Source: an endosymbiont of Galathealinum brachiosum (GTDB taxonomy: Bacteria; Pseudomonadota; Gammaproteobacteria; SZUA-229). Taken from it: a stretch of 64,000 nt of DNA. Below are positions 1-64,000 of the stretch, in pieces. The stretch is from positions 62,001 through 126,000 of the forward strand of contig QFXC01000008.1 in NCBI GenBank assembly GCA_003349885.1, in the 5' to 3' direction. A program made the position numbers and the translations under genes. The notes beneath the pieces are model-generated. The model ran no database searches. It worked only from the letters and a program-made list of their open reading frames with translations, and was not told the origin of the DNA. Each line of letters starts with the position of its first letter. The first letter of the stretch is position 1.

Positions 1-635
1 ATGATCACTTTCTGCAGAGAAAATATAATGCCCAATAAATAAATGGGTAAAAAGTATATAACTGAGTGTATTGTAAAAAGAAAATATGTTGTACGGTAAG
101 CAATTTCATGTGAAGGTCTATGAATAATCATAGAAATAGCTAACATTATAATAAAAATAATAATTTGTTGTTTTATCGATAGCTCTATATAGAATAAAAA
201 TATAGGCGAAATTAAAAATATCACCATTATGAAAGGTATATACCAATAAGCTAATAGAGTGTTGCCAGTCCATAGATATTTTGAAAATAGTATAAGGCTA
301 TTAAATATAGTATTTGTTTCATAAATAAGATGATGAGGTTGTAGATCTAGAAAGCTTAAAATAAAGAAGAAGCCAATAAAGCTTAGTAATAAATATGGAA
401 TTAAAAGCGCTTTAGATTTTTTTACAATAAATCGTTTGTAGTTAAAGTTTTGGTAAAATACAAAGTGAAAGAAAAAGCCTGATATAAATACAAAAAATGA
501 CGTACCGCCAATAATTATATTTGCGATCATCATTTCCGGGATTGTATTATTCATACTCCACGGTTGAAAGGAGTGCCCAGCCACAATTAGAACAATAGCT
601 ATTGCTCTAAAATAACAGAAGTAATTTAATCTCAT
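1..635 (-). CDS. Acyltransferase 3 (OafA-like) membrane protein, 3' end outside window
   Basis: The reverse strand reads from an ATG at 633-635 with no stop to the window edge, giving about 211 residues. It starts MRLNYFCYFRAIAIVLIVAGHS, the usual opening of the acyltransferase 3 family, with the conserved Arg-Ala and the catalytic-type His in a first membrane helix (VAGHS). At least five hydrophobic helices follow. Known members transfer acetyl or other acyl groups to cell-surface sugars from the inner membrane. The gene sits next to an exopolysaccharide locus, so modification of that polymer is a reasonable guess, but a tRNA gene and terminator separate the two. The C-terminal part is not seen, so completeness cannot be judged. 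Confidence 0.8.
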   Translation of the reverse strand, partial: MRLNYFCYFRAIAIVLIVAGHSFQPWSMNNTIPEMMIANIIIGGTSFFVFISGFFFHFVFYQNFNYKRFIVKKSKALLIPYLLLSFIGFFFILSFLDLQPHHLIYETNTIFNSLILFSKYLWTGNTLLAYWYIPFIMVIFLISPIFLFYIELSIKQQIIIFIIMLAISMIIHRPSHEIAYRTTYFLFTIHSVIYFLPIYLLGIIFSLQKVI

Positions 636-831
636 TAGATATCCATGTCATATTTAAGTCATTTGGGCATACTACCCTAGATAATGTATTATAAAGAAAT
701 AATTAAATTGTTCTATATTAAGCCTCGGTTATTTATAATTGATTTAATTGCTAATCTATGAGGTTTAAGTTAGGAGAACTGGATCTAATGGGAATTAATT
801 TTATGTTATTACTTTTTATATAAAAAAATCA

Positions 832-860
832 TTGACGTAGTGGGATAAATTCTACATAAT
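832..860 (+). promoter_or_regulatory. Sigma-70 promoter of the tRNA-Arg gene
   Basis: TTGACG at 832-837 and CATAAT at 855-860 are separated by exactly 17 bases and differ from the consensus by one base each. A GC-rich stretch (cgccctc) lies just after the -10 box, as in stable-RNA promoters subject to stringent control. The tRNA begins 20 bases after the -10 box. Confidence 0.75.
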
Positions 861-879
861 TCACGCCCTCAGAAGATCA

Positions 880-956
880 GCGCCTGTAGCTCAGCTGGAT
901 AGAGTACTCGGCTACGAACCGAGCGGTCAGGGGTTCGAATCCCTTCAGGCGCACCA
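880..956 (+). tRNA. tRNA-Arg (anticodon ACG)
   Basis: A full cloverleaf can be drawn. The acceptor arms are GCGCCTG (880-886) and CAGGCGC (946-952), followed by discriminator A and an encoded CCA (954-956). The anticodon stem CTCGG/CCGAG encloses the loop CTACGAA, giving anticodon ACG at 914-916, read as ICG for CGU/CGC/CGA arginine codons. The T arm contains GGTTCGAATCC. The gene has its own promoter and terminator. tRNA genes are frequent integration sites, but I found no copy of its 3' end elsewhere in the window. Confidence 0.97.
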
Positions 957-960
957 TATA

Positions 961-997
961 AAAAAAGCCTCCCTAATTAATTAGGGAGGCTTTTTTA
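961..997 (+). terminator. Rho-independent terminator of tRNA-Arg
   Basis: A perfect inverted repeat AGCCTCCCTAA / TTAGGGAGGCT (966-976 and 981-991) with a TTAA loop is preceded by A residues and followed by a T run. It could work in both directions and so may also serve the convergent dehydrogenase gene. Confidence 0.9.
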
Positions 998-1097
998 TGT
1001 CGTGTATTAAATGAATTTGATGTGAGTCACGATATAAGCTATTTTAACAATAGTTCTTGGTCTTCAGGTTGGTCAAGAGCTGCTAATTAAGATATGT

Positions 1098-2390
1098 TTA
1101 TAAGCGACCATCTGCTTCACCTGCTTCTAGTAGATACTTGACGTCATATATAACAGAATTGTCTTTGCAGAGTGCTCTAAGTCCTTTTGCGCCCATTTCA
1201 GCAAATTCTTTATGGGCTACTGCAATAATAATCGTATCGTAATAACCTAACTTAGGTTCTTTGATGACATCTAGGCCATACTCGTTGATGGCATCCTGAG
1301 CATCCACCCAAGGGTCGTAAATATCTACATTTGCGTTATATGGTTTCAATTCACTTAAAATGTCGACTACTTTAGTATTTCTAAGGTCAGGACAGTTTTC
1401 TTTGAAAGCCAGACCTAAAACAAGAATGTTAGAATCGACAATATTAATTCGTTTTTTAGCCATTAATTGTGATGTCATAAGTACAACATGGGCGGCCATG
1501 TATTCATTGGTGTGGCGACTTGCAGGAATAATAGCAGGTTCAAAACCTGTTTCCTGAGCTTTGTGCACTAAATAGTAAGGGTCAACACCAATACAGTGAC
1601 CACCAACTAAGCCGGGTCTGAAGGGAAGGAAATTCCATTTAGTACCAGCAGCTTCTAGAACATCAAGTGTATCGATATTTAATCTTGAGAAGATTAAGGA
1701 AAGCTCATTAACAAGTGCGATATTTACATCTCGCTGCACATTTTCAATTACTTTAGCAGCTTCTGCTACTTTTAACGTGTTAGCCTTATAAGTACCTGCT
1801 GTAATGACTGATAAATATAATGAATCTACAAAATCAGCAGTATCAGGCGTAGATCCAGAAGTGATTTTAAGTATTTTAGTTACATGATGTTCTTTGTCGC
1901 CTGGATTGATTCGTTCAGGGCTATAACCAATAAAGAAATCTTGGTTGAATTTTAAATTAGAGGTTTTTTCTAATGCGGGTACACAAACTTCTTCAGTTGC
2001 ACCAGGATATACTGTTGATTCATATATTACGGTATCGTTATGTTTAAGAACCTTGCCTAATGCTAGGCTTGATTGAATTAAAGGTGTTAAATCTGGTTTT
2101 TTATTTTTATCGACAGGTGTAGGTACGGTGACTACGTAAACATTACAATCTGCTATTTTTTCTAGGTCAGCCGTATAACTGAGAGATTTAGGTGTTTTAA
2201 GTTCTTCTTCAGATACCTCTAAGGTACTGTCTTTCCCCAATAGCAACTCATCAATACGAGGATGATTAATATCATACCCAATAGTTTCGTATTTTTTGCC
2301 AAATTCGACGGCAAGAGGTAGACCTACATAACCAAGTCCAACTACACAAATCCGTGTATTTTCTAAATCAAACATTCTTAAAAGTCCCAT
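1098..2390 (-). CDS. Nucleotide-sugar dehydrogenase (UDP-GalNAc/GlcNAc 6-dehydrogenase, TviB/WbpO-like)
   Basis: This 430-residue protein oxidises a UDP-hexosamine to the uronic acid with NAD+, in the cytoplasm. The N-terminal Rossmann motif VVGLGYVGLPLA is at residues 16-27. The catalytic loop GGHCIGVDPYYL puts the nucleophilic Cys at residue 266, and a C-terminal UDP-binding domain follows. The pattern STVYPGATEE and the YKANTLKVAEAAKVIEN helix are typical of the TviB/WbpA/WbpO branch rather than of UDP-glucose dehydrogenase. The upstream ATG has no visible ribosome site. An internal ATG five codons later (2375) has GGGA upstream and may be the true start. It diverges from the initiating sugar transferase gene and probably supplies an aminouronic acid for the polymer. 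Confidence 0.9.
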   Translation of the reverse strand: MGLLRMFDLENTRICVVGLGYVGLPLAVEFGKKYETIGYDINHPRIDELLLGKDSTLEVSEEELKTPKSLSYTADLEKIADCNVYVVTVPTPVDKNKKPDLTPLIQSSLALGKVLKHNDTVIYESTVYPGATEEVCVPALEKTSNLKFNQDFFIGYSPERINPGDKEHHVTKILKITSGSTPDTADFVDSLYLSVITAGTYKANTLKVAEAAKVIENVQRDVNIALVNELSLIFSRLNIDTLDVLEAAGTKWNFLPFRPGLVGGHCIGVDPYYLVHKAQETGFEPAIIPASRHTNEYMAAHVVLMTSQLMAKKRINIVDSNILVLGLAFKENCPDLRNTKVVDILSELKPYNANVDIYDPWVDAQDAINEYGLDVIKEPKLGYYDTIIIAVAHKEFAEMGAKGLRALCKDNSVIYDVKYLLEAGEADGRL

Positions 2391-2570
2391 ATAATTTAAT
2401 ATTCAATTAATAATAACTGATGGAGGCGGGTGGAGCATTAAGTTTATGAAATAGTTTATGTAGAAGAAAGTAATATATTAGTTAAATGATAAAAAATTAG
2501 TTACAATGTGGTTTGTTATTTACAAAATCATATTGTCTCACATCATATATTAAGGAATTAATCACAAGCT

Positions 2571-3971
2571 ATGTTAAGGATATTTGGGCACTATATACCC
2601 ACAAGTATAGTTTTACTTATGATTATTGAACTAATAGTGCTTTTTATGTCTGTTTATGCAGGTGCCTATGCCCGTTTTTTTGATTCTTCTAACATCACTT
2701 CAGAACTTAGTTTATTGCAACCTATCAATATAAAGGCAGGTGTATTTGCTGCGATTATGTGGTTAAGCATGGTGGCAACAGGGCTACATGCTAGAAATAA
2801 TGTTGATGATTTTTCAGCCATAATGATCCGTATTTTCATTAGTTTTATCTTAGGATTAGCTTTAATTATTGCTACCTACTATATATACCCCAAGGTATTT
2901 TTAGGTCGTGGTGTCTTTGCTTTCTCATTAATAATTGCTTTTATTGGTATTCTATTTACACGGACACTATTTTATAAAATTGATAACCATAACGCATTTA
3001 AGCGTCGTTTATTAATCTTAGGCACTGGTAATAAAGGTAAAATGCTAGAAGGCTATAAAGACTATGCTATGAAAAGAGGTTATGACATAGCAGGTTTTAT
3101 AAATGTTGATCAAAATGAAGTGCTCATTAATCCAGATAATATCCTTACTATAGAATCTACCTTATTAGATCTTTGTATTGATAATGATATAAGTGAAATA
3201 GTACTAGCTATGGATGATAGACGCGTTGGTTTTCCTCTATCAGGCTTACTAGAATGCAAAATGAAAGGCATTGTAGTTCGTGAAATTTTAGATTCATTGG
3301 AGCGAATAACAGGACATATCGAATTAGATGCCTTGCATCCTAGTTCAGTTATCTTTTCTGACGGTTTTACAAACGCAGTATCTATCAGTTATATCAAGCG
3401 AATATTCGATGTCTTTGCTAGTTTATTGATTTTATTATTAGCCAGTCCAATTATTATAATTACAGCTTGTGCAATTTGGCTGAGTAGCTTTGGACGAGAC
3501 CCCATTTTTTATAGGCAGATACGCTTAGGCTTGTGTGATGCTCCTTTTGGTGTATTAAAATTTCGAAGTATGAAAACAGATGCTGAAAAAGATGGGGCTC
3601 AATTTGCCAGTAAAAATGATTCTCGAGTCACTATCATTGGTGCTTTCATAAGAAAAACACGAATTGATGAATTGCCTCAACTTTTTAATGTGCTTAAAGG
3701 TGATATGAGTTTTATCGGCCCACGACCTGAAAGACCTCAGTTCGTTTTAGGTTTTGAGCAATCTATACCTCATTATTCTTTGAGGCATACTGTAAAACCC
3801 GGTATAACGGGTTGGGCTCAAATTTGTTATCCATATGGTGATACTGAAGAAGATACAAAAAACAAGCTTCAATATGATTTGTACTACATCAAAAATTATA
3901 GCTTGTTCTTAGACATGAATATTTTATTTCAAACAGTTCAAGTCGTATTATTTGGTCAAGGAGCTAGGTAA
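2571..3971 (+). CDS. Initiating sugar-phosphate transferase (WcaJ/EpsB-type)
   Basis: This membrane enzyme loads the first sugar phosphate onto undecaprenyl phosphate, the first committed step of exopolysaccharide assembly. The N-terminal third has four hydrophobic helices. The middle (about residues 145-240) is a CoA-binding-like/Rossmann segment starting with LLILGTGNKGKML. The last 200 residues are the bacterial sugar transferase domain: a membrane anchor KRIFDVFASLLILLLASP, then KFRSMKTDAE, TRIDELPQLFNVLKGDMSFIGPRP and GITGWAQ. The length (466) and layout match the EpsB group found with exosortase A systems. It diverges from the dehydrogenase across 180 AT-rich bases that probably hold both promoters. 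Confidence 0.9.
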   Translation: MLRIFGHYIPTSIVLLMIIELIVLFMSVYAGAYARFFDSSNITSELSLLQPINIKAGVFAAIMWLSMVATGLHARNNVDDFSAIMIRIFISFILGLALIIATYYIYPKVFLGRGVFAFSLIIAFIGILFTRTLFYKIDNHNAFKRRLLILGTGNKGKMLEGYKDYAMKRGYDIAGFINVDQNEVLINPDNILTIESTLLDLCIDNDISEIVLAMDDRRVGFPLSGLLECKMKGIVVREILDSLERITGHIELDALHPSSVIFSDGFTNAVSISYIKRIFDVFASLLILLLASPIIIITACAIWLSSFGRDPIFYRQIRLGLCDAPFGVLKFRSMKTDAEKDGAQFASKNDSRVTIIGAFIRKTRIDELPQLFNVLKGDMSFIGPRPERPQFVLGFEQSIPHYSLRHTVKPGITGWAQICYPYGDTEEDTKNKLQYDLYYIKNYSLFLDMNILFQTVQVVLFGQGAR

Positions 3972-3990
3972 TTTTCTACTATAGCAATGG

Positions 3991-4749
3991 CTATTGTATT
4001 GATAATCGTGCTTTTAGAGGGTTATTACTAGTTCTTTTCCAATAAGTGACTTCACCATTTTTAAAATGTATTTCTGATTTTCCGTAATACCATATATCAC
4101 CTTTTATTTTAGTTGGTGACCCCTGAATAAAAATTACCTCTCCTAATGTAGATCCATATGAGAAATATTGATCAATTACAGTATCCTTTACATTAACGGG
4201 CTCTGCTTTATTGGTATTTATAGCAATTGGAGCTGCAATTTTTGTTTCTGTTATGTCATTAGAAGTATTGATTTGATCGTGAGTTTCGAGCATGTCATAT
4301 TCTGAATTATTTATTGCAACGTACATAGTTGTAGGCATAAGGATCAAAACAATTGCTGCATAAATGAGTTTTTTTGAAGATGATGTTTGTGTAGAGAGAG
4401 TAGTGCTCTTGTTTTGAGTCTTAGTATTTGTAGGTTTAGATGATGCCTCTTGTCTTGTTGTAGGCTCTTTATAAGCTTTATTGGTGTTTAAATCTTTAGA
4501 GTCTGTTTTAGGGGCCTCTGGTAGCTTATCAATAGGTAATGAGCCATGTTTACGATAATAAGTGCTTAATGCTTGATATGCATTATTAATGATCTTGATT
4601 TTTTCATCAGTCGAAGTTGTGTGTTCTATTTGCTTTTCAATTTTATCCGGGTGATATTTTTGGACGAGTAGCTTATAAGACTTGCGAACCTCTTTCCAAG
4701 AGCTGGTGGTTTTTAAACCAAGGGTTCTATAATGTTGGTTGAATTTCAT
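3991..4749 (-). CDS. J-domain (DnaJ-like) membrane-anchored protein
   Basis: Residues 1-65 form a J domain with the HPD tripeptide (YHPDKIE) needed to stimulate an Hsp70. A Ser/Thr/Lys-rich linker follows, then one membrane helix at about 128-146 (KLIYAAIVLILMPTTMYVAI). The C-terminal module (about 190-252) includes YGSTLGEVIFIQGSPTKIKGD and WYYGKSEIHFKNGEVTYW, an OmlA/SmpA-like pattern often found after such anchors. It would place the J domain in the cytoplasm and the C-terminal module in the periplasm. The gene is convergent with the sugar transferase and only 19 bases from it. Its partner Hsp70 and any role in polysaccharide export are unknown. Confidence 0.75.
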   Translation of the reverse strand: MKFNQHYRTLGLKTTSSWKEVRKSYKLLVQKYHPDKIEKQIEHTTSTDEKIKIINNAYQALSTYYRKHGSLPIDKLPEAPKTDSKDLNTNKAYKEPTTRQEASSKPTNTKTQNKSTTLSTQTSSSKKLIYAAIVLILMPTTMYVAINNSEYDMLETHDQINTSNDITETKIAAPIAINTNKAEPVNVKDTVIDQYFSYGSTLGEVIFIQGSPTKIKGDIWYYGKSEIHFKNGEVTYWKRTSNNPLKARLSIQ

Positions 4750-5204
4750 GTATTCGATAATGATTTAACATCAATAATTTTGACTGTGATTATATTATAG
4801 CATTGGCTACTAAAATAAAGAGGCATTAATATAAAACGAAATGATTATGTGCTGCATTTAGTGATTTGTAATGTATTGAGTTTGTACAGTCGATTTATAT
4901 AACAGAGCTTATTTTTAAGCAGGTTAGCTATAAATAAAATTGATACCTAATGACTTATATTATTTGAAATGTTAGCTATTAGGTCGTTGTTTTAGTTAAA
5001 TAAACATATTAATACTAGATTAAATTATATTTACTAATATTCATAACTAATAAATAACTTTTATATAGATTTATGAGCAAGTAGTTTGTAAAATACCATG
5101 TTCTTATCACGCTGATAGTTTGATTAAGGACAGATTGAATATTATATTCGTATATTGTAATAGTCTAATGTTTATAAGTTAAGGCATTTTAATGGAGAAA
5201 AAAA
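4750..5204. promoter_or_regulatory. AT-rich 455-base intergenic region upstream of the export genes
   Basis: There is no coding frame of note. The region separates the divergent J-domain gene and the polysaccharide export operon. A weak promoter candidate is TTGAAT (5135-5140), 17 bases, TAATAG (5158-5163). A ribosome site GGAGA lies just before the ATG at 5205. I saw no clear sigma-54 element or named operator. Confidence 0.35.
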
Positions 5205-5840
5205 ATGTATAGAGCCATATTGGCAGCTGTATCAACTTTTGTGTTATTTTTATTATTAACTGGATGCGCCTCAAATGCATATGTATCTGTAAATTCAGAA
5301 ACACTGAAAGAGTTAAACAGTGCAAAAACGGTACAAATTTATCATATCGGTGTTGATGATACGGTTAAAATTAATGTATGGCGAAATGCAGAGTTATCAG
5401 TAACTGTTCCTGTTAGACCTGATGGTAAGATTTCTATGCCACTTATTGGTGATATACGTGCAGCTGGAATGACACCTCAATCAGTCGCTACTAATATAGA
5501 AAAGAAATTACAAAATTTTGTTAGAGATCCAAATGTTACTATTATGGTTACTGGTTTGAAAAGCAACGAGTACTTAACTCGATTGCGTATAACTGGAGCT
5601 GTTAAAAATCCAAGTTCACTTAATTTTAGACAAGGTATGACGGTACTAGATGCCATCTTAGCCGCGGGAAGTGTAAATGATTTTGCAGCACCTAATAATA
5701 CTAAACTCTATCGTAAAATTAAAAATAGACCGCGTATCATTAATATTTATCTAGGCGATATTCTGTATAAAGGCGAATTGGAGACTAATATTGAATTAAG
5801 ACCAGGTGATATATTAACTGTACCTGAGCGTTTGTTTTAA
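5205..5840 (+). CDS. Polysaccharide export lipoprotein (Wza/EpsE-like)
   Basis: This 211-residue protein has a lipoprotein signal with lipobox LLTGC (Cys at about 21). The Poly_export domain follows: YHIGVDDTVKINVWRNAELSVTVPVRPDGKISMPLIGDI, an SLBB-like segment (LRITGAVKNPSSLNFRQGMTVLDAILAAGSV) and the ending LRPGDILTVPE. Such proteins form the periplasmic/outer-membrane channel for exopolysaccharide. The short length, without the long C-terminal helix of Wza, matches the exosortase A-associated export proteins. It is the first gene of a tight run of six (5205-11501) and has a good ribosome site. Confidence 0.9.
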   Translation: MYRAILAAVSTFVLFLLLTGCASNAYVSVNSETLKELNSAKTVQIYHIGVDDTVKINVWRNAELSVTVPVRPDGKISMPLIGDIRAAGMTPQSVATNIEKKLQNFVRDPNVTIMVTGLKSNEYLTRLRITGAVKNPSSLNFRQGMTVLDAILAAGSVNDFAAPNNTKLYRKIKNRPRIINIYLGDILYKGELETNIELRPGDILTVPERLF

Positions 5841-5856
5841 TCGTGGAGTTTAATAT

Positions 5857-7407
5857 ATGAATTTGCCAATTGAAGACGTTATTAAGTTAGTAATTGCAGA
5901 AGCATTTGCTCGTCGTTATATATTTTTTGTACTTTTTTTAATTATTAGTCTTACACTACTATCTGTTGGATCTGTTTGGCCTAAACGTTATTCAACATTT
6001 AGTATTATTCAGGCAAATGACAGCAATATTTTGCAGCCATTAATGAAAGGCACTGCCGTTGCAACCACTTCAACTGCTTATGTAAAAAATGCTGAAGAAA
6101 TTATCTATGGTGAGGAATTTTTAAACAAAATATTACCTCAGACTGATTGGTTAGTTACAAAACGTTCAGACATAGAATTAGCAGAAATCAAGAAAGATCT
6201 TAGACATAGGTTAAGTGTTAGAGGTATTGGAAACAATACTATAAAAATTGAATATCATGATACTGATCCGATGCAAGCATTTGTTATTACTAAAGGTGTT
6301 TCTGAATTATTTGTAAAGATGGGTGAAGAATCAAAAATAACTGAAAGTCAATCTGCTTATGATTTTATAGAAAAACAAGTTAATGAATATTTAGAAAAGC
6401 TAACAACGGTTGAAGAAACACTTAGAGAATTTAGATCAAATAATCCAGGAGCACGCCCCGGTTTAGAGACTGAAGTTTCCGGTAGAATCAGCCGAATCAC
6501 ATCAGATATAGAGAGAACGCGCTTAGAAATACGTGAAACAGAAATTAGGCGTGATTCACTGCAAAAACAATTATCTGGTGAAGCAGCAATTACAATAAGT
6601 CAATCAAGAGAAGGTCAGTATCGAGCTAAAATAGCAGATCTACAAACACGTCTTGAAAATTTAAGATTAGATTATAAAGATACTTATCCTGATATTGTAA
6701 GAATTAAACATCAAATTGAGGATCTTAAACAGTCTATGAAGAATGAAATGCTCGTGCGAGAAGAAGCTAAAAAACTTGCAGGGTCCACTAATTCTCAATA
6801 TGTTGATGAAGCTATATTACTTAATCCGTTGTATCAAAAATTACGTAGTGATGCTTCTACCACTCAGACTAAAATTGCTACATTACAAGCACGCATAACT
6901 GAATTAAGTAAAATGCTCAATAATGAATATAAACGAGCTAAAGAAATTCATGGAGGTGAAGCAACATTATCAAAGTTGACGCGTGATTATCAAGTGAATC
7001 AGGAAATCTATCAGGATCTTTTAAGAAGAATGGAAAAAGCCCGAGTTTCAAGAAACTTGGATAAAGAAAATCAAGGATTAACATTTAAAATTCAAGAACC
7101 AGCTAAAATACCTTTAATACCAACAGGTATTCGTTTTTTGCATTTTATGGTAGCTGGTTTAGCGCTTGGTATAACTGCGCCCTTCGCTTTAATCTTCATT
7201 ATGTTGCAGGTAGATCCACGTTTAAGATTTTCTAGAGTCATACAAGCTGAAATGGAAATACCTGTTCTCGCAGAGATACCAATGATTACAACTAAAAAAG
7301 AAGATCGTAGCTTAAAAGTCAGTTTAGTTATCTTATTATTTGGTTTTTGCATTATATTATTTATATATGGTTATGTTGGTTGGATTAAATATACGGGGCA
7401 AATGTAA
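5857..7407 (+). CDS. Polysaccharide chain-length determinant (Wzz/EpsF-like, exosortase A-associated type)
   Basis: This 516-residue inner-membrane co-polymerase has a first membrane helix at about 21-40 (YIFFVLFLIISLTLLSVGSVW) and a long periplasmic coiled-coil part, about 160-400, rich in E, R, K and L. Near the second half lie a proline-rich stretch QEPAKIPLIPTGIRFLHF and a second helix. A third hydrophobic helix is at about 485-505. The kinase domain is not fused but encoded by the next gene. Family members set polymer length and contact the export channel. Its stop codon overlaps the next start (TAATG), which implies translational coupling. Confidence 0.9.
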   Translation: MNLPIEDVIKLVIAEAFARRYIFFVLFLIISLTLLSVGSVWPKRYSTFSIIQANDSNILQPLMKGTAVATTSTAYVKNAEEIIYGEEFLNKILPQTDWLVTKRSDIELAEIKKDLRHRLSVRGIGNNTIKIEYHDTDPMQAFVITKGVSELFVKMGEESKITESQSAYDFIEKQVNEYLEKLTTVEETLREFRSNNPGARPGLETEVSGRISRITSDIERTRLEIRETEIRRDSLQKQLSGEAAITISQSREGQYRAKIADLQTRLENLRLDYKDTYPDIVRIKHQIEDLKQSMKNEMLVREEAKKLAGSTNSQYVDEAILLNPLYQKLRSDASTTQTKIATLQARITELSKMLNNEYKRAKEIHGGEATLSKLTRDYQVNQEIYQDLLRRMEKARVSRNLDKENQGLTFKIQEPAKIPLIPTGIRFLHFMVAGLALGITAPFALIFIMLQVDPRLRFSRVIQAEMEIPVLAEIPMITTKKEDRSLKVSLVILLFGFCIILFIYGYVGWIKYTGQM

Positions 7408-8276
7408 TGAGTAAGATAGAAGAAGCATTAAATAAAGCTAAAAAGTCTCGTGAAAAAGGTTTAACGGCATATAAAGGTAATTTAAAAGCATCAGATATTA
7501 GTGAATTGGTGTCACCTGATACTATGGGTGGTGAAGTTTTGAGAAAGTCTGCTGCGCAAGATATAGCTTTAATGGATAGTGGTGATGAACTGAATGATGA
7601 TAGCCTTTCAGAATTAAAAGTTATTTATTCTGGAATGCAAGATAATAAAATAGCCAACACGTATCGTGACTTACGTACAAAACTTATTCAGAAAAATAAA
7701 GGAAAAAACTTTATTATTATGGTTACTACATGTAATGCTGGTGAAGATACTGCATTAACATCACTTAATATTTCAGCTGCTTTTTCATTTGATGAAAGTA
7801 AAACTTCATTGTTAATCGATTGTAATTTAAATAATCCAAAACTTGACGATTTATTGAAAATGAATGCAGATGCAGGTTTAACTGATTACCTTGAAAATGA
7901 ATCTATTGAGGTTAATAAAATAGTACATAAAACAGGTATAAAGCGCCTTAAAGTAATACCGGCAGGTACATCACGAGAAACAGCTACAGAATACTTTACG
8001 TCGTTACGAATGAGAAAATTAATGAGTGATCTATTACATAGATATGATGATAGATATATCTTTATAGATGCAGCACCTATTACTGAATCTGCTGATACTC
8101 GTATTCTTGTTGATTTATGTGATTATGTAATATTAGTTGTACCTTATGGAGTTACCACAAAAGGTAAAATTGAAGAGGCTAAAGAAGCAATTGATAAGGA
8201 TAAAATGCTAGGTGTTGTATTTAATAATGTGCCCAAAATACCTAAATTTAGGATGCCTAAAGTTTTTAGTTTTTAG
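7407..8276 (+). CDS. CpsD/CapB-type kinase-like ATPase with a degenerate Walker A motif
   Basis: The N-terminus MSKIEEALNKAKKSREKG and the fold match exosortase A-associated tyrosine autokinases, which work with the chain-length protein. Where the family has GEGK(S/T), this protein reads AGEDTALTS (residues 111-119): the ATP-binding Lys is replaced by Thr115 and the next Ser/Thr by Ala116. The Walker A' motif is LLIDCNLNNP instead of the common LLIDaDLrrP. The Walker B-like segment YIFIDAAPITESADT is kept. The C-terminus (PKFRMPKVFSF) has no tyrosine cluster. The protein may therefore be a structural rather than catalytic partner. The gene is coupled to 5857-7407. Confidence 0.8.
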   Translation: MSKIEEALNKAKKSREKGLTAYKGNLKASDISELVSPDTMGGEVLRKSAAQDIALMDSGDELNDDSLSELKVIYSGMQDNKIANTYRDLRTKLIQKNKGKNFIIMVTTCNAGEDTALTSLNISAAFSFDESKTSLLIDCNLNNPKLDDLLKMNADAGLTDYLENESIEVNKIVHKTGIKRLKVIPAGTSRETATEYFTSLRMRKLMSDLLHRYDDRYIFIDAAPITESADTRILVDLCDYVILVVPYGVTTKGKIEEAKEAIDKDKMLGVVFNNVPKIPKFRMPKVFSF

Positions 8277-8299
8277 TCATAGTTCAGGGAAAAAATACT

Positions 8300-9577
8300 A
8301 TGATTAATTTAAAATTTAAAATTTATTTTTTATTATTAATAAGTATATTTAATATATCAAATGCTGCTCAGGTTGATTATTTTGCAGGTGGCTCGGTTAC
8401 TCAATATGATAATATTGAGTTAGAATTTATTCCTAGAGAGGAAACAGCCGTAAGTTTAAATACAGGTATTAAAGTTTTTGAAGATTCGGCTAACTTATCT
8501 TCTAATGTAAGATTTGCCTTTTCATCCATAGATTACTTAAATGATGTTACTGAAGATGAAAATATTGGTAAGTTATTTGCTAACTTTGTCTGGAGGGTAT
8601 CCCCAGGACAATTTGAGTGGCACCTGGATGAGGTGTTTACACAAACGGTAATTGATGTATTAGAAAGCGATGCACCTTCAAATAGACAAAATATCAATTT
8701 TATCTCTACAGGCCCTGATTACACGATTAGAGCTAATGCAAGAAATAATATTATTTTTAAAGGCAGGGTTCAAAAGTATAACTTTGAAAAAGATAAGGAT
8801 AACTCGCGAGCGAGATTAGACTCAGTTTGGTTACATAAAGTTAATTCATCATTATCTTTATCTGTTAATTCAAATGCAGAACTTGCAAGATTTGAAAATA
8901 ATGATGTTAATACTGATTTTACTCGTTTTGATGGATTTTTAAGTCTTGATTATGATCGTGGTCTAAATAAGATAGAGCTTGAATATGGAACAAGTCATAT
9001 AGGTAAAAGAGGCGAAGACGATTTCGATAGTAATCGTTATTTAGTTTCAATTATTAATAAAAGAACTAAAACATCACAAGTAGCATTTACTTATATAAGT
9101 AAACTATCAGATACAGGAAGGCAGGCAGCGAACTTAGGTTATATTGAAAATATTGGCGATACAGTGTTAGATTCAGTAGCTAATACTGTGTTTGTTGATG
9201 AAACAATTCAAATGCAGTATTTAAAAACATACTCATCAGGCAAAGTTACATTTGAACTAAGATCACGACAACGTGATTATGTTATTCAAGATGATTTAGA
9301 TGATGAAGCTGTAAGCGCCGTAATTAAAGGTGTAGAGTTTCTGCATGGAGCCAATAGTGTTGGTTATGGGATAAATTATACTAATAAAATATTTCAAGAT
9401 CCTGTTTTGGCTAGAGAAGATGATAATTTTACATATTCATTAAATTACTCTCATTATGTTAGAAGAAATATTAGATTTAGAATCGATATAAGATCTCTTG
9501 AGAGAGAAAGTACAGTTAGTAGTGAAGCATATGATGATTTGAGAATCACCGCTTCGCTTGTTTACACATCATTGTAA
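8300..9577 (+). CDS. Outer-membrane beta-barrel protein of the exopolysaccharide operon
   Basis: A signal peptide (MINLKFKIYFLLLISIFNISNAA) precedes about 400 residues of alternating polar/hydrophobic strands rich in N, D, R, Y and F, with no other recognisable domain. Many strands have the form 'VSLNTGIKVF' or 'ITASLVYTSL', and the protein ends in a strand, as barrels do. Its place between the kinase-like gene and the ExeA-like ATPase is where exosortase A loci carry a system-associated outer-membrane protein of the TIGR03016 kind. A role in polymer passage through the outer membrane is inferred from position only. Confidence 0.7.
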   Translation: MINLKFKIYFLLLISIFNISNAAQVDYFAGGSVTQYDNIELEFIPREETAVSLNTGIKVFEDSANLSSNVRFAFSSIDYLNDVTEDENIGKLFANFVWRVSPGQFEWHLDEVFTQTVIDVLESDAPSNRQNINFISTGPDYTIRANARNNIIFKGRVQKYNFEKDKDNSRARLDSVWLHKVNSSLSLSVNSNAELARFENNDVNTDFTRFDGFLSLDYDRGLNKIELEYGTSHIGKRGEDDFDSNRYLVSIINKRTKTSQVAFTYISKLSDTGRQAANLGYIENIGDTVLDSVANTVFVDETIQMQYLKTYSSGKVTFELRSRQRDYVIQDDLDDEAVSAVIKGVEFLHGANSVGYGINYTNKIFQDPVLAREDDNFTYSLNYSHYVRRNIRFRIDIRSLERESTVSSEAYDDLRITASLVYTSL

Positions 9578-9587
9578 GGAACCAATT

Positions 9588-10610
9588 ATGTATTTGGAGT
9601 TTTTTGGGCTAAAAGATTTTCCTTTTCGAATAACGCCTGATACAGATTACCTGTATATGAGTTCTGCTCACTCAAGAGCAAAAGCATATATGGAATATGC
9701 TATATTTAATCGCGAAGGATTCGTTGTAATAACCGGTGAAATCGGTTCAGGTAAAACAACACTTATAAAAAAACTTTTATCGGAACTAGATGAAAATGTA
9801 CTGGTAGCAAAAATATTTCAAACACAATTAAATGAAATTGAATTACTTCAAGCTATTTTAGTTGAGTTTGGTATGAATCCGTTTAGTGCCAAAAAAGTTG
9901 AACTATTAACTATGTTGAATCAGTTTTTAGTTAATAGTTATCTTGAAAATAAACAAGTCTTATTAATAATAGATGATGCTCAAAACTTAAGTAAAAGAGT
10001 ATTGGAAGAAATAACATTACTCTCAAGTGTAGAAACTCAAAAAGAAAAAATATTACATGTTATTTTAGTTGGTCAGCCAGAATTAAATGCTAAGTTAGAA
10101 GCAACTGATATGGAGCAGTTATTACAAAGGGTAAGTTTGCGATATCATGTGCGAGCTCTGACACTTGATGAAACCCATGAATATATTGTGCATCGTTTAA
10201 AAATTGCAGGAATTAGAGAGAAGATATTTGATGCAGATATAGTTTCAAGTATTTTTGAATACTCAGGTGGGATACCTCGACTTATAAACACTTTATGTGA
10301 TACATGTTTAACATGTGCATTCGCTGATGATATTAAATATGTTAAGCAAGATGAATTCAAAAGTGCTATTGGTGAATTACAGTGGGTAAAATATAAGGAT
10401 AAAAAAAGAAAAGCTGATAGTGTTTGTTTAGATGAAAATACAATTACTGAAAGCCTTTATGATGAGGAAGATTTGATTAATTATACAGCGGATGATAAAA
10501 AGATTGAAGATGTTGTAAATGGAGCTTATATACCAATTGCATCTAGAGCGCTAGTAGAAATATCAAGACAACTTAAACGCATAGCAGATCACTTAGATAC
10601 TACTAAATAA
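9588..10610 (+). CDS. ExeA-like AAA ATPase of exosortase A-type loci
   Basis: I chose the ATG at 9588 because AAGGA precedes it by a proper distance. The frame opens 30 bases earlier but would overlap the upstream gene. The protein starts MYLEFFGLKDFPFRITPDTDYLYMS, typical of the ExeA/GspA-like group. Walker A is GEIGSGKTTL (about 42-51), Walker B is LLIIDDAQNL, and a sensor region LVGQPELNAKL follows. A low-complexity acidic tail (about 280-340) ends the protein. In PEP-CTERM/exosortase A loci this ATPase is a constant neighbour of the deacetylase. Its exact job is unknown. Confidence 0.88.
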   Translation: MYLEFFGLKDFPFRITPDTDYLYMSSAHSRAKAYMEYAIFNREGFVVITGEIGSGKTTLIKKLLSELDENVLVAKIFQTQLNEIELLQAILVEFGMNPFSAKKVELLTMLNQFLVNSYLENKQVLLIIDDAQNLSKRVLEEITLLSSVETQKEKILHVILVGQPELNAKLEATDMEQLLQRVSLRYHVRALTLDETHEYIVHRLKIAGIREKIFDADIVSSIFEYSGGIPRLINTLCDTCLTCAFADDIKYVKQDEFKSAIGELQWVKYKDKKRKADSVCLDENTITESLYDEEDLINYTADDKKIEDVVNGAYIPIASRALVEISRQLKRIADHLDTTK

Positions 10611-10634
10611 TATTTTTAAAGTGAGCGGTAATAA

Positions 10635-11501
10635 ATGAATTCACAAATAACTAATGCTTTTACTGTTGATGTTGAAGATTATTTTCAAGTTGAAGCTCTT
10701 TCAGGAGTTGTAAATCGATCTGATTGGGGTAAGCATAAATGCCGAGTAGAAAAAAATACACATAAAATCCTTTCTTTATTAGATGAGTCTAATCAAAAAG
10801 GTACTTTTTTTACACTAGGTTGGATTGCTGAACGTTATCCTAATTTAGTTAAAGAAATAGCAGGTCTCGGGCATGAAGTAGCATCACATGGTATGAGTCA
10901 TAAGTTGATATACACACAAACGGAAGCTGAATTTAGAGAAGAAACTTTTAAAGCTAAAGCTATTGTGGAAGATATTATTCAGTGTGAAGTTAAAGGATAT
11001 AGAGCAGCTACTTATTCTATAACTAAAAAATCATTGTGGGCTTTAGACGTACTAGTAGAGGCAGGATTTAAGTACGATTCAAGTATTTTTCCAATGCGTC
11101 ATGATAGGTATGGTATACCTAGCGCAGATCATCTACCTGGTATTATTACCACACCAAACGGTGGAGATATTATAGAATTTCCAATATCAACAGTGAAAAA
11201 TTCACTGTTTACCATGCCAATTGCCGGGGGTGGATATTTCAGATTATTTAACTATTTCATAACTAAATGGGGGCTTGCTTCTATTAATCGTAATAACAAT
11301 CCCTTTATGTTCTATATTCATCCATGGGAAGTTGATTTTGAACAACCTAGAGTTGATGGTTTGAGTCGGTTTTCAAAATTTAGACATTATAATAATTTAG
11401 AGGTATGTGAAAGAAGACTACAAAGTCTTTTATCTGATTTTAAATTTGATAGTATGAACGCCGTTCTTGATTCGATGACCTTATCCAGAACTAAGTACTA
11501 A
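10635..11501 (+). CDS. Polysaccharide deacetylase of exosortase A-type loci (NodB fold with DUF3473)
   Basis: This protein of 288 residues opens with NAFTVDVEDYFQVEAL, carrying the two metal/catalytic Asp residues, and continues with the zinc motif ASHGMSH (about 83-89) and the YRAATYSIT loop. The C-terminal half, with FPISTV, MPIAGGGYFRLF and FYIHPWEVD, is the DUF3473 extension seen in TIGR03006 deacetylases. It probably removes N-acetyl groups from the nascent polymer. No signal peptide is seen, as is usual for this branch. The last four bases overlap the convergent 11498-12604 gene. Confidence 0.9.
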   Translation: MNSQITNAFTVDVEDYFQVEALSGVVNRSDWGKHKCRVEKNTHKILSLLDESNQKGTFFTLGWIAERYPNLVKEIAGLGHEVASHGMSHKLIYTQTEAEFREETFKAKAIVEDIIQCEVKGYRAATYSITKKSLWALDVLVEAGFKYDSSIFPMRHDRYGIPSADHLPGIITTPNGGDIIEFPISTVKNSLFTMPIAGGGYFRLFNYFITKWGLASINRNNNPFMFYIHPWEVDFEQPRVDGLSRFSKFRHYNNLEVCERRLQSLLSDFKFDSMNAVLDSMTLSRTKY

Positions 11502-12604
11502 TCAAATGCATATTTCTCAATTGTTTTAACAGCAACTTCTGTAGCCGAGCCAATATTAAACAAGGTAGCATTTTTTAGTTCAGTTCTGGCTTTTGATATT
11601 TCTTCGGGTTCATTTTTAATAGAAAACAAAACAGATTCTAATTGCTCTGGTGAATCTAACTGATAAGTTGCAGCATATAAAGGGGCAATAAATTCTTCTG
11701 CATCGAAGGATTTTAAAATACCTTCTTTCATATATGTTATAATTGGTTTATCAAATATTAAATATTCATAAGTTACAGAGCTAGCATCACCTAAAAGTAT
11801 ATCAATATACGGCATTAATTCATAAACTGAATGATCAATAGAATAAGAAATTTGTACACCTTTTGATTTTATTTGATTGATTTTTGTATTCCAGTCAAAT
11901 CCATTGCAATTTTTAGGTTGTAAAAGTAATGGGTGAGGTCGAATAATAACGTTATAATTATTTAGGGAAGCTAGTTCATCAAGAATTTGATTGTTCATTG
12001 AAATTAATTCTGGATATTTTGACCAACTGGGTGCATATAAAATTGTTGGCTTAGATGGAGCTAATTTTATAGTGTGGGGTAGTGCGGATTTGTTTGATAA
12101 TAGTTTGTCAGTTATAGGTAGGCCAATTTTTTCAACCACGACGGTTGGGTCTACAAAGTTTTCTAGTACTTTTTGTGTGGTTGGGCCGACAGAAAATAAT
12201 ACGTTGTAATTATTTATTTCTTTATTTTTTATATATGACATTTTTGGGCCTGCGCCATGAAACATACATATTGATATGTCGTTTATAAACCATGTAGGGC
12301 AGCGCTCTATTTCAGTTGTTATTAATACGTCAAAAAGATTAAACCAATCATGCCAAAATTTTTTAAATGACATATAATTAACATTAGGTATTATGTCGTC
12401 TGGTTTGATTCCAGGCCATCTTATTATGCTGATTTTATAGCGAGGGTCTTTTAATATTTCTTTGACTATGGGCTCAAGATGATAAAAGTGAAATTTTTCA
12501 CAAGCATCAAAAATAATGTGAACTCTTTTATCAAAAAAATATGGAAATAAATTGGACAGATGTTTTATGCATTTTTTAGTAATTATTCTTTTGGTATCTG
12601 TCAT
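11498..12604 (-). CDS. CDP-glycerol glycerophosphotransferase-like (TagB/TagF-type) transferase
   Basis: The 368-residue protein has the two-lobed GT-B-like layout of the glycerophosphotransferase family: an N-lobe with VLITTEIERCPTWFINDISICMFHGAGPKMSY (the HG element) and a C-lobe with TILYAPSWSKYPEL, NVIIRPHPLL, YELMPYIDILLGDASSVTYEYLIFDKPII. The last block is the usual polyol-phosphate transferase signature with the conserved D and S/T. Known members move glycerol or ribitol phosphate from CDP donors to a growing polymer. Here it could add a phosphopolyol to the exopolysaccharide. No signal or membrane helix is apparent. It is transcribed against the export operon. Confidence 0.75.
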   Translation of the reverse strand: MTDTKRIITKKCIKHLSNLFPYFFDKRVHIIFDACEKFHFYHLEPIVKEILKDPRYKISIIRWPGIKPDDIIPNVNYMSFKKFWHDWFNLFDVLITTEIERCPTWFINDISICMFHGAGPKMSYIKNKEINNYNVLFSVGPTTQKVLENFVDPTVVVEKIGLPITDKLLSNKSALPHTIKLAPSKPTILYAPSWSKYPELISMNNQILDELASLNNYNVIIRPHPLLLQPKNCNGFDWNTKINQIKSKGVQISYSIDHSVYELMPYIDILLGDASSVTYEYLIFDKPIITYMKEGILKSFDAEEFIAPLYAATYQLDSPEQLESVLFSIKNEPEEISKARTELKNATLFNIGSATEVAVKTIEKYAFD

Positions 12605-12732
12605 GTTAAATCTCCATAAATTTTATTTAGGATATAATGTACACTCTTATTATAAAGCATACTGCCTAAAATAGGTATAGTAATCGTATTACAGTTTTAT
12701 TAATTTGAATTTTACATAGTAGGTATTAGGGT

Positions 12733-14007
12733 ATGGATATAAGTGATTTAGAATGTGATTTAAACAGCTATAATTTAAATGTTAGATCAAAAGCATTGCT
12801 TGAATTAAATTCATATCTAGAGCAAGGTAAATTTGAGGTTGCATCAAAAAATGATTGGATAAATTTACACTGTCATTCGTTTTATTCTTATAATGGATAT
12901 GGAATGTCTCCATCCTCAATTGTATGGAAAGCAAAAAAGTTAGGTTTAAGTATGATAGGGCTTGTTGATTTTGATACGCTTGATGGTGTAGATGAATTTC
13001 ATGATGCAGGAAGGATGCTTAAGATTAAAACAATAGCTAGCATGGAGACTAGGGCTTATATTTCTAAATATACAGATATGGAAATTAATTCGCCGGGCGA
13101 GCCTGGAATTGCATATCATATGATTTCCGGATTAAATTCAGGGGTTAACACACATTCTGATCAATATTTATCAAGTTTATTTTTAAATAAATCACATGAT
13201 AGAAATAATATTATTATCAATAAAATTAATTCGATTTTAACTAAAATCCCTTTGAATTATACAAAAGATGTGTTGTCATTAACTCCTAACAATAACCCTA
13301 CTGAACGACATATTTGTAAAGCATATAGATTAAAATCCGAAAAAGTATTTAAAGATAAAAATGAAAGGCTTCAATTCTGGTGTGTATCGACATGCTCTGA
13401 TCTCTCTACAGTTAAAGAAATATTTGATAATGATTTAAAATTAGAGGCATTTATTCGATTGAAACTAATGAAAAAAGGAGGTATTGCTTATCAACAGCCT
13501 TCGCCAGATAATTTTCCTAATTTATCGGATGTGAATCAGTATACTAAATTACTTAATGGTATTTCAGTTATGGCTTGGGTTGATGGTATGAGTCCGGCAG
13601 AAGCTCATATAGAAGATTTAATTCAATATCATTTGTCGCTAGGAGCAAAAGGAATCAATATTATTCCCGATAGAAATTATAATATACAAGATAAAGAATT
13701 AAAGAAAAGAAAAATAGATGAGCTTTATAAAGTTGTAGGTATTGCAGAAGAAAATAATATACCAATAATGGTAGGTACCGAGCTTAATGCACCAGGATTA
13801 AAGTTTGTTGATGATTTTAGTTCTCCAGAGCTTACGCCATTACTGCCAATATTTATAAAAGGTGCAGAGGTATATTATGGCCATACAATAGAGCAATCCA
13901 ATTCAGGGCATGGTTATTGTAGTAAATGGTCAGAGAGGACATTTAATAATAGTAGTGAAAGAAACTTATATTATAGAAATGTTGCTAATAACTATATTTT
14001 TTCGTAA
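12733..14007 (+). CDS. PHP-domain metal-dependent hydrolase, function unknown
   Basis: After about 45 residues the protein shows a PHP domain: WINLHCHSFYSYNGYG (metal-binding HxH), LGLSMIGLVDFDTLDGV, and IASMETRAYIS (conserved Glu). Near the C-terminus, IPIMVGTELNAPGLKFVDDF and GHTIEQSNSGHG complete the likely metal ligands. PHP enzymes include histidinol phosphatase and other phosphoesterases. This one (424 residues) is longer than those and matches none I recognise. It faces the 14009-14740 nucleotidyltransferase gene, and the two stops are one base apart. A phosphatase step in making the polymer precursor is possible but not shown. Confidence 0.65.
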   Translation: MDISDLECDLNSYNLNVRSKALLELNSYLEQGKFEVASKNDWINLHCHSFYSYNGYGMSPSSIVWKAKKLGLSMIGLVDFDTLDGVDEFHDAGRMLKIKTIASMETRAYISKYTDMEINSPGEPGIAYHMISGLNSGVNTHSDQYLSSLFLNKSHDRNNIIINKINSILTKIPLNYTKDVLSLTPNNNPTERHICKAYRLKSEKVFKDKNERLQFWCVSTCSDLSTVKEIFDNDLKLEAFIRLKLMKKGGIAYQQPSPDNFPNLSDVNQYTKLLNGISVMAWVDGMSPAEAHIEDLIQYHLSLGAKGINIIPDRNYNIQDKELKKRKIDELYKVVGIAEENNIPIMVGTELNAPGLKFVDDFSSPELTPLLPIFIKGAEVYYGHTIEQSNSGHGYCSKWSERTFNNSSERNLYYRNVANNYIFS

Positions 14008-14008
14008 C

Positions 14009-14740
14009 TCAAGTCTCAATATGTTTCAAGTATTTATTAAGATCATCAGGTGTGCCTATACCATGCATTTGTGTTTGCTTGATATTATAAATCCCTATTT
14101 TTAAATTATTTTCTATACAGTAATTATATACTGGGCATGTATAGAATTCATTGTTTACTCTGTCATTATTTATTATCATGTCAATTGCGTTATCTACAAA
14201 ATATTTACCTTTGCTAAATAAATAGATTCCAACAGTAGCATATTTAGATATGGCTTTCTTTTCTCTTACTTCTACGACAAGTTTATTTTCATTAATTCGA
14301 GCAAATGACCACTTGGGATCTTTTAGTTCGTCTATAAATGTTAATATTGATCCATCCAATTTTCGATTAAAGCAATCATCAATAAAATTTTTAATATCTA
14401 ATTCAATAATTTGATCAGAATTAGCAATTAGTAGTGGTTCTTTATTGTTTATATATTTGCGTGAAAATAAAACAGTTGAGGCTGTCCCTTCAGTTAAATT
14501 ATCAATTGCAACGAAAATAACATTAAATTTTTTTTTAATAGAATTTATAAGAAGACTTTCATTTTCTATATCTTTTTTTCTAGCAATTAATATATATCTA
14601 GCATCATGAAATGTTAAGTTTTCCAGTACACGTGCAATCATAGGAGCGCCATTTACATCAATAAATGGTTTCGATTTAGTATATCCGGCATTAGAAAATC
14701 GACTGCCAGCACCAGCCATTGGAATTACAACATTAAGCAT
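14009..14740 (-). CDS. Nucleotidyltransferase (sugar-1-phosphate NTP transferase family)
   Basis: The protein begins MLNVVIPMAGAGSRFSNAG, the nucleotide-binding loop of NTP transferases, followed by KSKPFIDVNGAPMI with the conserved Lys and a Pro-rich substrate loop. ANSDQIIEL contains a catalytic Asp. At 243 residues it is a bare catalytic domain without an acyltransferase or hexapeptide tail. It is a diverged paralogue of the protein at 15560-16285, sharing the VxIPMAG start, KPxxxVxGxPMI and the W-SxA segment. The activated compound is unknown. It is divergent from the HAD phosphatase gene across 183 bases. Confidence 0.8.
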   Translation of the reverse strand: MLNVVIPMAGAGSRFSNAGYTKSKPFIDVNGAPMIARVLENLTFHDARYILIARKKDIENESLLINSIKKKFNVIFVAIDNLTEGTASTVLFSRKYINNKEPLLIANSDQIIELDIKNFIDDCFNRKLDGSILTFIDELKDPKWSFARINENKLVVEVREKKAISKYATVGIYLFSKGKYFVDNAIDMIINNDRVNNEFYTCPVYNYCIENNLKIGIYNIKQTQMHGIGTPDDLNKYLKHIET

Positions 14741-14923
14741 AAGCGTTCTTTAATTGATTATTCAAAGTCGACATTATAATCAATATTACTGTTTTTTGAT
14801 GATATATGTCAATAATTTATTCAGTTATCAATAGTTTATTTTTTATCAATAAAGTGATATTATTTTATTGTTTTTCAAGAGTATTTTATTGACTTTTGTT
14901 GTTAATGTATTGGTATAGGCAGT

Positions 14924-15556
14924 ATGATAAAAAGTAAGATTAAAGCAGTTATTTTTGATATGGATGGAGTGCTAATTGAGGAAAAAGGTTGGCATTATGA
15001 TTCATTAAATAAAGCACTAAAGCTCTTTGGTCAAGAAATTAGTCAATATGATCATATTGTTACTTATGATGGGTTGCCTACAATTAAGAAGCTGGAGATG
15101 CTCAGTATTGAGCGGGGCTTACCTGAGTCGTTACATAATTTTATTAACAATATTAAGCAGCGATATACAATGGATATGATATATACACGCTGTAAACCGA
15201 CTTTTAATCATCAATTTGCTTTGTCACAGTTAAAAAAAGATGGTTATAAGTTGGGAGTTGCTTCTAATTCAGCTAAAGGTACAGTAGATACCATGATGAG
15301 AAAGTCTGAATTAGGTCAATATTTAGATTTTGTTTTTTCTTATCAAGATGTAAGTAAGCCAAAACCTGATCCTGAAATATATTTAAAAGGTATACAATTT
15401 TTAGGCCTTTCGCCGAAACAGTGCGTGATAGTTGAAGATAATGAAAATGGTATCAAAGCAGCTAAAGCATCAGGTGCGCATGTATTGCAAGTGCTTAGTG
15501 TTGATGACGTCAACTATCAAAATATAACCAATAAAATTAAGCAAGTTGAGTCTTAA
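14924..15556 (+). CDS. HAD-family phosphatase/phosphoglucomutase-like hydrolase
   Basis: Residues 8-15 hold the HAD motif I FDMDGVLI with the nucleophile Asp and the acid/base Asp. Motif II is GVASNSA, motif III the Lys region KPKPDPEIYLKG, and motif IV IVEDNENGI. A helical cap lies at about 20-85. The 210-residue size fits beta-phosphoglucomutase/phosphoglycolate phosphatase-like enzymes (subfamily IA). The neighbouring nucleotidyltransferase begins three bases after its stop, so it probably handles a sugar or polyol phosphate in the same precursor pathway. Confidence 0.85.
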   Translation: MIKSKIKAVIFDMDGVLIEEKGWHYDSLNKALKLFGQEISQYDHIVTYDGLPTIKKLEMLSIERGLPESLHNFINNIKQRYTMDMIYTRCKPTFNHQFALSQLKKDGYKLGVASNSAKGTVDTMMRKSELGQYLDFVFSYQDVSKPKPDPEIYLKGIQFLGLSPKQCVIVEDNENGIKAAKASGAHVLQVLSVDDVNYQNITNKIKQVES

Positions 15557-15559
15557 ATT

Positions 15560-16285
15560 ATGATTAATGTATTAATACCAATGGCTGGTTCAATTACTTA
15601 CGACGGTAATCAATATGCTTATCCTAAACCTTTAACTGAGGTAAAAGGTCAGCCAATGATACAGGGCGTTCTAGAGGATTTAAACGCTATTAATAAAAGC
15701 ATTAATTATATATTTGCAGTTAATGAAGCAGACTGTAAACAGTACCATATTGATAATGTATTACAATTGTTAACGAATAATAGTGTTGAGATTATTCGAG
15801 TTGTTGGTGATACAGCAGGATCAGCCTGTACAGCATTACTAGCTATAGATTCAATTAATAATGATACGCCTTTAATTATCTCCAATATGGATCAAAAATT
15901 TGATTGTGATTTATCAGAATATATTGATGCCTTTAAACAAAGAGATCTCGACGCAGCAACAATATGTTTTAATTCTGTTCATCCTCGATGGTCATATGCA
16001 TTAACAAATGATGACGGTCAAGTTATTGAAACTTCTGAAAAGCGCCCGATTAGTCATAATGCAATTGCAGGTTTATTTTATTTTAAACATGGAAAGGATT
16101 TTGTTAAAGCAGCAATGCAATCTATATATAAAGATGCCAGTGTGAATGGTAGTTATTACATTGCACCTGTTTTGAATGAAATGATCTTAGATGGAAAAAA
16201 ACTTGGAATAAGCTTAGTTGAAAACGATAAATATCATACGTTTTATTCGCCTCAATTACTTGAAGAATATAATAGAATATCTTAG
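15560..16285 (+). CDS. Nucleotidyltransferase, paralogue of the 14009-14740 protein
   Basis: The protein begins MINVLIPMAGSITYDGNQYAYPKPLTEVKGQPMI. The usual GxGxRF loop is changed to a longer GSITYDGNQYAYPKP form. ISNMDQKFD supplies the catalytic Asp region and HPRWSYAL matches the paralogue. This modified loop is known from nucleotidyltransferases in capsule loci that are paired with an HAD phosphatase. It is transcribed with the HAD gene, three bases apart. The substrate cannot be assigned from sequence. Confidence 0.8.
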   Translation: MINVLIPMAGSITYDGNQYAYPKPLTEVKGQPMIQGVLEDLNAINKSINYIFAVNEADCKQYHIDNVLQLLTNNSVEIIRVVGDTAGSACTALLAIDSINNDTPLIISNMDQKFDCDLSEYIDAFKQRDLDAATICFNSVHPRWSYALTNDDGQVIETSEKRPISHNAIAGLFYFKHGKDFVKAAMQSIYKDASVNGSYYIAPVLNEMILDGKKLGISLVENDKYHTFYSPQLLEEYNRIS

Positions 16286-16335
16286 TGGTTAAACGCTAGT
16301 ATTCGATAAGCTGGTATTAAACAGCAGGTATAAGA

Positions 16336-17595
16336 TTGACTTTAATTTACATATACTATATTAAATTATTTATTGCGCCTCAATGGTGGTTAGAGCCTTT
16401 TATTGGTATTCGTGTTGATTTGATTTTGTATCCGGTATGGTTGGCTATAATTTCTATGTCTAAGAATAAAAAATATTTTTATACAATTACGACTATAGAT
16501 AAATATTTCATATTCTTTGTATGCTGGTTGCTCATATCTATTGCCCTCAATACTAAAAATGAATTGTCGATGCAACATGCAACGCAATATATTCTTTGGT
16601 TGTTGATGTATAAACTATTTCAAGCAACAGTTACCGATTTTGAATCTTTAAAAAAAGCTGTAACGGCTATGTGTGCTGTTGTTTTTTTATTAGTAATAGA
16701 AGGAATCCAGCATAAATTAAGTTTTGATGGACTGGGTTGGGCAGGTCAAGGTTTAGGTTGGGTGCAGAAAGAGGTTCTTGCTCAAGGTGGTACAGGGAGA
16801 ACTCGATGGGTTAGTATTTTTGATGGCCCTGGCGTATTCTGTATTGCATATACAACTGCATTACCTTTTGTAATGCGTTATATGTTTATACCTACTTCTA
16901 AATATATAAAAATCTTATCTACTGCATTATCAATTGCATTTTTAATAGCAATTTATTTCACTGGCTCGAGAGGTGGTTTTTTAGCCACTGTTTCAATTCT
17001 AACATTATTTATCATGTATAAATCTAATATATCTATTAGTAAGTTATTAATAATATCAGCTGTGTTAGTTGTATTATTTTCGTTAGCGCCATCACATTTA
17101 ACTAATGTTAAAGATTCAAGTAATTCAGCTCAGCATCGTGTTGATATGTGGGGTAAAGGTGCTGATATGTTTAGGTATCATCCAGTGCTCGGAGTTGGGC
17201 GAGGAAATTATAAAAGTTATAGTTATTTACTAATAGCACATAATTCAATGATTGAAATTATGGCTGAGACAGGTTTTCCAGGTGTGTTTTTTTGGGTCGC
17301 TCTCATATATCTTGCGTTTAAAGGTTTATATTTAGCCCATAAAAATGAAGATAAACGAGATAATAAAATGTTTATTACCTCTATTGCAATTAGTCTCGCT
17401 GGCTATTTAGTTAGTTCAATATTTGTTACAGCTGAATTTGAAACGATGTATATGCTTATCGCTTTTGCTGCTATTGCTTCTGCGAATGAGCATAAAACAT
17501 TGGTTTTTTCCGCTATGGAAAAAATATACTTAGCAGGGTTTATTATTTTTTTATATCTCTTTATACGGTTATTTGTAGGCATGTATTTTGGTTGA
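16336..17595 (+). CDS. O-antigen ligase/polymerase-like membrane protein (Wzy/WaaL family)
   Basis: This 419-residue protein has about ten hydrophobic helices and a Wzy_C domain. The signature FTGSRGGFLATVSIL and the periplasmic segment HRVDMWGKGADMFRYHPVLGVGRGNYKSYSY...AHNSMIEIMAETGFPG carry the conserved R, H and N of O-antigen ligases. The start is a TTG at 16336, with an AGG ribosome site about eight bases upstream. No in-frame ATG lies nearer. In exosortase A loci a member of this family is called a probable O-glycosylation ligase. Here it could equally be the polymerase of the exopolysaccharide, as no other Wzy is seen. Confidence 0.82.
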   Translation: MTLIYIYYIKLFIAPQWWLEPFIGIRVDLILYPVWLAIISMSKNKKYFYTITTIDKYFIFFVCWLLISIALNTKNELSMQHATQYILWLLMYKLFQATVTDFESLKKAVTAMCAVVFLLVIEGIQHKLSFDGLGWAGQGLGWVQKEVLAQGGTGRTRWVSIFDGPGVFCIAYTTALPFVMRYMFIPTSKYIKILSTALSIAFLIAIYFTGSRGGFLATVSILTLFIMYKSNISISKLLIISAVLVVLFSLAPSHLTNVKDSSNSAQHRVDMWGKGADMFRYHPVLGVGRGNYKSYSYLLIAHNSMIEIMAETGFPGVFFWVALIYLAFKGLYLAHKNEDKRDNKMFITSIAISLAGYLVSSIFVTAEFETMYMLIAFAAIASANEHKTLVFSAMEKIYLAGFIIFLYLFIRLFVGMYFG

Positions 17596-17640
17596 TTATC
17601 TTGTATACATAATTTAAGTAGAGATATGCATAATTAAAAT

Positions 17641-18429
17641 TTAATCGAATATATTGGATATAGGCTTTATGCTATTGGGTATAAAAGGAATAGTCATTAA
17701 TAATTTACAACAATAATAAGCATAGTTTTTATTAGAAAATCTATCAAATATACTACCTTTATTTTGCTTTTTATATGATGGATTTATATTGCTATTAGCG
17801 CTCTCTATGTGTAAAAAATTAATCATATTTTCCCACTCTTTAGCATCAAACATGCTTTCATATTTCATATAATAGTATGGAGAGTTTGATTTTTTTAACT
17901 TTTTAATTAGGCTTTTAAATCGATAGCTGCTTCGTAAAGAATATCCAATAAACTCTATCATTGAGAACGACACCTTCTTGCCTCTCTTTTTATTTAATTC
18001 TTCTTGCTCTTTACTTATGGTGTCACCAGAGTTCCAAATTCCTGTTTTTTGAGCAATTTTTAAAGATGAATATTGTGCAAGTTTGTTAGTTCTTTCAAGT
18101 AAAACTATTGGGGTTTTCTTTTCGATTACATATTTTAGGATTTCTTCATTATGATCAAAGAATAGCTTAAATCCGATTAATTTAGAGTTTCCACGTTGTA
18201 AGTAAGTTTGTTCTACAACCTTTGATAAGAATTCTATAGGGCTACTTTGACGTTGCTGAAGGGTAGGAATACTGTCACTTGTAACGCTGCTATGAATATT
18301 ATCTGGATGAAATATTTCACCTTGACAGCTTACGTTATCAATCAATTCGAGTTTATGTGTTAACACAGTCGAACCTGTTCTTGGTTCGCTAATAACAACA
18401 AAAATATTATTATTTTTATCAAACGTCAT
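17641..18429 (-). CDS. Sulfotransferase family protein (Stf0-like)
   Basis: The 262-residue protein has the 5'-PAPS phosphate-binding loop ISEPRTGSTVLTHKL at about 13-27 and ends the second block with YYMKYESMFD. Basic residues and LERTNKLAQYSSLKIA match the 3'-phosphate site region of carbohydrate sulfotransferases. No signal or membrane segment is present, so it would act in the cytoplasm on lipid-linked repeat units. It lies convergent with the ligase gene, 46 bases away. Together with the sulfotransferase at 33552-34376 it suggests a sulfated polymer. Confidence 0.75.
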   Translation of the reverse strand: MTFDKNNNIFVVISEPRTGSTVLTHKLELIDNVSCQGEIFHPDNIHSSVTSDSIPTLQQRQSSPIEFLSKVVEQTYLQRGNSKLIGFKLFFDHNEEILKYVIEKKTPIVLLERTNKLAQYSSLKIAQKTGIWNSGDTISKEQEELNKKRGKKVSFSMIEFIGYSLRSSYRFKSLIKKLKKSNSPYYYMKYESMFDAKEWENMINFLHIESANSNINPSYKKQNKGSIFDRFSNKNYAYYCCKLLMTIPFIPNSIKPISNIFD

Positions 18430-18564
18430 TCAGAGATTCCTTGTGTGTTTATTGCTATAATAAGTTAAAATTATTTAATTGAACATTAAAGTTTTATAAT
18501 AATCTTATCCATAAACCGATCTTTCATCAATTATTAAATACAGAATATTAAAAGGGTTCTTATT

Positions 18565-20016
18565 ATGTATAAGTGGATGTTAATGCATATTTTACACGTC
18601 TTTCTATTTATTAGTAATGCCTATTCTGCCGAATATTTCGTTTCAAAAATAGGTGATGATGAATTTGTTGGATCTAAGCTATTACCTTGGCAAACAATTA
18701 ATGAATCGATTAATAAATTATCACCTGGTGATATATTAAATATTGCGGATGGTATTTATACTGAAAATATAGAGCCTACTGTAAGTGGTGAAGTACAAAA
18801 GCCTATATTAATACGTGCAACCAATCCATTTAAAGTAATAGTTGATGGTAATGGTAAAAATAGGGCCCTCTATATCACAAAAGTCAGTTATTTAAGCTTC
18901 GAAGGTATGAAGTTTCAAAATTCAGGTGATAAAGCTGTTTTACAGGTAAGTAGCTCTGATGGTCAACCTGCGGAAGGAAATACAGAAACTCATCATATAA
19001 TACTAAGAAAAATTTCTGTTAAAGGATCATGCTTAGATAAAAACTGCAGTGGTTTACTTATTGCTAGATCTAATGATGTTTTGTTAGAGGATTCGTGGGT
19101 CTATGGCGCAGGTCGTTATACCTTATCCGTTTATGGTGACAGGAAGGTAACAATACGTAGGGTTGTCGTAAGGTGGGATCAATGGGATGGTCATAAATAT
19201 AAAAAGAATGATCCTAGGAATGCTATAGGTATTTACAACAGTCATAATAATCTAATTGAAAATGTAATTATTCTTGATGCAGGTAAAAAACCCAGTGGTG
19301 CAGGAGGTGATAAAGGTGCATTGCTTATTGCAGGTGGAGCAAATAGAGATACCTCAGCATTTATAAATTCAAGTAATAACCGATTCTATGGGTTAATAAT
19401 ACATAATAACACAGGTTTAGCTATTTCGTTATCTTCTAGAGTAAAGGCGCACGATGGTAATTATTTTGAGAATGGGGTTATTTATGGAAATTCAAAACGT
19501 GCTATAACAATCAATAAGTTAGTAAAAAATACAACATTTAATCATATGACTTTAGCTAATCATCCTGATGAAGCATATGCAAATTGGTCTAAAGAATCTG
19601 AAAATACGGTATTAACTAATAGCCTTATTATGAATAATGAAAAAAAGGCCTTTATAGGTGATTTAGACGAAAGCTATAATATTGTTTACAGAAACAGACC
19701 TAATTATTCAAAGAATGAATCATTAGGTAAAGAAACGATAGTGGCTGATCCTAAAATATCATCAATATTTAATAATAACTCGAAAATTTTAAAGAAAAGA
19801 GTTGGTTCTGATGATAAGCCTCGTGGGGCTAACCTAATGAAACAGTATCATAATGGTGTAGAGACTAAAACTAATTTATGGCCGTGGCTGTATGAAGATG
19901 AAATATATAAAGATTTTTGTGCCCCAATGAGCTTAATTCAGCTTGATAGAATAGGGAGTAATACATCGTCTTGGTGTGATTCCAAGCTATCATTGACAAA
20001 TTATTTGCATAGATAA
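18565..20016 (+). CDS. Secreted right-handed parallel beta-helix protein (paralogue 1)
   Basis: A cleavable signal peptide (to about SNAYSA) is followed directly by a pectate-lyase-like beta-helix: EYFVSKIGDD, LLPWQTINESINKLSPGDILNIADGIY, then repeated coils with NNxIEN and NNRFYGLIIHNN. It is clearly related to the proteins at 34528-37260 and 37604-39211, sharing GDKGALLIAGG, DDKPRGANLM and the Trp/Cys-rich end WPWLYEDEIYKDFC. Unlike them it has no lipobox. Proteins of this fold in export loci act as polysaccharide lyases or epimerases. I cannot see which. It stands alone between an opposite-strand sulfotransferase and the amidotransferase gene. Confidence 0.78.
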   Translation: MYKWMLMHILHVFLFISNAYSAEYFVSKIGDDEFVGSKLLPWQTINESINKLSPGDILNIADGIYTENIEPTVSGEVQKPILIRATNPFKVIVDGNGKNRALYITKVSYLSFEGMKFQNSGDKAVLQVSSSDGQPAEGNTETHHIILRKISVKGSCLDKNCSGLLIARSNDVLLEDSWVYGAGRYTLSVYGDRKVTIRRVVVRWDQWDGHKYKKNDPRNAIGIYNSHNNLIENVIILDAGKKPSGAGGDKGALLIAGGANRDTSAFINSSNNRFYGLIIHNNTGLAISLSSRVKAHDGNYFENGVIYGNSKRAITINKLVKNTTFNHMTLANHPDEAYANWSKESENTVLTNSLIMNNEKKAFIGDLDESYNIVYRNRPNYSKNESLGKETIVADPKISSIFNNNSKILKKRVGSDDKPRGANLMKQYHNGVETKTNLWPWLYEDEIYKDFCAPMSLIQLDRIGSNTSSWCDSKLSLTNYLHR

Positions 20017-20229
20017 TTGACTCTAAGATTAATTTGATCTGTATCTGACAGTATCAAGCAGATTAGTGAATAAATATGTAAAATTATAGTACAATCAATG
20101 GTTAGAATTTAAGGTAGAATTACTATTCTAGGTAAGATTTATATTTACATTGCAAATTTTTCATTATATGGAAATTGAATATTAGACTTACAATTAAAGT
20201 TTATAAGATTAAGGGTAGGGGATTAAAAA

Positions 20230-22095
20230 ATGTGTGGCATTTGCGGGATATTTGGGTTTGATAAATCTATAGAAATAAATAATGCCGATATTTTATCAAT
20301 GAATAATGAAATGATTCACCGAGGTCCAGAAGCAGAAGGTGAATATTGTCATAAACACGTTGGTTTAGGGCATAGACGTTTAAAAATCATTGATCTAGAA
20401 GGCGGCGTGCAGCCAATGTTTAGTCAAGATAAATCAATAGTGGTTTCTTTTAATGGTGAAATATACAACTATAAAGAAATAAAAGATAGACTTATACAGA
20501 AAGGGCATGTTTTCTCTACGCACTCAGACACTGAAGTAATAATTCATGCATATATAGAATATGGTATTAAATGTGTCGAACAATTTAGGGGGATGTTTGG
20601 CATAGCAATCTATGATCATAATATTGATGAGTTATTTTTAATACGTGACCGCCTGGGTATTAAGCCCATATACTACATTTTAGAAGACCAAAAATTAATA
20701 TTCTCATCTGAAATTAAGCCCATATTAAAAGTTATCAAAGCTAAGCCTGAAGTACATATACCTTCTATTGATTTTTACATGTCTGTTGGTTATGTCCCTG
20801 GTGAACAAACATTGTTTGATAATATTAAAAAGCTTTTACCTGGCCATTATTTACATATTAAAAATAATAAATTTGAAATTAAGGAGTATTGGGATCTTGA
20901 TTTAAATCAGGATCAGTTTAAAGGTAGTTTTGAAGAAGCTATTGAAGAATTTGATAAATTGGCTAAAGAGAGCATTGATCTAAGAATGATTAGTGATGTT
21001 CCATTAGGTGCTTTTTTAAGCGGTGGATTAGATTCCAGTGCAATTGTATCTTATATGTCAAATTTATCGGATACACCCATTAAAACATTTTCTGTCGGCT
21101 ATAAAAATGACCCTGAGTCAAGTGAATTAATTTATGCAGAACAAGTCGCTAAATATTTTAAAACAGAACATACCGAATATATTTTAGAGCCATTAGATTT
21201 TTTTAATTCACTTGATTTGTTATTAAAATATACAGAAGAACCGATTGTCGAAAGTGCTGCCGTTGCTTTATATCAGTTATCTAAAAAAGCTAAAGAAGAA
21301 GTAACTGTTATATTGTCGGGTGAGGGTGGAGATGAAATATTAGCAGGCTATCCTTTACATCAAATCATGCCCAAAATTAATAAAATTCATAATTTTGTTA
21401 AATGGTTACCAATGTCAGGAATGTCTAGAACTAATTTTCTTAATACAGAAAAAAAGATAAAGTATTTTGATTGGGTTAATCAGCCACTAAATAAACGTTA
21501 CCAAAGTATATCTAATGATGTGACTTTTGGCATAAAACAAAAAATGTATTCATCACCTGCATTCTTAGATTATAATAATAAAACGGCAGATCATTTCGAG
21601 GGACTATTTAATAAATTTGAAAACAGAAGTGATTTATCAAAAATGTTGTATACAGATATAAAATCTTGGTTACCAGATGACTTGTTAGTGAAAGCAGATA
21701 AAATGACTATGGCGGCATCATTAGAATTACGCGTACCATTGCTGGATCATAAGCTAATGGAGTTCACTTCTACTCTACCTGATAAATATAAAATAAATGG
21801 GAAGCAAGGTAAGCATTTGTTAAAGGTAGCTATGGAATCTAGATTGCCAGAAAATATAATATATCGCAAAAAGAAAGGCTTCCCGGTTCCAATTTCAAAC
21901 TGGTTTAGAACGCATTTATATGATCAGGTATATGATATTTTAATGGATACAAAAACATTATCTCGAGGATACTTTACTAAAAATTATGTTGAGAATATTC
22001 TAATAAAGCATAAATCAGGTTTTGAAGATAATAGTAGAAGAATTTTTTCACTTGTTAATTTAGAGCTTTGGCATAGAAAGTTTATTGATTGTTAA
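20230..22095 (+). CDS. Asparagine synthase-like amidotransferase (exosortase A-associated type)
   Basis: The glutamine-amidotransferase class II domain begins MCGICGIFGF with the N-terminal nucleophile Cys and includes HRGPEAEGEY and SFNGEIYNYKEIK. The synthetase domain begins near residue 240 with the PP-loop GAFLSGGLDSSAIVSYMS and continues to LSGEGGDEILAGYP. KADKMTMAASLELRVPLLDH and the KKGFPVPI region are intact. At 621 residues it has the length of AsnB and of the amidotransferases of PEP-CTERM loci. It probably amidates a uronic acid or other carboxylate of the polymer rather than free aspartate. It leads a run of same-strand genes to 32475. Confidence 0.88.
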   Translation: MCGICGIFGFDKSIEINNADILSMNNEMIHRGPEAEGEYCHKHVGLGHRRLKIIDLEGGVQPMFSQDKSIVVSFNGEIYNYKEIKDRLIQKGHVFSTHSDTEVIIHAYIEYGIKCVEQFRGMFGIAIYDHNIDELFLIRDRLGIKPIYYILEDQKLIFSSEIKPILKVIKAKPEVHIPSIDFYMSVGYVPGEQTLFDNIKKLLPGHYLHIKNNKFEIKEYWDLDLNQDQFKGSFEEAIEEFDKLAKESIDLRMISDVPLGAFLSGGLDSSAIVSYMSNLSDTPIKTFSVGYKNDPESSELIYAEQVAKYFKTEHTEYILEPLDFFNSLDLLLKYTEEPIVESAAVALYQLSKKAKEEVTVILSGEGGDEILAGYPLHQIMPKINKIHNFVKWLPMSGMSRTNFLNTEKKIKYFDWVNQPLNKRYQSISNDVTFGIKQKMYSSPAFLDYNNKTADHFEGLFNKFENRSDLSKMLYTDIKSWLPDDLLVKADKMTMAASLELRVPLLDHKLMEFTSTLPDKYKINGKQGKHLLKVAMESRLPENIIYRKKKGFPVPISNWFRTHLYDQVYDILMDTKTLSRGYFTKNYVENILIKHKSGFEDNSRRIFSLVNLELWHRKFIDC

Positions 22096-22113
22096 TAAAA
22101 ATGGTTTAAATAC

Positions 22114-23286
22114 ATGAAGGTTCTATTAGTAACTAATCTATTTCCAACACCAGTTGATCTTGAGCGCGGGGTTTTTACACTTCAATTAGCTAAAGAATTA
22201 AATAAGATATGCGATTTAACAATTGTATGTCCATTGCCTTGGTTTCCTAAAATTAAAATGCTTCGATTTTTAGATAAGTGGTATCAGTTAGCTAATGTTC
22301 CAGAGAAGTATGAAATAGATGGCCTAACGGTATATTCTCCGAAATATTTCTTACTACCTAAAGTTTCTGAATCATTTCATGATGTACTAATGGGGATGCG
22401 CCTAGAGCCATTTATTAAAGCACTGCATAATAAACAAAAAATCGATGTTATTAACTCTCATTGGTTGTATCCAGATAGTGTTGCAGTTGATCGCGTAGCA
22501 AAGAAAATAAATGTTAAGCATATAGCTACAGGTCTTGGTTGTGATATTAATGATAGCTTAACTCAGCGCTCAAAAGCCGATAAAATATTAAAAATGCTTC
22601 AAAATATTGGTGGTGTTACAGTTGTCTCAAGTCGCTTAAAACAAGTGTTAGTATCAAATGGAATTAAAGAAGATAATATAAAAGTTATACTAAATGGAGT
22701 TGATGTAAATAAATTTAAACTACTAGATTCAGATATTAATAGAAAAAAATTAAATTTAGATAAAAGTAGTAAAATTATACTTTATGTTGGTAGGTTAAGT
22801 TTTGAAAAATCTATTGATTCATTAATCAATGCATTCCATAAAATTCATCATACAAATATAGAATTATTACTAGTAATCATTGGTGATGGACCTGAGCTTG
22901 GATTTTTACACGAAATAGTTGAAAGTTTAGGCTTAAATAAAGTAGTAAAATTTATTGGTAAAGTGTCTCATGATGAAATTAATTCATGGTTTTCATCAGC
23001 AGATATCTTTTGTTTGCCGAGTCTAAGAGAAGGGTGTCCAAACGTTGTTCTTGAATCACTATCATCTGGCTGTCCTGTAGTTGCTAGTGATGTTGGTGCA
23101 TTGCCTGACTTAATAACAAAAGACTCCGGCTTATTGTTTGAGCCTAAGAATATAGATGATATAAGCAATAAGTTGACGTTAGCATTAAATCATAAATGGA
23201 ATAGAAAATTAATTCATGACTCGATGAAAAGCTTTACATGGGAAGAAGTCGCATCACAATATTTTCAGGTTTACTATGATGAATGA
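22114..23286 (+). CDS. Glycosyltransferase family 4
   Basis: This 390-residue cytoplasmic or peripheral GT-B enzyme has an N-lobe start VLLVTNLFPTPVDLERGVFTLQLAKEL and, in the C-lobe, KIILYVGRLSFEKSIDSLINAF, IIGDGPELGFL and CLPSLREGCPNVVLESLSSGCPVVASDVGALPDLI (the EX7E donor-sugar element). The retaining GT4 fold is clear. Donor and acceptor cannot be inferred. It lies 18 bases downstream of the amidotransferase gene in the assembly run. Confidence 0.9.
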   Translation: MKVLLVTNLFPTPVDLERGVFTLQLAKELNKICDLTIVCPLPWFPKIKMLRFLDKWYQLANVPEKYEIDGLTVYSPKYFLLPKVSESFHDVLMGMRLEPFIKALHNKQKIDVINSHWLYPDSVAVDRVAKKINVKHIATGLGCDINDSLTQRSKADKILKMLQNIGGVTVVSSRLKQVLVSNGIKEDNIKVILNGVDVNKFKLLDSDINRKKLNLDKSSKIILYVGRLSFEKSIDSLINAFHKIHHTNIELLLVIIGDGPELGFLHEIVESLGLNKVVKFIGKVSHDEINSWFSSADIFCLPSLREGCPNVVLESLSSGCPVVASDVGALPDLITKDSGLLFEPKNIDDISNKLTLALNHKWNRKLIHDSMKSFTWEEVASQYFQVYYDE

Positions 23287-23304
23287 AATTATTGAGTCAT
23301 ATTC

Positions 23305-24396
23305 ATGAAACATATCTTACATGTAATACAATCACTTGAATTTGGTGGAGCTGAAAAAGTAGTTGTTCAGCTTTCAAATAAATTGTCTATAAAAAATAGA
23401 GTATCTATTTGTGTAACTAAAAATAAAGGCGAATTATGTGAGCAATTGAATGAAAATATAAAATTATTTTCACTTAATATGGGTGAAGGCAATAACCCTA
23501 TATTAGTCACTAAACTTAAACAGTTAATTTTAGATAATGATATAGATATTATTCATTGCCATGATTGGGGTGTTTATATAGAAAGTGTTTTAGCTGCTAA
23601 ATTATCTAAACGTGCAAATGTTATATTAACGGTTCATGGGCCTTATACCGAGTATTCATCTGGTATTAAATCTAAGTTAAAAATCTACCTTAGACATATT
23701 GTAGAAAGATTTATATCAAGATATGTTTTCAAAATTGTAACAGTATCTAATTCGATTAAAAAATATATAATCAATGATATAAATATTAAAGAAAATAAAA
23801 TGTGTGTAATTCATAATGGAGTAGAGGGCTATGAGTATCATCAAGATGATACTCTGGTTAAATGTAGAAAATACATTACAGTAGGTCGAATAGCATTGGT
23901 AAAAAATCATATTCTAATGTTAGATGCATTTAAGCTGTTGGCGGATAAATATAGTGATGTATCATTAACTATTGTGGGTGATGGTCCTGAGTTCAAATCA
24001 ATTCAAAAATACGCTGATAATATTGGAGTAACTTCGGTCGTTGTATTTACAGGATTTAGAAATGATATCGAATATCTATTAAAACAACATGATGTTTTTT
24101 TACTCTCATCTAATTATGAAGGTATATCAATTGCTGGTCTAGAAGCTATGAGTTTAGGAATGCCAATAATTTCAACAGATGTAGGCGGCATGTCGGAAAT
24201 GATTAAACATAATGAAACTGGCTTATTAGTTAATAACAATGATGCTTCCAACTATATGTCGGCTTTAAATGATATTTATGTGAATGAAAAAGCATTTTAT
24301 AAAATGAGTTATAATTCAAGGCAGTTGTTTTGCAAAGAATTTCAAGAAGATGTAGCTCTTGAAAAGTATAATAAACTTTATAATCATGAAATTTAA
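23305..24396 (+). CDS. Glycosyltransferase family 4
   Basis: The protein starts MKHILHVIQSLEFGGAEKVVVQLSNKL, the usual N-lobe glycine loop of GT4 enzymes. It has YITVGRIALVKNHILMLDAF, LTIVGDGPEFKSI and LLSSNYEGISIAGLEAMSLGMPIISTDVGGMSEMI in the C-lobe. Its 363 residues make a complete enzyme. It is the second of three GT4 genes in the run (with 22114-23286 and 26702-27871). These are different from one another and so probably add different sugars. Confidence 0.9.
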   Translation: MKHILHVIQSLEFGGAEKVVVQLSNKLSIKNRVSICVTKNKGELCEQLNENIKLFSLNMGEGNNPILVTKLKQLILDNDIDIIHCHDWGVYIESVLAAKLSKRANVILTVHGPYTEYSSGIKSKLKIYLRHIVERFISRYVFKIVTVSNSIKKYIINDINIKENKMCVIHNGVEGYEYHQDDTLVKCRKYITVGRIALVKNHILMLDAFKLLADKYSDVSLTIVGDGPEFKSIQKYADNIGVTSVVVFTGFRNDIEYLLKQHDVFLLSSNYEGISIAGLEAMSLGMPIISTDVGGMSEMIKHNETGLLVNNNDASNYMSALNDIYVNEKAFYKMSYNSRQLFCKEFQEDVALEKYNKLYNHEI

Positions 24397-24422
24397 ATAA
24401 TTTAAATTATGGAGATATTAAG

Positions 24423-25577
24423 TTGAGTATATGGTTGGTTGTTTTTATAGCTAGTTCATCATTGTTCATTATTAATTATTTTATTTATCCAGCTATTGTC
24501 ATCATAATGGCTGGATTCAAGGAAGATGTTGATGTTGATGTTGAGTATGAGCAATATTCTAAATCAGTTAGTTTTATTGTTGCAGCATATAATGAAGAAA
24601 AAGTTATACGTAATAAAATTGAAAATTGTCTTAAACTGGATTACCCAAAAGAACTTCTTGAAATAATAATTATATCTGATGGTTCAGATGATAGAACTTC
24701 AGATATAGTAAAAGAATTTGAGAGTGATGGAGTCATTAGCCTTCATGAAGATCAGAGAAAAGGAAAGTCAAATGCATTAAATAGAGCAGTTAAATATTCC
24801 TCAAATGAAATTATAGTTTTTTCTGATGCTAATAATGACTTTTCAGTAGATGCAATTAAATATTTAGTATCAAGTTTTGATGATTCACAAGTAGGCTCAG
24901 TTACTGGATCTAAAAAGATATATACTTCATCCGATAGGCAATCAAGTCAGGGTGATGGCTTGTACTGGAAGTATGAATCTAAAATAAAATATGCTGAATC
25001 TAAACTTGGATCAATTACTGCTGCAGATGGTGAGATTTTAGCTGTAAGGCGAAAATTATTTGAACCTATAGATCCAAAATTAATAAATGATGATGCTGCT
25101 ATTACATTTAATGTCTTAAAAAAGGGTTATCGTGTTATTTATAACTTGAATGCTGTTGCATATGAAGAGGCATCAATTGACATTATCGATGATTTTCACG
25201 TAAAAGTACGAATGACTACAGGTGGTGTTCAAACACTTTTTACTGAAGCTAATTTTTTATTCAATCCCTTTAAAGCTTATTCGTGGTCTTTTTTTATGCA
25301 TAAAACTCTACGATGGTTTGCACCGTATTTTATGATATTAATATTTATTAGTAATTTATTATTACTTGAATATAATTTAATGATATTAATTATGACTGCT
25401 CAAATTATTTTTTATATCTTAGCTGCTATAGGTTGGTTAAAAAGAGCATCTGAATCATTATCTAGTATTTTATATGTTCCTATGTATTTTGTATCTATGA
25501 ATACTGCTCTATTCATAGGTACTTTAAAGTATTTTATAGGAAATAAATCAGTAATCTGGAAAAAAGCGGATCGATAA
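24423..25577 (+). CDS. Membrane glycosyltransferase family 2
   Basis: It starts at a TTG with GGAGA upstream. One N-terminal membrane helix is followed by a GT-A domain: SVSFIVAAYNEEKVIRNKIENCL, IIIISDGSDDRTSDIV, VFSDANNDFS (DxD-type) and a later TAADGEILAVRR...INDDAAITFNVLKKGYRVIY. Three further helices lie near the C-terminus (about 295-370). This layout is typical of processive-type or lipid-linked GT2 enzymes. It is 384 residues long and the next gene starts three bases after its stop. Confidence 0.87.
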   Translation: MSIWLVVFIASSSLFIINYFIYPAIVIIMAGFKEDVDVDVEYEQYSKSVSFIVAAYNEEKVIRNKIENCLKLDYPKELLEIIIISDGSDDRTSDIVKEFESDGVISLHEDQRKGKSNALNRAVKYSSNEIIVFSDANNDFSVDAIKYLVSSFDDSQVGSVTGSKKIYTSSDRQSSQGDGLYWKYESKIKYAESKLGSITAADGEILAVRRKLFEPIDPKLINDDAAITFNVLKKGYRVIYNLNAVAYEEASIDIIDDFHVKVRMTTGGVQTLFTEANFLFNPFKAYSWSFFMHKTLRWFAPYFMILIFISNLLLLEYNLMILIMTAQIIFYILAAIGWLKRASESLSSILYVPMYFVSMNTALFIGTLKYFIGNKSVIWKKADR

Positions 25578-25579
25578 TT

Positions 25580-26686
25580 ATGAGTATATTTTTATATTTA
25601 TCAGTATTTATATTTCTCGCATTTCTTATATTATATATATTAATACGTTCAAGGAATATGCAGTATTGGATTGGTTCTTACATTAAGAGTTTATTCCTGA
25701 ATAAAAAGAAAGCCAAAATTAAGCATGTATATTTTAGTTTTGTTGATCACTATGAGCCTTATTATCAACAAGTAACTGAGAGTGTTGCAAGGGGACTTGT
25801 AGATGATTGGGTAAATGCGTACCCTAATATTGCCAATAAGCATAAAGACAGTGATGGAAATGTACCTCAGCACACTTACTTTTATCCAATAGAAGAATAT
25901 GACAAATATGTATTAGATAAAATAAGTGAACTATGTAATTCAGGTTACGGTGATGTTGATATTCATCTGCATCATGATGATGATACTGCTGAAAACCTTA
26001 CGAAAGAGCTGATAGATTTCAAGAATTTATTATACAATGAACATAATTTATTACGTAAAAATAAAGCCGGCGAAATTGTATACGGTTTTATACACGGCAA
26101 TTGGGCATTAGATAATTCCAGGCCTGATGGTCGTTGGTGTGGTATCGACAATGAGTTGGATATATTAATTAATACCGGTTGTGTATTTGATATGACATTA
26201 CCATCGGCACCAAGTGATACACAAACAAAAATAATCAATAGTATTTACTATGCTAAAGAAGATGGACATGCAAAATCTCATGATAAAGGTCGTAATTTAG
26301 AGTCTAATATTACTAAACAGGAAGTTTCTGAGCTATTAATGATTCAAGGTCCATTAACCTTAAACTGGAAAAATCGTAAATTTGGCCTAATACCTAAAAT
26401 TGAAAGTGGTGAGCTATCTGGTGATTCGCCACCTAGTGAGACACGTATTAAATTATGGGAAGAGTGCGGGATATCAATTAAAGGAGAAGAGGAGCATATA
26501 TTCATTAAAGTACATACTCATGGATTACAAAAACCAAATATGAATATGCTATTTGATAATAATGGATTTGATTTAATGTGGACAACTCTTGAAAATAATT
26601 ATAGAGATACTAATGACTGTGAATTGCACTATTTAACTGCCTGGGAAATGTATGAAAAAATTAAGCACCTTGAAAATACACACTAG
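25580..26686 (+). CDS. Membrane-anchored protein of unknown function with deacetylase-like motifs
   Basis: I do not recognise this 368-residue protein as a named family. It has a single N-terminal membrane helix (FLYLSVFIFLAFLILYILIR) and then a soluble domain. The domain contains HVYFSFVDHYEPYYQ, a metal-binding-looking IHLHHDDDTAEN (about 134-145), YGFIHGNWALDNSRPDGRWCGIDNELDIL and IFIKVHTHGLQ. The order Asp-His, HxHHDDD, HGN and HTHG resembles polysaccharide deacetylases or glycosidases with a (beta/alpha) barrel, but it is not a clear NodB domain. It is probably co-transcribed with 24423-25577, from which it is separated by two bases. Confidence 0.45.
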   Translation: MSIFLYLSVFIFLAFLILYILIRSRNMQYWIGSYIKSLFLNKKKAKIKHVYFSFVDHYEPYYQQVTESVARGLVDDWVNAYPNIANKHKDSDGNVPQHTYFYPIEEYDKYVLDKISELCNSGYGDVDIHLHHDDDTAENLTKELIDFKNLLYNEHNLLRKNKAGEIVYGFIHGNWALDNSRPDGRWCGIDNELDILINTGCVFDMTLPSAPSDTQTKIINSIYYAKEDGHAKSHDKGRNLESNITKQEVSELLMIQGPLTLNWKNRKFGLIPKIESGELSGDSPPSETRIKLWEECGISIKGEEEHIFIKVHTHGLQKPNMNMLFDNNGFDLMWTTLENNYRDTNDCELHYLTAWEMYEKIKHLENTH

Positions 26687-26701
26687 CATTGACTTTATAT
26701 T

Positions 26702-27871
26702 ATGAGAATATTGTATCATCATCGAACACAGGGTCGAGGTGCAGAAGGTGTTCATATAGTTAGTATTGTTAAAGCTCTTGAATCACTTGGGCATGACGTT
26801 ACAGTATTATCTCCCGCTGGAGTTAATCCTTTAAAGAATGCTGGAAATGCACCTGTTGATAAATCTGATGTAAAAACAAGTGGTATAGATAGTGTATGGA
26901 AGTTTATCAGCAAAAACTTACCTAATTTTATATTTGAATTTATTGAAATTTTTTATAATATTCCTGCCTCAATTAGATTAGAGAAGGAATTATCAAACAA
27001 TAATTACGATATTATTTATGAGCGATACGCATTTTATTTGGTTGCTGGTGCTATTAAAGCTAAGAAATATAAAATTCCATTTGTGCTTGAAGCAAATGAA
27101 GTAAGCGGTATTGAGGATAGAGCGCGAAAACAGATTTTTAAAAAACTATGTGATTCATTTGAAAGATTTTTATTTATACGTTGTTCTTCAATACTAACGG
27201 TATCATCATTTCTTAAGCAGAAAATCATAAAACAAGGCGTATCTACGGATCTAGTTCACGTAGTACCTAATGCAATCGATGTAACTAAATTTCATCATAA
27301 TATAAAAAATGATGATTTAAAAAATAAATTTAATATAGGTAGTAGTGTTGTCATTGGTTTTGCTGGTTGGTTTGATGATTGGGATAGACTAGATTTACTG
27401 ATAGAAGTCTTTAACGGTTTAACTAAGAATTACCCTGTAAAGTTATTGTTAATAGGTGACGGTGAAGTACTGAATAATGTTAAGTCTAAAGCAAAAGAAT
27501 ATAAAATTGAGTCAGATATAATATTAACTGGTGCAGTTGATCGTTTAGATGTTCAGCGTTATCTATCATTACTTGATATAGCAATTATTACACACTCAAA
27601 CGATTTTGGATCACCTGTTGTTATGTTTGAGTTTATGGGTTTAAAGATACCAGTTATTGCTCCAGATTTAATGCCAATATTAGATGTTTTAGAAAATGAT
27701 AAAACAGCATTAATTTTTAAGGCCCTTGATATGAAAGCATTAAAATTAAATATTATAAAGCTATTAGAAGACAAAGATAAACGTAATCAAATATCATCTG
27801 CTGCTTATGTTAAATTGATTGATAATCATACATGGGAAAAAAATGCACAAATGATTATTTCAACAATTTGA
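26702..27871 (+). CDS. Glycosyltransferase family 4
   Basis: The 389-residue protein begins MRILYHHRTQGRGAEGVHIVSIVKALESLGHDV (N-lobe loop). It contains PFVLEANEVSGIEDRARK, VHVVPNAIDVTKF, VIGFAGWFDDWDRLDLLIEVF, LLIGDGEVLNNV and the donor-site segment ITHSNDFGSPVVMFEFMGLKIPVIAPD. The E-x7-E element is altered to S-P-V-V-M-F-E. It is otherwise a complete GT4 enzyme. The deacetylase gene starts eight bases after its stop. Confidence 0.87.
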   Translation: MRILYHHRTQGRGAEGVHIVSIVKALESLGHDVTVLSPAGVNPLKNAGNAPVDKSDVKTSGIDSVWKFISKNLPNFIFEFIEIFYNIPASIRLEKELSNNNYDIIYERYAFYLVAGAIKAKKYKIPFVLEANEVSGIEDRARKQIFKKLCDSFERFLFIRCSSILTVSSFLKQKIIKQGVSTDLVHVVPNAIDVTKFHHNIKNDDLKNKFNIGSSVVIGFAGWFDDWDRLDLLIEVFNGLTKNYPVKLLLIGDGEVLNNVKSKAKEYKIESDIILTGAVDRLDVQRYLSLLDIAIITHSNDFGSPVVMFEFMGLKIPVIAPDLMPILDVLENDKTALIFKALDMKALKLNIIKLLEDKDKRNQISSAAYVKLIDNHTWEKNAQMIISTI

Positions 27872-27879
27872 GATCAGTA

Positions 27880-28497
27880 ATGAAATCACTTATTAAAAAT
27901 ATAATTTATTTTTTCACACCTAATTTTTACAATAAATTTCATTCTTCAAGTAAAGATATATATATTACTTTTGACGATGGGCCTAGTTCTGATAATACAT
28001 GTGTGATATTGGATGTTTTTAAGAAGCATAAAATGACAGCGACGTTTTTCTTGATTGGCAGTGAAATGGAAAAACATCCCGATATTGTTAAAAGAATTAT
28101 TAATGAAGATCATGCAATAGGCTACCACTCATTTTCTCATAAAAGCTTGAAATCTATTTCTTTTTTTGAGTTTATTGAAGATCTAAAATCTGCAAAATTA
28201 TTGTTTAATAAGTATTCTATAAAAAATAAATTTTACAGACCACCATATGGTGATCTTACAGTATTTAAATTTTTATGGATGATAGTTACAGGTTGGAAGA
28301 TAATCATGTGGTCACATGATAGTCGAGATTCATTTGATGATAAAAATATTGTATTAGAAAGTATACTGCATGAAGAAATTCAGTTTGGAAGCATTCATCT
28401 GTTCCATGATGATTATGATGATACTGCTGAAATAATGCCAAAAATATTAGAGCATTACTCTAATAATGGTGTTAATTGTGCAAAGATACACATTTAA
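27880..28497 (+). CDS. Polysaccharide deacetylase (NodB homology domain)
   Basis: I place the start at 27880 (MKSLIKNIIYFF), since the upstream in-frame ATG at 27832 lies inside the preceding glycosyltransferase gene. The 205-residue protein is almost only the NodB domain: YITFDDGPSSDNT with the catalytic Asp pair, GYHSFSHKSL with the HxxxH zinc site, FYRPPYGD, and LFHDDYDDT near the end. It would remove N- or O-acetyl groups from sugar units. No cleavable signal is certain. Confidence 0.87.
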   Translation: MKSLIKNIIYFFTPNFYNKFHSSSKDIYITFDDGPSSDNTCVILDVFKKHKMTATFFLIGSEMEKHPDIVKRIINEDHAIGYHSFSHKSLKSISFFEFIEDLKSAKLLFNKYSIKNKFYRPPYGDLTVFKFLWMIVTGWKIIMWSHDSRDSFDDKNIVLESILHEEIQFGSIHLFHDDYDDTAEIMPKILEHYSNNGVNCAKIHI

Positions 28498-28523
28498 ATA
28501 TTTATTAATTTTGATGAGAATTT

Positions 28524-29999
28524 ATGAGTAATAAAAGTGATATAGGGCGTTTTTTTAAGCATTCGGGTATTTATGCTTTCGGTAATATTTTAAATAGAAT
28601 AGGTGCGTTTTTATTGTTACCTATATATACAACTTATTTAACTGTCGCTAACTATGGTGCTTTAGAATTATTTTATACTATATCTGCCGTTATTAGTGGC
28701 ATATTAGCTGTTGGTATAGCGCATGCAACTTTACGATTTTATTTCGAATATGATAAGCAGACTGACCGAAATGCTGTAGTAAGTACCAATTTAATTGTTT
28801 CAGCTTTAATAGCTCTTGTTGGAGTGTCAATCGCTTTTTATTTTGATAATAAAATTGCAGCTTTTGTATTTGACACAGTTGATGATAATGTATTAATGGG
28901 CTTATATATTGTTTTAGCAACAATGGTTTTAGAACTCTCATCACAGGTTTGTCTCGCTTATCTAAGGGCTAGAGAATTATCTGTGTTTTATGTGCTTTTA
29001 TCATTTGTAAAACTGGTCATTCAGGTATCAATCAATAGTTATTTAGTCATTGTTGAGGGCATGGGTATAGTAGGCATATTAGCTGGTAATTTTGTAGCTG
29101 TTTTTATAGGCTGGTTAATGCTTATTTGTTATACGTTATATTGCTGTGGCTTTCAATTTCACTTAGATAAGATGAAAAGCATTGTTGTTTATAGTTTTCC
29201 TTTCCTATTGGGTACATTAGTAAGTATTGTTGCAGTAAATGCAGATCGATTTATGTTAAATATGTTTATGGGATTGGAAGCAGTAGGTATATACGCATTA
29301 GCCTTAAAATTAACTCTTCTTATTGAAGTGTTAGTTGCTGAACCATTTAGTAAATCATATGGTGCATATAGGTTTTCAATAATGAAGAATGATGATGCTG
29401 ATCATACTCAAAAACGTATAACAGGTTATATGTCTCTTATTGTATCAATAGTATTGATATTAATAGTATATTCATCGCATGAAATTATTACACTTATGTC
29501 AAGCCCAGAATTTTATACTGCGGTTACAATATTACCTGTGCTTATTTTTATTGGTGGATTTAAAGTATTTACATATATATTTCAAACAGGAATTTTGTAT
29601 AAAAAAGCGACTAAACATATTTTCACATTAAGTGTCATTGGCTGTATATCAATTATAATTTTAAATTATATTTTTATAAATGCATATGGTTTGATTGGAG
29701 CGTGTATTGCCAAAGTTCTAGCTTCTGCCATTGTGTTATTTTCTACAAATTATATTTCTCAAAGATATATGAAGATTGATTATGCATATTTTGATTTATT
29801 TAAAGTCTTATTTATTACTATTTTATTTATCGTGTTAGGTGTGCTTGCAAATGATTTAGACTTTTGGGTAGCCATTGGCAGTAAACTTGTATTATTTGGA
29901 TTGTTGATTATTACTTTGTTTTATTCTGGAGTTCTTAATAAAACTGATAAAGAGAAAGGTTTCAATTTTATTAAATCACAGATTTCAAAAAATAAATAG
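28524..29999 (+). CDS. Wzx-type polysaccharide flippase
   Basis: The 491-residue protein has about 12-14 hydrophobic helices and the characteristic start FFKHSGIYAFGNILNRIGAFLLLPIYTTYLTVANYGALELF. VVNADRFMLNMFMGLEAVGIYALALKL marks the second half. It belongs to the MOP/MATE-like polysaccharide export superfamily and would move the lipid-linked repeat unit to the periplasmic face. It is the only flippase in the locus, which together with the Wzy-like protein and Wzz-like protein indicates a Wzx/Wzy-dependent route. Confidence 0.9.
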   Translation: MSNKSDIGRFFKHSGIYAFGNILNRIGAFLLLPIYTTYLTVANYGALELFYTISAVISGILAVGIAHATLRFYFEYDKQTDRNAVVSTNLIVSALIALVGVSIAFYFDNKIAAFVFDTVDDNVLMGLYIVLATMVLELSSQVCLAYLRARELSVFYVLLSFVKLVIQVSINSYLVIVEGMGIVGILAGNFVAVFIGWLMLICYTLYCCGFQFHLDKMKSIVVYSFPFLLGTLVSIVAVNADRFMLNMFMGLEAVGIYALALKLTLLIEVLVAEPFSKSYGAYRFSIMKNDDADHTQKRITGYMSLIVSIVLILIVYSSHEIITLMSSPEFYTAVTILPVLIFIGGFKVFTYIFQTGILYKKATKHIFTLSVIGCISIIILNYIFINAYGLIGACIAKVLASAIVLFSTNYISQRYMKIDYAYFDLFKVLFITILFIVLGVLANDLDFWVAIGSKLVLFGLLIITLFYSGVLNKTDKEKGFNFIKSQISKNK

Positions 30000-30011
30000 A
30001 TTGGATTACAT

Positions 30012-31517
30012 ATGCAGAATATCGCAAATAGTGGATGGCTTTATCAAATTGGCGATGTGATTTTTGGCGACGTACTAACCATAAATTGTGATAATTTAAG
30101 TGATGTATTGAATGTATATTCCAAGAGCATATATAAAATATCTGAAGCTACATTTAATATTAAAAATAATGTGTTTTCTAAAATAAGCAATAAAAAGTAT
30201 GATTGTATTATTGTTAATGCTGTTGATAATGGTAATGAAAATCCTGAGTTTATTGAATATTTAAATAGTTATTTAAAAATAAACGGTATTATTGCTGTTG
30301 TTGAAATTAATGATACCAACTTTAAAAATGTTTTTACTTATAAATATTTCTATAATGTTTTAAGAAAAGTTATTAATAGTTCTGAAGGTGATAATTTTGA
30401 TGGCTATTATATGCAATCTATATATGGAAAAATAAATCAAGTATTTTACTCTAGTGGTTATAAGTCTGTTAAAAACCCATTTCTTTTAAAAGAAAAGTTA
30501 AGGCAGATTTATTTGAATAAGTATTTATATCCTTTGTTTAGCTCGTTAGTTCTTAAAATATATAATACTTCAAATTTTAAACATAAAACTGTATTAGAAA
30601 ATATTATAAATAATATTAATTCAGATTTAAATTCGGATATTATTTTCAAATCGGTAACTAAGTATCTAGTTATTCCATATAAAGTGTTAGCTACAGTAAA
30701 AGACATTGAAAATAATGAGTATATTTTCTTATTATTAAGGGGAGCAGATAAGAATGTAAGGGCAAATATAGAATTAGAGATGATCAACTATCTCAATGCT
30801 GAATATCCTATGCTATCTAAGTACTTGTCAAAATCAATTATTAGTGGTATTTATAAAAATGTAGAATATATAATCTATAAGAAAATACCGGGAGTTTCTA
30901 TAGATTCATATTTTACTGATTACAATATAGCTGAACGTGCAGCATTCGATATGTTAGTGTCGATTGGTGAAATGAGTGCGCAATCTAATCAAGATAATGT
31001 TTTAAATAATACTACTAAAAAATGGTTTAATTCATTAAAGTCATATGAGAATGCTAATCCCGAATATAGCAATTATTTAGATACTTTGTTTGAATCTTTA
31101 ACGAAAGAAGTCAATGAAAACATATGTGATTTAGTTCTATTTCATGGGGATTATAAAATTGAGAATTTGATATACGATCCTCTTAACTATGAAGTCAATG
31201 GTATTATCGATTGGGACTTATCAGAGAAACAACATCTGCCAGGCTTAGATTTATTATATCTTATCTTCTACACTCGCAGAATTAAAAATTCAACTTCTTT
31301 CATTTCTGAGTGTGAAAATGTTTTTTTAAAAGAAGGGTTTTCAGACAACGAACAAGCGTTGTTGGATGAATATTTTATTAAGTTTGATATAAGTATGAAT
31401 ATGTTCAGAGTTATCAAATTATTTTTTATTCTACATCATTTTTCTTGTCGTGAACGTACAGGATATGAAGTTGCTTGGCTTACTGATTTATTTAATAAAA
31501 TTTGGAATGTTAACTAA
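30012..31517 (+). CDS. Two-part protein: methyltransferase-like N-terminus and aminoglycoside-phosphotransferase-like kinase
   Basis: Residues 1 to about 150 resemble the later half of a class I methyltransferase sheet (YDCIIVNAVDNGNENPEFIEYLNSYLKINGIIAVVEIN), without a clear glycine-rich SAM loop. The C-terminal half (about 230-501) is an APH/choline-kinase-type domain: LVLFHGDYKIENLIYD (catalytic HxDxxxxN) and NGIIDWDLSEKQHLPGLDLLYLI (metal-binding Asp). Such kinases in surface-polysaccharide loci phosphorylate small molecules or sugars. The activity is inferred, the substrate is unknown. It lies between the flippase and a GT2 gene. Confidence 0.6.
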   Translation: MQNIANSGWLYQIGDVIFGDVLTINCDNLSDVLNVYSKSIYKISEATFNIKNNVFSKISNKKYDCIIVNAVDNGNENPEFIEYLNSYLKINGIIAVVEINDTNFKNVFTYKYFYNVLRKVINSSEGDNFDGYYMQSIYGKINQVFYSSGYKSVKNPFLLKEKLRQIYLNKYLYPLFSSLVLKIYNTSNFKHKTVLENIINNINSDLNSDIIFKSVTKYLVIPYKVLATVKDIENNEYIFLLLRGADKNVRANIELEMINYLNAEYPMLSKYLSKSIISGIYKNVEYIIYKKIPGVSIDSYFTDYNIAERAAFDMLVSIGEMSAQSNQDNVLNNTTKKWFNSLKSYENANPEYSNYLDTLFESLTKEVNENICDLVLFHGDYKIENLIYDPLNYEVNGIIDWDLSEKQHLPGLDLLYLIFYTRRIKNSTSFISECENVFLKEGFSDNEQALLDEYFIKFDISMNMFRVIKLFFILHHFSCRERTGYEVAWLTDLFNKIWNVN

Positions 31518-31563
31518 ATAACATTATTAAATTAGTATTTGTCTTAAAAATATAGAGAGTTTT

Positions 31564-32475
31564 ATGTCGATATTAGAAAAAAAACCTTTAGTTTCAATAA
31601 TTATTCCCGCTTATAATTCGGAAGAATTTATTGGAAGAGCACTTGATAGTGTTTTTTCACAAACGTATAATAATTATGAAATTATTGTTATAGATGATGG
31701 TTCTATTGATGAAACAAGCAATATAGTTAGGTCTTATGAACAAAATATTGTTTATTTATACCAAGAAAATGCAGGTGTATCAGCTGCAAGGAATGCAGGT
31801 ATATCTATTGCTACTGGTGAATTAATAGCTTTATTAGATTCGGATGATTTATGGTATCCAGATAAACTTGAAATACAGGTGAATGCATATCTGAACAACC
31901 CTGAAGTGTCATTAATACATACAGGAATTGATAAGTCTCCAGATTTTAAAGGTTATGTTCCTATAGTAAATGATGATTTAATACCTGTAATTAAAGAATT
32001 TGAAGCTGTATTTAAAGATTCTAATTTAAAAACATCTAGTATAATGATACCTAAAAAGGTTTTAGATGATGTGGGGCTTTTTAATGTTGAATTACCAACT
32101 GCAGAAGATCGAGACCTTTTTCTAAGGTGTTCATATAACAAGTTGGTTATATTTATACCTCAAATACTTGTTTTTTATCCTATCTTTAATGGTTCACTAA
32201 GTGATGAATTGCGATCTTATCAGGATAATATAGATGTTATAGATGCATTTATTAAATGTCATCCAGAGTTCCTTCTAAACAATAAAACTCTTGTAAATAA
32301 TGCTAAGTCATTAATTTATTATGAGTACGCAGATGATTTATGCTTTAAAAATCATTGTTTTGAATCAATCTCTGCAGCAATTAAATCTATACGTTATAAA
32401 TTTAATACTGCGTCAATCTTAATAGGAGCCAAGGCTTTTTTTAAGATTCTATTACTATCATGTAAGAATAAATAG
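31564..32475 (+). CDS. Glycosyltransferase family 2
   Basis: A textbook GT-A domain opens the 303-residue protein: LVSIIIPAYNSEEFIGRALDSVFSQTYNNYEIIVIDDGSIDETSNIV, then ENAGVSAARNAGI and IALLDSDDLWYPDKLE with the DxD metal motif. AEDRDLFLRCSYN is the catalytic-base region. The last 80 residues are helical. It is the last gene of the long same-strand run. The next gene is convergent, 17 bases away. Confidence 0.9.
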   Translation: MSILEKKPLVSIIIPAYNSEEFIGRALDSVFSQTYNNYEIIVIDDGSIDETSNIVRSYEQNIVYLYQENAGVSAARNAGISIATGELIALLDSDDLWYPDKLEIQVNAYLNNPEVSLIHTGIDKSPDFKGYVPIVNDDLIPVIKEFEAVFKDSNLKTSSIMIPKKVLDDVGLFNVELPTAEDRDLFLRCSYNKLVIFIPQILVFYPIFNGSLSDELRSYQDNIDVIDAFIKCHPEFLLNNKTLVNNAKSLIYYEYADDLCFKNHCFESISAAIKSIRYKFNTASILIGAKAFFKILLLSCKNK

Positions 32476-32492
32476 TATAAATAGTATAAATT

Positions 32493-33518
32493 TTATTTAA
32501 AAATAGCTGGAAACGATAGCATAGCTTTAAATCTATGCATATGTGTATAACGTTCTACATGCAATCTTTTAATTTCATAAATATTCTTTAGTGGTAGTCT
32601 TTCACTGCCGGATACATAAGATAGGCCTAATTTGTATCCGGCTATTTTACATTCTTCTATTACATTTTCATTGAACTCATTAGTGCCACCAACAGGATAG
32701 GCTATAGTGTCTATTTGTCTATTTATATGGGCTTCGATTTCATGTTTTGAATGTTGGATTTCATGAGTTAATTCTTTAGCTGTAAGTTTTGATAAAATAG
32801 GATGGCTTACTGTATGTGAGCCAAATTCTATATCATTATTACTCATTTCTAAAACTTGAACCCAATTTAGGGAAGAAGATTTATTTTTATCATCATCAAA
32901 TATTTTTACATCTAATATGTTTTTCATTTCATTTAAACAGTTTATTCTCGATTTATTATCTAAATTTTTTAGATATCCAAGTATGTTTTCTGTAGTTTGT
33001 CTTTTACTGAATATTTCTTCACCTATGTCGAATGAGGTGTTATCAATACTAAATGTTATATTTTTATGATCAGTCTTATATATGTTGTATGCCACCCAAT
33101 CAAACCAAAATACTTTGTTATTGCTTATATATTCAGTTGAAAGAAAAATAGTAGCTGGTATTTTTAGCTTTTTCAATATGGGGTATGCATTAGAATAGTT
33201 ATCAAAATGTCCATCATCAAAAGTAATTACAACTGGATTTCTTGGTAAGCTATAGTCATTGCTTAGGCTGTCTATAAGGTTTTTTAGTGATATAGGATTG
33301 TAATGAGATTTTACATAATTCATTTGTTCTTCAAAATCAAACTTATTAGCACTAATCAATTCAGGATCAAATGGGAATTTTTCTTCATTATCTAAGTTAT
33401 ATATTCTATGATATGCTAATATTTTTATTGATTTAAATAATGTGTTATCAACTGTATTTAATAGTTGTAACAACTTTAGATTTGATAGTATTTTTGCCAG
33501 TAGATCTTTCTTATTCAT
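32493..33518 (-). CDS. Polysaccharide deacetylase
   Basis: The 341-residue protein contains a NodB domain at about 90-320: NPVVITFDDGHFDNYSNAYPIL (catalytic Asp pair), VFWFDWVAYNI, EFGSHTVSHPILSKLTAKEL (zinc HxxxH) and IDTIAYPVGGTNEFN. A helical insert lies between the first and second motifs. The length and motifs match deacetylases of lipopolysaccharide or capsule loci. It is the third clear deacetylase in the locus, which suggests either several N-acetylated sugars or a chain-modifying role. Confidence 0.87.
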   Translation of the reverse strand: MNKKDLLAKILSNLKLLQLLNTVDNTLFKSIKILAYHRIYNLDNEEKFPFDPELISANKFDFEEQMNYVKSHYNPISLKNLIDSLSNDYSLPRNPVVITFDDGHFDNYSNAYPILKKLKIPATIFLSTEYISNNKVFWFDWVAYNIYKTDHKNITFSIDNTSFDIGEEIFSKRQTTENILGYLKNLDNKSRINCLNEMKNILDVKIFDDDKNKSSSLNWVQVLEMSNNDIEFGSHTVSHPILSKLTAKELTHEIQHSKHEIEAHINRQIDTIAYPVGGTNEFNENVIEECKIAGYKLGLSYVSGSERLPLKNIYEIKRLHVERYTHMHRFKAMLSFPAIFK

Positions 33519-33551
33519 ATTTTATTAAACTTTAATTATATTTATTGAGAT

Positions 33552-34376
33552 TTACGACTTTTCAATTAGTCTATTATATATATCTTCGCATTTTTCTTTT
33601 ATGCTATCTTGCAAAGTGAAATTGACTTTTTTAGATACAGCATTTGATCTGATTGCATTGCAATAAAATGAATAATACGGCAGGTTTAGAAATTTACATG
33701 TTTTAGAGATCTCTACATCTGGTTGACTAACTAGTTTTTCATAATTTATAAGTATCACGTTTTTATTGTCTTTAATATCCCAATATATACTATTTCTCAC
33801 TATCCAAAATAGACCGTAAGCATCGGCATCAGATAATTCTTCTAATTTAAATTGTTGTATAAATTCATTAATATCTTTAGGTATTGATTCATTAAGCCAG
33901 TTTTTTATATTTTTATCAAAGAATGGTTTAATATAATCATGTGAATTATATTTATAATAATGTAAGTGTGAATCTATAACATCTTGATAGTGTCTAAACA
34001 TCCATACTGATTTACTATTCGAATATTGCTTCAATAAATTATTGGCATGTTGACTTTCATATAATGGTTTAATAGCCATATAGTTGAATAATTCATTATT
34101 TAATATTCTATCTACGTCTTGCTGTGGTTTTAACCTATGATGTTTTTCAGTAGAAACATCATAAAAATATGGCTCATCACCTTCACCATGGTATTTTACC
34201 GATGGATCTAAGCTAATAATATTTTGAATAATAGTTGTACCTGATCTTTGACATCCAAATATAAATATTACTTTAGTAATTTTCGTTATAGATAAAATAG
34301 ATAGGATCATTTCTCTTAATTTATTTACTTTATATGATGAATACCATGATAGTTTTAAGTTTTTTATATTTATCAT
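33552..34376 (-). CDS. Sulfotransferase family protein
   Basis: The PAPS-binding loop is VIFIFGCQRSGTTIIQNIISLDP at about 37-58. A conserved Arg-Ser-type region, VWMFRHYQDVIDSHLHYYK, matches the 3'-phosphate site. The remaining part is helical, with ILINYEKLVSQPDVEISKTCKFLNLPY, the usual C-terminal block of sulfotransferases. At 274 residues it is complete. It is transcribed with the deacetylase downstream (33 bases). It differs from the sulfotransferase at 17641-18429, so two distinct sulfation steps are likely. Confidence 0.82.
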   Translation of the reverse strand: MINIKNLKLSWYSSYKVNKLREMILSILSITKITKVIFIFGCQRSGTTIIQNIISLDPSVKYHGEGDEPYFYDVSTEKHHRLKPQQDVDRILNNELFNYMAIKPLYESQHANNLLKQYSNSKSVWMFRHYQDVIDSHLHYYKYNSHDYIKPFFDKNIKNWLNESIPKDINEFIQQFKLEELSDADAYGLFWIVRNSIYWDIKDNKNVILINYEKLVSQPDVEISKTCKFLNLPYYSFYCNAIRSNAVSKKVNFTLQDSIKEKCEDIYNRLIEKS

Positions 34377-34472
34377 TATCTTAATTGTTCTAGCTGATTT
34401 TCATAGATTATAACTGTTTATCAGTGATCATGTCATTGTTAAGTGCTCTTATTATTTTTACTAATAAAGCAC

Positions 34473-34504
34473 AAAAAAGCCACCTAAATATTAATTTAGG
34501 TGGC
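34473..34504 (-). terminator. Rho-independent terminator of the 34528-37260 gene
   Basis: A perfect inverted repeat GCCACCTAAAT / ATTTAGGTGGC (34479-34489 and 34494-34504) ends, on the minus strand, in a run of six T residues. It lies 24 bases after the stop of the beta-helix lipoprotein gene. Confidence 0.9.
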
Positions 34505-34527
34505 CATATTGATCATTATTTGACTAA

Positions 34528-37260
34528 TTAAGGTAAAGGTGTAGGAGCCACATCACAAATATTAGCAGGACATGCTAAAACTGTGGTTGATTCCCATAGA
34601 TATCGGGTTAATGATTTACCTGAATCACACCAAGCTGACGAGTTACTGTCAGTTCTACCATAGTCTGATAGAGAGTTAGGATCACAAAAATCCTCATATA
34701 TTTCATCTTCAAACATCCAGGGCCAAAGTTTCTCAGTTGACTCTACACCGTTGTAATATCTATATATTGCATTAGCGCCCCTAGGTTTATTATTTGATCC
34801 CAGGTTTGAATTAAGAAGTGTTGCTGTATCATTGGTAAATACATACTCAAGGTTTGGATCAATGACAAGAGAAGTATCACTAGAAGTATTGTTAGTGCTA
34901 TTTCCGTATAAAATATTATACGTTTCAGTTACTTCACCTGTGATTGCATTAGAGCCGCCATTATTTAATATAAGGCTATTCTTTAATACATTTCCAGATG
35001 TTTCACTAGAAAAGTTACCGTAACCACCTTCAGGGTGACCAAATACAGTCATGTTATTGAATGTTGTATTTTCAACTCTTTTGTTTATGGTTAAACCTCG
35101 GCGACTGTTATTAAAGATAACGCCATTTTCAAAATGATTTTGATTGTGCGGAGCACTGCGTCCAGATAACGAAATAGCTAAACCTATATTGTTATGAATC
35201 ACTAAACCATAAAAACGATTGTTTTCTGAGCCAGTGAATGGTGCTGTATCACCATTATCACCACCAGCTAATAATAATGCCCCTTTATCTCCACCAACAC
35301 CGGGTGGTCTATAACCTGAGTCAATAATAACTACATTTTCAAATAAGCTATCATGAGTATTATAAACACCAAGTGCATTACGTGGATCATCGGGTTTATA
35401 ATTTGCCCCATACCATTGATCCCAACGAATTAGAACACGACGCAACGTTATATTACGGCTACCATATATTGAAGTCGTATAACGCCCAGCTCCAAATACC
35501 CACGCATCTTCAATCAAAACATCATTTGATCGACCAATCAGAATTCCATTACAGTTATTATTTAAACATGATCCTTTTACTGATATTTTGCGTAAAACAA
35601 TATGATGAGTATCAGTATTACCTGTTGCAGGCTGTCCATCTCGACTATTTACCTCAAGTACAGCTCTTTCTCCCGAATTTTGAAGTTTAAAACCTTCAAA
35701 TTCTAGATAGCTCACTTCAGTTATATCCAGTGCAGTTCCGACGCCTGAGCCATCAATGGTTACTTGTAATGGATTTACTGCTCGTACATATATTGGGGCA
35801 GATGATAAACCACTAACTGTTGGTGTTATATTTTCTCTATATATACCATCAACAACATTCAGTGTTTGACCTGGGCTAAGTTTATTTATTGATGTTTGTA
35901 GCGTTTTCCAAGGAGCGCTTTCACTACCAGAATTATTATCATTACCACTATTTGAAACAAAATAACCTGATAAACCTGAAGAAACATAATTAGCAGTAGT
36001 GATTAATAGGGTATTACTATTTGATGTGTTATTTACCGAATCAAAAGCAATAATTGAATACTGGAAAACACTACTTGGTTGTAATGCAGTATCACTATAC
36101 GAGGTTTCAGTGGTGGTAGCTATTAATGAACCATTACGCATAATGCGATAGCCACTCAAGCTAATATTATCAGTTGATGCTGTCCATTGAATACTAATAC
36201 TAGAACTTGTTGGTTGTGATGAACTGCTTAGTACGGGAGCACTAGGTGCTTCATTATCTGAAATAGATGCAGTAGTTGTAATTGATAGTGCATTACTACT
36301 TGCATTGTTTCCAGCGTTATCAAATGCTGAAACAGTATATTGATAATTAGTTGATGGTTGTAACTCTGTATCTGTGAACAATAGTTTTGTAGTTGTCGCA
36401 ATCTGTACACCGTCTCTATATATTTTATAACCTGCAACAGCAATATTATCAGCAGAAGTGTCCCATAATAATTGTACTGATGTACTTATTAAACTGCTAG
36501 ATGAGTATCTTAGGTTTGTTGGAGTACTTGGTGCTAGCGTATCAGTATCGATAGGTAGCTTATTATTATCAACACTAACATCTTGATCTGTACAATTAAC
36601 ACCTGTGGTGTTACTAAGATATTGGACACTCAATTTAGCAGATTTATTTTCATCTAAATCATGTGATACAGCAATTCGTTGACCTTCGCCTGTAATTGAA
36701 AATGTAATATAATTACATTGATTCCATTCAGCCTTATCTATTAACGGTTGAAGTAAAGATTTTATTTCAGGAGTTTCTTGTATTTCATTAGTCTCATTTA
36801 CTTCTGACCATTCTAAAGGTTGCCATTTGATGGAATTATTTAAATATTGACGTTGACTTATATTATATTGTTGCGTTGAAAATGAAGAGGAATTACTACT
36901 ATCTTCCGCTGTAATATTTAAATTTGCAATTCCATAAGACTCTTCATCTGTTGTAAATTGAATACTGGCACTTTCTATAATTGCATCTTTAGGTATACCA
37001 ATTTGAAAACGAAGTGCAACTAACTGAGTTCCACTATAGCTATCATAAATCATTTCCATATCACTACTAGACAAATCAATTGTGCCATTCGTATGCTCTT
37101 CAGCATCATCACTTTTATCTTGAATACTTATGTTGAATGACTGAGGTTTTTGAGAATAATTTTGTGGCTTATCTGTGTATTCAGATGTAGTACCTGAACA
37201 ACCTTGTAGTATCACTAAGCTAGCGATGCTTATGTAATGCCAAAATAAAGAATTTTTCAT
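34528..37260 (-). CDS. Large lipoprotein: N-terminal jelly-roll-like domain, two fibronectin III domains, parallel beta-helix (paralogue 2)
   Basis: The signal ends in lipobox LILQGC (about 17-22). Residues about 45-215 form a beta-rich DNRLRE-like domain (VALRFQIGIPKDAIIESASIQFTT). Two fibronectin III domains follow (about 245-330 and 338-425), each with YKIYRDGVQI / YRIMRNGSLI and the YQYTVSAFD / FQYSIIAFD strand. The rest (about 435-910) is the beta-helix shared with 37604-39211 and 18565-20016. The fold suggests binding and processing of the exported polymer at the outer membrane, as a lyase or epimerase. Stretches of DNA are nearly identical to the neighbouring copy, which points to recent duplication or conversion. 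Confidence 0.8.
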   Translation of the reverse strand: MKNSLFWHYISIASLVILQGCSGTTSEYTDKPQNYSQKPQSFNISIQDKSDDAEEHTNGTIDLSSSDMEMIYDSYSGTQLVALRFQIGIPKDAIIESASIQFTTDEESYGIANLNITAEDSSNSSSFSTQQYNISQRQYLNNSIKWQPLEWSEVNETNEIQETPEIKSLLQPLIDKAEWNQCNYITFSITGEGQRIAVSHDLDENKSAKLSVQYLSNTTGVNCTDQDVSVDNNKLPIDTDTLAPSTPTNLRYSSSSLISTSVQLLWDTSADNIAVAGYKIYRDGVQIATTTKLLFTDTELQPSTNYQYTVSAFDNAGNNASSNALSITTTASISDNEAPSAPVLSSSSQPTSSSISIQWTASTDNISLSGYRIMRNGSLIATTTETSYSDTALQPSSVFQYSIIAFDSVNNTSNSNTLLITTANYVSSGLSGYFVSNSGNDNNSGSESAPWKTLQTSINKLSPGQTLNVVDGIYRENITPTVSGLSSAPIYVRAVNPLQVTIDGSGVGTALDITEVSYLEFEGFKLQNSGERAVLEVNSRDGQPATGNTDTHHIVLRKISVKGSCLNNNCNGILIGRSNDVLIEDAWVFGAGRYTTSIYGSRNITLRRVLIRWDQWYGANYKPDDPRNALGVYNTHDSLFENVVIIDSGYRPPGVGGDKGALLLAGGDNGDTAPFTGSENNRFYGLVIHNNIGLAISLSGRSAPHNQNHFENGVIFNNSRRGLTINKRVENTTFNNMTVFGHPEGGYGNFSSETSGNVLKNSLILNNGGSNAITGEVTETYNILYGNSTNNTSSDTSLVIDPNLEYVFTNDTATLLNSNLGSNNKPRGANAIYRYYNGVESTEKLWPWMFEDEIYEDFCDPNSLSDYGRTDSNSSAWCDSGKSLTRYLWESTTVLACPANICDVAPTPLP

Positions 37261-37603
37261 GGTTTTTTACCTAATTTCATGTGGAAGGTTTATACAAACA
37301 TATATATTTGAGTAACAATCAATATGACGTTATCAATTAGGTATAATCATTTTTCTTTAACTAACGAATGTAATTATAGGGTGATAGGCTTATATAACTG
37401 TGAACAGTTTCATGTTTACTACCCGTTCAGGTCATTCGACTATATAATGGTTTAATTATGTGATGTGACTCACGATTTTCCGTATATATTAAATTGCTAG
37501 ATGAGTTTAAAAATAGAATTAATTTGAGATTAAGGTCATTACTGAAATATATTGACTTAATCAGCAATGCCATTTGACGGTCGAAACTATAAAGGACTTT
37601 ATT
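37261..37603. promoter_or_regulatory. 343-base gap upstream of the large beta-helix lipoprotein gene
   Basis: No gene is seen. The stretch separates two same-strand beta-helix genes, so it probably carries the promoter of 34528-37260. It includes TGATGTGACTCACGAT at 37461-37476, which differs by one base from a sequence at 1019-1034. Confidence 0.3.
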
Positions 37604-39211
37604 TTACTCTATAGAGCAGGTAGGTTTTTCAGCATCTAAGTCACATATATTATTAGGGCAGGTTTGATTAGTTGATGCCTCGAATAAATAGCGAGAAAGT
37701 GTAGCACTAGAATCACACCATTTAGCGGAGTTTGCTCCTGTACGGCCTAACTCATTCAATGTGGTTTGGTCACAGAAATCCTTTTTGATTAGATCTTCAT
37801 ATAACCAAGGCCATAAGTGTTGTTTAGACTCAATACCTCCATAATAGCGAAACAATAGGTTTGCTCCTCTTGCTTTATCATTATCACCAGGATTATTTAA
37901 CAAAGGAACGGTATCATTTTTAAAGACATAGAGTAGCTGTGGGTCTATTGATATTGATTGCTCACCTAGAGATCCATTATCATTATTACCAAAAACAACG
38001 TTGTAATTATTCGTGACTTCTCCAGAAATAGCGTTTGATCCATTGTCTAAAATAAGGCTATTTTTTAAGATATTACCTGTTGTTTCGCTAGAAAAGTTAC
38101 CATAACCACCATCAGGGTTATTAATCACTGACATATTATTAAATGTGGTGAATTCAACTCTTTTATTAATGGTAAGGCCTCGTTTAGTATTGTTGTAAAC
38201 AATACTATTTTCAAAATAGTTAAGATTATGTGGTGTACTGCGTCCAGATAAGGCTATGCCATGACCATTATTGTTATGAATCACCAAGCCATAAAAACGA
38301 TTGTTTTCTGAGCCAGTGAATGGTGCCGTATCACCATTGTCACCACCAGCTAATAATACAGCGCCTTTATCACCAGCCGTACCTGATGGTTTTTCACCGG
38401 CATCAATAATGACTATATTTTCGAATAAACTATCATGTGTATTGTATATTCCCAAAGCCTGTCGTGGGTCATCAGGTTTATAATCAGCACCAATCCATTC
38501 ATCCCAGCGTATAACGACTCTTCTTAAGTTTATATTACGGCTACCATAGATTGAAACGGTATATCGACCTGCACCATAAATCCATGAATCGGCAAATAAC
38601 ACGTCATTAGATCGAGCTATTAGTATCCCATTACAGTTTTTATTCAAACATGAGCCTTGTATTGCCATTTTACTCATAAATATATGATGTGTATCTGTAT
38701 TACCTGTTGAGGGTTGCCCATCACGACTATTTATTTCTAGGGTTGCTTTTTCACCGGCATTTTGTAAACGAAAACCTTCAAAGTATAAGTAGCTAACTTC
38801 AGTAATGTCTAGGGCAGGACCTTGAGAATCACCATCTATGACTACTTTAAATGGGTTTTCAGCACGTATAATTATAGGGTCCGTACTATTACCACTAATT
38901 GTAGGTTTTACATTTTCTAAATAGAATCCATCGGCTATTGTTAGAATATTACCAGGTTTAAGTTTCTCAATAGATTTTTGAATACCTTTCCAGGGCGAGC
39001 TTTCAGAGCCATCGGAGTTGTCATCACCGGTAGTAGATACAAAGTATTCGGTGTAATTTGAGGGCAGGTCACATAGAAACGCTTCTGTGGGAGAGTTAAA
39101 GAGATCCGCCTCTGTGGGAGAGTTAAAGAGATCCGCCTCACCAGTACAAGCGGTTATGAGGATTCCTACCACTAGTATTGACACTCCTAACTTTACTGCA
39201 TAATTAATCAT
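37604..39211 (-). CDS. Beta-helix lipoprotein (paralogue 3)
   Basis: The signal peptide ends in lipobox LITAC (about 18-22). The next residues contain a perfect nine-residue tandem repeat (EADLFNSPT twice). From about residue 54 the protein matches paralogue 2 closely: EYFVSTTGDDNSDGSESSPWKGIQKSIEKL, NNRFYGLVIHNN, GDKGAVLLAGGDNGDTAPFTGS. The end is the same Trp/Cys-rich WPWLYEDLIKKDFC and CPNNICD. It lacks the jelly-roll and fibronectin domains. The fold suggests a surface polysaccharide lyase or epimerase, and no catalytic residues can be named with confidence. Confidence 0.8.
   Translation of the reverse strand: MINYAVKLGVSILVVGILITACTGEADLFNSPTEADLFNSPTEAFLCDLPSNYTEYFVSTTGDDNSDGSESSPWKGIQKSIEKLKPGNILTIADGFYLENVKPTISGNSTDPIIIRAENPFKVVIDGDSQGPALDITEVSYLYFEGFRLQNAGEKATLEINSRDGQPSTGNTDTHHIFMSKMAIQGSCLNKNCNGILIARSNDVLFADSWIYGAGRYTVSIYGSRNINLRRVVIRWDEWIGADYKPDDPRQALGIYNTHDSLFENIVIIDAGEKPSGTAGDKGAVLLAGGDNGDTAPFTGSENNRFYGLVIHNNNGHGIALSGRSTPHNLNYFENSIVYNNTKRGLTINKRVEFTTFNNMSVINNPDGGYGNFSSETTGNILKNSLILDNGSNAISGEVTNNYNVVFGNNDNGSLGEQSISIDPQLLYVFKNDTVPLLNNPGDNDKARGANLLFRYYGGIESKQHLWPWLYEDLIKKDFCDQTTLNELGRTGANSAKWCDSSATLSRYLFEASTNQTCPNNICDLDAEKPTCSIE
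39084..39137 (-). repeat. Two perfect 27-base tandem repeats inside a lipoprotein gene
   Basis: Units 39084-39110 and 39111-39137 are identical. They encode nine residues each just after the lipid-bearing Cys, so copy-number change would keep the frame and only alter the tether length. Confidence 0.9.
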
Positions 39212-39796
39212 TTAAGATACTCCTGCCAAATTTACATATTTAATATAAATCAGTCTTATATTGTATGTATTTTAGCAAAGTAATACCATCAAGATATTAA
39301 ACATCTCTTAGTCACTGAGAAATATGATCATGTTTTGTTATGTGTCGCCAATCCTTAATATAACTATATACTAATGCTGGATAGGGTTTAACTATTAAAT
39401 TTATTTATATATTTAATGATGTAAATACATATTTTTAACTTATACATAAGATATAAAAATTTATGTAATTTTGACCATATTTACATTAAATAAAATTGAA
39501 ATTATGATTCGTAAGATGTATATACCTTTAAGTCCTATGCAAGCTCTTAAGTTTCTATCCACTATAATCATAATATTAACACATATTGTAGCCTATCTTG
39601 ATTACCTAGTATCAGCGTTTTTCAAGGTAGTTGTCGTTTTTATCATGCAGCTTCTTTGCTTACTTTCTCCGGGTTAAACTCAACAGAGCATATATAATCC
39701 CTGTTTCTTGTCGATCCAGGTCATCTAAATGAATTTTAATGGACTTCCCAGGGTTTGCTAGACGCCTAATAGCTTTAAAATGTAACTCTATGAGGG
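39212..39796. other. 585-base gap between the polysaccharide locus and the insertion-sequence remnant
   Basis: Most of it is AT-rich and non-coding. An open frame at 39471-39677 encodes a short hydrophobic peptide with no ribosome site or recognisable relative, so I do not call it a gene. The sequence from about 39747 (tggacttcccagggtttgct) looks like the outer end of an IS3-family element. Confidence 0.4.
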
Positions 39797-40230
39797 GTGT
39801 TTATGAACAGCAGCAAACGATACACAGGCGAATTTAAAATAGAAGCCGTTAAGCAAGTCACAGAACGAGGTTATTCAGTTGCAGACGTGGCTGAACAATT
39901 AGGTACAACCACACACAGTTTGTACGCTTGGTTAAAACGCTACGGAGAAAGAGCCCTCAGCAAGCCAATAAGGCCACAAAATACTTTAGCAACGACCCCG
40001 GGTAAAGTGCCCCTTTATCCGTGAGCATCGAGATGAGTTTTCAATACGATCGATGTGCCAAGTTTATATAATTAATCGCAGTGGGTTTTATGCCTATTTA
40101 GAAAAAACATTCTCGGAGCGTGCACTCGAAGACCAACGCTTATTAGCGTCGATTAAAACGTTTTATATCGTCAGTGGTGCAACCTACGGTAGCCCGTGAA
40201 TTCACAGGGATTTACGTGAAATTGGGCTTT
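39797..40230 (+). mobile_element. Decayed IS3-family insertion sequence (orfA and start of orfB)
   Basis: The first frame (39797-40024) encodes a 75-residue OrfA-like protein with the helix-turn-helix YTGEFKIEAVKQVTERGYSVADVAEQLGTTTHSLYAWLKRYG. It then runs into a different ending and lacks the usual leucine zipper, so a deletion joins it to orfB. In the frame from 40014, FIREHRDEFSIRSMCQVYIINRSGFYAYL and YGSP-stop-IHRDLREIGL match the start of an IS3 OrfB. The Arg codon CGA of SPRIH is a TGA here (40197-40199). The DDE catalytic part is absent. The element is inactive. Confidence 0.8.
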
Positions 40231-40423
40231 TCCTGCAACACCAACAATATAGCTGTTTTTTTGAAGCTTTATCTTCCCGTTGCAGCTATTTTTCCACTGT
40301 TTATTTGATCTGCTGATTACTTAATTACATTGTCGTCACTTGGCATAAGTAGTCCTTTATCCATCTTTAGTTAAATATAGTTGATGGAGTAGTTATAACC
40401 TCTTTGACTACCAGTCTGAGTGA

Positions 40424-40495
40424 CTAATTATATGGTGGTAATAGCCTTATTAAAGCTTGTTCTTTAAGTTCAGTTGGTATTTGTTTTCCAAGCAT
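40424..40495 (-). pseudogene. N-terminal scrap of a second transposase
   Basis: Twenty-three codons read MLGKQIPTELKEQALIRLLPPYN before a stop. This resembles the N-terminal helix of small IS3-type transposase proteins (xxEFKxQxIxxLLPPNN). Nothing downstream continues it. The identification rests on a very short match. Confidence 0.35.
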
Positions 40496-40826
40496 AATTG
40501 CCTACGGTCCTATGCAAAATAAGGCGAAAGCTATTTTCGCACAAAGAGTGAATCATTGATCAATATCTTTTATAAGTGCATTGGTATGAATATTTAAGCT
40601 ATTATATAAAAAATATCATGTGATGCCGGGTTGTTATTTGTATATCTATAACCTGCAGATACGAATGACGGAATAGCGACCATAGTCGTTACAACGGGTG
40701 AAATATGAACTTTACTTTTATCAACTTTTTTATTATTTCTTAAAGATTTTAAATCCGATATAAATTTTATAGACCACGCAATTAAAAAATAAGGTATTGA
40801 GCCCTAATAAATATTGTGTAATCGAA

Positions 40827-41582
40827 TTAAGTTATTATAGATTTTAAAGAATGGAAGTATTCATGGTAAGGTAATGTCGAAATTAGAGATAATCGGTCAA
40901 ATTCCGATTGTTTTATTTCGTGAGGAATAGATGTTCGTGAAGTTATTATTATTGAATTCGTCGATTCTATATCTAAATAAAATGCATTTTCATTAAATAT
41001 ATTAGATAAACGATTAAAACCTGGGTATGAATATACATCATTACCAAGATGATTAAATACAGCAACACCTGTACCTGAAAGTAAGTCATGTATATTATTG
41101 AAAGATGACGAAACATCGACGGTAATATCTATGTCTGTATTCGAGGTTAGAAATACATCGACAATAATTAAATCATATTCATTTTCGTTTGATAACTTCA
41201 ACCAGTTATCTGCTGAATCATTAAATATAGTAAAGTGTTCATCAGTTTCTGGAAGTGAAAAATATTTAATTGCTACTTCTGTGACTTTTGGTCGTAACTC
41301 AACCGCATCAATAATAATATTCGGGTGATAATTGTACAGGTATTTTACTATGGAACCTGCACCCAAGCCCAGTACAAGAACTCGTTTTGGCTTTATCCAG
41401 CATAATGGTAAAGTCATTGCCTGAGCATATTTATGCACGAGAAAGAAAGGGTTACATAATAAATTAGCTGATTGTTGTGTTTTGTTTCCAAAGTGCATAG
41501 CCCTGATCTGTTGCATATATTCAATAACTTCGATCGAACCATACTCATCAGATGTTTGATAAATTAGTTCTCCGCTTAACAT
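40827..41582 (-). CDS. Spermidine synthase-like methyltransferase-fold protein
   Basis: The 251-residue protein has the Rossmann core of spermidine/spermine synthases: RVLVLGLGAGSIVKYLYNYHPNIIIDAVELRPKV (nucleotide loop and acidic residue) and YDLIIVDVFLTSNTDID at the position of the aminopropyl-transfer Asp. The N-terminal strand region GELIYQTSDEYGSIEVIEYMQQIRAMHFGNKTQQS is also of this family. It lacks the full length of SpeE and any decarboxylase partner nearby. Either aminopropyl transfer or another methyltransferase-like role is possible. It is encoded 22 bases downstream of csiV, on the same strand. Confidence 0.7.
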   Translation of the reverse strand: MLSGELIYQTSDEYGSIEVIEYMQQIRAMHFGNKTQQSANLLCNPFFLVHKYAQAMTLPLCWIKPKRVLVLGLGAGSIVKYLYNYHPNIIIDAVELRPKVTEVAIKYFSLPETDEHFTIFNDSADNWLKLSNENEYDLIIVDVFLTSNTDIDITVDVSSSFNNIHDLLSGTGVAVFNHLGNDVYSYPGFNRLSNIFNENAFYLDIESTNSIIITSRTSIPHEIKQSEFDRLSLISTLPYHEYFHSLKSIIT

Positions 41583-41603
41583 AGTACTACCTCTACAATA
41601 AAA

Positions 41604-42287
41604 CTACATGGTTTTGTATTTAGTGGTCTTCGTATTTTCTTCTGTAGATTTAATTTCATAGGGCGTGGCTAAAACAACAACACCAACTAAAGGGTGGTCT
41701 ATATAATGTATTTCACGGCTGCGCATTCTTCGCTCATCAACAACAGGCAACAACATGGATTCAATTTCACCGTTATTATCATGAGGCATTATATATTTTA
41801 GATTTACATTAAAATGTAAATATCGGCTCATTATAAGTTTTACATTACCGGTTACATAAGGCTCTATATTATCCGTAGAAAAAGATGTATCTGTCTTTTC
41901 TAATTCAATACTGGTTGAATTATTTATATTACTATCAATCGGAATGTTGAAGGCGTGCTTACGATCAAGACCTGTTTGTTTCCAGCGCTTAGTTACTAAT
42001 ATTTTATAATTATGGTTGTTTCTAAGGCGTGCAACATTAGCTGATAATTTAGAGTCATCCCAGCTTAACTGTTTATATTCTGGATCTTTATCTACAGCTT
42101 TTTCTTCACTCTCTTTTTTATTATGTAACATGTCGTTATAACTCCAGTCTTCTGACTGCAAATAACGAGCTTTAGCATCTTCAAAAATAATTAGTTCAAC
42201 TTCATAGCCTGTTTCTCTGGCAAATGATACTGATATTAAAGATTGAAATATTAAAATGAAGAATAATCGTGTAAAAAATATTTTCAT
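41604..42287 (-). CDS. csiV: CsiV-family periplasmic protein
   Basis: A signal peptide (to about SVSFA) is followed by YEVELIIFEDA, a central 'LRNNHNYKILVTKRWKQTGL' and the end block LLPVVDERRMRSREIHYIDHPLVGVVVLATPYE, which is the hallmark of PF10972. In Vibrio the protein is called CsiV and is needed for the stress response to non-canonical D-amino acids and peptidoglycan. The gene overlaps the end of mfd by one base (TAATG), the usual gammaproteobacterial order, so it is translated with mfd. Confidence 0.82.
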   Translation of the reverse strand: MKIFFTRLFFILIFQSLISVSFARETGYEVELIIFEDAKARYLQSEDWSYNDMLHNKKESEEKAVDKDPEYKQLSWDDSKLSANVARLRNNHNYKILVTKRWKQTGLDRKHAFNIPIDSNINNSTSIELEKTDTSFSTDNIEPYVTGNVKLIMSRYLHFNVNLKYIMPHDNNGEIESMLLPVVDERRMRSREIHYIDHPLVGVVVLATPYEIKSTEENTKTTKYKTM

Positions 42288-45200
42288 TAAGCTGCTTCCT
42301 GTAGCATGAGTGAATTAAGTATGTCGTGTAATATTTTTACTCTTTGTTCACACTCTGTGGTCTCTTTATAAATAATCAAGGTATTAGTTCCGTTTAGCTT
42401 ATATATTTGCGGTTCAGATTGTATCAACGAAATAAGACGTGCAGGGTCTATATTGGCATTCAAATTAAAAATAATACGAACCAGTGAATCTACAGCTGTA
42501 ATTTTTTCAACACCTATGCACTGAGTTAATAACTTTAATGAGGTCACCTCAAAGAGGTTTTTAGCAATATCGGGTAATAAACCGAAACGATCTATAAGCT
42601 CTACTCGAACCTCATCAAGCGCATGCTGGTTAGGGGCATTTGAAATACGTTTATAAAGAATCAAGCGAGTGTGAATGTCATAAATATAATCATCAGGAAG
42701 TAGTGCGGGGACACCCAAATCAATGGTAGTGCCTTGATGTATTGGTTTATCAAGGTCAACGGTTTTACCCGATTTTAGGGCTTTAACCGCTCTATCTAAC
42801 AGTTCAGTATAAAGGCTAAAGCCAATTTCATGAATCTGACCGCTTTGATCATCTCCTAACAGCTCACCAGCGCCCCTTATTTCTAAATCATGTGTTGCCA
42901 GTGTAAAGCCAACACCCAGATCTTCTAATGATTCTATTGCTTCAAGGCGTTTAACGGCATCCTTTGTCATAGCTTTTTTAGGCGGTGTAATTAAATATGC
43001 AAACGCCCTGTGATGGGAGCGACCCACACGGCCGCGTATTTGATGAAGCTGCGCTAACCCCAGTTTGTCTGCACGATTAATAATAATAGTATTTGCACTT
43101 GGTATATCAATGCCACTTTCTATAATTGTTGTGCTTACCAGAATATTAAATCGTTGATGAACAAAATCGAGCATAATACGCTCAAGGTCTTTTTCTCGCA
43201 TTTGTCCATGCGCAAACTGTACACTGGCTTCAGGAATTAAATCCTCCAGTGTTTTGCACATTTTCTCAATTGTTTTAACTTCATTATGTAACACATAAAC
43301 CTGTCCACCACGTTTTATTTCACGTAAACAGGCTTCATGTACCTGCTGATCATTCCATTCTGATACAAAGGTTTTTATTGCATGGCGTTGTGTTGGCGGT
43401 GAGGCGATAATGGATAAATCGCGTAAACCTGCAAGTGACATGTTTAATGTGCGTGGAATAGGTGTAGCCGTTAAGGTTAAAATATCGACTTCTGCTCGAA
43501 GGTTTTTAAATTGTTCTTTATGTTTAACGCCGAACCGGTGTTCCTCATCAATAATTAACAAACCTAGATTATCGAACCCAATATCTTTTTGTAATAATTT
43601 ATGTGTGCCTATAATAATATCAACTTTACCATTTTTTAAATCTGCAATAACCTGATCTTGTTGTTTTTTTGTATTAAAACGAGAAAGGCATTCTATTTTG
43701 AAGGGCCAGTCTGCAAAACGGTCTTTAAAGTTTTGAAAGTGTTGCTGTGCAAGTAAGGTTGTAGGAACCAGTATTGCGACCTGTTTATTCGCATTTGCAG
43801 CGATAAATGTGGCGCGCATTGCTACTTCTGTTTTACCGAAACCCACGTCACCACAAACAACTCGGTCCATTGATTTTGCTTCAGATAAATCCTCCATAAC
43901 GGAGTTAATAGCTTTTAACTGATCTTCAGTTTCTTCAAATGGAAAAGCAGCAGAAAACTGATTATATTCATCCATATTTATATTATAAGCAAGACCACCT
44001 TTGGCTGCTCTACGGGCATGAATATCAAGAATCTCTACCGCTATATCATTTATTTTTTTGGCTGCTTTTTTACGAGCTTTAGACCAGGTTTCTGTACCCA
44101 GTCGATGCTGAGGTGCATGATCTGCATCTGCACCGGTATAACGACTTATTAAATCTAATGAAGCGACAGGTACGTATAGTTTATCTCCACCTGCATATTC
44201 TATGGTTAATACTTCAGTCTCTATGTCGCCCATAGTTAACTTCTGTAAACCCAGGTAACGTCCAACACCATGCTCTTCGTGAACTACGGGTGAGCCCATA
44301 CTTAAATCAGTCAGATTACCTATGATGGCTTCTGCATCACGCGTGCGTTTTCGTTTTCTTCGTTGTTGTTGTGAGCGTTCACCAAATATCTGAGCTTCAG
44401 TTAATATACAGATTTCAGGCTCGTTTAAGCTTAATCCTCTATCTATTGATGCTACTGCAATGCTCAGGTGTTCAGTGGAGTTAACAAATTCATGCCAGCT
44501 TTCAGATACATTAGGAAAGAGTTTCTGGTCATGCAGCATTTCAAGTAACATTTCCCGGCGACCAGCCGATTCAGTAATCAGTAAAATTCTGCCTGTATAT
44601 TCCTTTACATAAGAAACCAGTTTTACCAGAGATGTATCCGTTCTGGTTTCGGCCAGAAATTGTGCAGGGGCTTTAAATGGTAAATCATTAGCGCTATTAC
44701 CCGGAGCATTTTTCTCAGTCTGCGTTTGTATTTGAGAAAAATCCTGAACTGAATGCAGCAATTCTTCTGTATTCAGATAAAGTGATTCAGGTTTTAGTAT
44801 CGGGCGTTCAATATCATGACAACGTTGTTCATAACGTTCTGCTACATCATGATTAAAATGCTCAATGGTTTGTATCAGTTCTTTCGTGGAGCAAATTATT
44901 GTGTTTTTTGGGATATAGTTAAATATCGTATTCAATTCATCAAAAAACAGGGGGAGGTAATATTCAATGCCATTAGGAATGATACCCTGAGATATTTCCT
45001 GATAAATTTTACTCGTAGTAGGGTCACCGGATAATTGTTCTCGATAACGTGTACGGAACTCACTGATTGCTTCTTTATTAAAAGGGAATTCACGTGCGGG
45101 TAATATTTCTATTGATTTAATGGCGTCGAGTGATCTTTGGCTTTCTGGGTCAAATTGTCGAATTGAGTCTATGTCTGTATCAAATAAATCTATTCTAAAA

Positions 45201-45754
45201 GGTAAGTCATGCCCAGAAGGGTATAAATCTATAATTGAGCCGCGAACAGCAAATTCACCGTGTTCCATAACCTGAGAAACGCACTGGTAGCCATTCTGTT
45301 CAAGACTGATGCGAAAGTCATCTAAATCTAAAGCCTGATTTTGTTTCAGCATTAGTACTTGAGATTTGATATAAGATTTAGGTGGAAGACGTTGTAATAG
45401 AGTTGATACTGGTAATATAAGAATATCACCCGACTGCATATCTGATAATTGGTACAGTGTCGTTAAACGTTGAGAAATAATATCCTGATGAGGTGAAAAA
45501 ATATCATAAGGGAGTGTTTCCCAGTCGGGTAACTCCAGTATCTTGCATTTACTCGATACAAAAAAACTCAATTCATGCTGTAAAATTTGTGACTGATTAA
45601 CATCTTCTGTTATGACTACTACGGGATTGGATTTTTTTAATGCCAGGTTCGCTATAGAGAATGCACGAGCGCAGCCATATAACTGCCCATACTCGTTAAG
45701 TTGTGCTTTGTCAGGTGCTGTTATTAGATCAAAATCTATTTGAGTTGAAGTCAT
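42287..45754 (-). CDS. mfd: Transcription-repair coupling factor Mfd
   Basis: At 1155 residues this is a full Mfd, which removes stalled RNA polymerase and recruits UvrA to lesions. The N-terminal UvrB-like part includes LELPDWETLPYDIFSPHQDIISQRLTTLYQL. The polymerase-interaction domain shows GSPVVHEEHGVGRYLGLQKL and ETEVLTIEYAGGDKLYVPV. The translocase has Walker A CGDVGFGKTEVAMRA, DEEHRFGVKHKEQ (motif II), LTATPIPRTLNMSL, and IESGIDIPSANTIIINRADKLGLAQLHQIRGRVGRS. The C-terminal TRCF domain is complete. The start codon has no clear ribosome site, but the protein start MTSTQIDFD is plausible. Confidence 0.97.
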   Translation of the reverse strand: MTSTQIDFDLITAPDKAQLNEYGQLYGCARAFSIANLALKKSNPVVVITEDVNQSQILQHELSFFVSSKCKILELPDWETLPYDIFSPHQDIISQRLTTLYQLSDMQSGDILILPVSTLLQRLPPKSYIKSQVLMLKQNQALDLDDFRISLEQNGYQCVSQVMEHGEFAVRGSIIDLYPSGHDLPFRIDLFDTDIDSIRQFDPESQRSLDAIKSIEILPAREFPFNKEAISEFRTRYREQLSGDPTTSKIYQEISQGIIPNGIEYYLPLFFDELNTIFNYIPKNTIICSTKELIQTIEHFNHDVAERYEQRCHDIERPILKPESLYLNTEELLHSVQDFSQIQTQTEKNAPGNSANDLPFKAPAQFLAETRTDTSLVKLVSYVKEYTGRILLITESAGRREMLLEMLHDQKLFPNVSESWHEFVNSTEHLSIAVASIDRGLSLNEPEICILTEAQIFGERSQQQRRKRKRTRDAEAIIGNLTDLSMGSPVVHEEHGVGRYLGLQKLTMGDIETEVLTIEYAGGDKLYVPVASLDLISRYTGADADHAPQHRLGTETWSKARKKAAKKINDIAVEILDIHARRAAKGGLAYNINMDEYNQFSAAFPFEETEDQLKAINSVMEDLSEAKSMDRVVCGDVGFGKTEVAMRATFIAANANKQVAILVPTTLLAQQHFQNFKDRFADWPFKIECLSRFNTKKQQDQVIADLKNGKVDIIIGTHKLLQKDIGFDNLGLLIIDEEHRFGVKHKEQFKNLRAEVDILTLTATPIPRTLNMSLAGLRDLSIIASPPTQRHAIKTFVSEWNDQQVHEACLREIKRGGQVYVLHNEVKTIEKMCKTLEDLIPEASVQFAHGQMREKDLERIMLDFVHQRFNILVSTTIIESGIDIPSANTIIINRADKLGLAQLHQIRGRVGRSHHRAFAYLITPPKKAMTKDAVKRLEAIESLEDLGVGFTLATHDLEIRGAGELLGDDQSGQIHEIGFSLYTELLDRAVKALKSGKTVDLDKPIHQGTTIDLGVPALLPDDYIYDIHTRLILYKRISNAPNQHALDEVRVELIDRFGLLPDIAKNLFEVTSLKLLTQCIGVEKITAVDSLVRIIFNLNANIDPARLISLIQSEPQIYKLNGTNTLIIYKETTECEQRVKILHDILNSLMLQEAA

Positions 45755-46008
45755 ATTTCTGGTGATATATAGAGTCTAAAAAGAATAAATGCGATATTAT
45801 CCGGTAATTAAAACATAAGTAAAGTTATATGTAATGAATGAATATTATAGTTATATTAATCAATAAGATACGACTCTTTATTGATGTTATACATGATATA
45901 AGGGGCAGGTGTAATACTACGTTACATTTCTAACCTGATGATTACTTATATATAAAAATAATTTAATTCTAAATTAAAACCTTATTGCAAGGTAAGCGTT
46001 TTTAAAAA

Positions 46009-46524
46009 ATGTTACCTTTAAAGCCATGCTTAACTATAGCTGCTTCAATAAATCATAAACAAAGAATACGCAAAGCACTTGAGTATTTCCATGCAGATAG
46101 ATTAAATTATGCTGTGATTGGCACACCAAACAGGCTGGAATATGATCAGGGGTTTTTCGTAAAGAATGGTGACGGTGCTGCAGATATAAAGCCGATTTCT
46201 CATTTGTATAAATCACAGGTGTATGCAATGGCTAAGCATCTTGGGTTACCTGATGCCATATGTAATACCACACCAACTACTGATACCTACAGTCTTGAGC
46301 AGGGGCAGGATGAATTCTACTTCGCTTTACCTTATGAAAAAATGGATATTGCTCTATGGTATCTCAATAATGGTAAGACAGAAGCGGAGCTTACTGAGAA
46401 ACTTAATATAACGCTTGATCAGGCAAAATATATTTTTAAAGACATTCTTTCAAAACGAAGAACAACTAAATATTTACATTTAGAACCACAGCTAATTGAA
46501 AAGAATATAATTACACAGGTTTAA
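46009..46524 (+). pseudogene. N-terminally truncated NAD synthetase-like gene
   Basis: The 171 residues correspond to the second half of an NAD+ synthetase: QRIRKALEYFHADRLNYAVIGTPNRLEYDQGFFVKNGDGAADIKPISHLYKSQVYAMAKHLGLPD and TDTYSLEQGQDEFYFALPYEKMD. The ATP PP-loop (SGGxDSS) that must precede it is absent, and the 250 bases upstream hold no N-terminal half in any frame. The reading frame itself is clean. It is either a remnant of a polysaccharide-linked NadE homologue or a partial protein that no longer forms NAD. The next gene starts three bases after its stop. Confidence 0.75.
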
Positions 46525-46527
46525 TAT

Positions 46528-47622
46528 GTGAACAAGCAACGAGCAATCATTGATAAGTTTTATCAAAAATTTCAAAATTCAATGCATAGTCTTGTCCCGG
46601 CGTTGGACGAGAGGCAGCTTTTACAATTTCAGAAAGATGAATTTGGTGCTAACTCATATCAACAAAATGAAGTATTTAATCATTGGTTATATACAGGTCG
46701 TTCGATAAATAAACGTTATTATTGTTTACAAAATAATGAGGTGGTAGGGCAGCAAAGTGCGATTGTTGTAGATCTGATAATTGATAACAGGGTCTTGACA
46801 GTTGCATATGCTATTGACTTAAGAATACGTCCAGAGTGGAAAATGAAAGGTCTGGGTGTAGCCATGATAGGCTCTTTAATCAATGAATACGATGTTGTGA
46901 TTGGTATGGGTGTTTCAGATGAAGCTCATAAAATGTTTAAAAGACAAGGTTGGTTTGATCTCGGTGTTGTTGATACTTTGGTTAAGCCACTGACTATGTC
47001 AGGTTTCAATGATCAAGCAATAGATGTTGGCTTAATCAGTAAATTAAAGTACATAAGTGCTTTATCTTTATCTAAAATATCTGACTTTTATTATAAGTAC
47101 AATAGACCTAAAGCTGTGTTTAAAAAAGTTAAAGCTTTTACATCTGACCACGAAAGAATAATCAATGACGCTTATGATTCAAGTGCTATAAGGATTATAA
47201 AAGACAAACACTATCTTAATTGGCGTTTTATCAATTTTCCAGATAATGAGCATTATGACGTATTTGAATTAATCGAATACAATATTCCTGTTGCTTTTTT
47301 CTGCGTTAAAATGGCTTTTATTGATGGTTCTGATGTTTTAATTATTTCAGAAATACATGCAAGATTATCTGATATACCTAAAGTTGTTGATAGAATAATA
47401 GAATTAGCCAAATCATATAAAGCATCAAAAATAACATATTCAGGTCTAGATTATGCGATCCAGAAGACGCTAAAGAGCCGATGTTTCTGTAATAGGCCTT
47501 ATGGTGACAGGTTCCTTGTTTACTCTAATGCTCCAGAACTTGATTCAATTTTAAAAAATAAAAACAGGTGGCGAATTACTAATGCTGATTCAGATGCCGA
47601 GTTTTGTTTATTTAATAATTAA
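46528..47622 (+). CDS. GNAT-family N-acetyltransferase, possible double-domain
   Basis: The 364-residue protein has a GNAT core at about 60-150: NEVVGQQSAIVVDLII, AIDLRIRPEWKMKGLGVAMIGSLI (acetyl-CoA motif A) and MGVSDEAHKMFKRQGWFDLG. The second half (about 210-360) has a similar sheet with YLNWRFINFPDN and looks like a second, degenerate GNAT domain. Such proteins occur in capsule and lipopolysaccharide loci. It starts with GTG just after the NadE-like remnant, which suggests both were once in one operon. Substrate unknown. Confidence 0.7.
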   Translation: MNKQRAIIDKFYQKFQNSMHSLVPALDERQLLQFQKDEFGANSYQQNEVFNHWLYTGRSINKRYYCLQNNEVVGQQSAIVVDLIIDNRVLTVAYAIDLRIRPEWKMKGLGVAMIGSLINEYDVVIGMGVSDEAHKMFKRQGWFDLGVVDTLVKPLTMSGFNDQAIDVGLISKLKYISALSLSKISDFYYKYNRPKAVFKKVKAFTSDHERIINDAYDSSAIRIIKDKHYLNWRFINFPDNEHYDVFELIEYNIPVAFFCVKMAFIDGSDVLIISEIHARLSDIPKVVDRIIELAKSYKASKITYSGLDYAIQKTLKSRCFCNRPYGDRFLVYSNAPELDSILKNKNRWRITNADSDAEFCLFNN

Positions 47623-48002
47623 GTAGTCGAATTTGTATTTCTATACATTAATATATGCATGAATTTGTGATAAATAGTAATCAATACTAAATACACACGT
47701 TTATATCAATTTTATATGTGCCTTTACACACATATATAGTTAAATATTATTCTTTCATTAAATAACTGCACCTGTAATAACTATTCATGTTTTACTTAAA
47801 ATCAATGAAATCTGTTTTGCATATACCACGATTAAATTGTAAGTATATTAATTATGATCAATGATATTTTTTATTTTAAATAAATAAAATAAATATTGAA
47901 CTAAGTTGTGCGACTAATTGTCACATCCTGATTTTTCCTTGTTTAAGCGTGATAAAGTTAAAAACATTAAAACTGAATATACTGCGTTTTATCTAATAAT
48001 TT
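47623..48002. promoter_or_regulatory. 380-base AT-rich upstream region of the cytochrome cluster
   Basis: It is non-coding and very AT-rich. It must hold the promoter of the first cytochrome gene. An imperfect inverted repeat TGTGCGAC TAA TTGTCACA lies at about 47907-47925. It is not a good CRP or FNR site, because the spacing is wrong for both. No terminator is seen after the acetyltransferase gene. Confidence 0.3.
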
Positions 48003-50975
48003 ATGCGAGTTAAAGGTGTGTGTGTGACAAATTATAAAAATGAGAACGGCAATAATTATAACAATAAATCATATAAATTTAGATACTTCATACCTAGAAA
48101 AATAAATATCAGTCGAATTAGTTTGTCCTTTAAATCAATTGTTTTATCTAGTTTATTGTTTACAGTTTTTCAATTGCAGGCTGAACCAGTACTGCATCCC
48201 GCTATACCCATTTTAGATGAAAATGGTTTGCATGTGCTCGATAGCCAGAAAGCCTACAGTGCTAAAATGACCTGTGGCACAGGTGGCTGTCATGATTACG
48301 AGGCTATTACTTCAGCTTTTCATTTTGAAATGGGAAGCAAGGAAGCAAGAGATGATTTTGGTAAAAACCACGGCGTATCTACATTAGTATCTCCCGGATA
48401 TTTCGGTGGTTATAATTGTATGAGTGGTAGTAACCCGGATACGCTTGCTAGTAAAGTGAACGTCAGCGAAGCAGATTTTAAAGATAAAGGTGTTGCTGGC
48501 TGGGTTCAACGTTGTTCAGGTTGTCACACAGGTGGTGGCTGGATGGAAAAAGATCGTAACGGTATTCGTTATGATGAAAAAGATCCCACAACTGTTGCTC
48601 ATCTTGATGGTGATTATTTTAATCGCGGTACTGATTCAAATAACCAGCCTGCTTCTGAAGATACCATTAGCCAGTGGGACTGGAAAAAAAGTGGTGTTGT
48701 AGAAGCTGACTGTTTCCTTTGTCATGCTGATTTTTCAGCATTGGTTAAAACAGATCCAGAAACAGCGGGTAATACGGATGATGCATTTGATCATGCTGAT
48801 GACATGCGTAATGATTATCTTATAGATGGTGGTTTCTTTAACTATGCGGGCACGGCCATTCTGGAATTCCTTAATCTGAATAACGGTGGTGATCCTGCCA
48901 ATGACAAAACCCTGCTTATTTTTGACCGTACCGCATCAACAGACAGTAGTGATCATATGGCTCCAGACTATACGTTGAATCTGAATGCAGATGGCAAACC
49001 AATACTTCACTGGAATGCCGATGCCTTTGTTGATGGTAAAGTAGAAATCCCCATGCTTCGTTTCCCTGAAAATGAAAACTGCATGAACTGTCATAGTACA
49101 AGTAATTCACGTCGTGGTTTTTACGGTTTTGGTGAAGAAGCTAGCGCTGTTTATGATGAAGAAGGAATGCTGGTAGAAGACTATCAGGACGATGTTCATA
49201 AAGGTTTAGAATGGACAGAAAACGGAGAGACACGTCCCATTGAAAACTGTAATGCCTGTCACTCAAGAAATTACTATAACTCACTAGCGAATACAGACAA
49301 TGTAGACCTTGATGCCAATCATAATTTCCTTAAGGGGAATTCTGATATGGATCTTCGTAATGATAAAGACTACAGCCCTAATGCCCTGAGTTGTGTTTAT
49401 TGTCATGAAACTGCAGAGAACCCTGCAATTCCTTCCCTGGAAGGATCTGATCTTGATAAAACGATGCTTAATGCTCACCTGGAAAAATGGAAAGCCAGTG
49501 GTGATATGGCTGGTTACACAGCAGATTCATTAACGCGTATTACACAATCTCATCTAGATGTTGTTAGCTGCCAGGCCTGTCATATTAATGACAAGGTTGC
49601 ACGTGGCAGAAGTATGCAAATCATGTTCCGTTACCGGCAGGAAGAGGATGGAAAATTAAAAATTGTTCCTTATGCGCAACGTGATCGTTATTACTGGAAA
49701 GATAAAAATACCAATACTATTTTAAACAAAACAGAACGTAACAGTGTGTTTGAATTACGTGGAGGCGATACATCTATGCCGGGCATGGTGATGCCATCTG
49801 ATGATATGTATGGTGTTATTGTAGATCCTGAGACGGGTGCTGAACTGGCAGAAGTTACTGCGCGTTTATCGCATGGCAGTATACGTTTTGGTGACCCTGA
49901 AGGTTATGCGGGTTATCTGGCGCTACGTAATGCATATAACAAAGTATTCAAGATAAAAGGTTTTGAGAATGCAGATGCCGTGATGGTATTAACTGAATCT
50001 AACCAGTACATCATGAATCACAATACGCGACCTGCTGTTGATTCATTGCAATGTGAAGATTGTCATGCAAATACACAACGTGGTTTTAGTGCATTAGTTG
50101 CAGATGATAGCGTATTTGGTTCTGCAAACTCTGCGACTATCTTTAGCCTGCCTGACGCTCGATTAATTAGTGAAGGCATTGTTGAGCTTGATAAACCTTA
50201 TATGAAAGCCAATGAGAATGAAGATGGTAGTGCAGATATTACACTTAATGTTTCTGATATTTTATATAGCACTCGCCTTAATCCTTCATTGAGTATTTTA
50301 AATGCCGACATTGCATCAGAAATGACTGGAATGGTTAACAAAGTTAGTCTTGCAGAAGCGGCTCGTCTTGCAAGTATAAGTAAGGCAGAGCATATCGACA
50401 TACTCTATCAGCAATCTGGCGATGAACTATTTGTATTCGCTCCTTTATATGGAGATCCATCTGTACGCAAAGTTGCAATAATGCCGATGGTTAACAATAC
50501 ATCAAATCTGATATTCCCTACTTATCAGTTCAGAATTTCGCTGGCAGATAATGATGTGGTGAATACAGCTGCAAATTCTGGATTTGGTGGTTTGAATGCA
50601 GATGTGTTTTCTTTACAGGCAACTGATGCAGATGGTGTTGATGTAAGTAGCTTTGGTAACAGTAATATACTAGTTAAATTACCTTACACTGGCACTGAAA
50701 ACAGTATTGAAAATATCAAACTAATTACGTCCGTCGACGGTAACGAGTGGGTAGATGTTAATGCTTCCGATATTTTGATCCTGAACCCTCAGACAGACAG
50801 TGAATATGGGTATCTGGTTTTTAAAACCAGTCATTTCAGTTTCTATACCATTACCCTTGCAGATGAAACAAATGTATCTGAACCTGTAGTGGAAGCGTCT
50901 TCATCAGGTGGTGGTTCAGCTCCCTGGTTGCTGATTTTACTTATCGGTTTATATCATTTGAGGGGTAGAAAATAA
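48003..50975 (+). CDS. Large octahaem c-type cytochrome with a GlyGly-CTERM-like surface-sorting tail
   Basis: The 990-residue protein has an unusually long basic n-region (about 40 residues) before a signal core ending near FQLQA. Seven CXXCH motifs (CSGCH, CFLCH, CMNCH, CNACH, CVYCH, CQACH, CEDCH) and one CX4CH (CGTGGCH, about residue 90) span residues 90-690. The last 250 residues are beta-rich without haem and end with a Ser/Gly stretch SSSGGGS, a hydrophobic helix PWLLILLIGLYHL and RGRK. That tripartite end is the arrangement of GlyGly-CTERM proteins processed by rhombosortase in gammaproteobacteria. The protein may therefore be displayed on the cell surface. It opens the cytochrome cluster and is 120 bases from the next gene. 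Confidence 0.85.
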   Translation: MRVKGVCVTNYKNENGNNYNNKSYKFRYFIPRKINISRISLSFKSIVLSSLLFTVFQLQAEPVLHPAIPILDENGLHVLDSQKAYSAKMTCGTGGCHDYEAITSAFHFEMGSKEARDDFGKNHGVSTLVSPGYFGGYNCMSGSNPDTLASKVNVSEADFKDKGVAGWVQRCSGCHTGGGWMEKDRNGIRYDEKDPTTVAHLDGDYFNRGTDSNNQPASEDTISQWDWKKSGVVEADCFLCHADFSALVKTDPETAGNTDDAFDHADDMRNDYLIDGGFFNYAGTAILEFLNLNNGGDPANDKTLLIFDRTASTDSSDHMAPDYTLNLNADGKPILHWNADAFVDGKVEIPMLRFPENENCMNCHSTSNSRRGFYGFGEEASAVYDEEGMLVEDYQDDVHKGLEWTENGETRPIENCNACHSRNYYNSLANTDNVDLDANHNFLKGNSDMDLRNDKDYSPNALSCVYCHETAENPAIPSLEGSDLDKTMLNAHLEKWKASGDMAGYTADSLTRITQSHLDVVSCQACHINDKVARGRSMQIMFRYRQEEDGKLKIVPYAQRDRYYWKDKNTNTILNKTERNSVFELRGGDTSMPGMVMPSDDMYGVIVDPETGAELAEVTARLSHGSIRFGDPEGYAGYLALRNAYNKVFKIKGFENADAVMVLTESNQYIMNHNTRPAVDSLQCEDCHANTQRGFSALVADDSVFGSANSATIFSLPDARLISEGIVELDKPYMKANENEDGSADITLNVSDILYSTRLNPSLSILNADIASEMTGMVNKVSLAEAARLASISKAEHIDILYQQSGDELFVFAPLYGDPSVRKVAIMPMVNNTSNLIFPTYQFRISLADNDVVNTAANSGFGGLNADVFSLQATDADGVDVSSFGNSNILVKLPYTGTENSIENIKLITSVDGNEWVDVNASDILILNPQTDSEYGYLVFKTSHFSFYTITLADETNVSEPVVEASSSGGGSAPWLLILLIGLYHLRGRK

Positions 50976-51009
50976 GACTAAACACTGATATCCCGTGAGG
51001 CTAGGACTT

Positions 51010-51038
51010 CAGTGGCTTTAAATACTATAAAGTCACTG
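51010..51038 (+). other. Stem-loop between the first cytochrome gene and the operon
   Basis: CAGTGGCTTTA (51010-51020) pairs with TAAAGTCACTG (51028-51038) around a seven-base loop with one G-U pair. No T run follows, so it is not a standard terminator. RNA processing or partial attenuation between 48003-50975 and the following genes is possible. Confidence 0.5.
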
Positions 51039-51095
51039 CATTCCAGATAAAAGTATTCGGAGTAGACGGTTTTTGTTTTTAATAATTTTATTATC

Positions 51096-51311
51096 ATGAA
51101 ACAGAATAGTAAAAAATTAACATTTAATAAAATAATGCCCTGGATGGCCGGGGCGGGTTTTGCACTTGGCCACATAGCAGTAACCAGTAATTGCACATTA
51201 ACAACACAAGGGCGATGTATTAGTTGTGGTAGTTGTGTTGTTGCATTAGGTTCTATCGTAATATGGGCAAAGATGAAAAAGCGCCGAGACGATTTTTATA
51301 TTGGTGACTAG
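51096..51311 (+). CDS. Small Cys-rich membrane protein in the cytochrome operon
   Basis: This 71-residue protein has two hydrophobic helices (about 13-30 and 46-58) joined by a loop containing SNCTLTTQGRCISCGSC, i.e. four Cys with a CXXCXXC group. A basic tail (KMKKRRDD) suggests both ends are in the cytoplasm and the Cys loop is in the periplasm or the membrane edge. No family is recognised. The Cys pattern could bind a metal or iron-sulfur cluster, or act in thiol redox for haem attachment. Its stop TAG shares its last base with the GTG start of the next gene, so it is probably real and coupled. Confidence 0.65.
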   Translation: MKQNSKKLTFNKIMPWMAGAGFALGHIAVTSNCTLTTQGRCISCGSCVVALGSIVIWAKMKKRRDDFYIGD

Positions 51312-52606
51312 TGAAAGACTTAAAATTCTTCACTATTTGTACGATGATTCTTAGTTATTCCCCCAGTGTATACAGCCAGGTTTCAGGAAGGCTGGATACA
51401 CTTATCGAAACAGATCAAACTGAATTTTATAACAGAAGCCTGATTGAAGAACAGGCAGAAATAAACTGGCGTAATAAGTCGGAAAATATGAATGCAGGTT
51501 TTCAGGCTGATATTAGATACCATGAACTTGATGATCAAACTCATTTGCAAGGTGAATTAGATCAACAGATTAATCAATTATTTTTATCTCATAATATACA
51601 GAATATTAATTATACAGTAGGCCGATTTGATCGTTCTGATCTGCTAGGTTTTTATACTCTAGATGGTTTGATAGCCAATTATGTTAATAAAAGCTGGACT
51701 GCCAGTTTTCATGCTGGAACTCCACGTCAACTTGAAGATTATAATATTATTGAAGTAAACAGAATCCTTGGTCTGGATTTTAACAATCAGCAGACTGGTA
51801 TAAGTAATGCGATTGTCCAGAATGTAAATAGCTATTTTGGATGGCAACAGTTACAGGATGAAGTGACTCAAAATTATATCCATCTTGGAATATCAGGTAG
51901 TGGAAATTTAAACAATACAAATATAGACAATAAAAAAATATCTAAAAATAAATTAAGCCAGATTAAAATGTTTATCAATGGCAGCTATTTAATTGAAAAT
52001 AAAAGTGCTGAATCAATAAATGCAGGCGTTCAATATAACGATAAAGAATTTGGACTAAGTCGTATCAGCTATACAAGCTGGAAACCAGAAGAGGCTGAGT
52101 TAAGTTTTAAAGAACAATTTTATTCAGTTTTTTCAAATAGCAAACAATCTATTTTACAGGCGGATATCTTTCATAAACATAAATGGGATCAACAATACTA
52201 TGTTCGTGGTCGAAAAGTATGGCGTGAAACAGGCGGTGATGGTGTCGGACTTACTTTTGGATTTGAACAACAGGCCGTATTTGATAAAAAAACAGGGTGG
52301 ATAGCTCAGTGGGATAGTCTGGCGATAAAACATGACAGTATTCACAGTCTCTACCTGAGTAGCAATAGAAATATATCTGCCAGTTTGCGTGGTCACCTTG
52401 ATACAGCTTTACAATATCAAAAAAATGATACAGTAGATAACGATAGTATTGTTGCTCTGCAGATAGGTGCAGAGAAGATGATTCAATCTGATGTGTATAT
52501 CGACTTCAATCTACGATACATATACAACAGTAATCTGGATGATGAATACCGATTTGGCTTTAGATTCAGTTATCGGTTCGATGATAGAGTGTGGATAAGA
52601 CCATGA
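51311..52606 (+). CDS. Outer-membrane beta-barrel porin of the cytochrome operon
   Basis: A signal peptide (to about SVYSQ) precedes some 410 residues of amphipathic strands with aromatic edges and frequent Asn/Asp turns, e.g. AEINWRNKSENMNAGFQADIRYHEL, SLYLSSNRNISASLRGHLDTALQYQ, and a terminal FGFRFSYRF. No CXXCH is present. Its place directly before cytochrome genes is the order of porin-cytochrome conduits such as MtrB/ExtI-type systems, where a barrel surrounds a cytochrome. I cannot show homology to those, only fold type and context. Start is GTG; the following gene overlaps by four bases (ATGA). Confidence 0.7.
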   Translation: MKDLKFFTICTMILSYSPSVYSQVSGRLDTLIETDQTEFYNRSLIEEQAEINWRNKSENMNAGFQADIRYHELDDQTHLQGELDQQINQLFLSHNIQNINYTVGRFDRSDLLGFYTLDGLIANYVNKSWTASFHAGTPRQLEDYNIIEVNRILGLDFNNQQTGISNAIVQNVNSYFGWQQLQDEVTQNYIHLGISGSGNLNNTNIDNKKISKNKLSQIKMFINGSYLIENKSAESINAGVQYNDKEFGLSRISYTSWKPEEAELSFKEQFYSVFSNSKQSILQADIFHKHKWDQQYYVRGRKVWRETGGDGVGLTFGFEQQAVFDKKTGWIAQWDSLAIKHDSIHSLYLSSNRNISASLRGHLDTALQYQKNDTVDNDSIVALQIGAEKMIQSDVYIDFNLRYIYNSNLDDEYRFGFRFSYRFDDRVWIRP

Positions 52607-53235
52607 TAAAGAGCATTTTCATTATATTGCTTTTTATGCTGTCGCTTTCATCTCAGGCTGAAACGGATAATTTGTCTAAAGTTAAAGCCGAAGTTAAAAA
52701 AGAAAAAAGTTGGTGGCAGAAACGCCATGATAGAACTGATTTATTTTATCCTCATAAAGCTCATATGGATGTTATGGAAGATGAGGGTGATGCCTGTATG
52801 TTATGCCATCCATTTAGTAAAAATAGTATTCAGGATAAAAAAGAACACGAGAAACTTAATCAGATAAACAATGAAGCACTAGAAGCTATTTGTCATGATT
52901 GTCATGTAGAAAAAATAACAGCACCATCTGAGTGTCGGCTTTGTCACCCAGATCCATCTACTGTCTGGCCAGATGATCATAACTACAACTATACATTTTT
53001 TCATGCTGAAGATGCGCAGACCAATCAGCAGGCCTGTACAGAATGTCATAAACAGTTGTCTTTTTGTACAGATTGTCATTTTAAACGTAATTATAGTGGC
53101 GGTTACTCCAGCACTAAAGTGCATCGTCTAGGTTATAAGTCAATGCATGGACTGGATGCGAGAATTGCACCCGCAGATTGTGGAAGCTGTCACCAGGTAA
53201 AATACTGCACTGATTGTCACCGGAGAATAAAATAA
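52603..53235 (+). CDS. Periplasmic heptahaem c-type cytochrome
   Basis: I choose the ATG at 52603, which overlaps the TGA of the porin gene (ATGA). An upstream GTG at 52591 is less likely. A signal peptide (IKSIFIILLFMLSLSSQAE) is followed by seven CXXCH motifs: CMLCH, CHDCH, CRLCH, CTECH, CTDCH, CGSCH, CTDCH, spread over about 140 residues. The spacing and the 210-residue size suit a compact periplasmic or barrel-embedded electron wire. It is directly after the barrel gene, where MtrA-like cytochromes are often encoded. The next gene's ATG shares a base with its stop (TAATG). Confidence 0.87.
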   Translation: MIKSIFIILLFMLSLSSQAETDNLSKVKAEVKKEKSWWQKRHDRTDLFYPHKAHMDVMEDEGDACMLCHPFSKNSIQDKKEHEKLNQINNEALEAICHDCHVEKITAPSECRLCHPDPSTVWPDDHNYNYTFFHAEDAQTNQQACTECHKQLSFCTDCHFKRNYSGGYSSTKVHRLGYKSMHGLDARIAPADCGSCHQVKYCTDCHRRIK

Positions 53236-54206
53236 TGTTACGTCTATTATTTTTCTCTATTCTGATTTTTGTTGCTGCCTGTAATAACGATGAAGAACAT
53301 GATGAGTCGACAACAGACACGGATATTTTACTAAATACTAATCATGGCGGTGCGGGTTCTGCCTGGGGTTTATCTGATTGTGATGCCTGTCATGCACTAG
53401 GCGTCGTTCATCAAAATGAACCGGCTATTCGTGACATAGTGAAAGTTAATGGATATGAAACCTGTACAGGTTGCCATGGCAGTAATGGAACAGATGCACC
53501 TCGCCAGTGTCTAGTTTGTCATAATGAAAATGACTTACCTGAAGCGCCTCTTCAATCCGGTCTACATAAACATGATTTTGATACGGGTGCGGATAATGAA
53601 TTAGAGGATCAACAATGTATAGACTGTCATTATGCTTCAGATATGGATGGCGTGTTTAATAATAACCGTGACCTGACACGTTACGCTGATTCAAGTGGCG
53701 TTAATTCACCTTATTCAAATGGTACTGACTTTTGTCTGCGATGTCATAATCGTGATCATCAACAGGCTGATTTTCCTATTACAGATAAAGTTTTTGATGA
53801 TCCTTTAATTGCCATTGAAGACACCTACACATTTATAGATAAACACGGGGAAATTAATTCAGCTGGCAGCGGAACCTATGCAGGTTTACGCAATAATTAT
53901 GTTTATAGCAGCCGGGTTGAATGCACCGACTGCCATGCGATGCATGGTACAACTAATAGCAGGTTAATAATTGATCGGTCTGATAAGGGCACTAGCAAGC
54001 TTGATTTATCACTACGTGATCTGCCTCACTCAGTAAAAATAACCGCTGATGATTTTTCTCAGTTATGCGTGCTCTGTCATGATATGGAGACACTTCAGGA
54101 TGAAGGTGATGTAGATACAGGTAATGGCCTTACAGGTGTCCATCTAACAGGAAGTAGCTGTATAGAGTGTCATAGTCATGGCGAAGCAATTCAGGCGGGC
54201 CTGTAA
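53235..54206 (+). CDS. Octahaem lipoprotein cytochrome c
   Basis: The ATG at 53235 begins MLRLLFFSILIFVAAC, so the lipobox is FVAAC with the Cys at residue 16. Eight CXXCH motifs follow: CDACH, CTGCH, CLVCH, CIDCH, CLRCH, CTDCH, CVLCH and CIECH. Long Asp/Asn/Gly-rich stretches between motifs (e.g. NNNRDLTRYADSSGVNSPYSNG) resemble outer-membrane cytochromes. As a lipoprotein next to a barrel and a heptahaem cytochrome it is the best candidate for the outer-face terminal of a conduit, but its orientation cannot be told from sequence. Coupled by TAATG on both sides. Confidence 0.87.
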   Translation: MLRLLFFSILIFVAACNNDEEHDESTTDTDILLNTNHGGAGSAWGLSDCDACHALGVVHQNEPAIRDIVKVNGYETCTGCHGSNGTDAPRQCLVCHNENDLPEAPLQSGLHKHDFDTGADNELEDQQCIDCHYASDMDGVFNNNRDLTRYADSSGVNSPYSNGTDFCLRCHNRDHQQADFPITDKVFDDPLIAIEDTYTFIDKHGEINSAGSGTYAGLRNNYVYSSRVECTDCHAMHGTTNSRLIIDRSDKGTSKLDLSLRDLPHSVKITADDFSQLCVLCHDMETLQDEGDVDTGNGLTGVHLTGSSCIECHSHGEAIQAGL

Positions 54207-55078
54207 TGATTCGATTATGCCTGCTTTTGTTTTTATTTTTATCTACTTCAGCTTATGCTAAAGGTGATCAGGAAATGCCAGCTATGCATCACCTGTATAA
54301 GGTTGAACCTTCAAAAGAAATATCAATTCCAGATGACTTCCCATTGAATAAAAATAAGGAAATTGATTGCCAGACCTGTCATGGTATTGAAGATATGAAG
54401 CAGCAGGATTTTGAAAAAATTGATAAAAAATCAAATGATTTTTTTCGTGAAGGGCCTTATGACAAAATTACAGACTTTTGTTATCGCTGTCATGATACAA
54501 AGCCGTATCAGCGGGATAATATTCATAAAATGCTGGATGAAGAGAATAAAATTATTAAAAAGACCTGTCTTTATTGTCATGAAAAACAGTTAGATCCTGA
54601 AGATGACTTAGAAAAGTCGGAACTTAAATTACGTCTGGAACCAGAGAATATATGTTATGGCTGTCATTTAGATATACCTCACTTTAATGCGCTTAATCAT
54701 CAAATAAAACCAGATGATGAAATGCAAAAGAGAATCAGTGACTATGAGAAGGAGCATAAAATAATTTTACCGCTATCAGAAGCAGGCAAGATAATGTGTG
54801 TAACCTGTCACAGCCCACATGAGCTTGATGTAATCAGTCAGAATAAACCCGCTGGAAAACAGGTTGTTAATAATGATCTTGATAAAGGTATAACGTATAG
54901 CAAACATAAATGGAATGACGTTTTTAATAAAGATAAAAAGGACAGGCTTAATAAGTTTAATTTGAAATCATCAAAAGCACATATTTTAAATTATCAACGT
55001 ATTGAAAAAGAAATTTTATTAAGACTGCCTGCAAAAGACGGGGCGCTTTGTCTGGCATGCCACGAGTTTGAAAAATAA
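54206..55078 (+). CDS. Periplasmic hexahaem c-type cytochrome
   Basis: A cleavable signal (MIRLCLLLFLFLSTSAYAKG) is followed by six CXXCH motifs: CQTCH, CYRCH, CLYCH, CYGCH, CVTCH and, near the C-terminus, CLACH. The NIT/NapC-like membrane anchor is missing, so it is soluble in the periplasm. The segment VTCHSPHELDV resembles DmsE/nitrite-reductase-family 'CHxPH' motifs. It may carry electrons from the inner-membrane complex encoded next to the outer-membrane proteins. The next start is one base after its stop. Confidence 0.83.
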   Translation: MIRLCLLLFLFLSTSAYAKGDQEMPAMHHLYKVEPSKEISIPDDFPLNKNKEIDCQTCHGIEDMKQQDFEKIDKKSNDFFREGPYDKITDFCYRCHDTKPYQRDNIHKMLDEENKIIKKTCLYCHEKQLDPEDDLEKSELKLRLEPENICYGCHLDIPHFNALNHQIKPDDEMQKRISDYEKEHKIILPLSEAGKIMCVTCHSPHELDVISQNKPAGKQVVNNDLDKGITYSKHKWNDVFNKDKKDRLNKFNLKSSKAHILNYQRIEKEILLRLPAKDGALCLACHEFEK

Positions 55079-55079
55079 T

Positions 55080-57287
55080 ATGAGAATAATACAAAACATT
55101 TTAGATATACCTAAAGAACAGAAAATACGTTATCTGATTATCATTGCATCCTGCCTTCTGTTTTTTGCACCTTTTGCTTTTATACCCGGTGCAGTAGGTA
55201 ATGATGACTTGTGTGGAAAGATGTGTATGCGACGATTTTTTCTCTATTTTCCCGGCATGACACTAGAGGATTTAACAATGGCAATTACTGTAGCCTGGAT
55301 GGGGGTTATATTATTATTTAGCATTTTCCTAACAACATTTTTTTACGGGCGTTTATGGTGTTCATATATTTGTCCTGTAGGTGGTTTCCCTGAGCTTGTC
55401 AGTCGTACACTGAGTGATCGTTGGAAAATAGAATATCGTTCTCTGCCACAGGTTCCAATACGTTACGGATATTTTGCAGTTTATGTCTTACTTATGCCAA
55501 CACTGGGCATTAGTGCCTGTACCTTGTGTAACTTTATAACCGTACCTCGACTGTTTGAGTCAATGAGTGGAGGCATGCGTGGTTTTGCATATATATTTTC
55601 TACCATCGGTCTCGTTAATCTTGCATTACTTATACTTTTAGGTTTTTTTGCCAGCAAGGGTAGAGCTTATTGTCAGTTTCTTTGTCCTATCGGAGCGATG
55701 GATGGGTTGATTAATCGTATGGGTGCTAAGTTACGCTTTACGCGAAGAATACGGGTGGAGCGTGATCGTTGTACAGGCTGTAATATCTGTGCACGTAATT
55801 GCATGACAGGTGCCATAAAAATGGTTGATCGAGTTGCAGTTGTTGATCAACTCTCCTGCATGTCATGTAATGAATGTGTGAATGTTTGTGACTGGCATGC
55901 AATAGACTGGCTAGCTTTGCCACCAGACAATCAACCTAAACGTAAAAAGAAAGGCATTGATTTCCATCCATTACCTGATTGGGAAGCTGTTTACATTGTT
56001 AAGCCTGAAGCTAAAGGGCTTAAAGCTGTTAACTGGCAACGGGTGTTTATTGGCGTTATTTTGGGATTGGCCATTTCATTTGTTTTTATCACCCAGGTGC
56101 AGGCCAAGCAGCGCCAGACAGATCCAGATGGCTGTTTCGCCTGTCATGCGCTTGAAGGACTTGAGTATATTGATGAGAAAGGTGTTCTGCGAAATTCAAC
56201 CATTAATCAACAACATTATCTCAGTTCATTACATGGCAGTGTTCCCTGCAAAGACTGTCATCGAGAAATAAAGGATTTTCCTCATAAAGTTGAGAACGGT
56301 GAAGTTGATTGTGCTGAATCCTGTCACCTTGAAGAACCATCTGAAGGTGAGGCGTATACGCACAAAAAAGCAACTGAGGTATTCGAAAAATCAACACATG
56401 GTGAGGGCTGGAGCAAAGGTTTTACGGGTGGAAATAGATTAAAAGAATCAGAGGAAGAACAAAACCCATCATGCCGATTATGTCATCAGAATAGTTTATA
56501 TATAGATCCAGAAAAAATGCCTGAATTTAAAGCGGCATTTGATCATACCGAATCAGAATGTGGAAGTTGTCATCAGGGAGAAACATGGCTTAACCAGTTT
56601 GGTGGTCATATTATGCGACGTTTTCTTTCCGGCAGACAGAGTAAACAGGACGAAAACAAAATGTGTGATAACTGCCATGCAAATAAAGAACGTATGGCAA
56701 AAGTTGAAGTTGAAGACAAAGAAACAGGTATAAAACATAAAGTAGGCAGCAAATTTATTCTTGCAAGTAATTCTTATGAAAGAACGCTGCATGGCCGATT
56801 GTTAGCCAACAATGATGATCATGGTGTTTCGTGTAATGATTGTCATACCCCAGGAAAAGACAGACATGCAATCTTCAATCATAAACTGATCAGCGCATCA
56901 ACACATAAAGATAATCTTGATAAAACCTGCTCGGCTTCAGGATGCCATAATTATTCTAAAAAATATATAAACTCAGCTTTTACCCAAACAGATATGCATG
57001 ATCTGGATTATGTACCTGTATATGAAAGAATTATCTCATCGGAAGCACTTAACTTAAATTCCGGATGGAAACTATTTCTAGCATTTTTTATTCCAATAAT
57101 AATAATACTGACTATTGGTTCTATTATATGGAGTTTATTTTCAAAACGAAGTAAGTCTGTTGTTTTTTCTCTGTTTGGTGGAAATCATTTCCAGGAAAAG
57201 ATAATTGGAAGAAAACCGAAATCAAAAGTTAAAGCTTCTAAGTTTAAAAAGAAAAAACAGACTATACAGCGAGGGCAGGATAAATGA
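55080..57287 (+). CDS. Fusion of a NapH-like iron-sulfur membrane protein and an octahaem cytochrome
   Basis: The start is the ATG at 55080, one base after the previous stop. A TTG four codons upstream is less likely. The N-terminal half (about 1-350) is NapH/NosR-like: four or five membrane helices, two CX3CP motifs (CSYICP, CQFLCP) and two 4Fe-4S groups (RDRCTGCNICARNCMTG and LSCMSCNECVNVCDW). After a membrane helix at about 320-340 come six CXXCH motifs plus two unusual ones, CX3CH (CAESCH) and CX4CH (CSASGCH). Another membrane helix lies at about 660-685, then a basic tail. The layout could take electrons from quinol through FeS centres into periplasmic haems in one chain. Confidence 0.83.
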   Translation: MRIIQNILDIPKEQKIRYLIIIASCLLFFAPFAFIPGAVGNDDLCGKMCMRRFFLYFPGMTLEDLTMAITVAWMGVILLFSIFLTTFFYGRLWCSYICPVGGFPELVSRTLSDRWKIEYRSLPQVPIRYGYFAVYVLLMPTLGISACTLCNFITVPRLFESMSGGMRGFAYIFSTIGLVNLALLILLGFFASKGRAYCQFLCPIGAMDGLINRMGAKLRFTRRIRVERDRCTGCNICARNCMTGAIKMVDRVAVVDQLSCMSCNECVNVCDWHAIDWLALPPDNQPKRKKKGIDFHPLPDWEAVYIVKPEAKGLKAVNWQRVFIGVILGLAISFVFITQVQAKQRQTDPDGCFACHALEGLEYIDEKGVLRNSTINQQHYLSSLHGSVPCKDCHREIKDFPHKVENGEVDCAESCHLEEPSEGEAYTHKKATEVFEKSTHGEGWSKGFTGGNRLKESEEEQNPSCRLCHQNSLYIDPEKMPEFKAAFDHTESECGSCHQGETWLNQFGGHIMRRFLSGRQSKQDENKMCDNCHANKERMAKVEVEDKETGIKHKVGSKFILASNSYERTLHGRLLANNDDHGVSCNDCHTPGKDRHAIFNHKLISASTHKDNLDKTCSASGCHNYSKKYINSAFTQTDMHDLDYVPVYERIISSEALNLNSGWKLFLAFFIPIIIILTIGSIIWSLFSKRSKSVVFSLFGGNHFQEKIIGRKPKSKVKASKFKKKKQTIQRGQDK

Positions 57288-58000
57288 GACCATTAATATA
57301 TTCAGTTATTCTGTACTCGTTTTTCTTATCTGTAAATGCTCAGCCACTTTACTTGAAACAATTTAATAACTCTAAAGTTGATGATAAGAAGATTGAGGAA
57401 GCCCATAAACAGATAAAAGAGCATTCAGAAATAGAGGTGAAAGATAACTTGTTTGTTCAGTCATTTCACAAACAAAATTCTAAAATAGAGACTGATAAGC
57501 ATTCTTTTTGTATCTCCTGTCATCAGCAGAAACCACATAAGTTAAATAAAAGAAAAAGAAGCTTTCTGAATATGCACAGTGATTATATAAGCTGTGAAAC
57601 GTGTCATTTCGTGCCTAAAAACACATTACTTACATACGAGTGGTTTAATTTTAATAATGATAGTAACAAGGTGTCTGCAAATCGAATTGTTCCTTTATTT
57701 AATAATAAACCAGTCATTTTATTAGATAACCATGAACTGGCTTTAAAAATAAAAAAAGAATGGAAAAACAAACCTTCGTTTGAAAAAGCTGGTCTTAAAT
57801 ATCGTTTGCATACACCTCTTAGTAAAAAAGGACCAGATTGCATGGGTTGTCATAATAACAAAGATCAATTGATTGATCTGGTTCCGCTTGGCTTTAAAGA
57901 AAAAGAAATTAAGAAACTACAACAGCATTCAATACCAAGGTTTTTCAGTCGGTTTACTAAAGATGATCAGCGATTACGTATGACTGATTTATTGCAATGA
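57284..58000 (+). CDS. Trihaem c-type cytochrome, small periplasmic
   Basis: A signal peptide (to about SVNAQ) is followed by a 238-residue protein with CISCH, CETCH and CMGCH. It is basic and Lys-rich, and no other domain is recognised. The ATG overlaps the previous TGA (ATGA), and its own stop overlaps the next start (ATGA). With only three haems in a large protein it may be an accessory or linking subunit. Confidence 0.75.
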   Translation: MRPLIYSVILYSFFLSVNAQPLYLKQFNNSKVDDKKIEEAHKQIKEHSEIEVKDNLFVQSFHKQNSKIETDKHSFCISCHQQKPHKLNKRKRSFLNMHSDYISCETCHFVPKNTLLTYEWFNFNNDSNKVSANRIVPLFNNKPVILLDNHELALKIKKEWKNKPSFEKAGLKYRLHTPLSKKGPDCMGCHNNKDQLIDLVPLGFKEKEIKKLQQHSIPRFFSRFTKDDQRLRMTDLLQ

Positions 58001-60465
58001 TAGTTAAAGTTAAACAACTTTTAGCTGCATTAATATTGTTATCGATATTATTTAGCCAATATATTATGGCTGATATCACTGCGAATAAATTATTCTCTAT
58101 TAAATCAGGGTTAAATCAGCCAACAGATATAGCCGTTTCTCATGATGGCAGCATTTATAGTCTAAATGGTGTATTGAGCAAGGTAATAGTTTTTTCCAAT
58201 GATGGTAAGCATAAATTCGATTTTGGTAAAGCGGGAAAGGGTGATGCTGAATTAGATTTACCTATGGCTATAGCAATAAATAACAGGTTTGTATATATAG
58301 CCGATACAGGTAATGGCCGGATTTCGATTTACAATCTGCAGGGAGAATTTATTAGAGTTATAACTCTAACCTCAAACAAATCAGAAATAAAAAAGGTTTC
58401 TCCCGTTTCTCTACTGATAATGGATAAAAATATATTATGGAGTGATCGTCAGAACCATCAAATATGTGTCAGTAAGATAAGCGATGGAAAAACCTTGAGA
58501 TGCTGGGGAAAAAAAGGTGATGCAGAAGGGCAATTCAATTTTCCATATCAATTAGTTGCTGATTCTCAGGGTTATGTGTTTGTTGTTGATGTGCTTAATT
58601 CTCGAATTCAGGCGTTTAGTTCAAGGGGTAAGCATTTTATGAATACTGGGAGTTTTGGTGTCAATATACCAGGTTCGTTATTCAGGCCTAATGGACTGGT
58701 ATTAACTAAAGATAACTATTTAATGGTCAGTGATGCCTACCTTGGTAGAATTTCTGTTTTCAAAAATGGTAAACCGTTAGGTTTACTTACAAATGAATCA
58801 GGTAAACACCTGGTATTTAAGTCGCCTACAAGCCTAACGTTGAATAAATCACGTATTTATGTAACGGATACATTAAATAATAGTATTGATGTTTTTAATG
58901 TAAGTACAAATAATAAAAAAACAACCAATAAAAAATCATTTGATAAACCAGAATCAGGTAGTTCACAAAAAAACTGTATCACCTGTCATATATCATGGGC
59001 AGATAATTTTTCAATAGATCATCAGACTGATTTTCCTGTTTCTCCTGTTGCGCATCAGGACATGTGTTATAGCTGTCATCACGGTGTTGTTATAGATTCA
59101 AGGAAAGATATAGGTCATAAAGAGCAGCACCCTGATATCCATCACAAACGAAAAGAAATAAAGAAAAACTCAGATAAAAACAAAGATAAAATTCCAAAAG
59201 AATTTCCTGTTGTTATTCATAAGTCACATAACAAGCATGATATTTACTGTGGCAGTTGTCATACACCACACAAGCTTGAAACAGATAAACCTGCAAACCT
59301 TAATGATGAACATAATAATAGCTGGATGCGTGAGAAAAATAAAAGTAGTGAAATTTGTCTCTCGTGCCATGAATCAAAAATCGACCATATACAGGATAAA
59401 TCACGCTCAAATAAAGGAATAAATCATCCTGTTGGCTTGTATTTAAAGCAGGCTGAACCGGTAAGAAAAAATAAACAATATTACGCAAGAGATAAAAACC
59501 TGCATAAAGGTTTACCTGATGAATTAACTAAAGCAGGTGCTACTACAAACAATAAGAATCAGATGATTTGCCAAAGCTGTCATAAAGTCCATGGTACTGA
59601 AGAAGAATCACTAACGGCTATTCAATCAGTAAATGCAAAAATTTGTCAACAGTGTCATCAGAGGCATGTGGCAGAAGATCTTATATCAGCTCGCAAAAAA
59701 GGAGTTCATCCAGTTAATATAAAACTGGATGAGCCGGTAAAGATTAACGGTAAAGAGATTGAAATAATAACCTGTCTAACCTGTCATGCCCCTCATAATG
59801 GAAAAAAAGACAGTGCACTACTTGTTGTAGATGATAAAAATGGTGAGCTCTGTAATGCATGCCATGAAAATTATAATAAGCTTGTAAACACTAAACATGA
59901 TCTACGTTTAAGTGCAGAGAAAAGTAAAAACAGTTTTGACAAAACACCGGAGGAGGCTGGTTCATGTGGTAGTTGTCATAGCATGCATGAGGTTTCAGAT
60001 AAAATACTATCGTTAGATGCGACAGAATTAGCTACATATAAAGGAAATGAAAAGCCACTTAATCGAGACCAGGCTTGTTTAAACTGTCATCGTAAAGAGG
60101 GTGTTGCTGACAAATCTCAAATAAAATTCTTTAGTCATCCTACGAACAATATTATCTTACGGTCAGACAAAAATAACATGCCACTAGTAGATAATAAAAA
60201 TGAAATAAATGAATTTGGTGAAATAGCCTGTATTACCTGCCATAACCCTCATAGATGGTCGGGCCATAAAGCAATTGAAGATGAGGAGATTAAAAAAGAA
60301 AAACCTGAAAAACAGGTTAATGGTAATGTGCAAAGTAGCTTTTTAAGAAATAAGGCTATTCAGGATTCGTTCTGTAAGGATTGCCATGGTATTGAAACGT
60401 CAATGAGGTATAAGTATTATCATCTTGAATTATCACGCAAAATTAAAGATCAACAACACAAGTGA
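57997..60465 (+). CDS. NHL beta-propeller/dodecahaem cytochrome c
   Basis: A signal peptide (to about QYIMA) precedes an NHL-type six-bladed propeller at about 33-300, with repeats such as NQPTDIAVSHDGSIYS, DLPMAIAINNRFVYIADTGNGRISIYN, FPYQLVADSQGYVFVVDVLNSRIQAF and FRPNGLVLTKDNYLMVSDAYLGRISVF. Residues 326-795 carry twelve CXXCH motifs, several as CHxPH or CHxxH. NHL domains bind ligands or proteins, and similar NHL/cytochrome fusions are known near porin-cytochrome clusters in Desulfuromonadota, so an extracellular or outer-membrane role is possible. It has no lipobox or anchor. The last gene of the operon, coupled by ATGA. Confidence 0.85.
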   Translation: MIVKVKQLLAALILLSILFSQYIMADITANKLFSIKSGLNQPTDIAVSHDGSIYSLNGVLSKVIVFSNDGKHKFDFGKAGKGDAELDLPMAIAINNRFVYIADTGNGRISIYNLQGEFIRVITLTSNKSEIKKVSPVSLLIMDKNILWSDRQNHQICVSKISDGKTLRCWGKKGDAEGQFNFPYQLVADSQGYVFVVDVLNSRIQAFSSRGKHFMNTGSFGVNIPGSLFRPNGLVLTKDNYLMVSDAYLGRISVFKNGKPLGLLTNESGKHLVFKSPTSLTLNKSRIYVTDTLNNSIDVFNVSTNNKKTTNKKSFDKPESGSSQKNCITCHISWADNFSIDHQTDFPVSPVAHQDMCYSCHHGVVIDSRKDIGHKEQHPDIHHKRKEIKKNSDKNKDKIPKEFPVVIHKSHNKHDIYCGSCHTPHKLETDKPANLNDEHNNSWMREKNKSSEICLSCHESKIDHIQDKSRSNKGINHPVGLYLKQAEPVRKNKQYYARDKNLHKGLPDELTKAGATTNNKNQMICQSCHKVHGTEEESLTAIQSVNAKICQQCHQRHVAEDLISARKKGVHPVNIKLDEPVKINGKEIEIITCLTCHAPHNGKKDSALLVVDDKNGELCNACHENYNKLVNTKHDLRLSAEKSKNSFDKTPEEAGSCGSCHSMHEVSDKILSLDATELATYKGNEKPLNRDQACLNCHRKEGVADKSQIKFFSHPTNNIILRSDKNNMPLVDNKNEINEFGEIACITCHNPHRWSGHKAIEDEEIKKEKPEKQVNGNVQSSFLRNKAIQDSFCKDCHGIETSMRYKYYHLELSRKIKDQQHK

Positions 60466-60979
60466 TTTGATATCTCTGTAATCGTGATCATTATATCAAA
60501 CATATTATGTTTTTCTGTTTGATGCTTTATCTTGTTGATCTATCGATGGATAGGAGTTTTATGTCCAGAAAGCAACTCATAGCTATTACTGATTAACAGT
60601 TTAGTGGTTGTTGTAGATATTTAGCACTTACTCTGGTTGATCTTAGCTATTTTCGACTACGTCTTTTTAATGGATTATATGCGCATAATGTATATTATGT
60701 TAAATAGATAATATGTATTAAATTTAACTATCCCTGCTAGTTCGCACCCATTCTCTAGCAATACTATTTCAATAGCATTCATTATACGTACGCTTAATAA
60801 CGTCTTCGTATAATTCGAACTAATTATGTATAAGATTCGACTTATTCTTTCTTTTATAAACCGATAGTATGCTTTTAATACGTACTACAGCAGATATTCA
60901 CACAATTACGTCATTATCATCAATGAATCCTGTCTATATAACTAGTAATTAAAATCAGTAAAAAACCGAGGAATTATCA
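60466..60979. other. 514-base gap after the cytochrome operon
   Basis: Just after the operon an inverted repeat TTTGATAT / ATATCAAA (60468-60475 and 60495-60502) could form a hairpin at the transcript end. A perfect-looking ribosome site (AGGAG) at about 60551 precedes an 11-codon open frame, MSRKQLIAITD, which may be a leader or a scrap of a lost gene. The rest, rich in TATA and TATGTA motifs, holds no gene that I can support. Confidence 0.35.
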
Positions 60980-61393
60980 ATGTTGTTTAAAATGTCAGGA
61001 ATTATTATATTTCTGCTCATGTTAACGGGCTGTACTGAGCCGCCCTACACTAATCTAGATAACGCTCAATTAAAATTAATGATTGATAAAGGTATACCTG
61101 TTTATGATGTACGCCGTGTTGATGAATGGCGTCAAACAGGTGTAATTAAAGGAAGTAAGCTTCTTACAATTATCAGTAGTGAAGCCAGAGTTAATCCTGA
61201 ATTTATGCCTAACTTTACCCGTGCTAATGATATCAATAGCCAGGTCATTCTAATTTGTCGTACAGGTAATCGTACTCGAAAATTAGCAACTTATTTGATA
61301 GAAAATTATGGCTATAAGAATATTTATAATGTACAGAATGGTATTTCACACTGGATTCGTGAAGGAAATAGTGTCGTTCAGGCCAGAATTTAA
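60980..61393 (+). CDS. Rhodanese-like lipoprotein
   Basis: The signal ends in lipobox MLTGC (about 14-18), so this is probably a periplasmic lipoprotein. The rhodanese domain includes IPVYDVRRVDEWRQTGVIKGSKLLTI, the active-site loop LICRTGNRTRKLA with the catalytic Cys, and NIYNVQNGISHWIREG. At 137 residues it is a single catalytic domain. In Geobacter extHIJKL clusters a rhodanese lipoprotein (ExtH) accompanies a porin-cytochrome conduit, so its place after the cytochrome operon is notable, although a 514-base gap lies between. It may handle sulfur species. A ribosome site (GAGG) precedes the ATG. Confidence 0.82.
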   Translation: MLFKMSGIIIFLLMLTGCTEPPYTNLDNAQLKLMIDKGIPVYDVRRVDEWRQTGVIKGSKLLTIISSEARVNPEFMPNFTRANDINSQVILICRTGNRTRKLATYLIENYGYKNIYNVQNGISHWIREGNSVVQARI

Positions 61394-61420
61394 AAAATAG
61401 ACTAATTTAAGAGAAAATAT

Positions 61421-62125
61421 ATGTCTAACTTGTATGATTATAAACGTCGACCAATTGTTGAGTTATTATTTAGCATCATAATTCCTACTATTATATTAAT
61501 GAAATTCAGTGGTGATGACGATTTAGGGGCAACTAAAGCCCTGATTTTTGCCTTATACTTTCCTTTAAGCTGGGGTTTATATGAGTTTACAAAATATAGA
61601 AAGTTTAATTTTATTGCCTTACTTGGCCTGGTAAGTGTTTTACTCACCGGAGGCATTGGGCTTTTACAACTAGATAATCAATGGTTAGCCATTAAAGAGG
61701 CATCAATACCCGCAATTATAGGATTGGCTGTGCTTATTTCTACAAGAACCCGCTATCCTTTAATCAAAACACTTATTTATAATCGAAAAATTATGAATAC
61801 TGATAAAATAAAATCCAGATTAGATGAGCTGAATACTACCGATATATTTGAAAATCGTCTGTTAATTGCAACTTATTTATTGAGCAGTACTTTTTTCTTT
61901 TCAGCAGTAATGAATTATATTCTCGCAAAATGGATTGTGACAAGTCCAGCTGGTAGTAGCGCCTTTAATGAGGAGCTTGGTCAAATGACTTTATTAAGTT
62001 ATCCAGTTATTGCAATCCCATCTATGCTAATGATGTTAGCCATTATTTATTACTTATGGCGCACTATACAAGGGCTGACTATGCTTAGGCTTGAAGAGGT
62101 ATTTATACACAAGGAGACGCAATAA
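61421..62125 (+). CDS. VC0807-like integral membrane protein
   Basis: The 234-residue protein has about six hydrophobic helices. FNFIALLGLVSVLLTGGIGLLQLDNQWLAIKEASIPAIIGLAVLIS matches the VC0807/intracellular-septation-like family of unknown function, which is widespread in proteobacteria. A long soluble loop lies in the middle (about 110-145). It is encoded 27 bases after the rhodanese gene on the same strand, and a terminator follows. No function can be given. Confidence 0.7.
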   Translation: MSNLYDYKRRPIVELLFSIIIPTIILMKFSGDDDLGATKALIFALYFPLSWGLYEFTKYRKFNFIALLGLVSVLLTGGIGLLQLDNQWLAIKEASIPAIIGLAVLISTRTRYPLIKTLIYNRKIMNTDKIKSRLDELNTTDIFENRLLIATYLLSSTFFFSAVMNYILAKWIVTSPAGSSAFNEELGQMTLLSYPVIAIPSMLMMLAIIYYLWRTIQGLTMLRLEEVFIHKETQ

Positions 62126-62185
62126 AACACTTGTTTTATTGATATATACCACTCGTTTTATTCGAGTTAAAACAAGGTGTTTTTT
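62124..62185 (+). terminator. Terminator after the VC0807-like gene
   Basis: The long inverted repeat AAAACACTTGTTTTA (62124-62138) and TAAAACAAGGTGTTTT (62168-62183) has one bulge and a second small hairpin (ACTCG/CGAGT) inside its loop. It ends in a T run. Confidence 0.75.
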
Positions 62186-62315
62186 CGAATTTACGCAAAC
62201 TTAAAGGTAGGTTAAATTCTAAACATCTACAATTAAAGTAAGTTAATAATTAGTTATATAGTTACTCTGTCAATTCATGATAATACATACTAACTTAAGT
62301 ATAACTTAGCTGGAG

Positions 62316-62778
62316 ATGGGAAAATAAAATTCCCTGCTTTTCTATTTATTGTATTAATATTCACGTCTTTTTCAGTTTTATCAAATGAAAATATAAAGCC
62401 TGATAAAACAAGAATTTACTACTATCTTGTAATGCTCTAAAAAGCACACCAGAGCATACTAATGCTAATTACTGTAATTACTTTATACAGGGCTTTCTTG
62501 CTAAAGCATTGGCAATCAATACATCAATTATTAATAATCAGAAAAAAATTAAATATAAACCTTACTGCACTAAAGGACGAATGCCTGCATCAAAGTTTAA
62601 TTATTATTGCGTACCCGATAATATCTCTAATGATAATATTATTAAAATTATTGCAAAGCAACTACCGTCTGAAATAGACACTATAAAAACACTTAGAGAT
62701 AATATTTTAACAACTCTACGTTCAGAATATCCGTGCAGGAAAGACAATGAAGCTTTGTCGACAACAGAAATGAGGTAA
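62316..62778 (+). pseudogene. Frameshifted gene for a Rap1a/Tai-like secreted protein
   Basis: Two frames together encode one small protein. The first (from about 62318) reads as a signal peptide: KIKFPAFLFIVLIFTSFSVLSN. The second, one base shifted and open to 62778, reads CNALKSTPEHTNANYCNYFIQGF, KPYCTKGRMP and YYCVPDNISNDNIIKIIAKQL. The pattern C...C.xYxxGF...YC.P is that of the Rap1a/Tai immunity-protein family. The ATG at 62316 is in a third frame; one extra A in the A run at 62321-62324 would join it to the signal. At least two indels are therefore needed to restore the gene. Confidence 0.6.
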
Positions 62779-63022
62779 TTACTCGCGGTAATATACAAAT
62801 AATTATCTGTAGTCGCCTGCTCTATTAATTACATCCATTAACTGCTATCGCATTAAATTGTGTTACCAGTTTTTAACATTATTTATAGTTAATCTTTTTA
62901 ATAGCAGAGTTTAATATTTAAATATTTAATGAAAAAAATAATCAGTATTAATTACAATAACAGAACAGACTAAATCGATAAATTCATCCGGATCTATAGG
63001 CTAGTAATAAAGTTCTTAATAC

Positions 63023-63256
63023 CTAATCTCTGTGCTTGTTCAAATTTATAACTTCAGTGTATCCAGAATAAAAAATAGTTCGTAATTCTGGTTTGATCTG
63101 TAGTAATTGATGTAATAAATCAGAACCTGATAATTCAGACATTGTCTGATCACTAATTACAAGATCATAAATATCCGGTGTAATTTTAAAATATGATAAT
63201 ACTCCCATTGGCTCGTGCATCGTATATATCGGTTTAATCGTATTGATACATATCAA
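63023..63256 (-). pseudogene. Fragment of a response-regulator receiver domain
   Basis: The 77 residues include PDIYDLVISDQTMSELSGSDLLHQLLQIKPELRTIFYSGYTEVIN. The phospho-acceptor Asp (ISD) and the conserved T/S and Y/F positions match the C-terminal receiver of hybrid sensor kinases (DLVITDQTMPxMTGxxLAxELLxIRP). The first strand, with the acidic pair, and anything upstream are missing, so this is a remnant. It lies between the Rap1a-like pseudogene and the radical SAM gene, on the opposite strand. Confidence 0.65.
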
Positions 63257-63322
63257 ATACCCCCCTGCTGTTAAGGCTATTCCTTCCTGTTATGCCTTAT
63301 TAAATGCTTTATAATAGACAGG

Positions 63323-64000
63323 ATGAACGAAATTACCGAATATCAGCTCGTAGAAACCTGTCTACAGGAAAAAATGGATAACGACACCACTCGTTGCAAT
63401 CTTTGCCTGTGGCGTTGCAAAATTGCACATGGTCAGCGCGGCTTCTGTCAGGCTCATGTTAATCGTAACGGTACACTCTATAACCTGTCTTATGGCATAT
63501 TGTCATCGATAGATATTGACCCGATAGAAGATAAACCTGTTAAGCATTACCGTCCGGGCACCAGAGTAATGTCAGTTGGTAGTTATGGTTGTAGCTTTCG
63601 CTGTGGCGGATGCCATAATCTGGATATTTCCTGGGGTGTTGAAGCACTGGATGATTTGGCTAAGGGTGAATCAACTGAAGTATGGGTTACACCACAATCT
63701 CTCATAGACACAGCACTTCGAGCTGGGGTACAAGGAATCGCATTTACTTACTCCGAGCCTGCAGTATGGTTAGAATATGTAATAGATGTTTCAAAACTGG
63801 CACATAAAGCCGGTTTATATACGGTTTATGTTTCTAATAGCTATATCACCGATGAGGCACTGGAACTAGCTGCTCCCTATATCGATGTACTCTGCTCTGA
63901 TATAAAAAGTATGCGTGATGATTTTTATCAGGACATCTGTCGACCAGCTAAAGTTAAACAGGTTTTGCATTCAATAAAGAAAGCCCATGAGTTAGGCATA
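63323..64000 (+). CDS. AmmeMemoRadiSam-type radical SAM enzyme, 3' end outside window
   Basis: From an ATG at 63323 (ribosome-like CAGG before it) 226 codons run open to the window edge. The N-terminus holds CNLCLWRCKIAHGQRGFCQAH, the Cys-rich lead of PflA-like proteins. The radical SAM motif CX3CX2C is GCSFRCGGCHN. YSEPAVWLEYVIDVSKLAHKAGLYTVYVSNSYIT and VLCSDIKSMRDDFY follow, as in AmrS-type proteins (AmmeMemoRadiSam system, radical SAM component). The AMMECR1 and MEMO partners would be sought to the right of the window. The function of the system is unknown. Confidence 0.85.
   Translation, partial: MNEITEYQLVETCLQEKMDNDTTRCNLCLWRCKIAHGQRGFCQAHVNRNGTLYNLSYGILSSIDIDPIEDKPVKHYRPGTRVMSVGSYGCSFRCGGCHNLDISWGVEALDDLAKGESTEVWVTPQSLIDTALRAGVQGIAFTYSEPAVWLEYVIDVSKLAHKAGLYTVYVSNSYITDEALELAAPYIDVLCSDIKSMRDDFYQDICRPAKVKQVLHSIKKAHELGI

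What the first reader, a model, noticed from the sequence alone, without database searches (positions are those of the whole stretch)
48003..60465. Putative new electron conduit: seven multihaem cytochromes with a barrel, a NapH-type protein and a small Cys-rich protein
I count 52 haem motifs (8+7+8+6+8+3+12) in seven proteins in 12.5 kb, with ATGA/TAATG or 1-base junctions throughout the operon from 51096. The set covers each compartment: an inner-membrane FeS/octahaem entry, soluble periplasmic cytochromes, a barrel, a lipoprotein cytochrome, and two candidate exported proteins. It does not match Mtr, Omc or Cyc2 layouts that I know. Direction of electron flow and substrate (metals, sulfur, partner cells, electrode) are unknown.
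Basis: partly seen in the sequence, partly recalled or inferred. Interest (0 to 1): 0.88.

Follow-up and report, generated by a model that had tools for sequence, protein, structure and literature searches.

The report
Multihaem wire through the cell envelope
A sulfur-oxidising gammaproteobacterium carries a nine-gene set whose products look like a chain of haem proteins running from the inner membrane, through an outer-membrane barrel, to the cell surface; the same set occurs in more than 40 relatives, including the methane-eater Methylococcus capsulatus, where it was described in 2015 but never tested directly.

Summary
Seven multihaem proteins (49 CXXCH plus 3 atypical motifs = 52) lie at 48003-60465 with a 431-residue protein that models as a closed 22-strand barrel (pLDDT 88), a NapH-type/octahaem membrane protein and a 71-residue protein with four conserved Cys. 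The genes form one unit: the order A-I recurs in over 40 gammaproteobacterial loci, haem motifs are essentially invariant, and distances between genes correlate at 0.84-0.97.

It is not a new layout. The Methylococcus capsulatus Texas copy has eleven genes, eight multihaem cytochromes and 58 CXXCH motifs, exactly the published MCA0424-MCA0433 operon of strain Bath (PMC4831470), whose A homologues were found on the cell surface and which was already proposed to pass electrons outward, without biochemical proof. Deleting its neighbour MCA0421 lowers current to anodes (PMC6281684).

New here: wide occurrence in sulfur-oxidiser lineages, sorting-signal tails on the surface cytochrome with a rhombosortase in the genome, a NapH-octahaem fusion, octahaem-diflavin-reductase fusions in two methanotroph loci that favour outward flow, and a related cluster using cytochrome b561 instead of NapH. 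Best reading: a trans-envelope electron conduit, more likely outward. Substrate and direction in this organism are unknown. New member of a known but uncharacterised kind.

The parts
48003..50975 (+). A: surface multihaem cytochrome, 7 CXXCH + 1 CX4CH, C-terminal Gly-rich/TM/basic sorting tail
   Evidence: homologues MCA0424/MCA0426 detected on the M. capsulatus surface (PMC4831470)
51096..51311 (+). B: 71-aa small membrane protein, four invariant Cys (C33, C41, C44, C47)
   Evidence: present in every relative where the A-C interval is held
51311..52606 (+). C: 22-strand outer-membrane beta-barrel without plug domain
   Evidence: AlphaFold2 pLDDT 87.7, 22 strands; Foldseek/VIA matches to OM barrels
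52591..53235 (+). D: periplasmic heptahaem cytochrome (start probably ATG 52603), candidate barrel-lumen partner
   Evidence: 7 motifs, 40/40 conserved; Sec-like signal
53214..54206 (+). E: octahaem cytochrome, lipobox VAAC in this lineage (start probably ATG 53235)
   Evidence: lipobox absent in Methylococcales
54206..55078 (+). F: periplasmic hexahaem cytochrome
55068..57287 (+). G: NapH-like 4-TM iron-sulfur domain fused to TM-anchored periplasmic octahaem domain (6 CXXCH + CX3CH + CX4CH)
   Evidence: split into two genes in about half of the loci
57284..58000 (+). H: periplasmic trihaem cytochrome
57997..60465 (+). I: NHL beta-propeller plus dodecahaem cytochrome
   Evidence: 12 motifs, 30/30 conserved

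Best explanation
The nine genes encode a trans-envelope electron conduit of the kind described as the MCA0424 system of Methylococcus capsulatus. Electrons enter at the inner membrane through the NapH-like iron-sulfur part of G (probably from quinol), reach G's periplasmic octahaem domain, cross the periplasm on H, F and possibly I, pass the outer membrane in or at barrel C with D (and E), and leave at the cell surface through A, which is anchored by a processed C-terminal sorting tail. Net flow is more likely outward, as an electron outlet to minerals, electrodes or other extracellular acceptors. Shown here: gene set, order, conserved haem motifs, barrel model, sorting-like tail and rhombosortase gene. 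Inferred: surface anchoring of A, the order of electron transfer, which cytochrome sits in the barrel, direction and substrate.
For: The A-I order is conserved in more than 40 loci with essentially invariant haem motifs and correlated gene distances of 0.84-0.97. C models as a 22-strand barrel. A tails: two relatives carry JDVT-CTERM over cut-off, others are Gly-rich/TM/basic like GlyGly-CTERM, and the genome has a rhombosortase at 149 bits, cut-off 84. G topology has 4 TM + cytoplasmic ferredoxin + TM + periplasmic octahaem + TM. In M. capsulatus Texas and one other Methylococcaceae locus the octahaem protein is fused to a flavodoxin/FAD/NAD-binding reductase, which suggests NAD(P)H as donor and so outward flow. 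Orthologous MCA0424 and MCA0426 are on the cell surface and the operon is up-regulated without copper (PMC4831470); M. capsulatus reduces ferrihydrite and makes anodic current, partly lost without neighbouring MCA0421 (PMC6281684).
Against: No member of A-I has been deleted or purified in anything I found; MCA0421 is next to the operon, not part of it. The window host is a probable autotrophic sulfur oxidiser (dsrA, two RuBisCO genes, three COX1-family genes), so electron uptake is possible. The haem core of A modelled poorly (mean pLDDT 65.5), and the window's own tail of A is below the curated cut-offs of the sorting-signal models. No complex was modelled.
Confidence: 0.62

Rival explanations
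1. The same conduit runs inward: a sulfur-oxidising autotroph takes electrons from extracellular donors (Fe(II), metal sulfides, sulfur, partner cells) to quinone or oxidase.
For: Host has dsrA, RuBisCO and COX1-family oxidases; several relatives are Sedimenticolaceae, Chromatiales and Thiotrichaceae; multihaem conduits can run both ways (general knowledge).
Against: Diflavin reductase fusions and the NapH-type entry point to NAD(P)H or quinol as donor; the only physiological data near an ortholog are anodic.
Confidence: 0.17
2. Assimilatory metal reduction: the surface cytochromes reduce Fe(III) or Cu(II) chelates to help uptake under copper or iron starvation.
For: The M. capsulatus operon is copper-repressed and sits in a cluster with TonB genes and a putative Fur box (PMC4831470).
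Against: TonB genes are not seen as part of the conserved set around A-I; 52 haems and a whole trans-envelope route is much for uptake; no Fur consensus in the window at up to 3 mismatches.
Confidence: 0.1
3. A surface enzyme for one soluble substrate (for example a sulfur oxyanion), with A as the catalytic subunit.
For: A matches the octahaem tetrathionate reductase family weakly (TIGR04315, 1e-12, 47.8 bits) and has a conserved atypical first haem motif.
Against: Score is far below that family's cut-off of 375; no solved-structure homologue by profile; M. capsulatus has two A copies and further surface cytochromes beside the operon, as a terminal-acceptor branch would.
Confidence: 0.08

Closest known systems
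Methylococcus capsulatus Bath MCA0424-MCA0433 operon (copper-responding cluster 1)
   Same: Same genes in the same order; in strain Texas 11 genes, 8 multihaem cytochromes and 58 CXXCH, the numbers published for Bath.
   Different: One copy of A instead of two; NapH and octahaem fused in the window, separate in M. capsulatus; M. capsulatus octahaem carries a diflavin reductase; I has 12 not 14 haems; A carries a sorting-like tail here and none there.
Shewanella MtrCAB / Rhodopseudomonas PioAB
   Same: Logic: periplasmic cytochrome, barrel, surface cytochrome.
   Different: Barrel not of the MtrB_PioB family, 22 strands; no decahaem MtrA or MtrC family member; inner-membrane entry is NapH-like, not CymA.
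Geobacter sulfurreducens OmcB and ExtABCD/EFG/HIJKL conduits
   Same: Barrel plus several cytochromes in one cluster; small protein next to the barrel in ExtHIJKL (PMC6148476, PMC5877670).
   Different: No matching gene order; Ext clusters have cytochrome b/Rieske or hydrogenase genes downstream; the rhodanese lipoprotein next to the window cluster is not conserved with it.
b561-type cousin cluster in the same family (L039-L046)
   Same: Homologous octahaem, trihaem, F-like and NHL/12-haem modules.
   Different: Cytochrome b561 instead of NapH, 24-haem protein, peptidyl-prolyl isomerase; no homologue of A, B, C or E detected.

Membership tests
M. capsulatus MCA0424-type operon | Gene order surface cytochrome, small protein, barrel, D, E, F, NapH, octahaem, trihaem, NHL-multihaem | tested here: met
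M. capsulatus MCA0424-type operon | Eleven genes, eight multihaem cytochromes, 58 CXXCH (checked on strain Texas as stand-in for Bath) | tested here: met
   the window member has nine genes, seven cytochromes, 49 CXXCH
M. capsulatus MCA0424-type operon | Surface location of A and copper-repressed expression | not testable with these tools
   published for M. capsulatus only (PMC4831470)
MtrCAB/PioAB porin-cytochrome | MtrB_PioB family barrel (PF11854) | tested here: not met
   C has no Pfam hit; none over cut-off in the genome
MtrCAB/PioAB porin-cytochrome | DmsE/MtrA decahaem and OmcA/MtrC decahaem families (TIGR03508, TIGR03507) | tested here: not met
   best scores 44.8 of 192.2 and 26.4 of 209.3 bits
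Geobacter ExtHIJKL-type | Rhodanese lipoprotein, porin, small protein and pentahaem gene order | tested here: not met
   rhodanese 60980-61393 follows the cluster in the window only
NapH ferredoxin | Score over cut-off of TIGR02163 / NF007013 | tested here: not met
   69.3 of 213 and 59.5 of 234 bits; Fer4_5 domain over cut-off: NapH-like only
GlyGly-CTERM / rhombosortase sorting | Tail over cut-off of a sorting-signal model | tested here: inconclusive
   window tail MYXO-CTERM 15.3 of 20 bits; relatives L052, L053 JDVT-CTERM over cut-off
GlyGly-CTERM / rhombosortase sorting | Rhombosortase in the genome (TIGR03902) | tested here: met
   149.2 bits, cut-off 84; 0 of 14 control genomes over cut-off
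Octahaem tetrathionate reductase | TIGR04315 over cut-off | tested here: not met
   47.8 of 375 bits for A

The most novel reading that the evidence does not exclude
A distinct and widespread gammaproteobacterial class of outer-membrane conduit, without detectable sequence kinship to MtrB and ending in a sortase-anchored surface cytochrome, with exchangeable inner-membrane inlets: NapH-type iron-sulfur protein, cytochrome b561, or a diflavin NAD(P)H reductase that would feed cytoplasmic NAD(P)H electrons straight to the cell exterior without quinone.
Probability: 0.35. Interest if true: 0.75.

Novelty: new member of a known kind. Interest (0 to 1): 0.5.

Why it matters
One conserved gene set links the unexplained surface cytochromes of methanotrophs with uncultured sulfur oxidisers from vents and sediments. 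It gives defined targets (barrel C, surface protein A, octahaem G) in a genetically tractable host, M. capsulatus, to test how aerobic methane and sulfur oxidisers exchange electrons with minerals when oxygen is scarce.

Tried and rejected
Profile searches of A and C against solved structures gave nothing; D and E gave only weak small-cytochrome matches. The structure model of A is too weak in its haem core to name a fold (Foldseek best E 3e-3). No MtrB/PioB barrel appeared among the structural matches listed for C, which does not exclude kinship. The 1-haem counts shown for separate NapH genes are a CxxCH inside a ferredoxin motif, not haem sites. The Methylobacter four-gene MtrA/MtrB cluster (PMC13322032) is a different system. 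Ext-type kinship through the rhodanese was considered and dropped. No paper in the held library joins rhombosortase with multihaem cytochromes, and only two name MCA0424-type genes.

Full report
Check of the observation. The window is part of a 3.77-Mb gammaproteobacterial genome (G000, contig C8). ORFs A-I lie at the stated places. The rest of the window is nearly free of such motifs. In up to 44 relatives every motif of D, E, F, G, H and I is kept in all sequences, and those of A in 34-36 of 36, so the count reflects real haem sites rather than chance.

What the parts are. A is a surface-type multihaem cytochrome. Its C-terminus ends SSSGGGSAPWLLILLIGLYHLRGRK, a Gly-rich/TM/basic tail seen in many relatives, replaced by a JDVT-CTERM signal over cut-off in two and absent in Methylococcales and some Sedimenticola. 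The genome encodes a rhombosortase (149.2 bits, cut-off 84, none of 14 control genomes over cut-off). The window tail itself stays below curated cut-offs, so this sorting is inferred. B is a short membrane protein with four invariant cysteines. C models as a closed 22-strand barrel with pLDDT 87.7; its best structural matches are outer-membrane barrels, including 22-strand TonB-dependent transporters (Z 19.8 at rmsd 3.9 over 349 residues). It has no Pfam family. D, E, F and H are 7-, 8-, 6- and 3-haem proteins with export signals; E has a lipobox here. G joins a NapH-like part (Fer4_5 over cut-off; TIGR02163 69 of 213 bits) to an octahaem domain flanked by two TM helices, which places the ferredoxin part in the cytoplasm and the haems in the periplasm (hydropathy only). 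I joins an NHL propeller to 12 haems.

Distribution. A search with G found the full cluster in two of the other 36 genomes of the same family (G035, G020) and, in a named collection, 45 loci from Sedimenticola, Chromatiales MAGs, Candidatus Venteria (Thiotrichaceae), Thiolapillus, Methylobacter and other Methylococcales, and Methylococcus capsulatus Texas. Gene order is kept. Pairwise distance matrices of the nine genes correlate at 0.84-0.97, highest for C with D (0.97), in line with inheritance as a unit. This correlation also reflects shared species history.

Link to known work. The Texas locus has A', B, A, C, D, E, F, NapH, octahaem, H and I: eleven genes, eight multihaem cytochromes, 7+7+7+8+6+6+3+14 = 58 CXXCH. 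Larsen and Karlsen describe for strain Bath a putative operon from MCA0424 of eleven genes with eight multihaem cytochromes and 58 CxxCH, with barrel MCA0427, MCA0424 and MCA0426 on the cell surface, all cytochromes up-regulated without copper, and suggest electron transfer to the exterior while stating that biochemical evidence is missing (PMC4831470). Tanaka et al. show ferrihydrite reduction and anodic current by Bath cells and a partial loss on deletion of MCA0421 (PMC6281684); that gene lies beside the operon and is not a member of A-I. The assignment rests on strain Texas standing in for Bath.

Mechanism. The arrangement fits a chain quinol, NapH-like part, octahaem, periplasmic carriers, barrel with D and/or E, A. 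In M. capsulatus Texas and locus L080 the octahaem protein continues after its last TM helix into flavodoxin, FAD- and NAD-binding domains, which by topology lie in the cytoplasm and suggest NAD(P)H as an electron source; this favours outward flow. In other genomes of the family a related cluster has the octahaem, trihaem, F-like and NHL/multihaem modules next to cytochrome b561 instead of NapH, without detected homologues of A, B, C or E. So the inner-membrane inlet seems exchangeable. The window host carries dsrA, two RuBisCO large-subunit genes and three COX1-family genes, which suggests an aerobic sulfur-oxidising autotroph; uptake of electrons can therefore not be ruled out.

Verdict. The cluster is real, conserved and conduit-like, and belongs to a kind already described once but not characterised. 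The wide distribution, the sorting tails, the NapH-octahaem fusion and the reductase fusions are the additions made here; I found no paper on them in the held library, which does not cover most subscription journals. (The 2004 M. capsulatus genome paper, PMC517821, does mention a gene with a flavodoxin domain in this region.)

Noticed in passing
L039-L046 (genomes G015, G023, G025, G035, G026, G031, G007): Related clusters with cytochrome b561, a 24-haem protein, an 11-haem protein, separate NHL proteins and a PPIC-type isomerase; G035 has both cluster types.
   Followed up: partly
window 48003-50975, residues about 766-956 of A: C-terminal domain of A resembles ZU5/GAIN-type folds (Z 10.0, 3.2 A, 133 residues) and ends in a conserved HFS (residues 944-946) like the self-cleaving sites of those domains; absent in Methylococcales.
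   Followed up: no
L037:3198-7288 and equivalents in L050-L062, L075, L077: A second conserved block follows I in many relatives: Ig-like/carboxypeptidase-regulatory protein, a 322-337-residue Phenol_MetA_deg-type protein, AhpC/TSA proteins and a dihaem cytochrome; not seen after I in the window.
   Followed up: partly
window 60980-61393: Rhodanese-domain lipoprotein right after the cluster, not conserved there in relatives.
   Followed up: partly
window about 51009-51039: Eleven-pair hairpin in the 120-bp gap between A and B, perhaps setting different levels of A and the rest.
   Followed up: no
G000:C8:130325-131668 (4.3 kb beyond the window end): COX1-family oxidase gene about 8 kb downstream of the cluster.
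   Followed up: no
window 18565-20016, 34528-37260, 37604-39211: Three paralogous secreted proteins sharing a domain, inside an exopolysaccharide region that starts near 2571.
   Followed up: no
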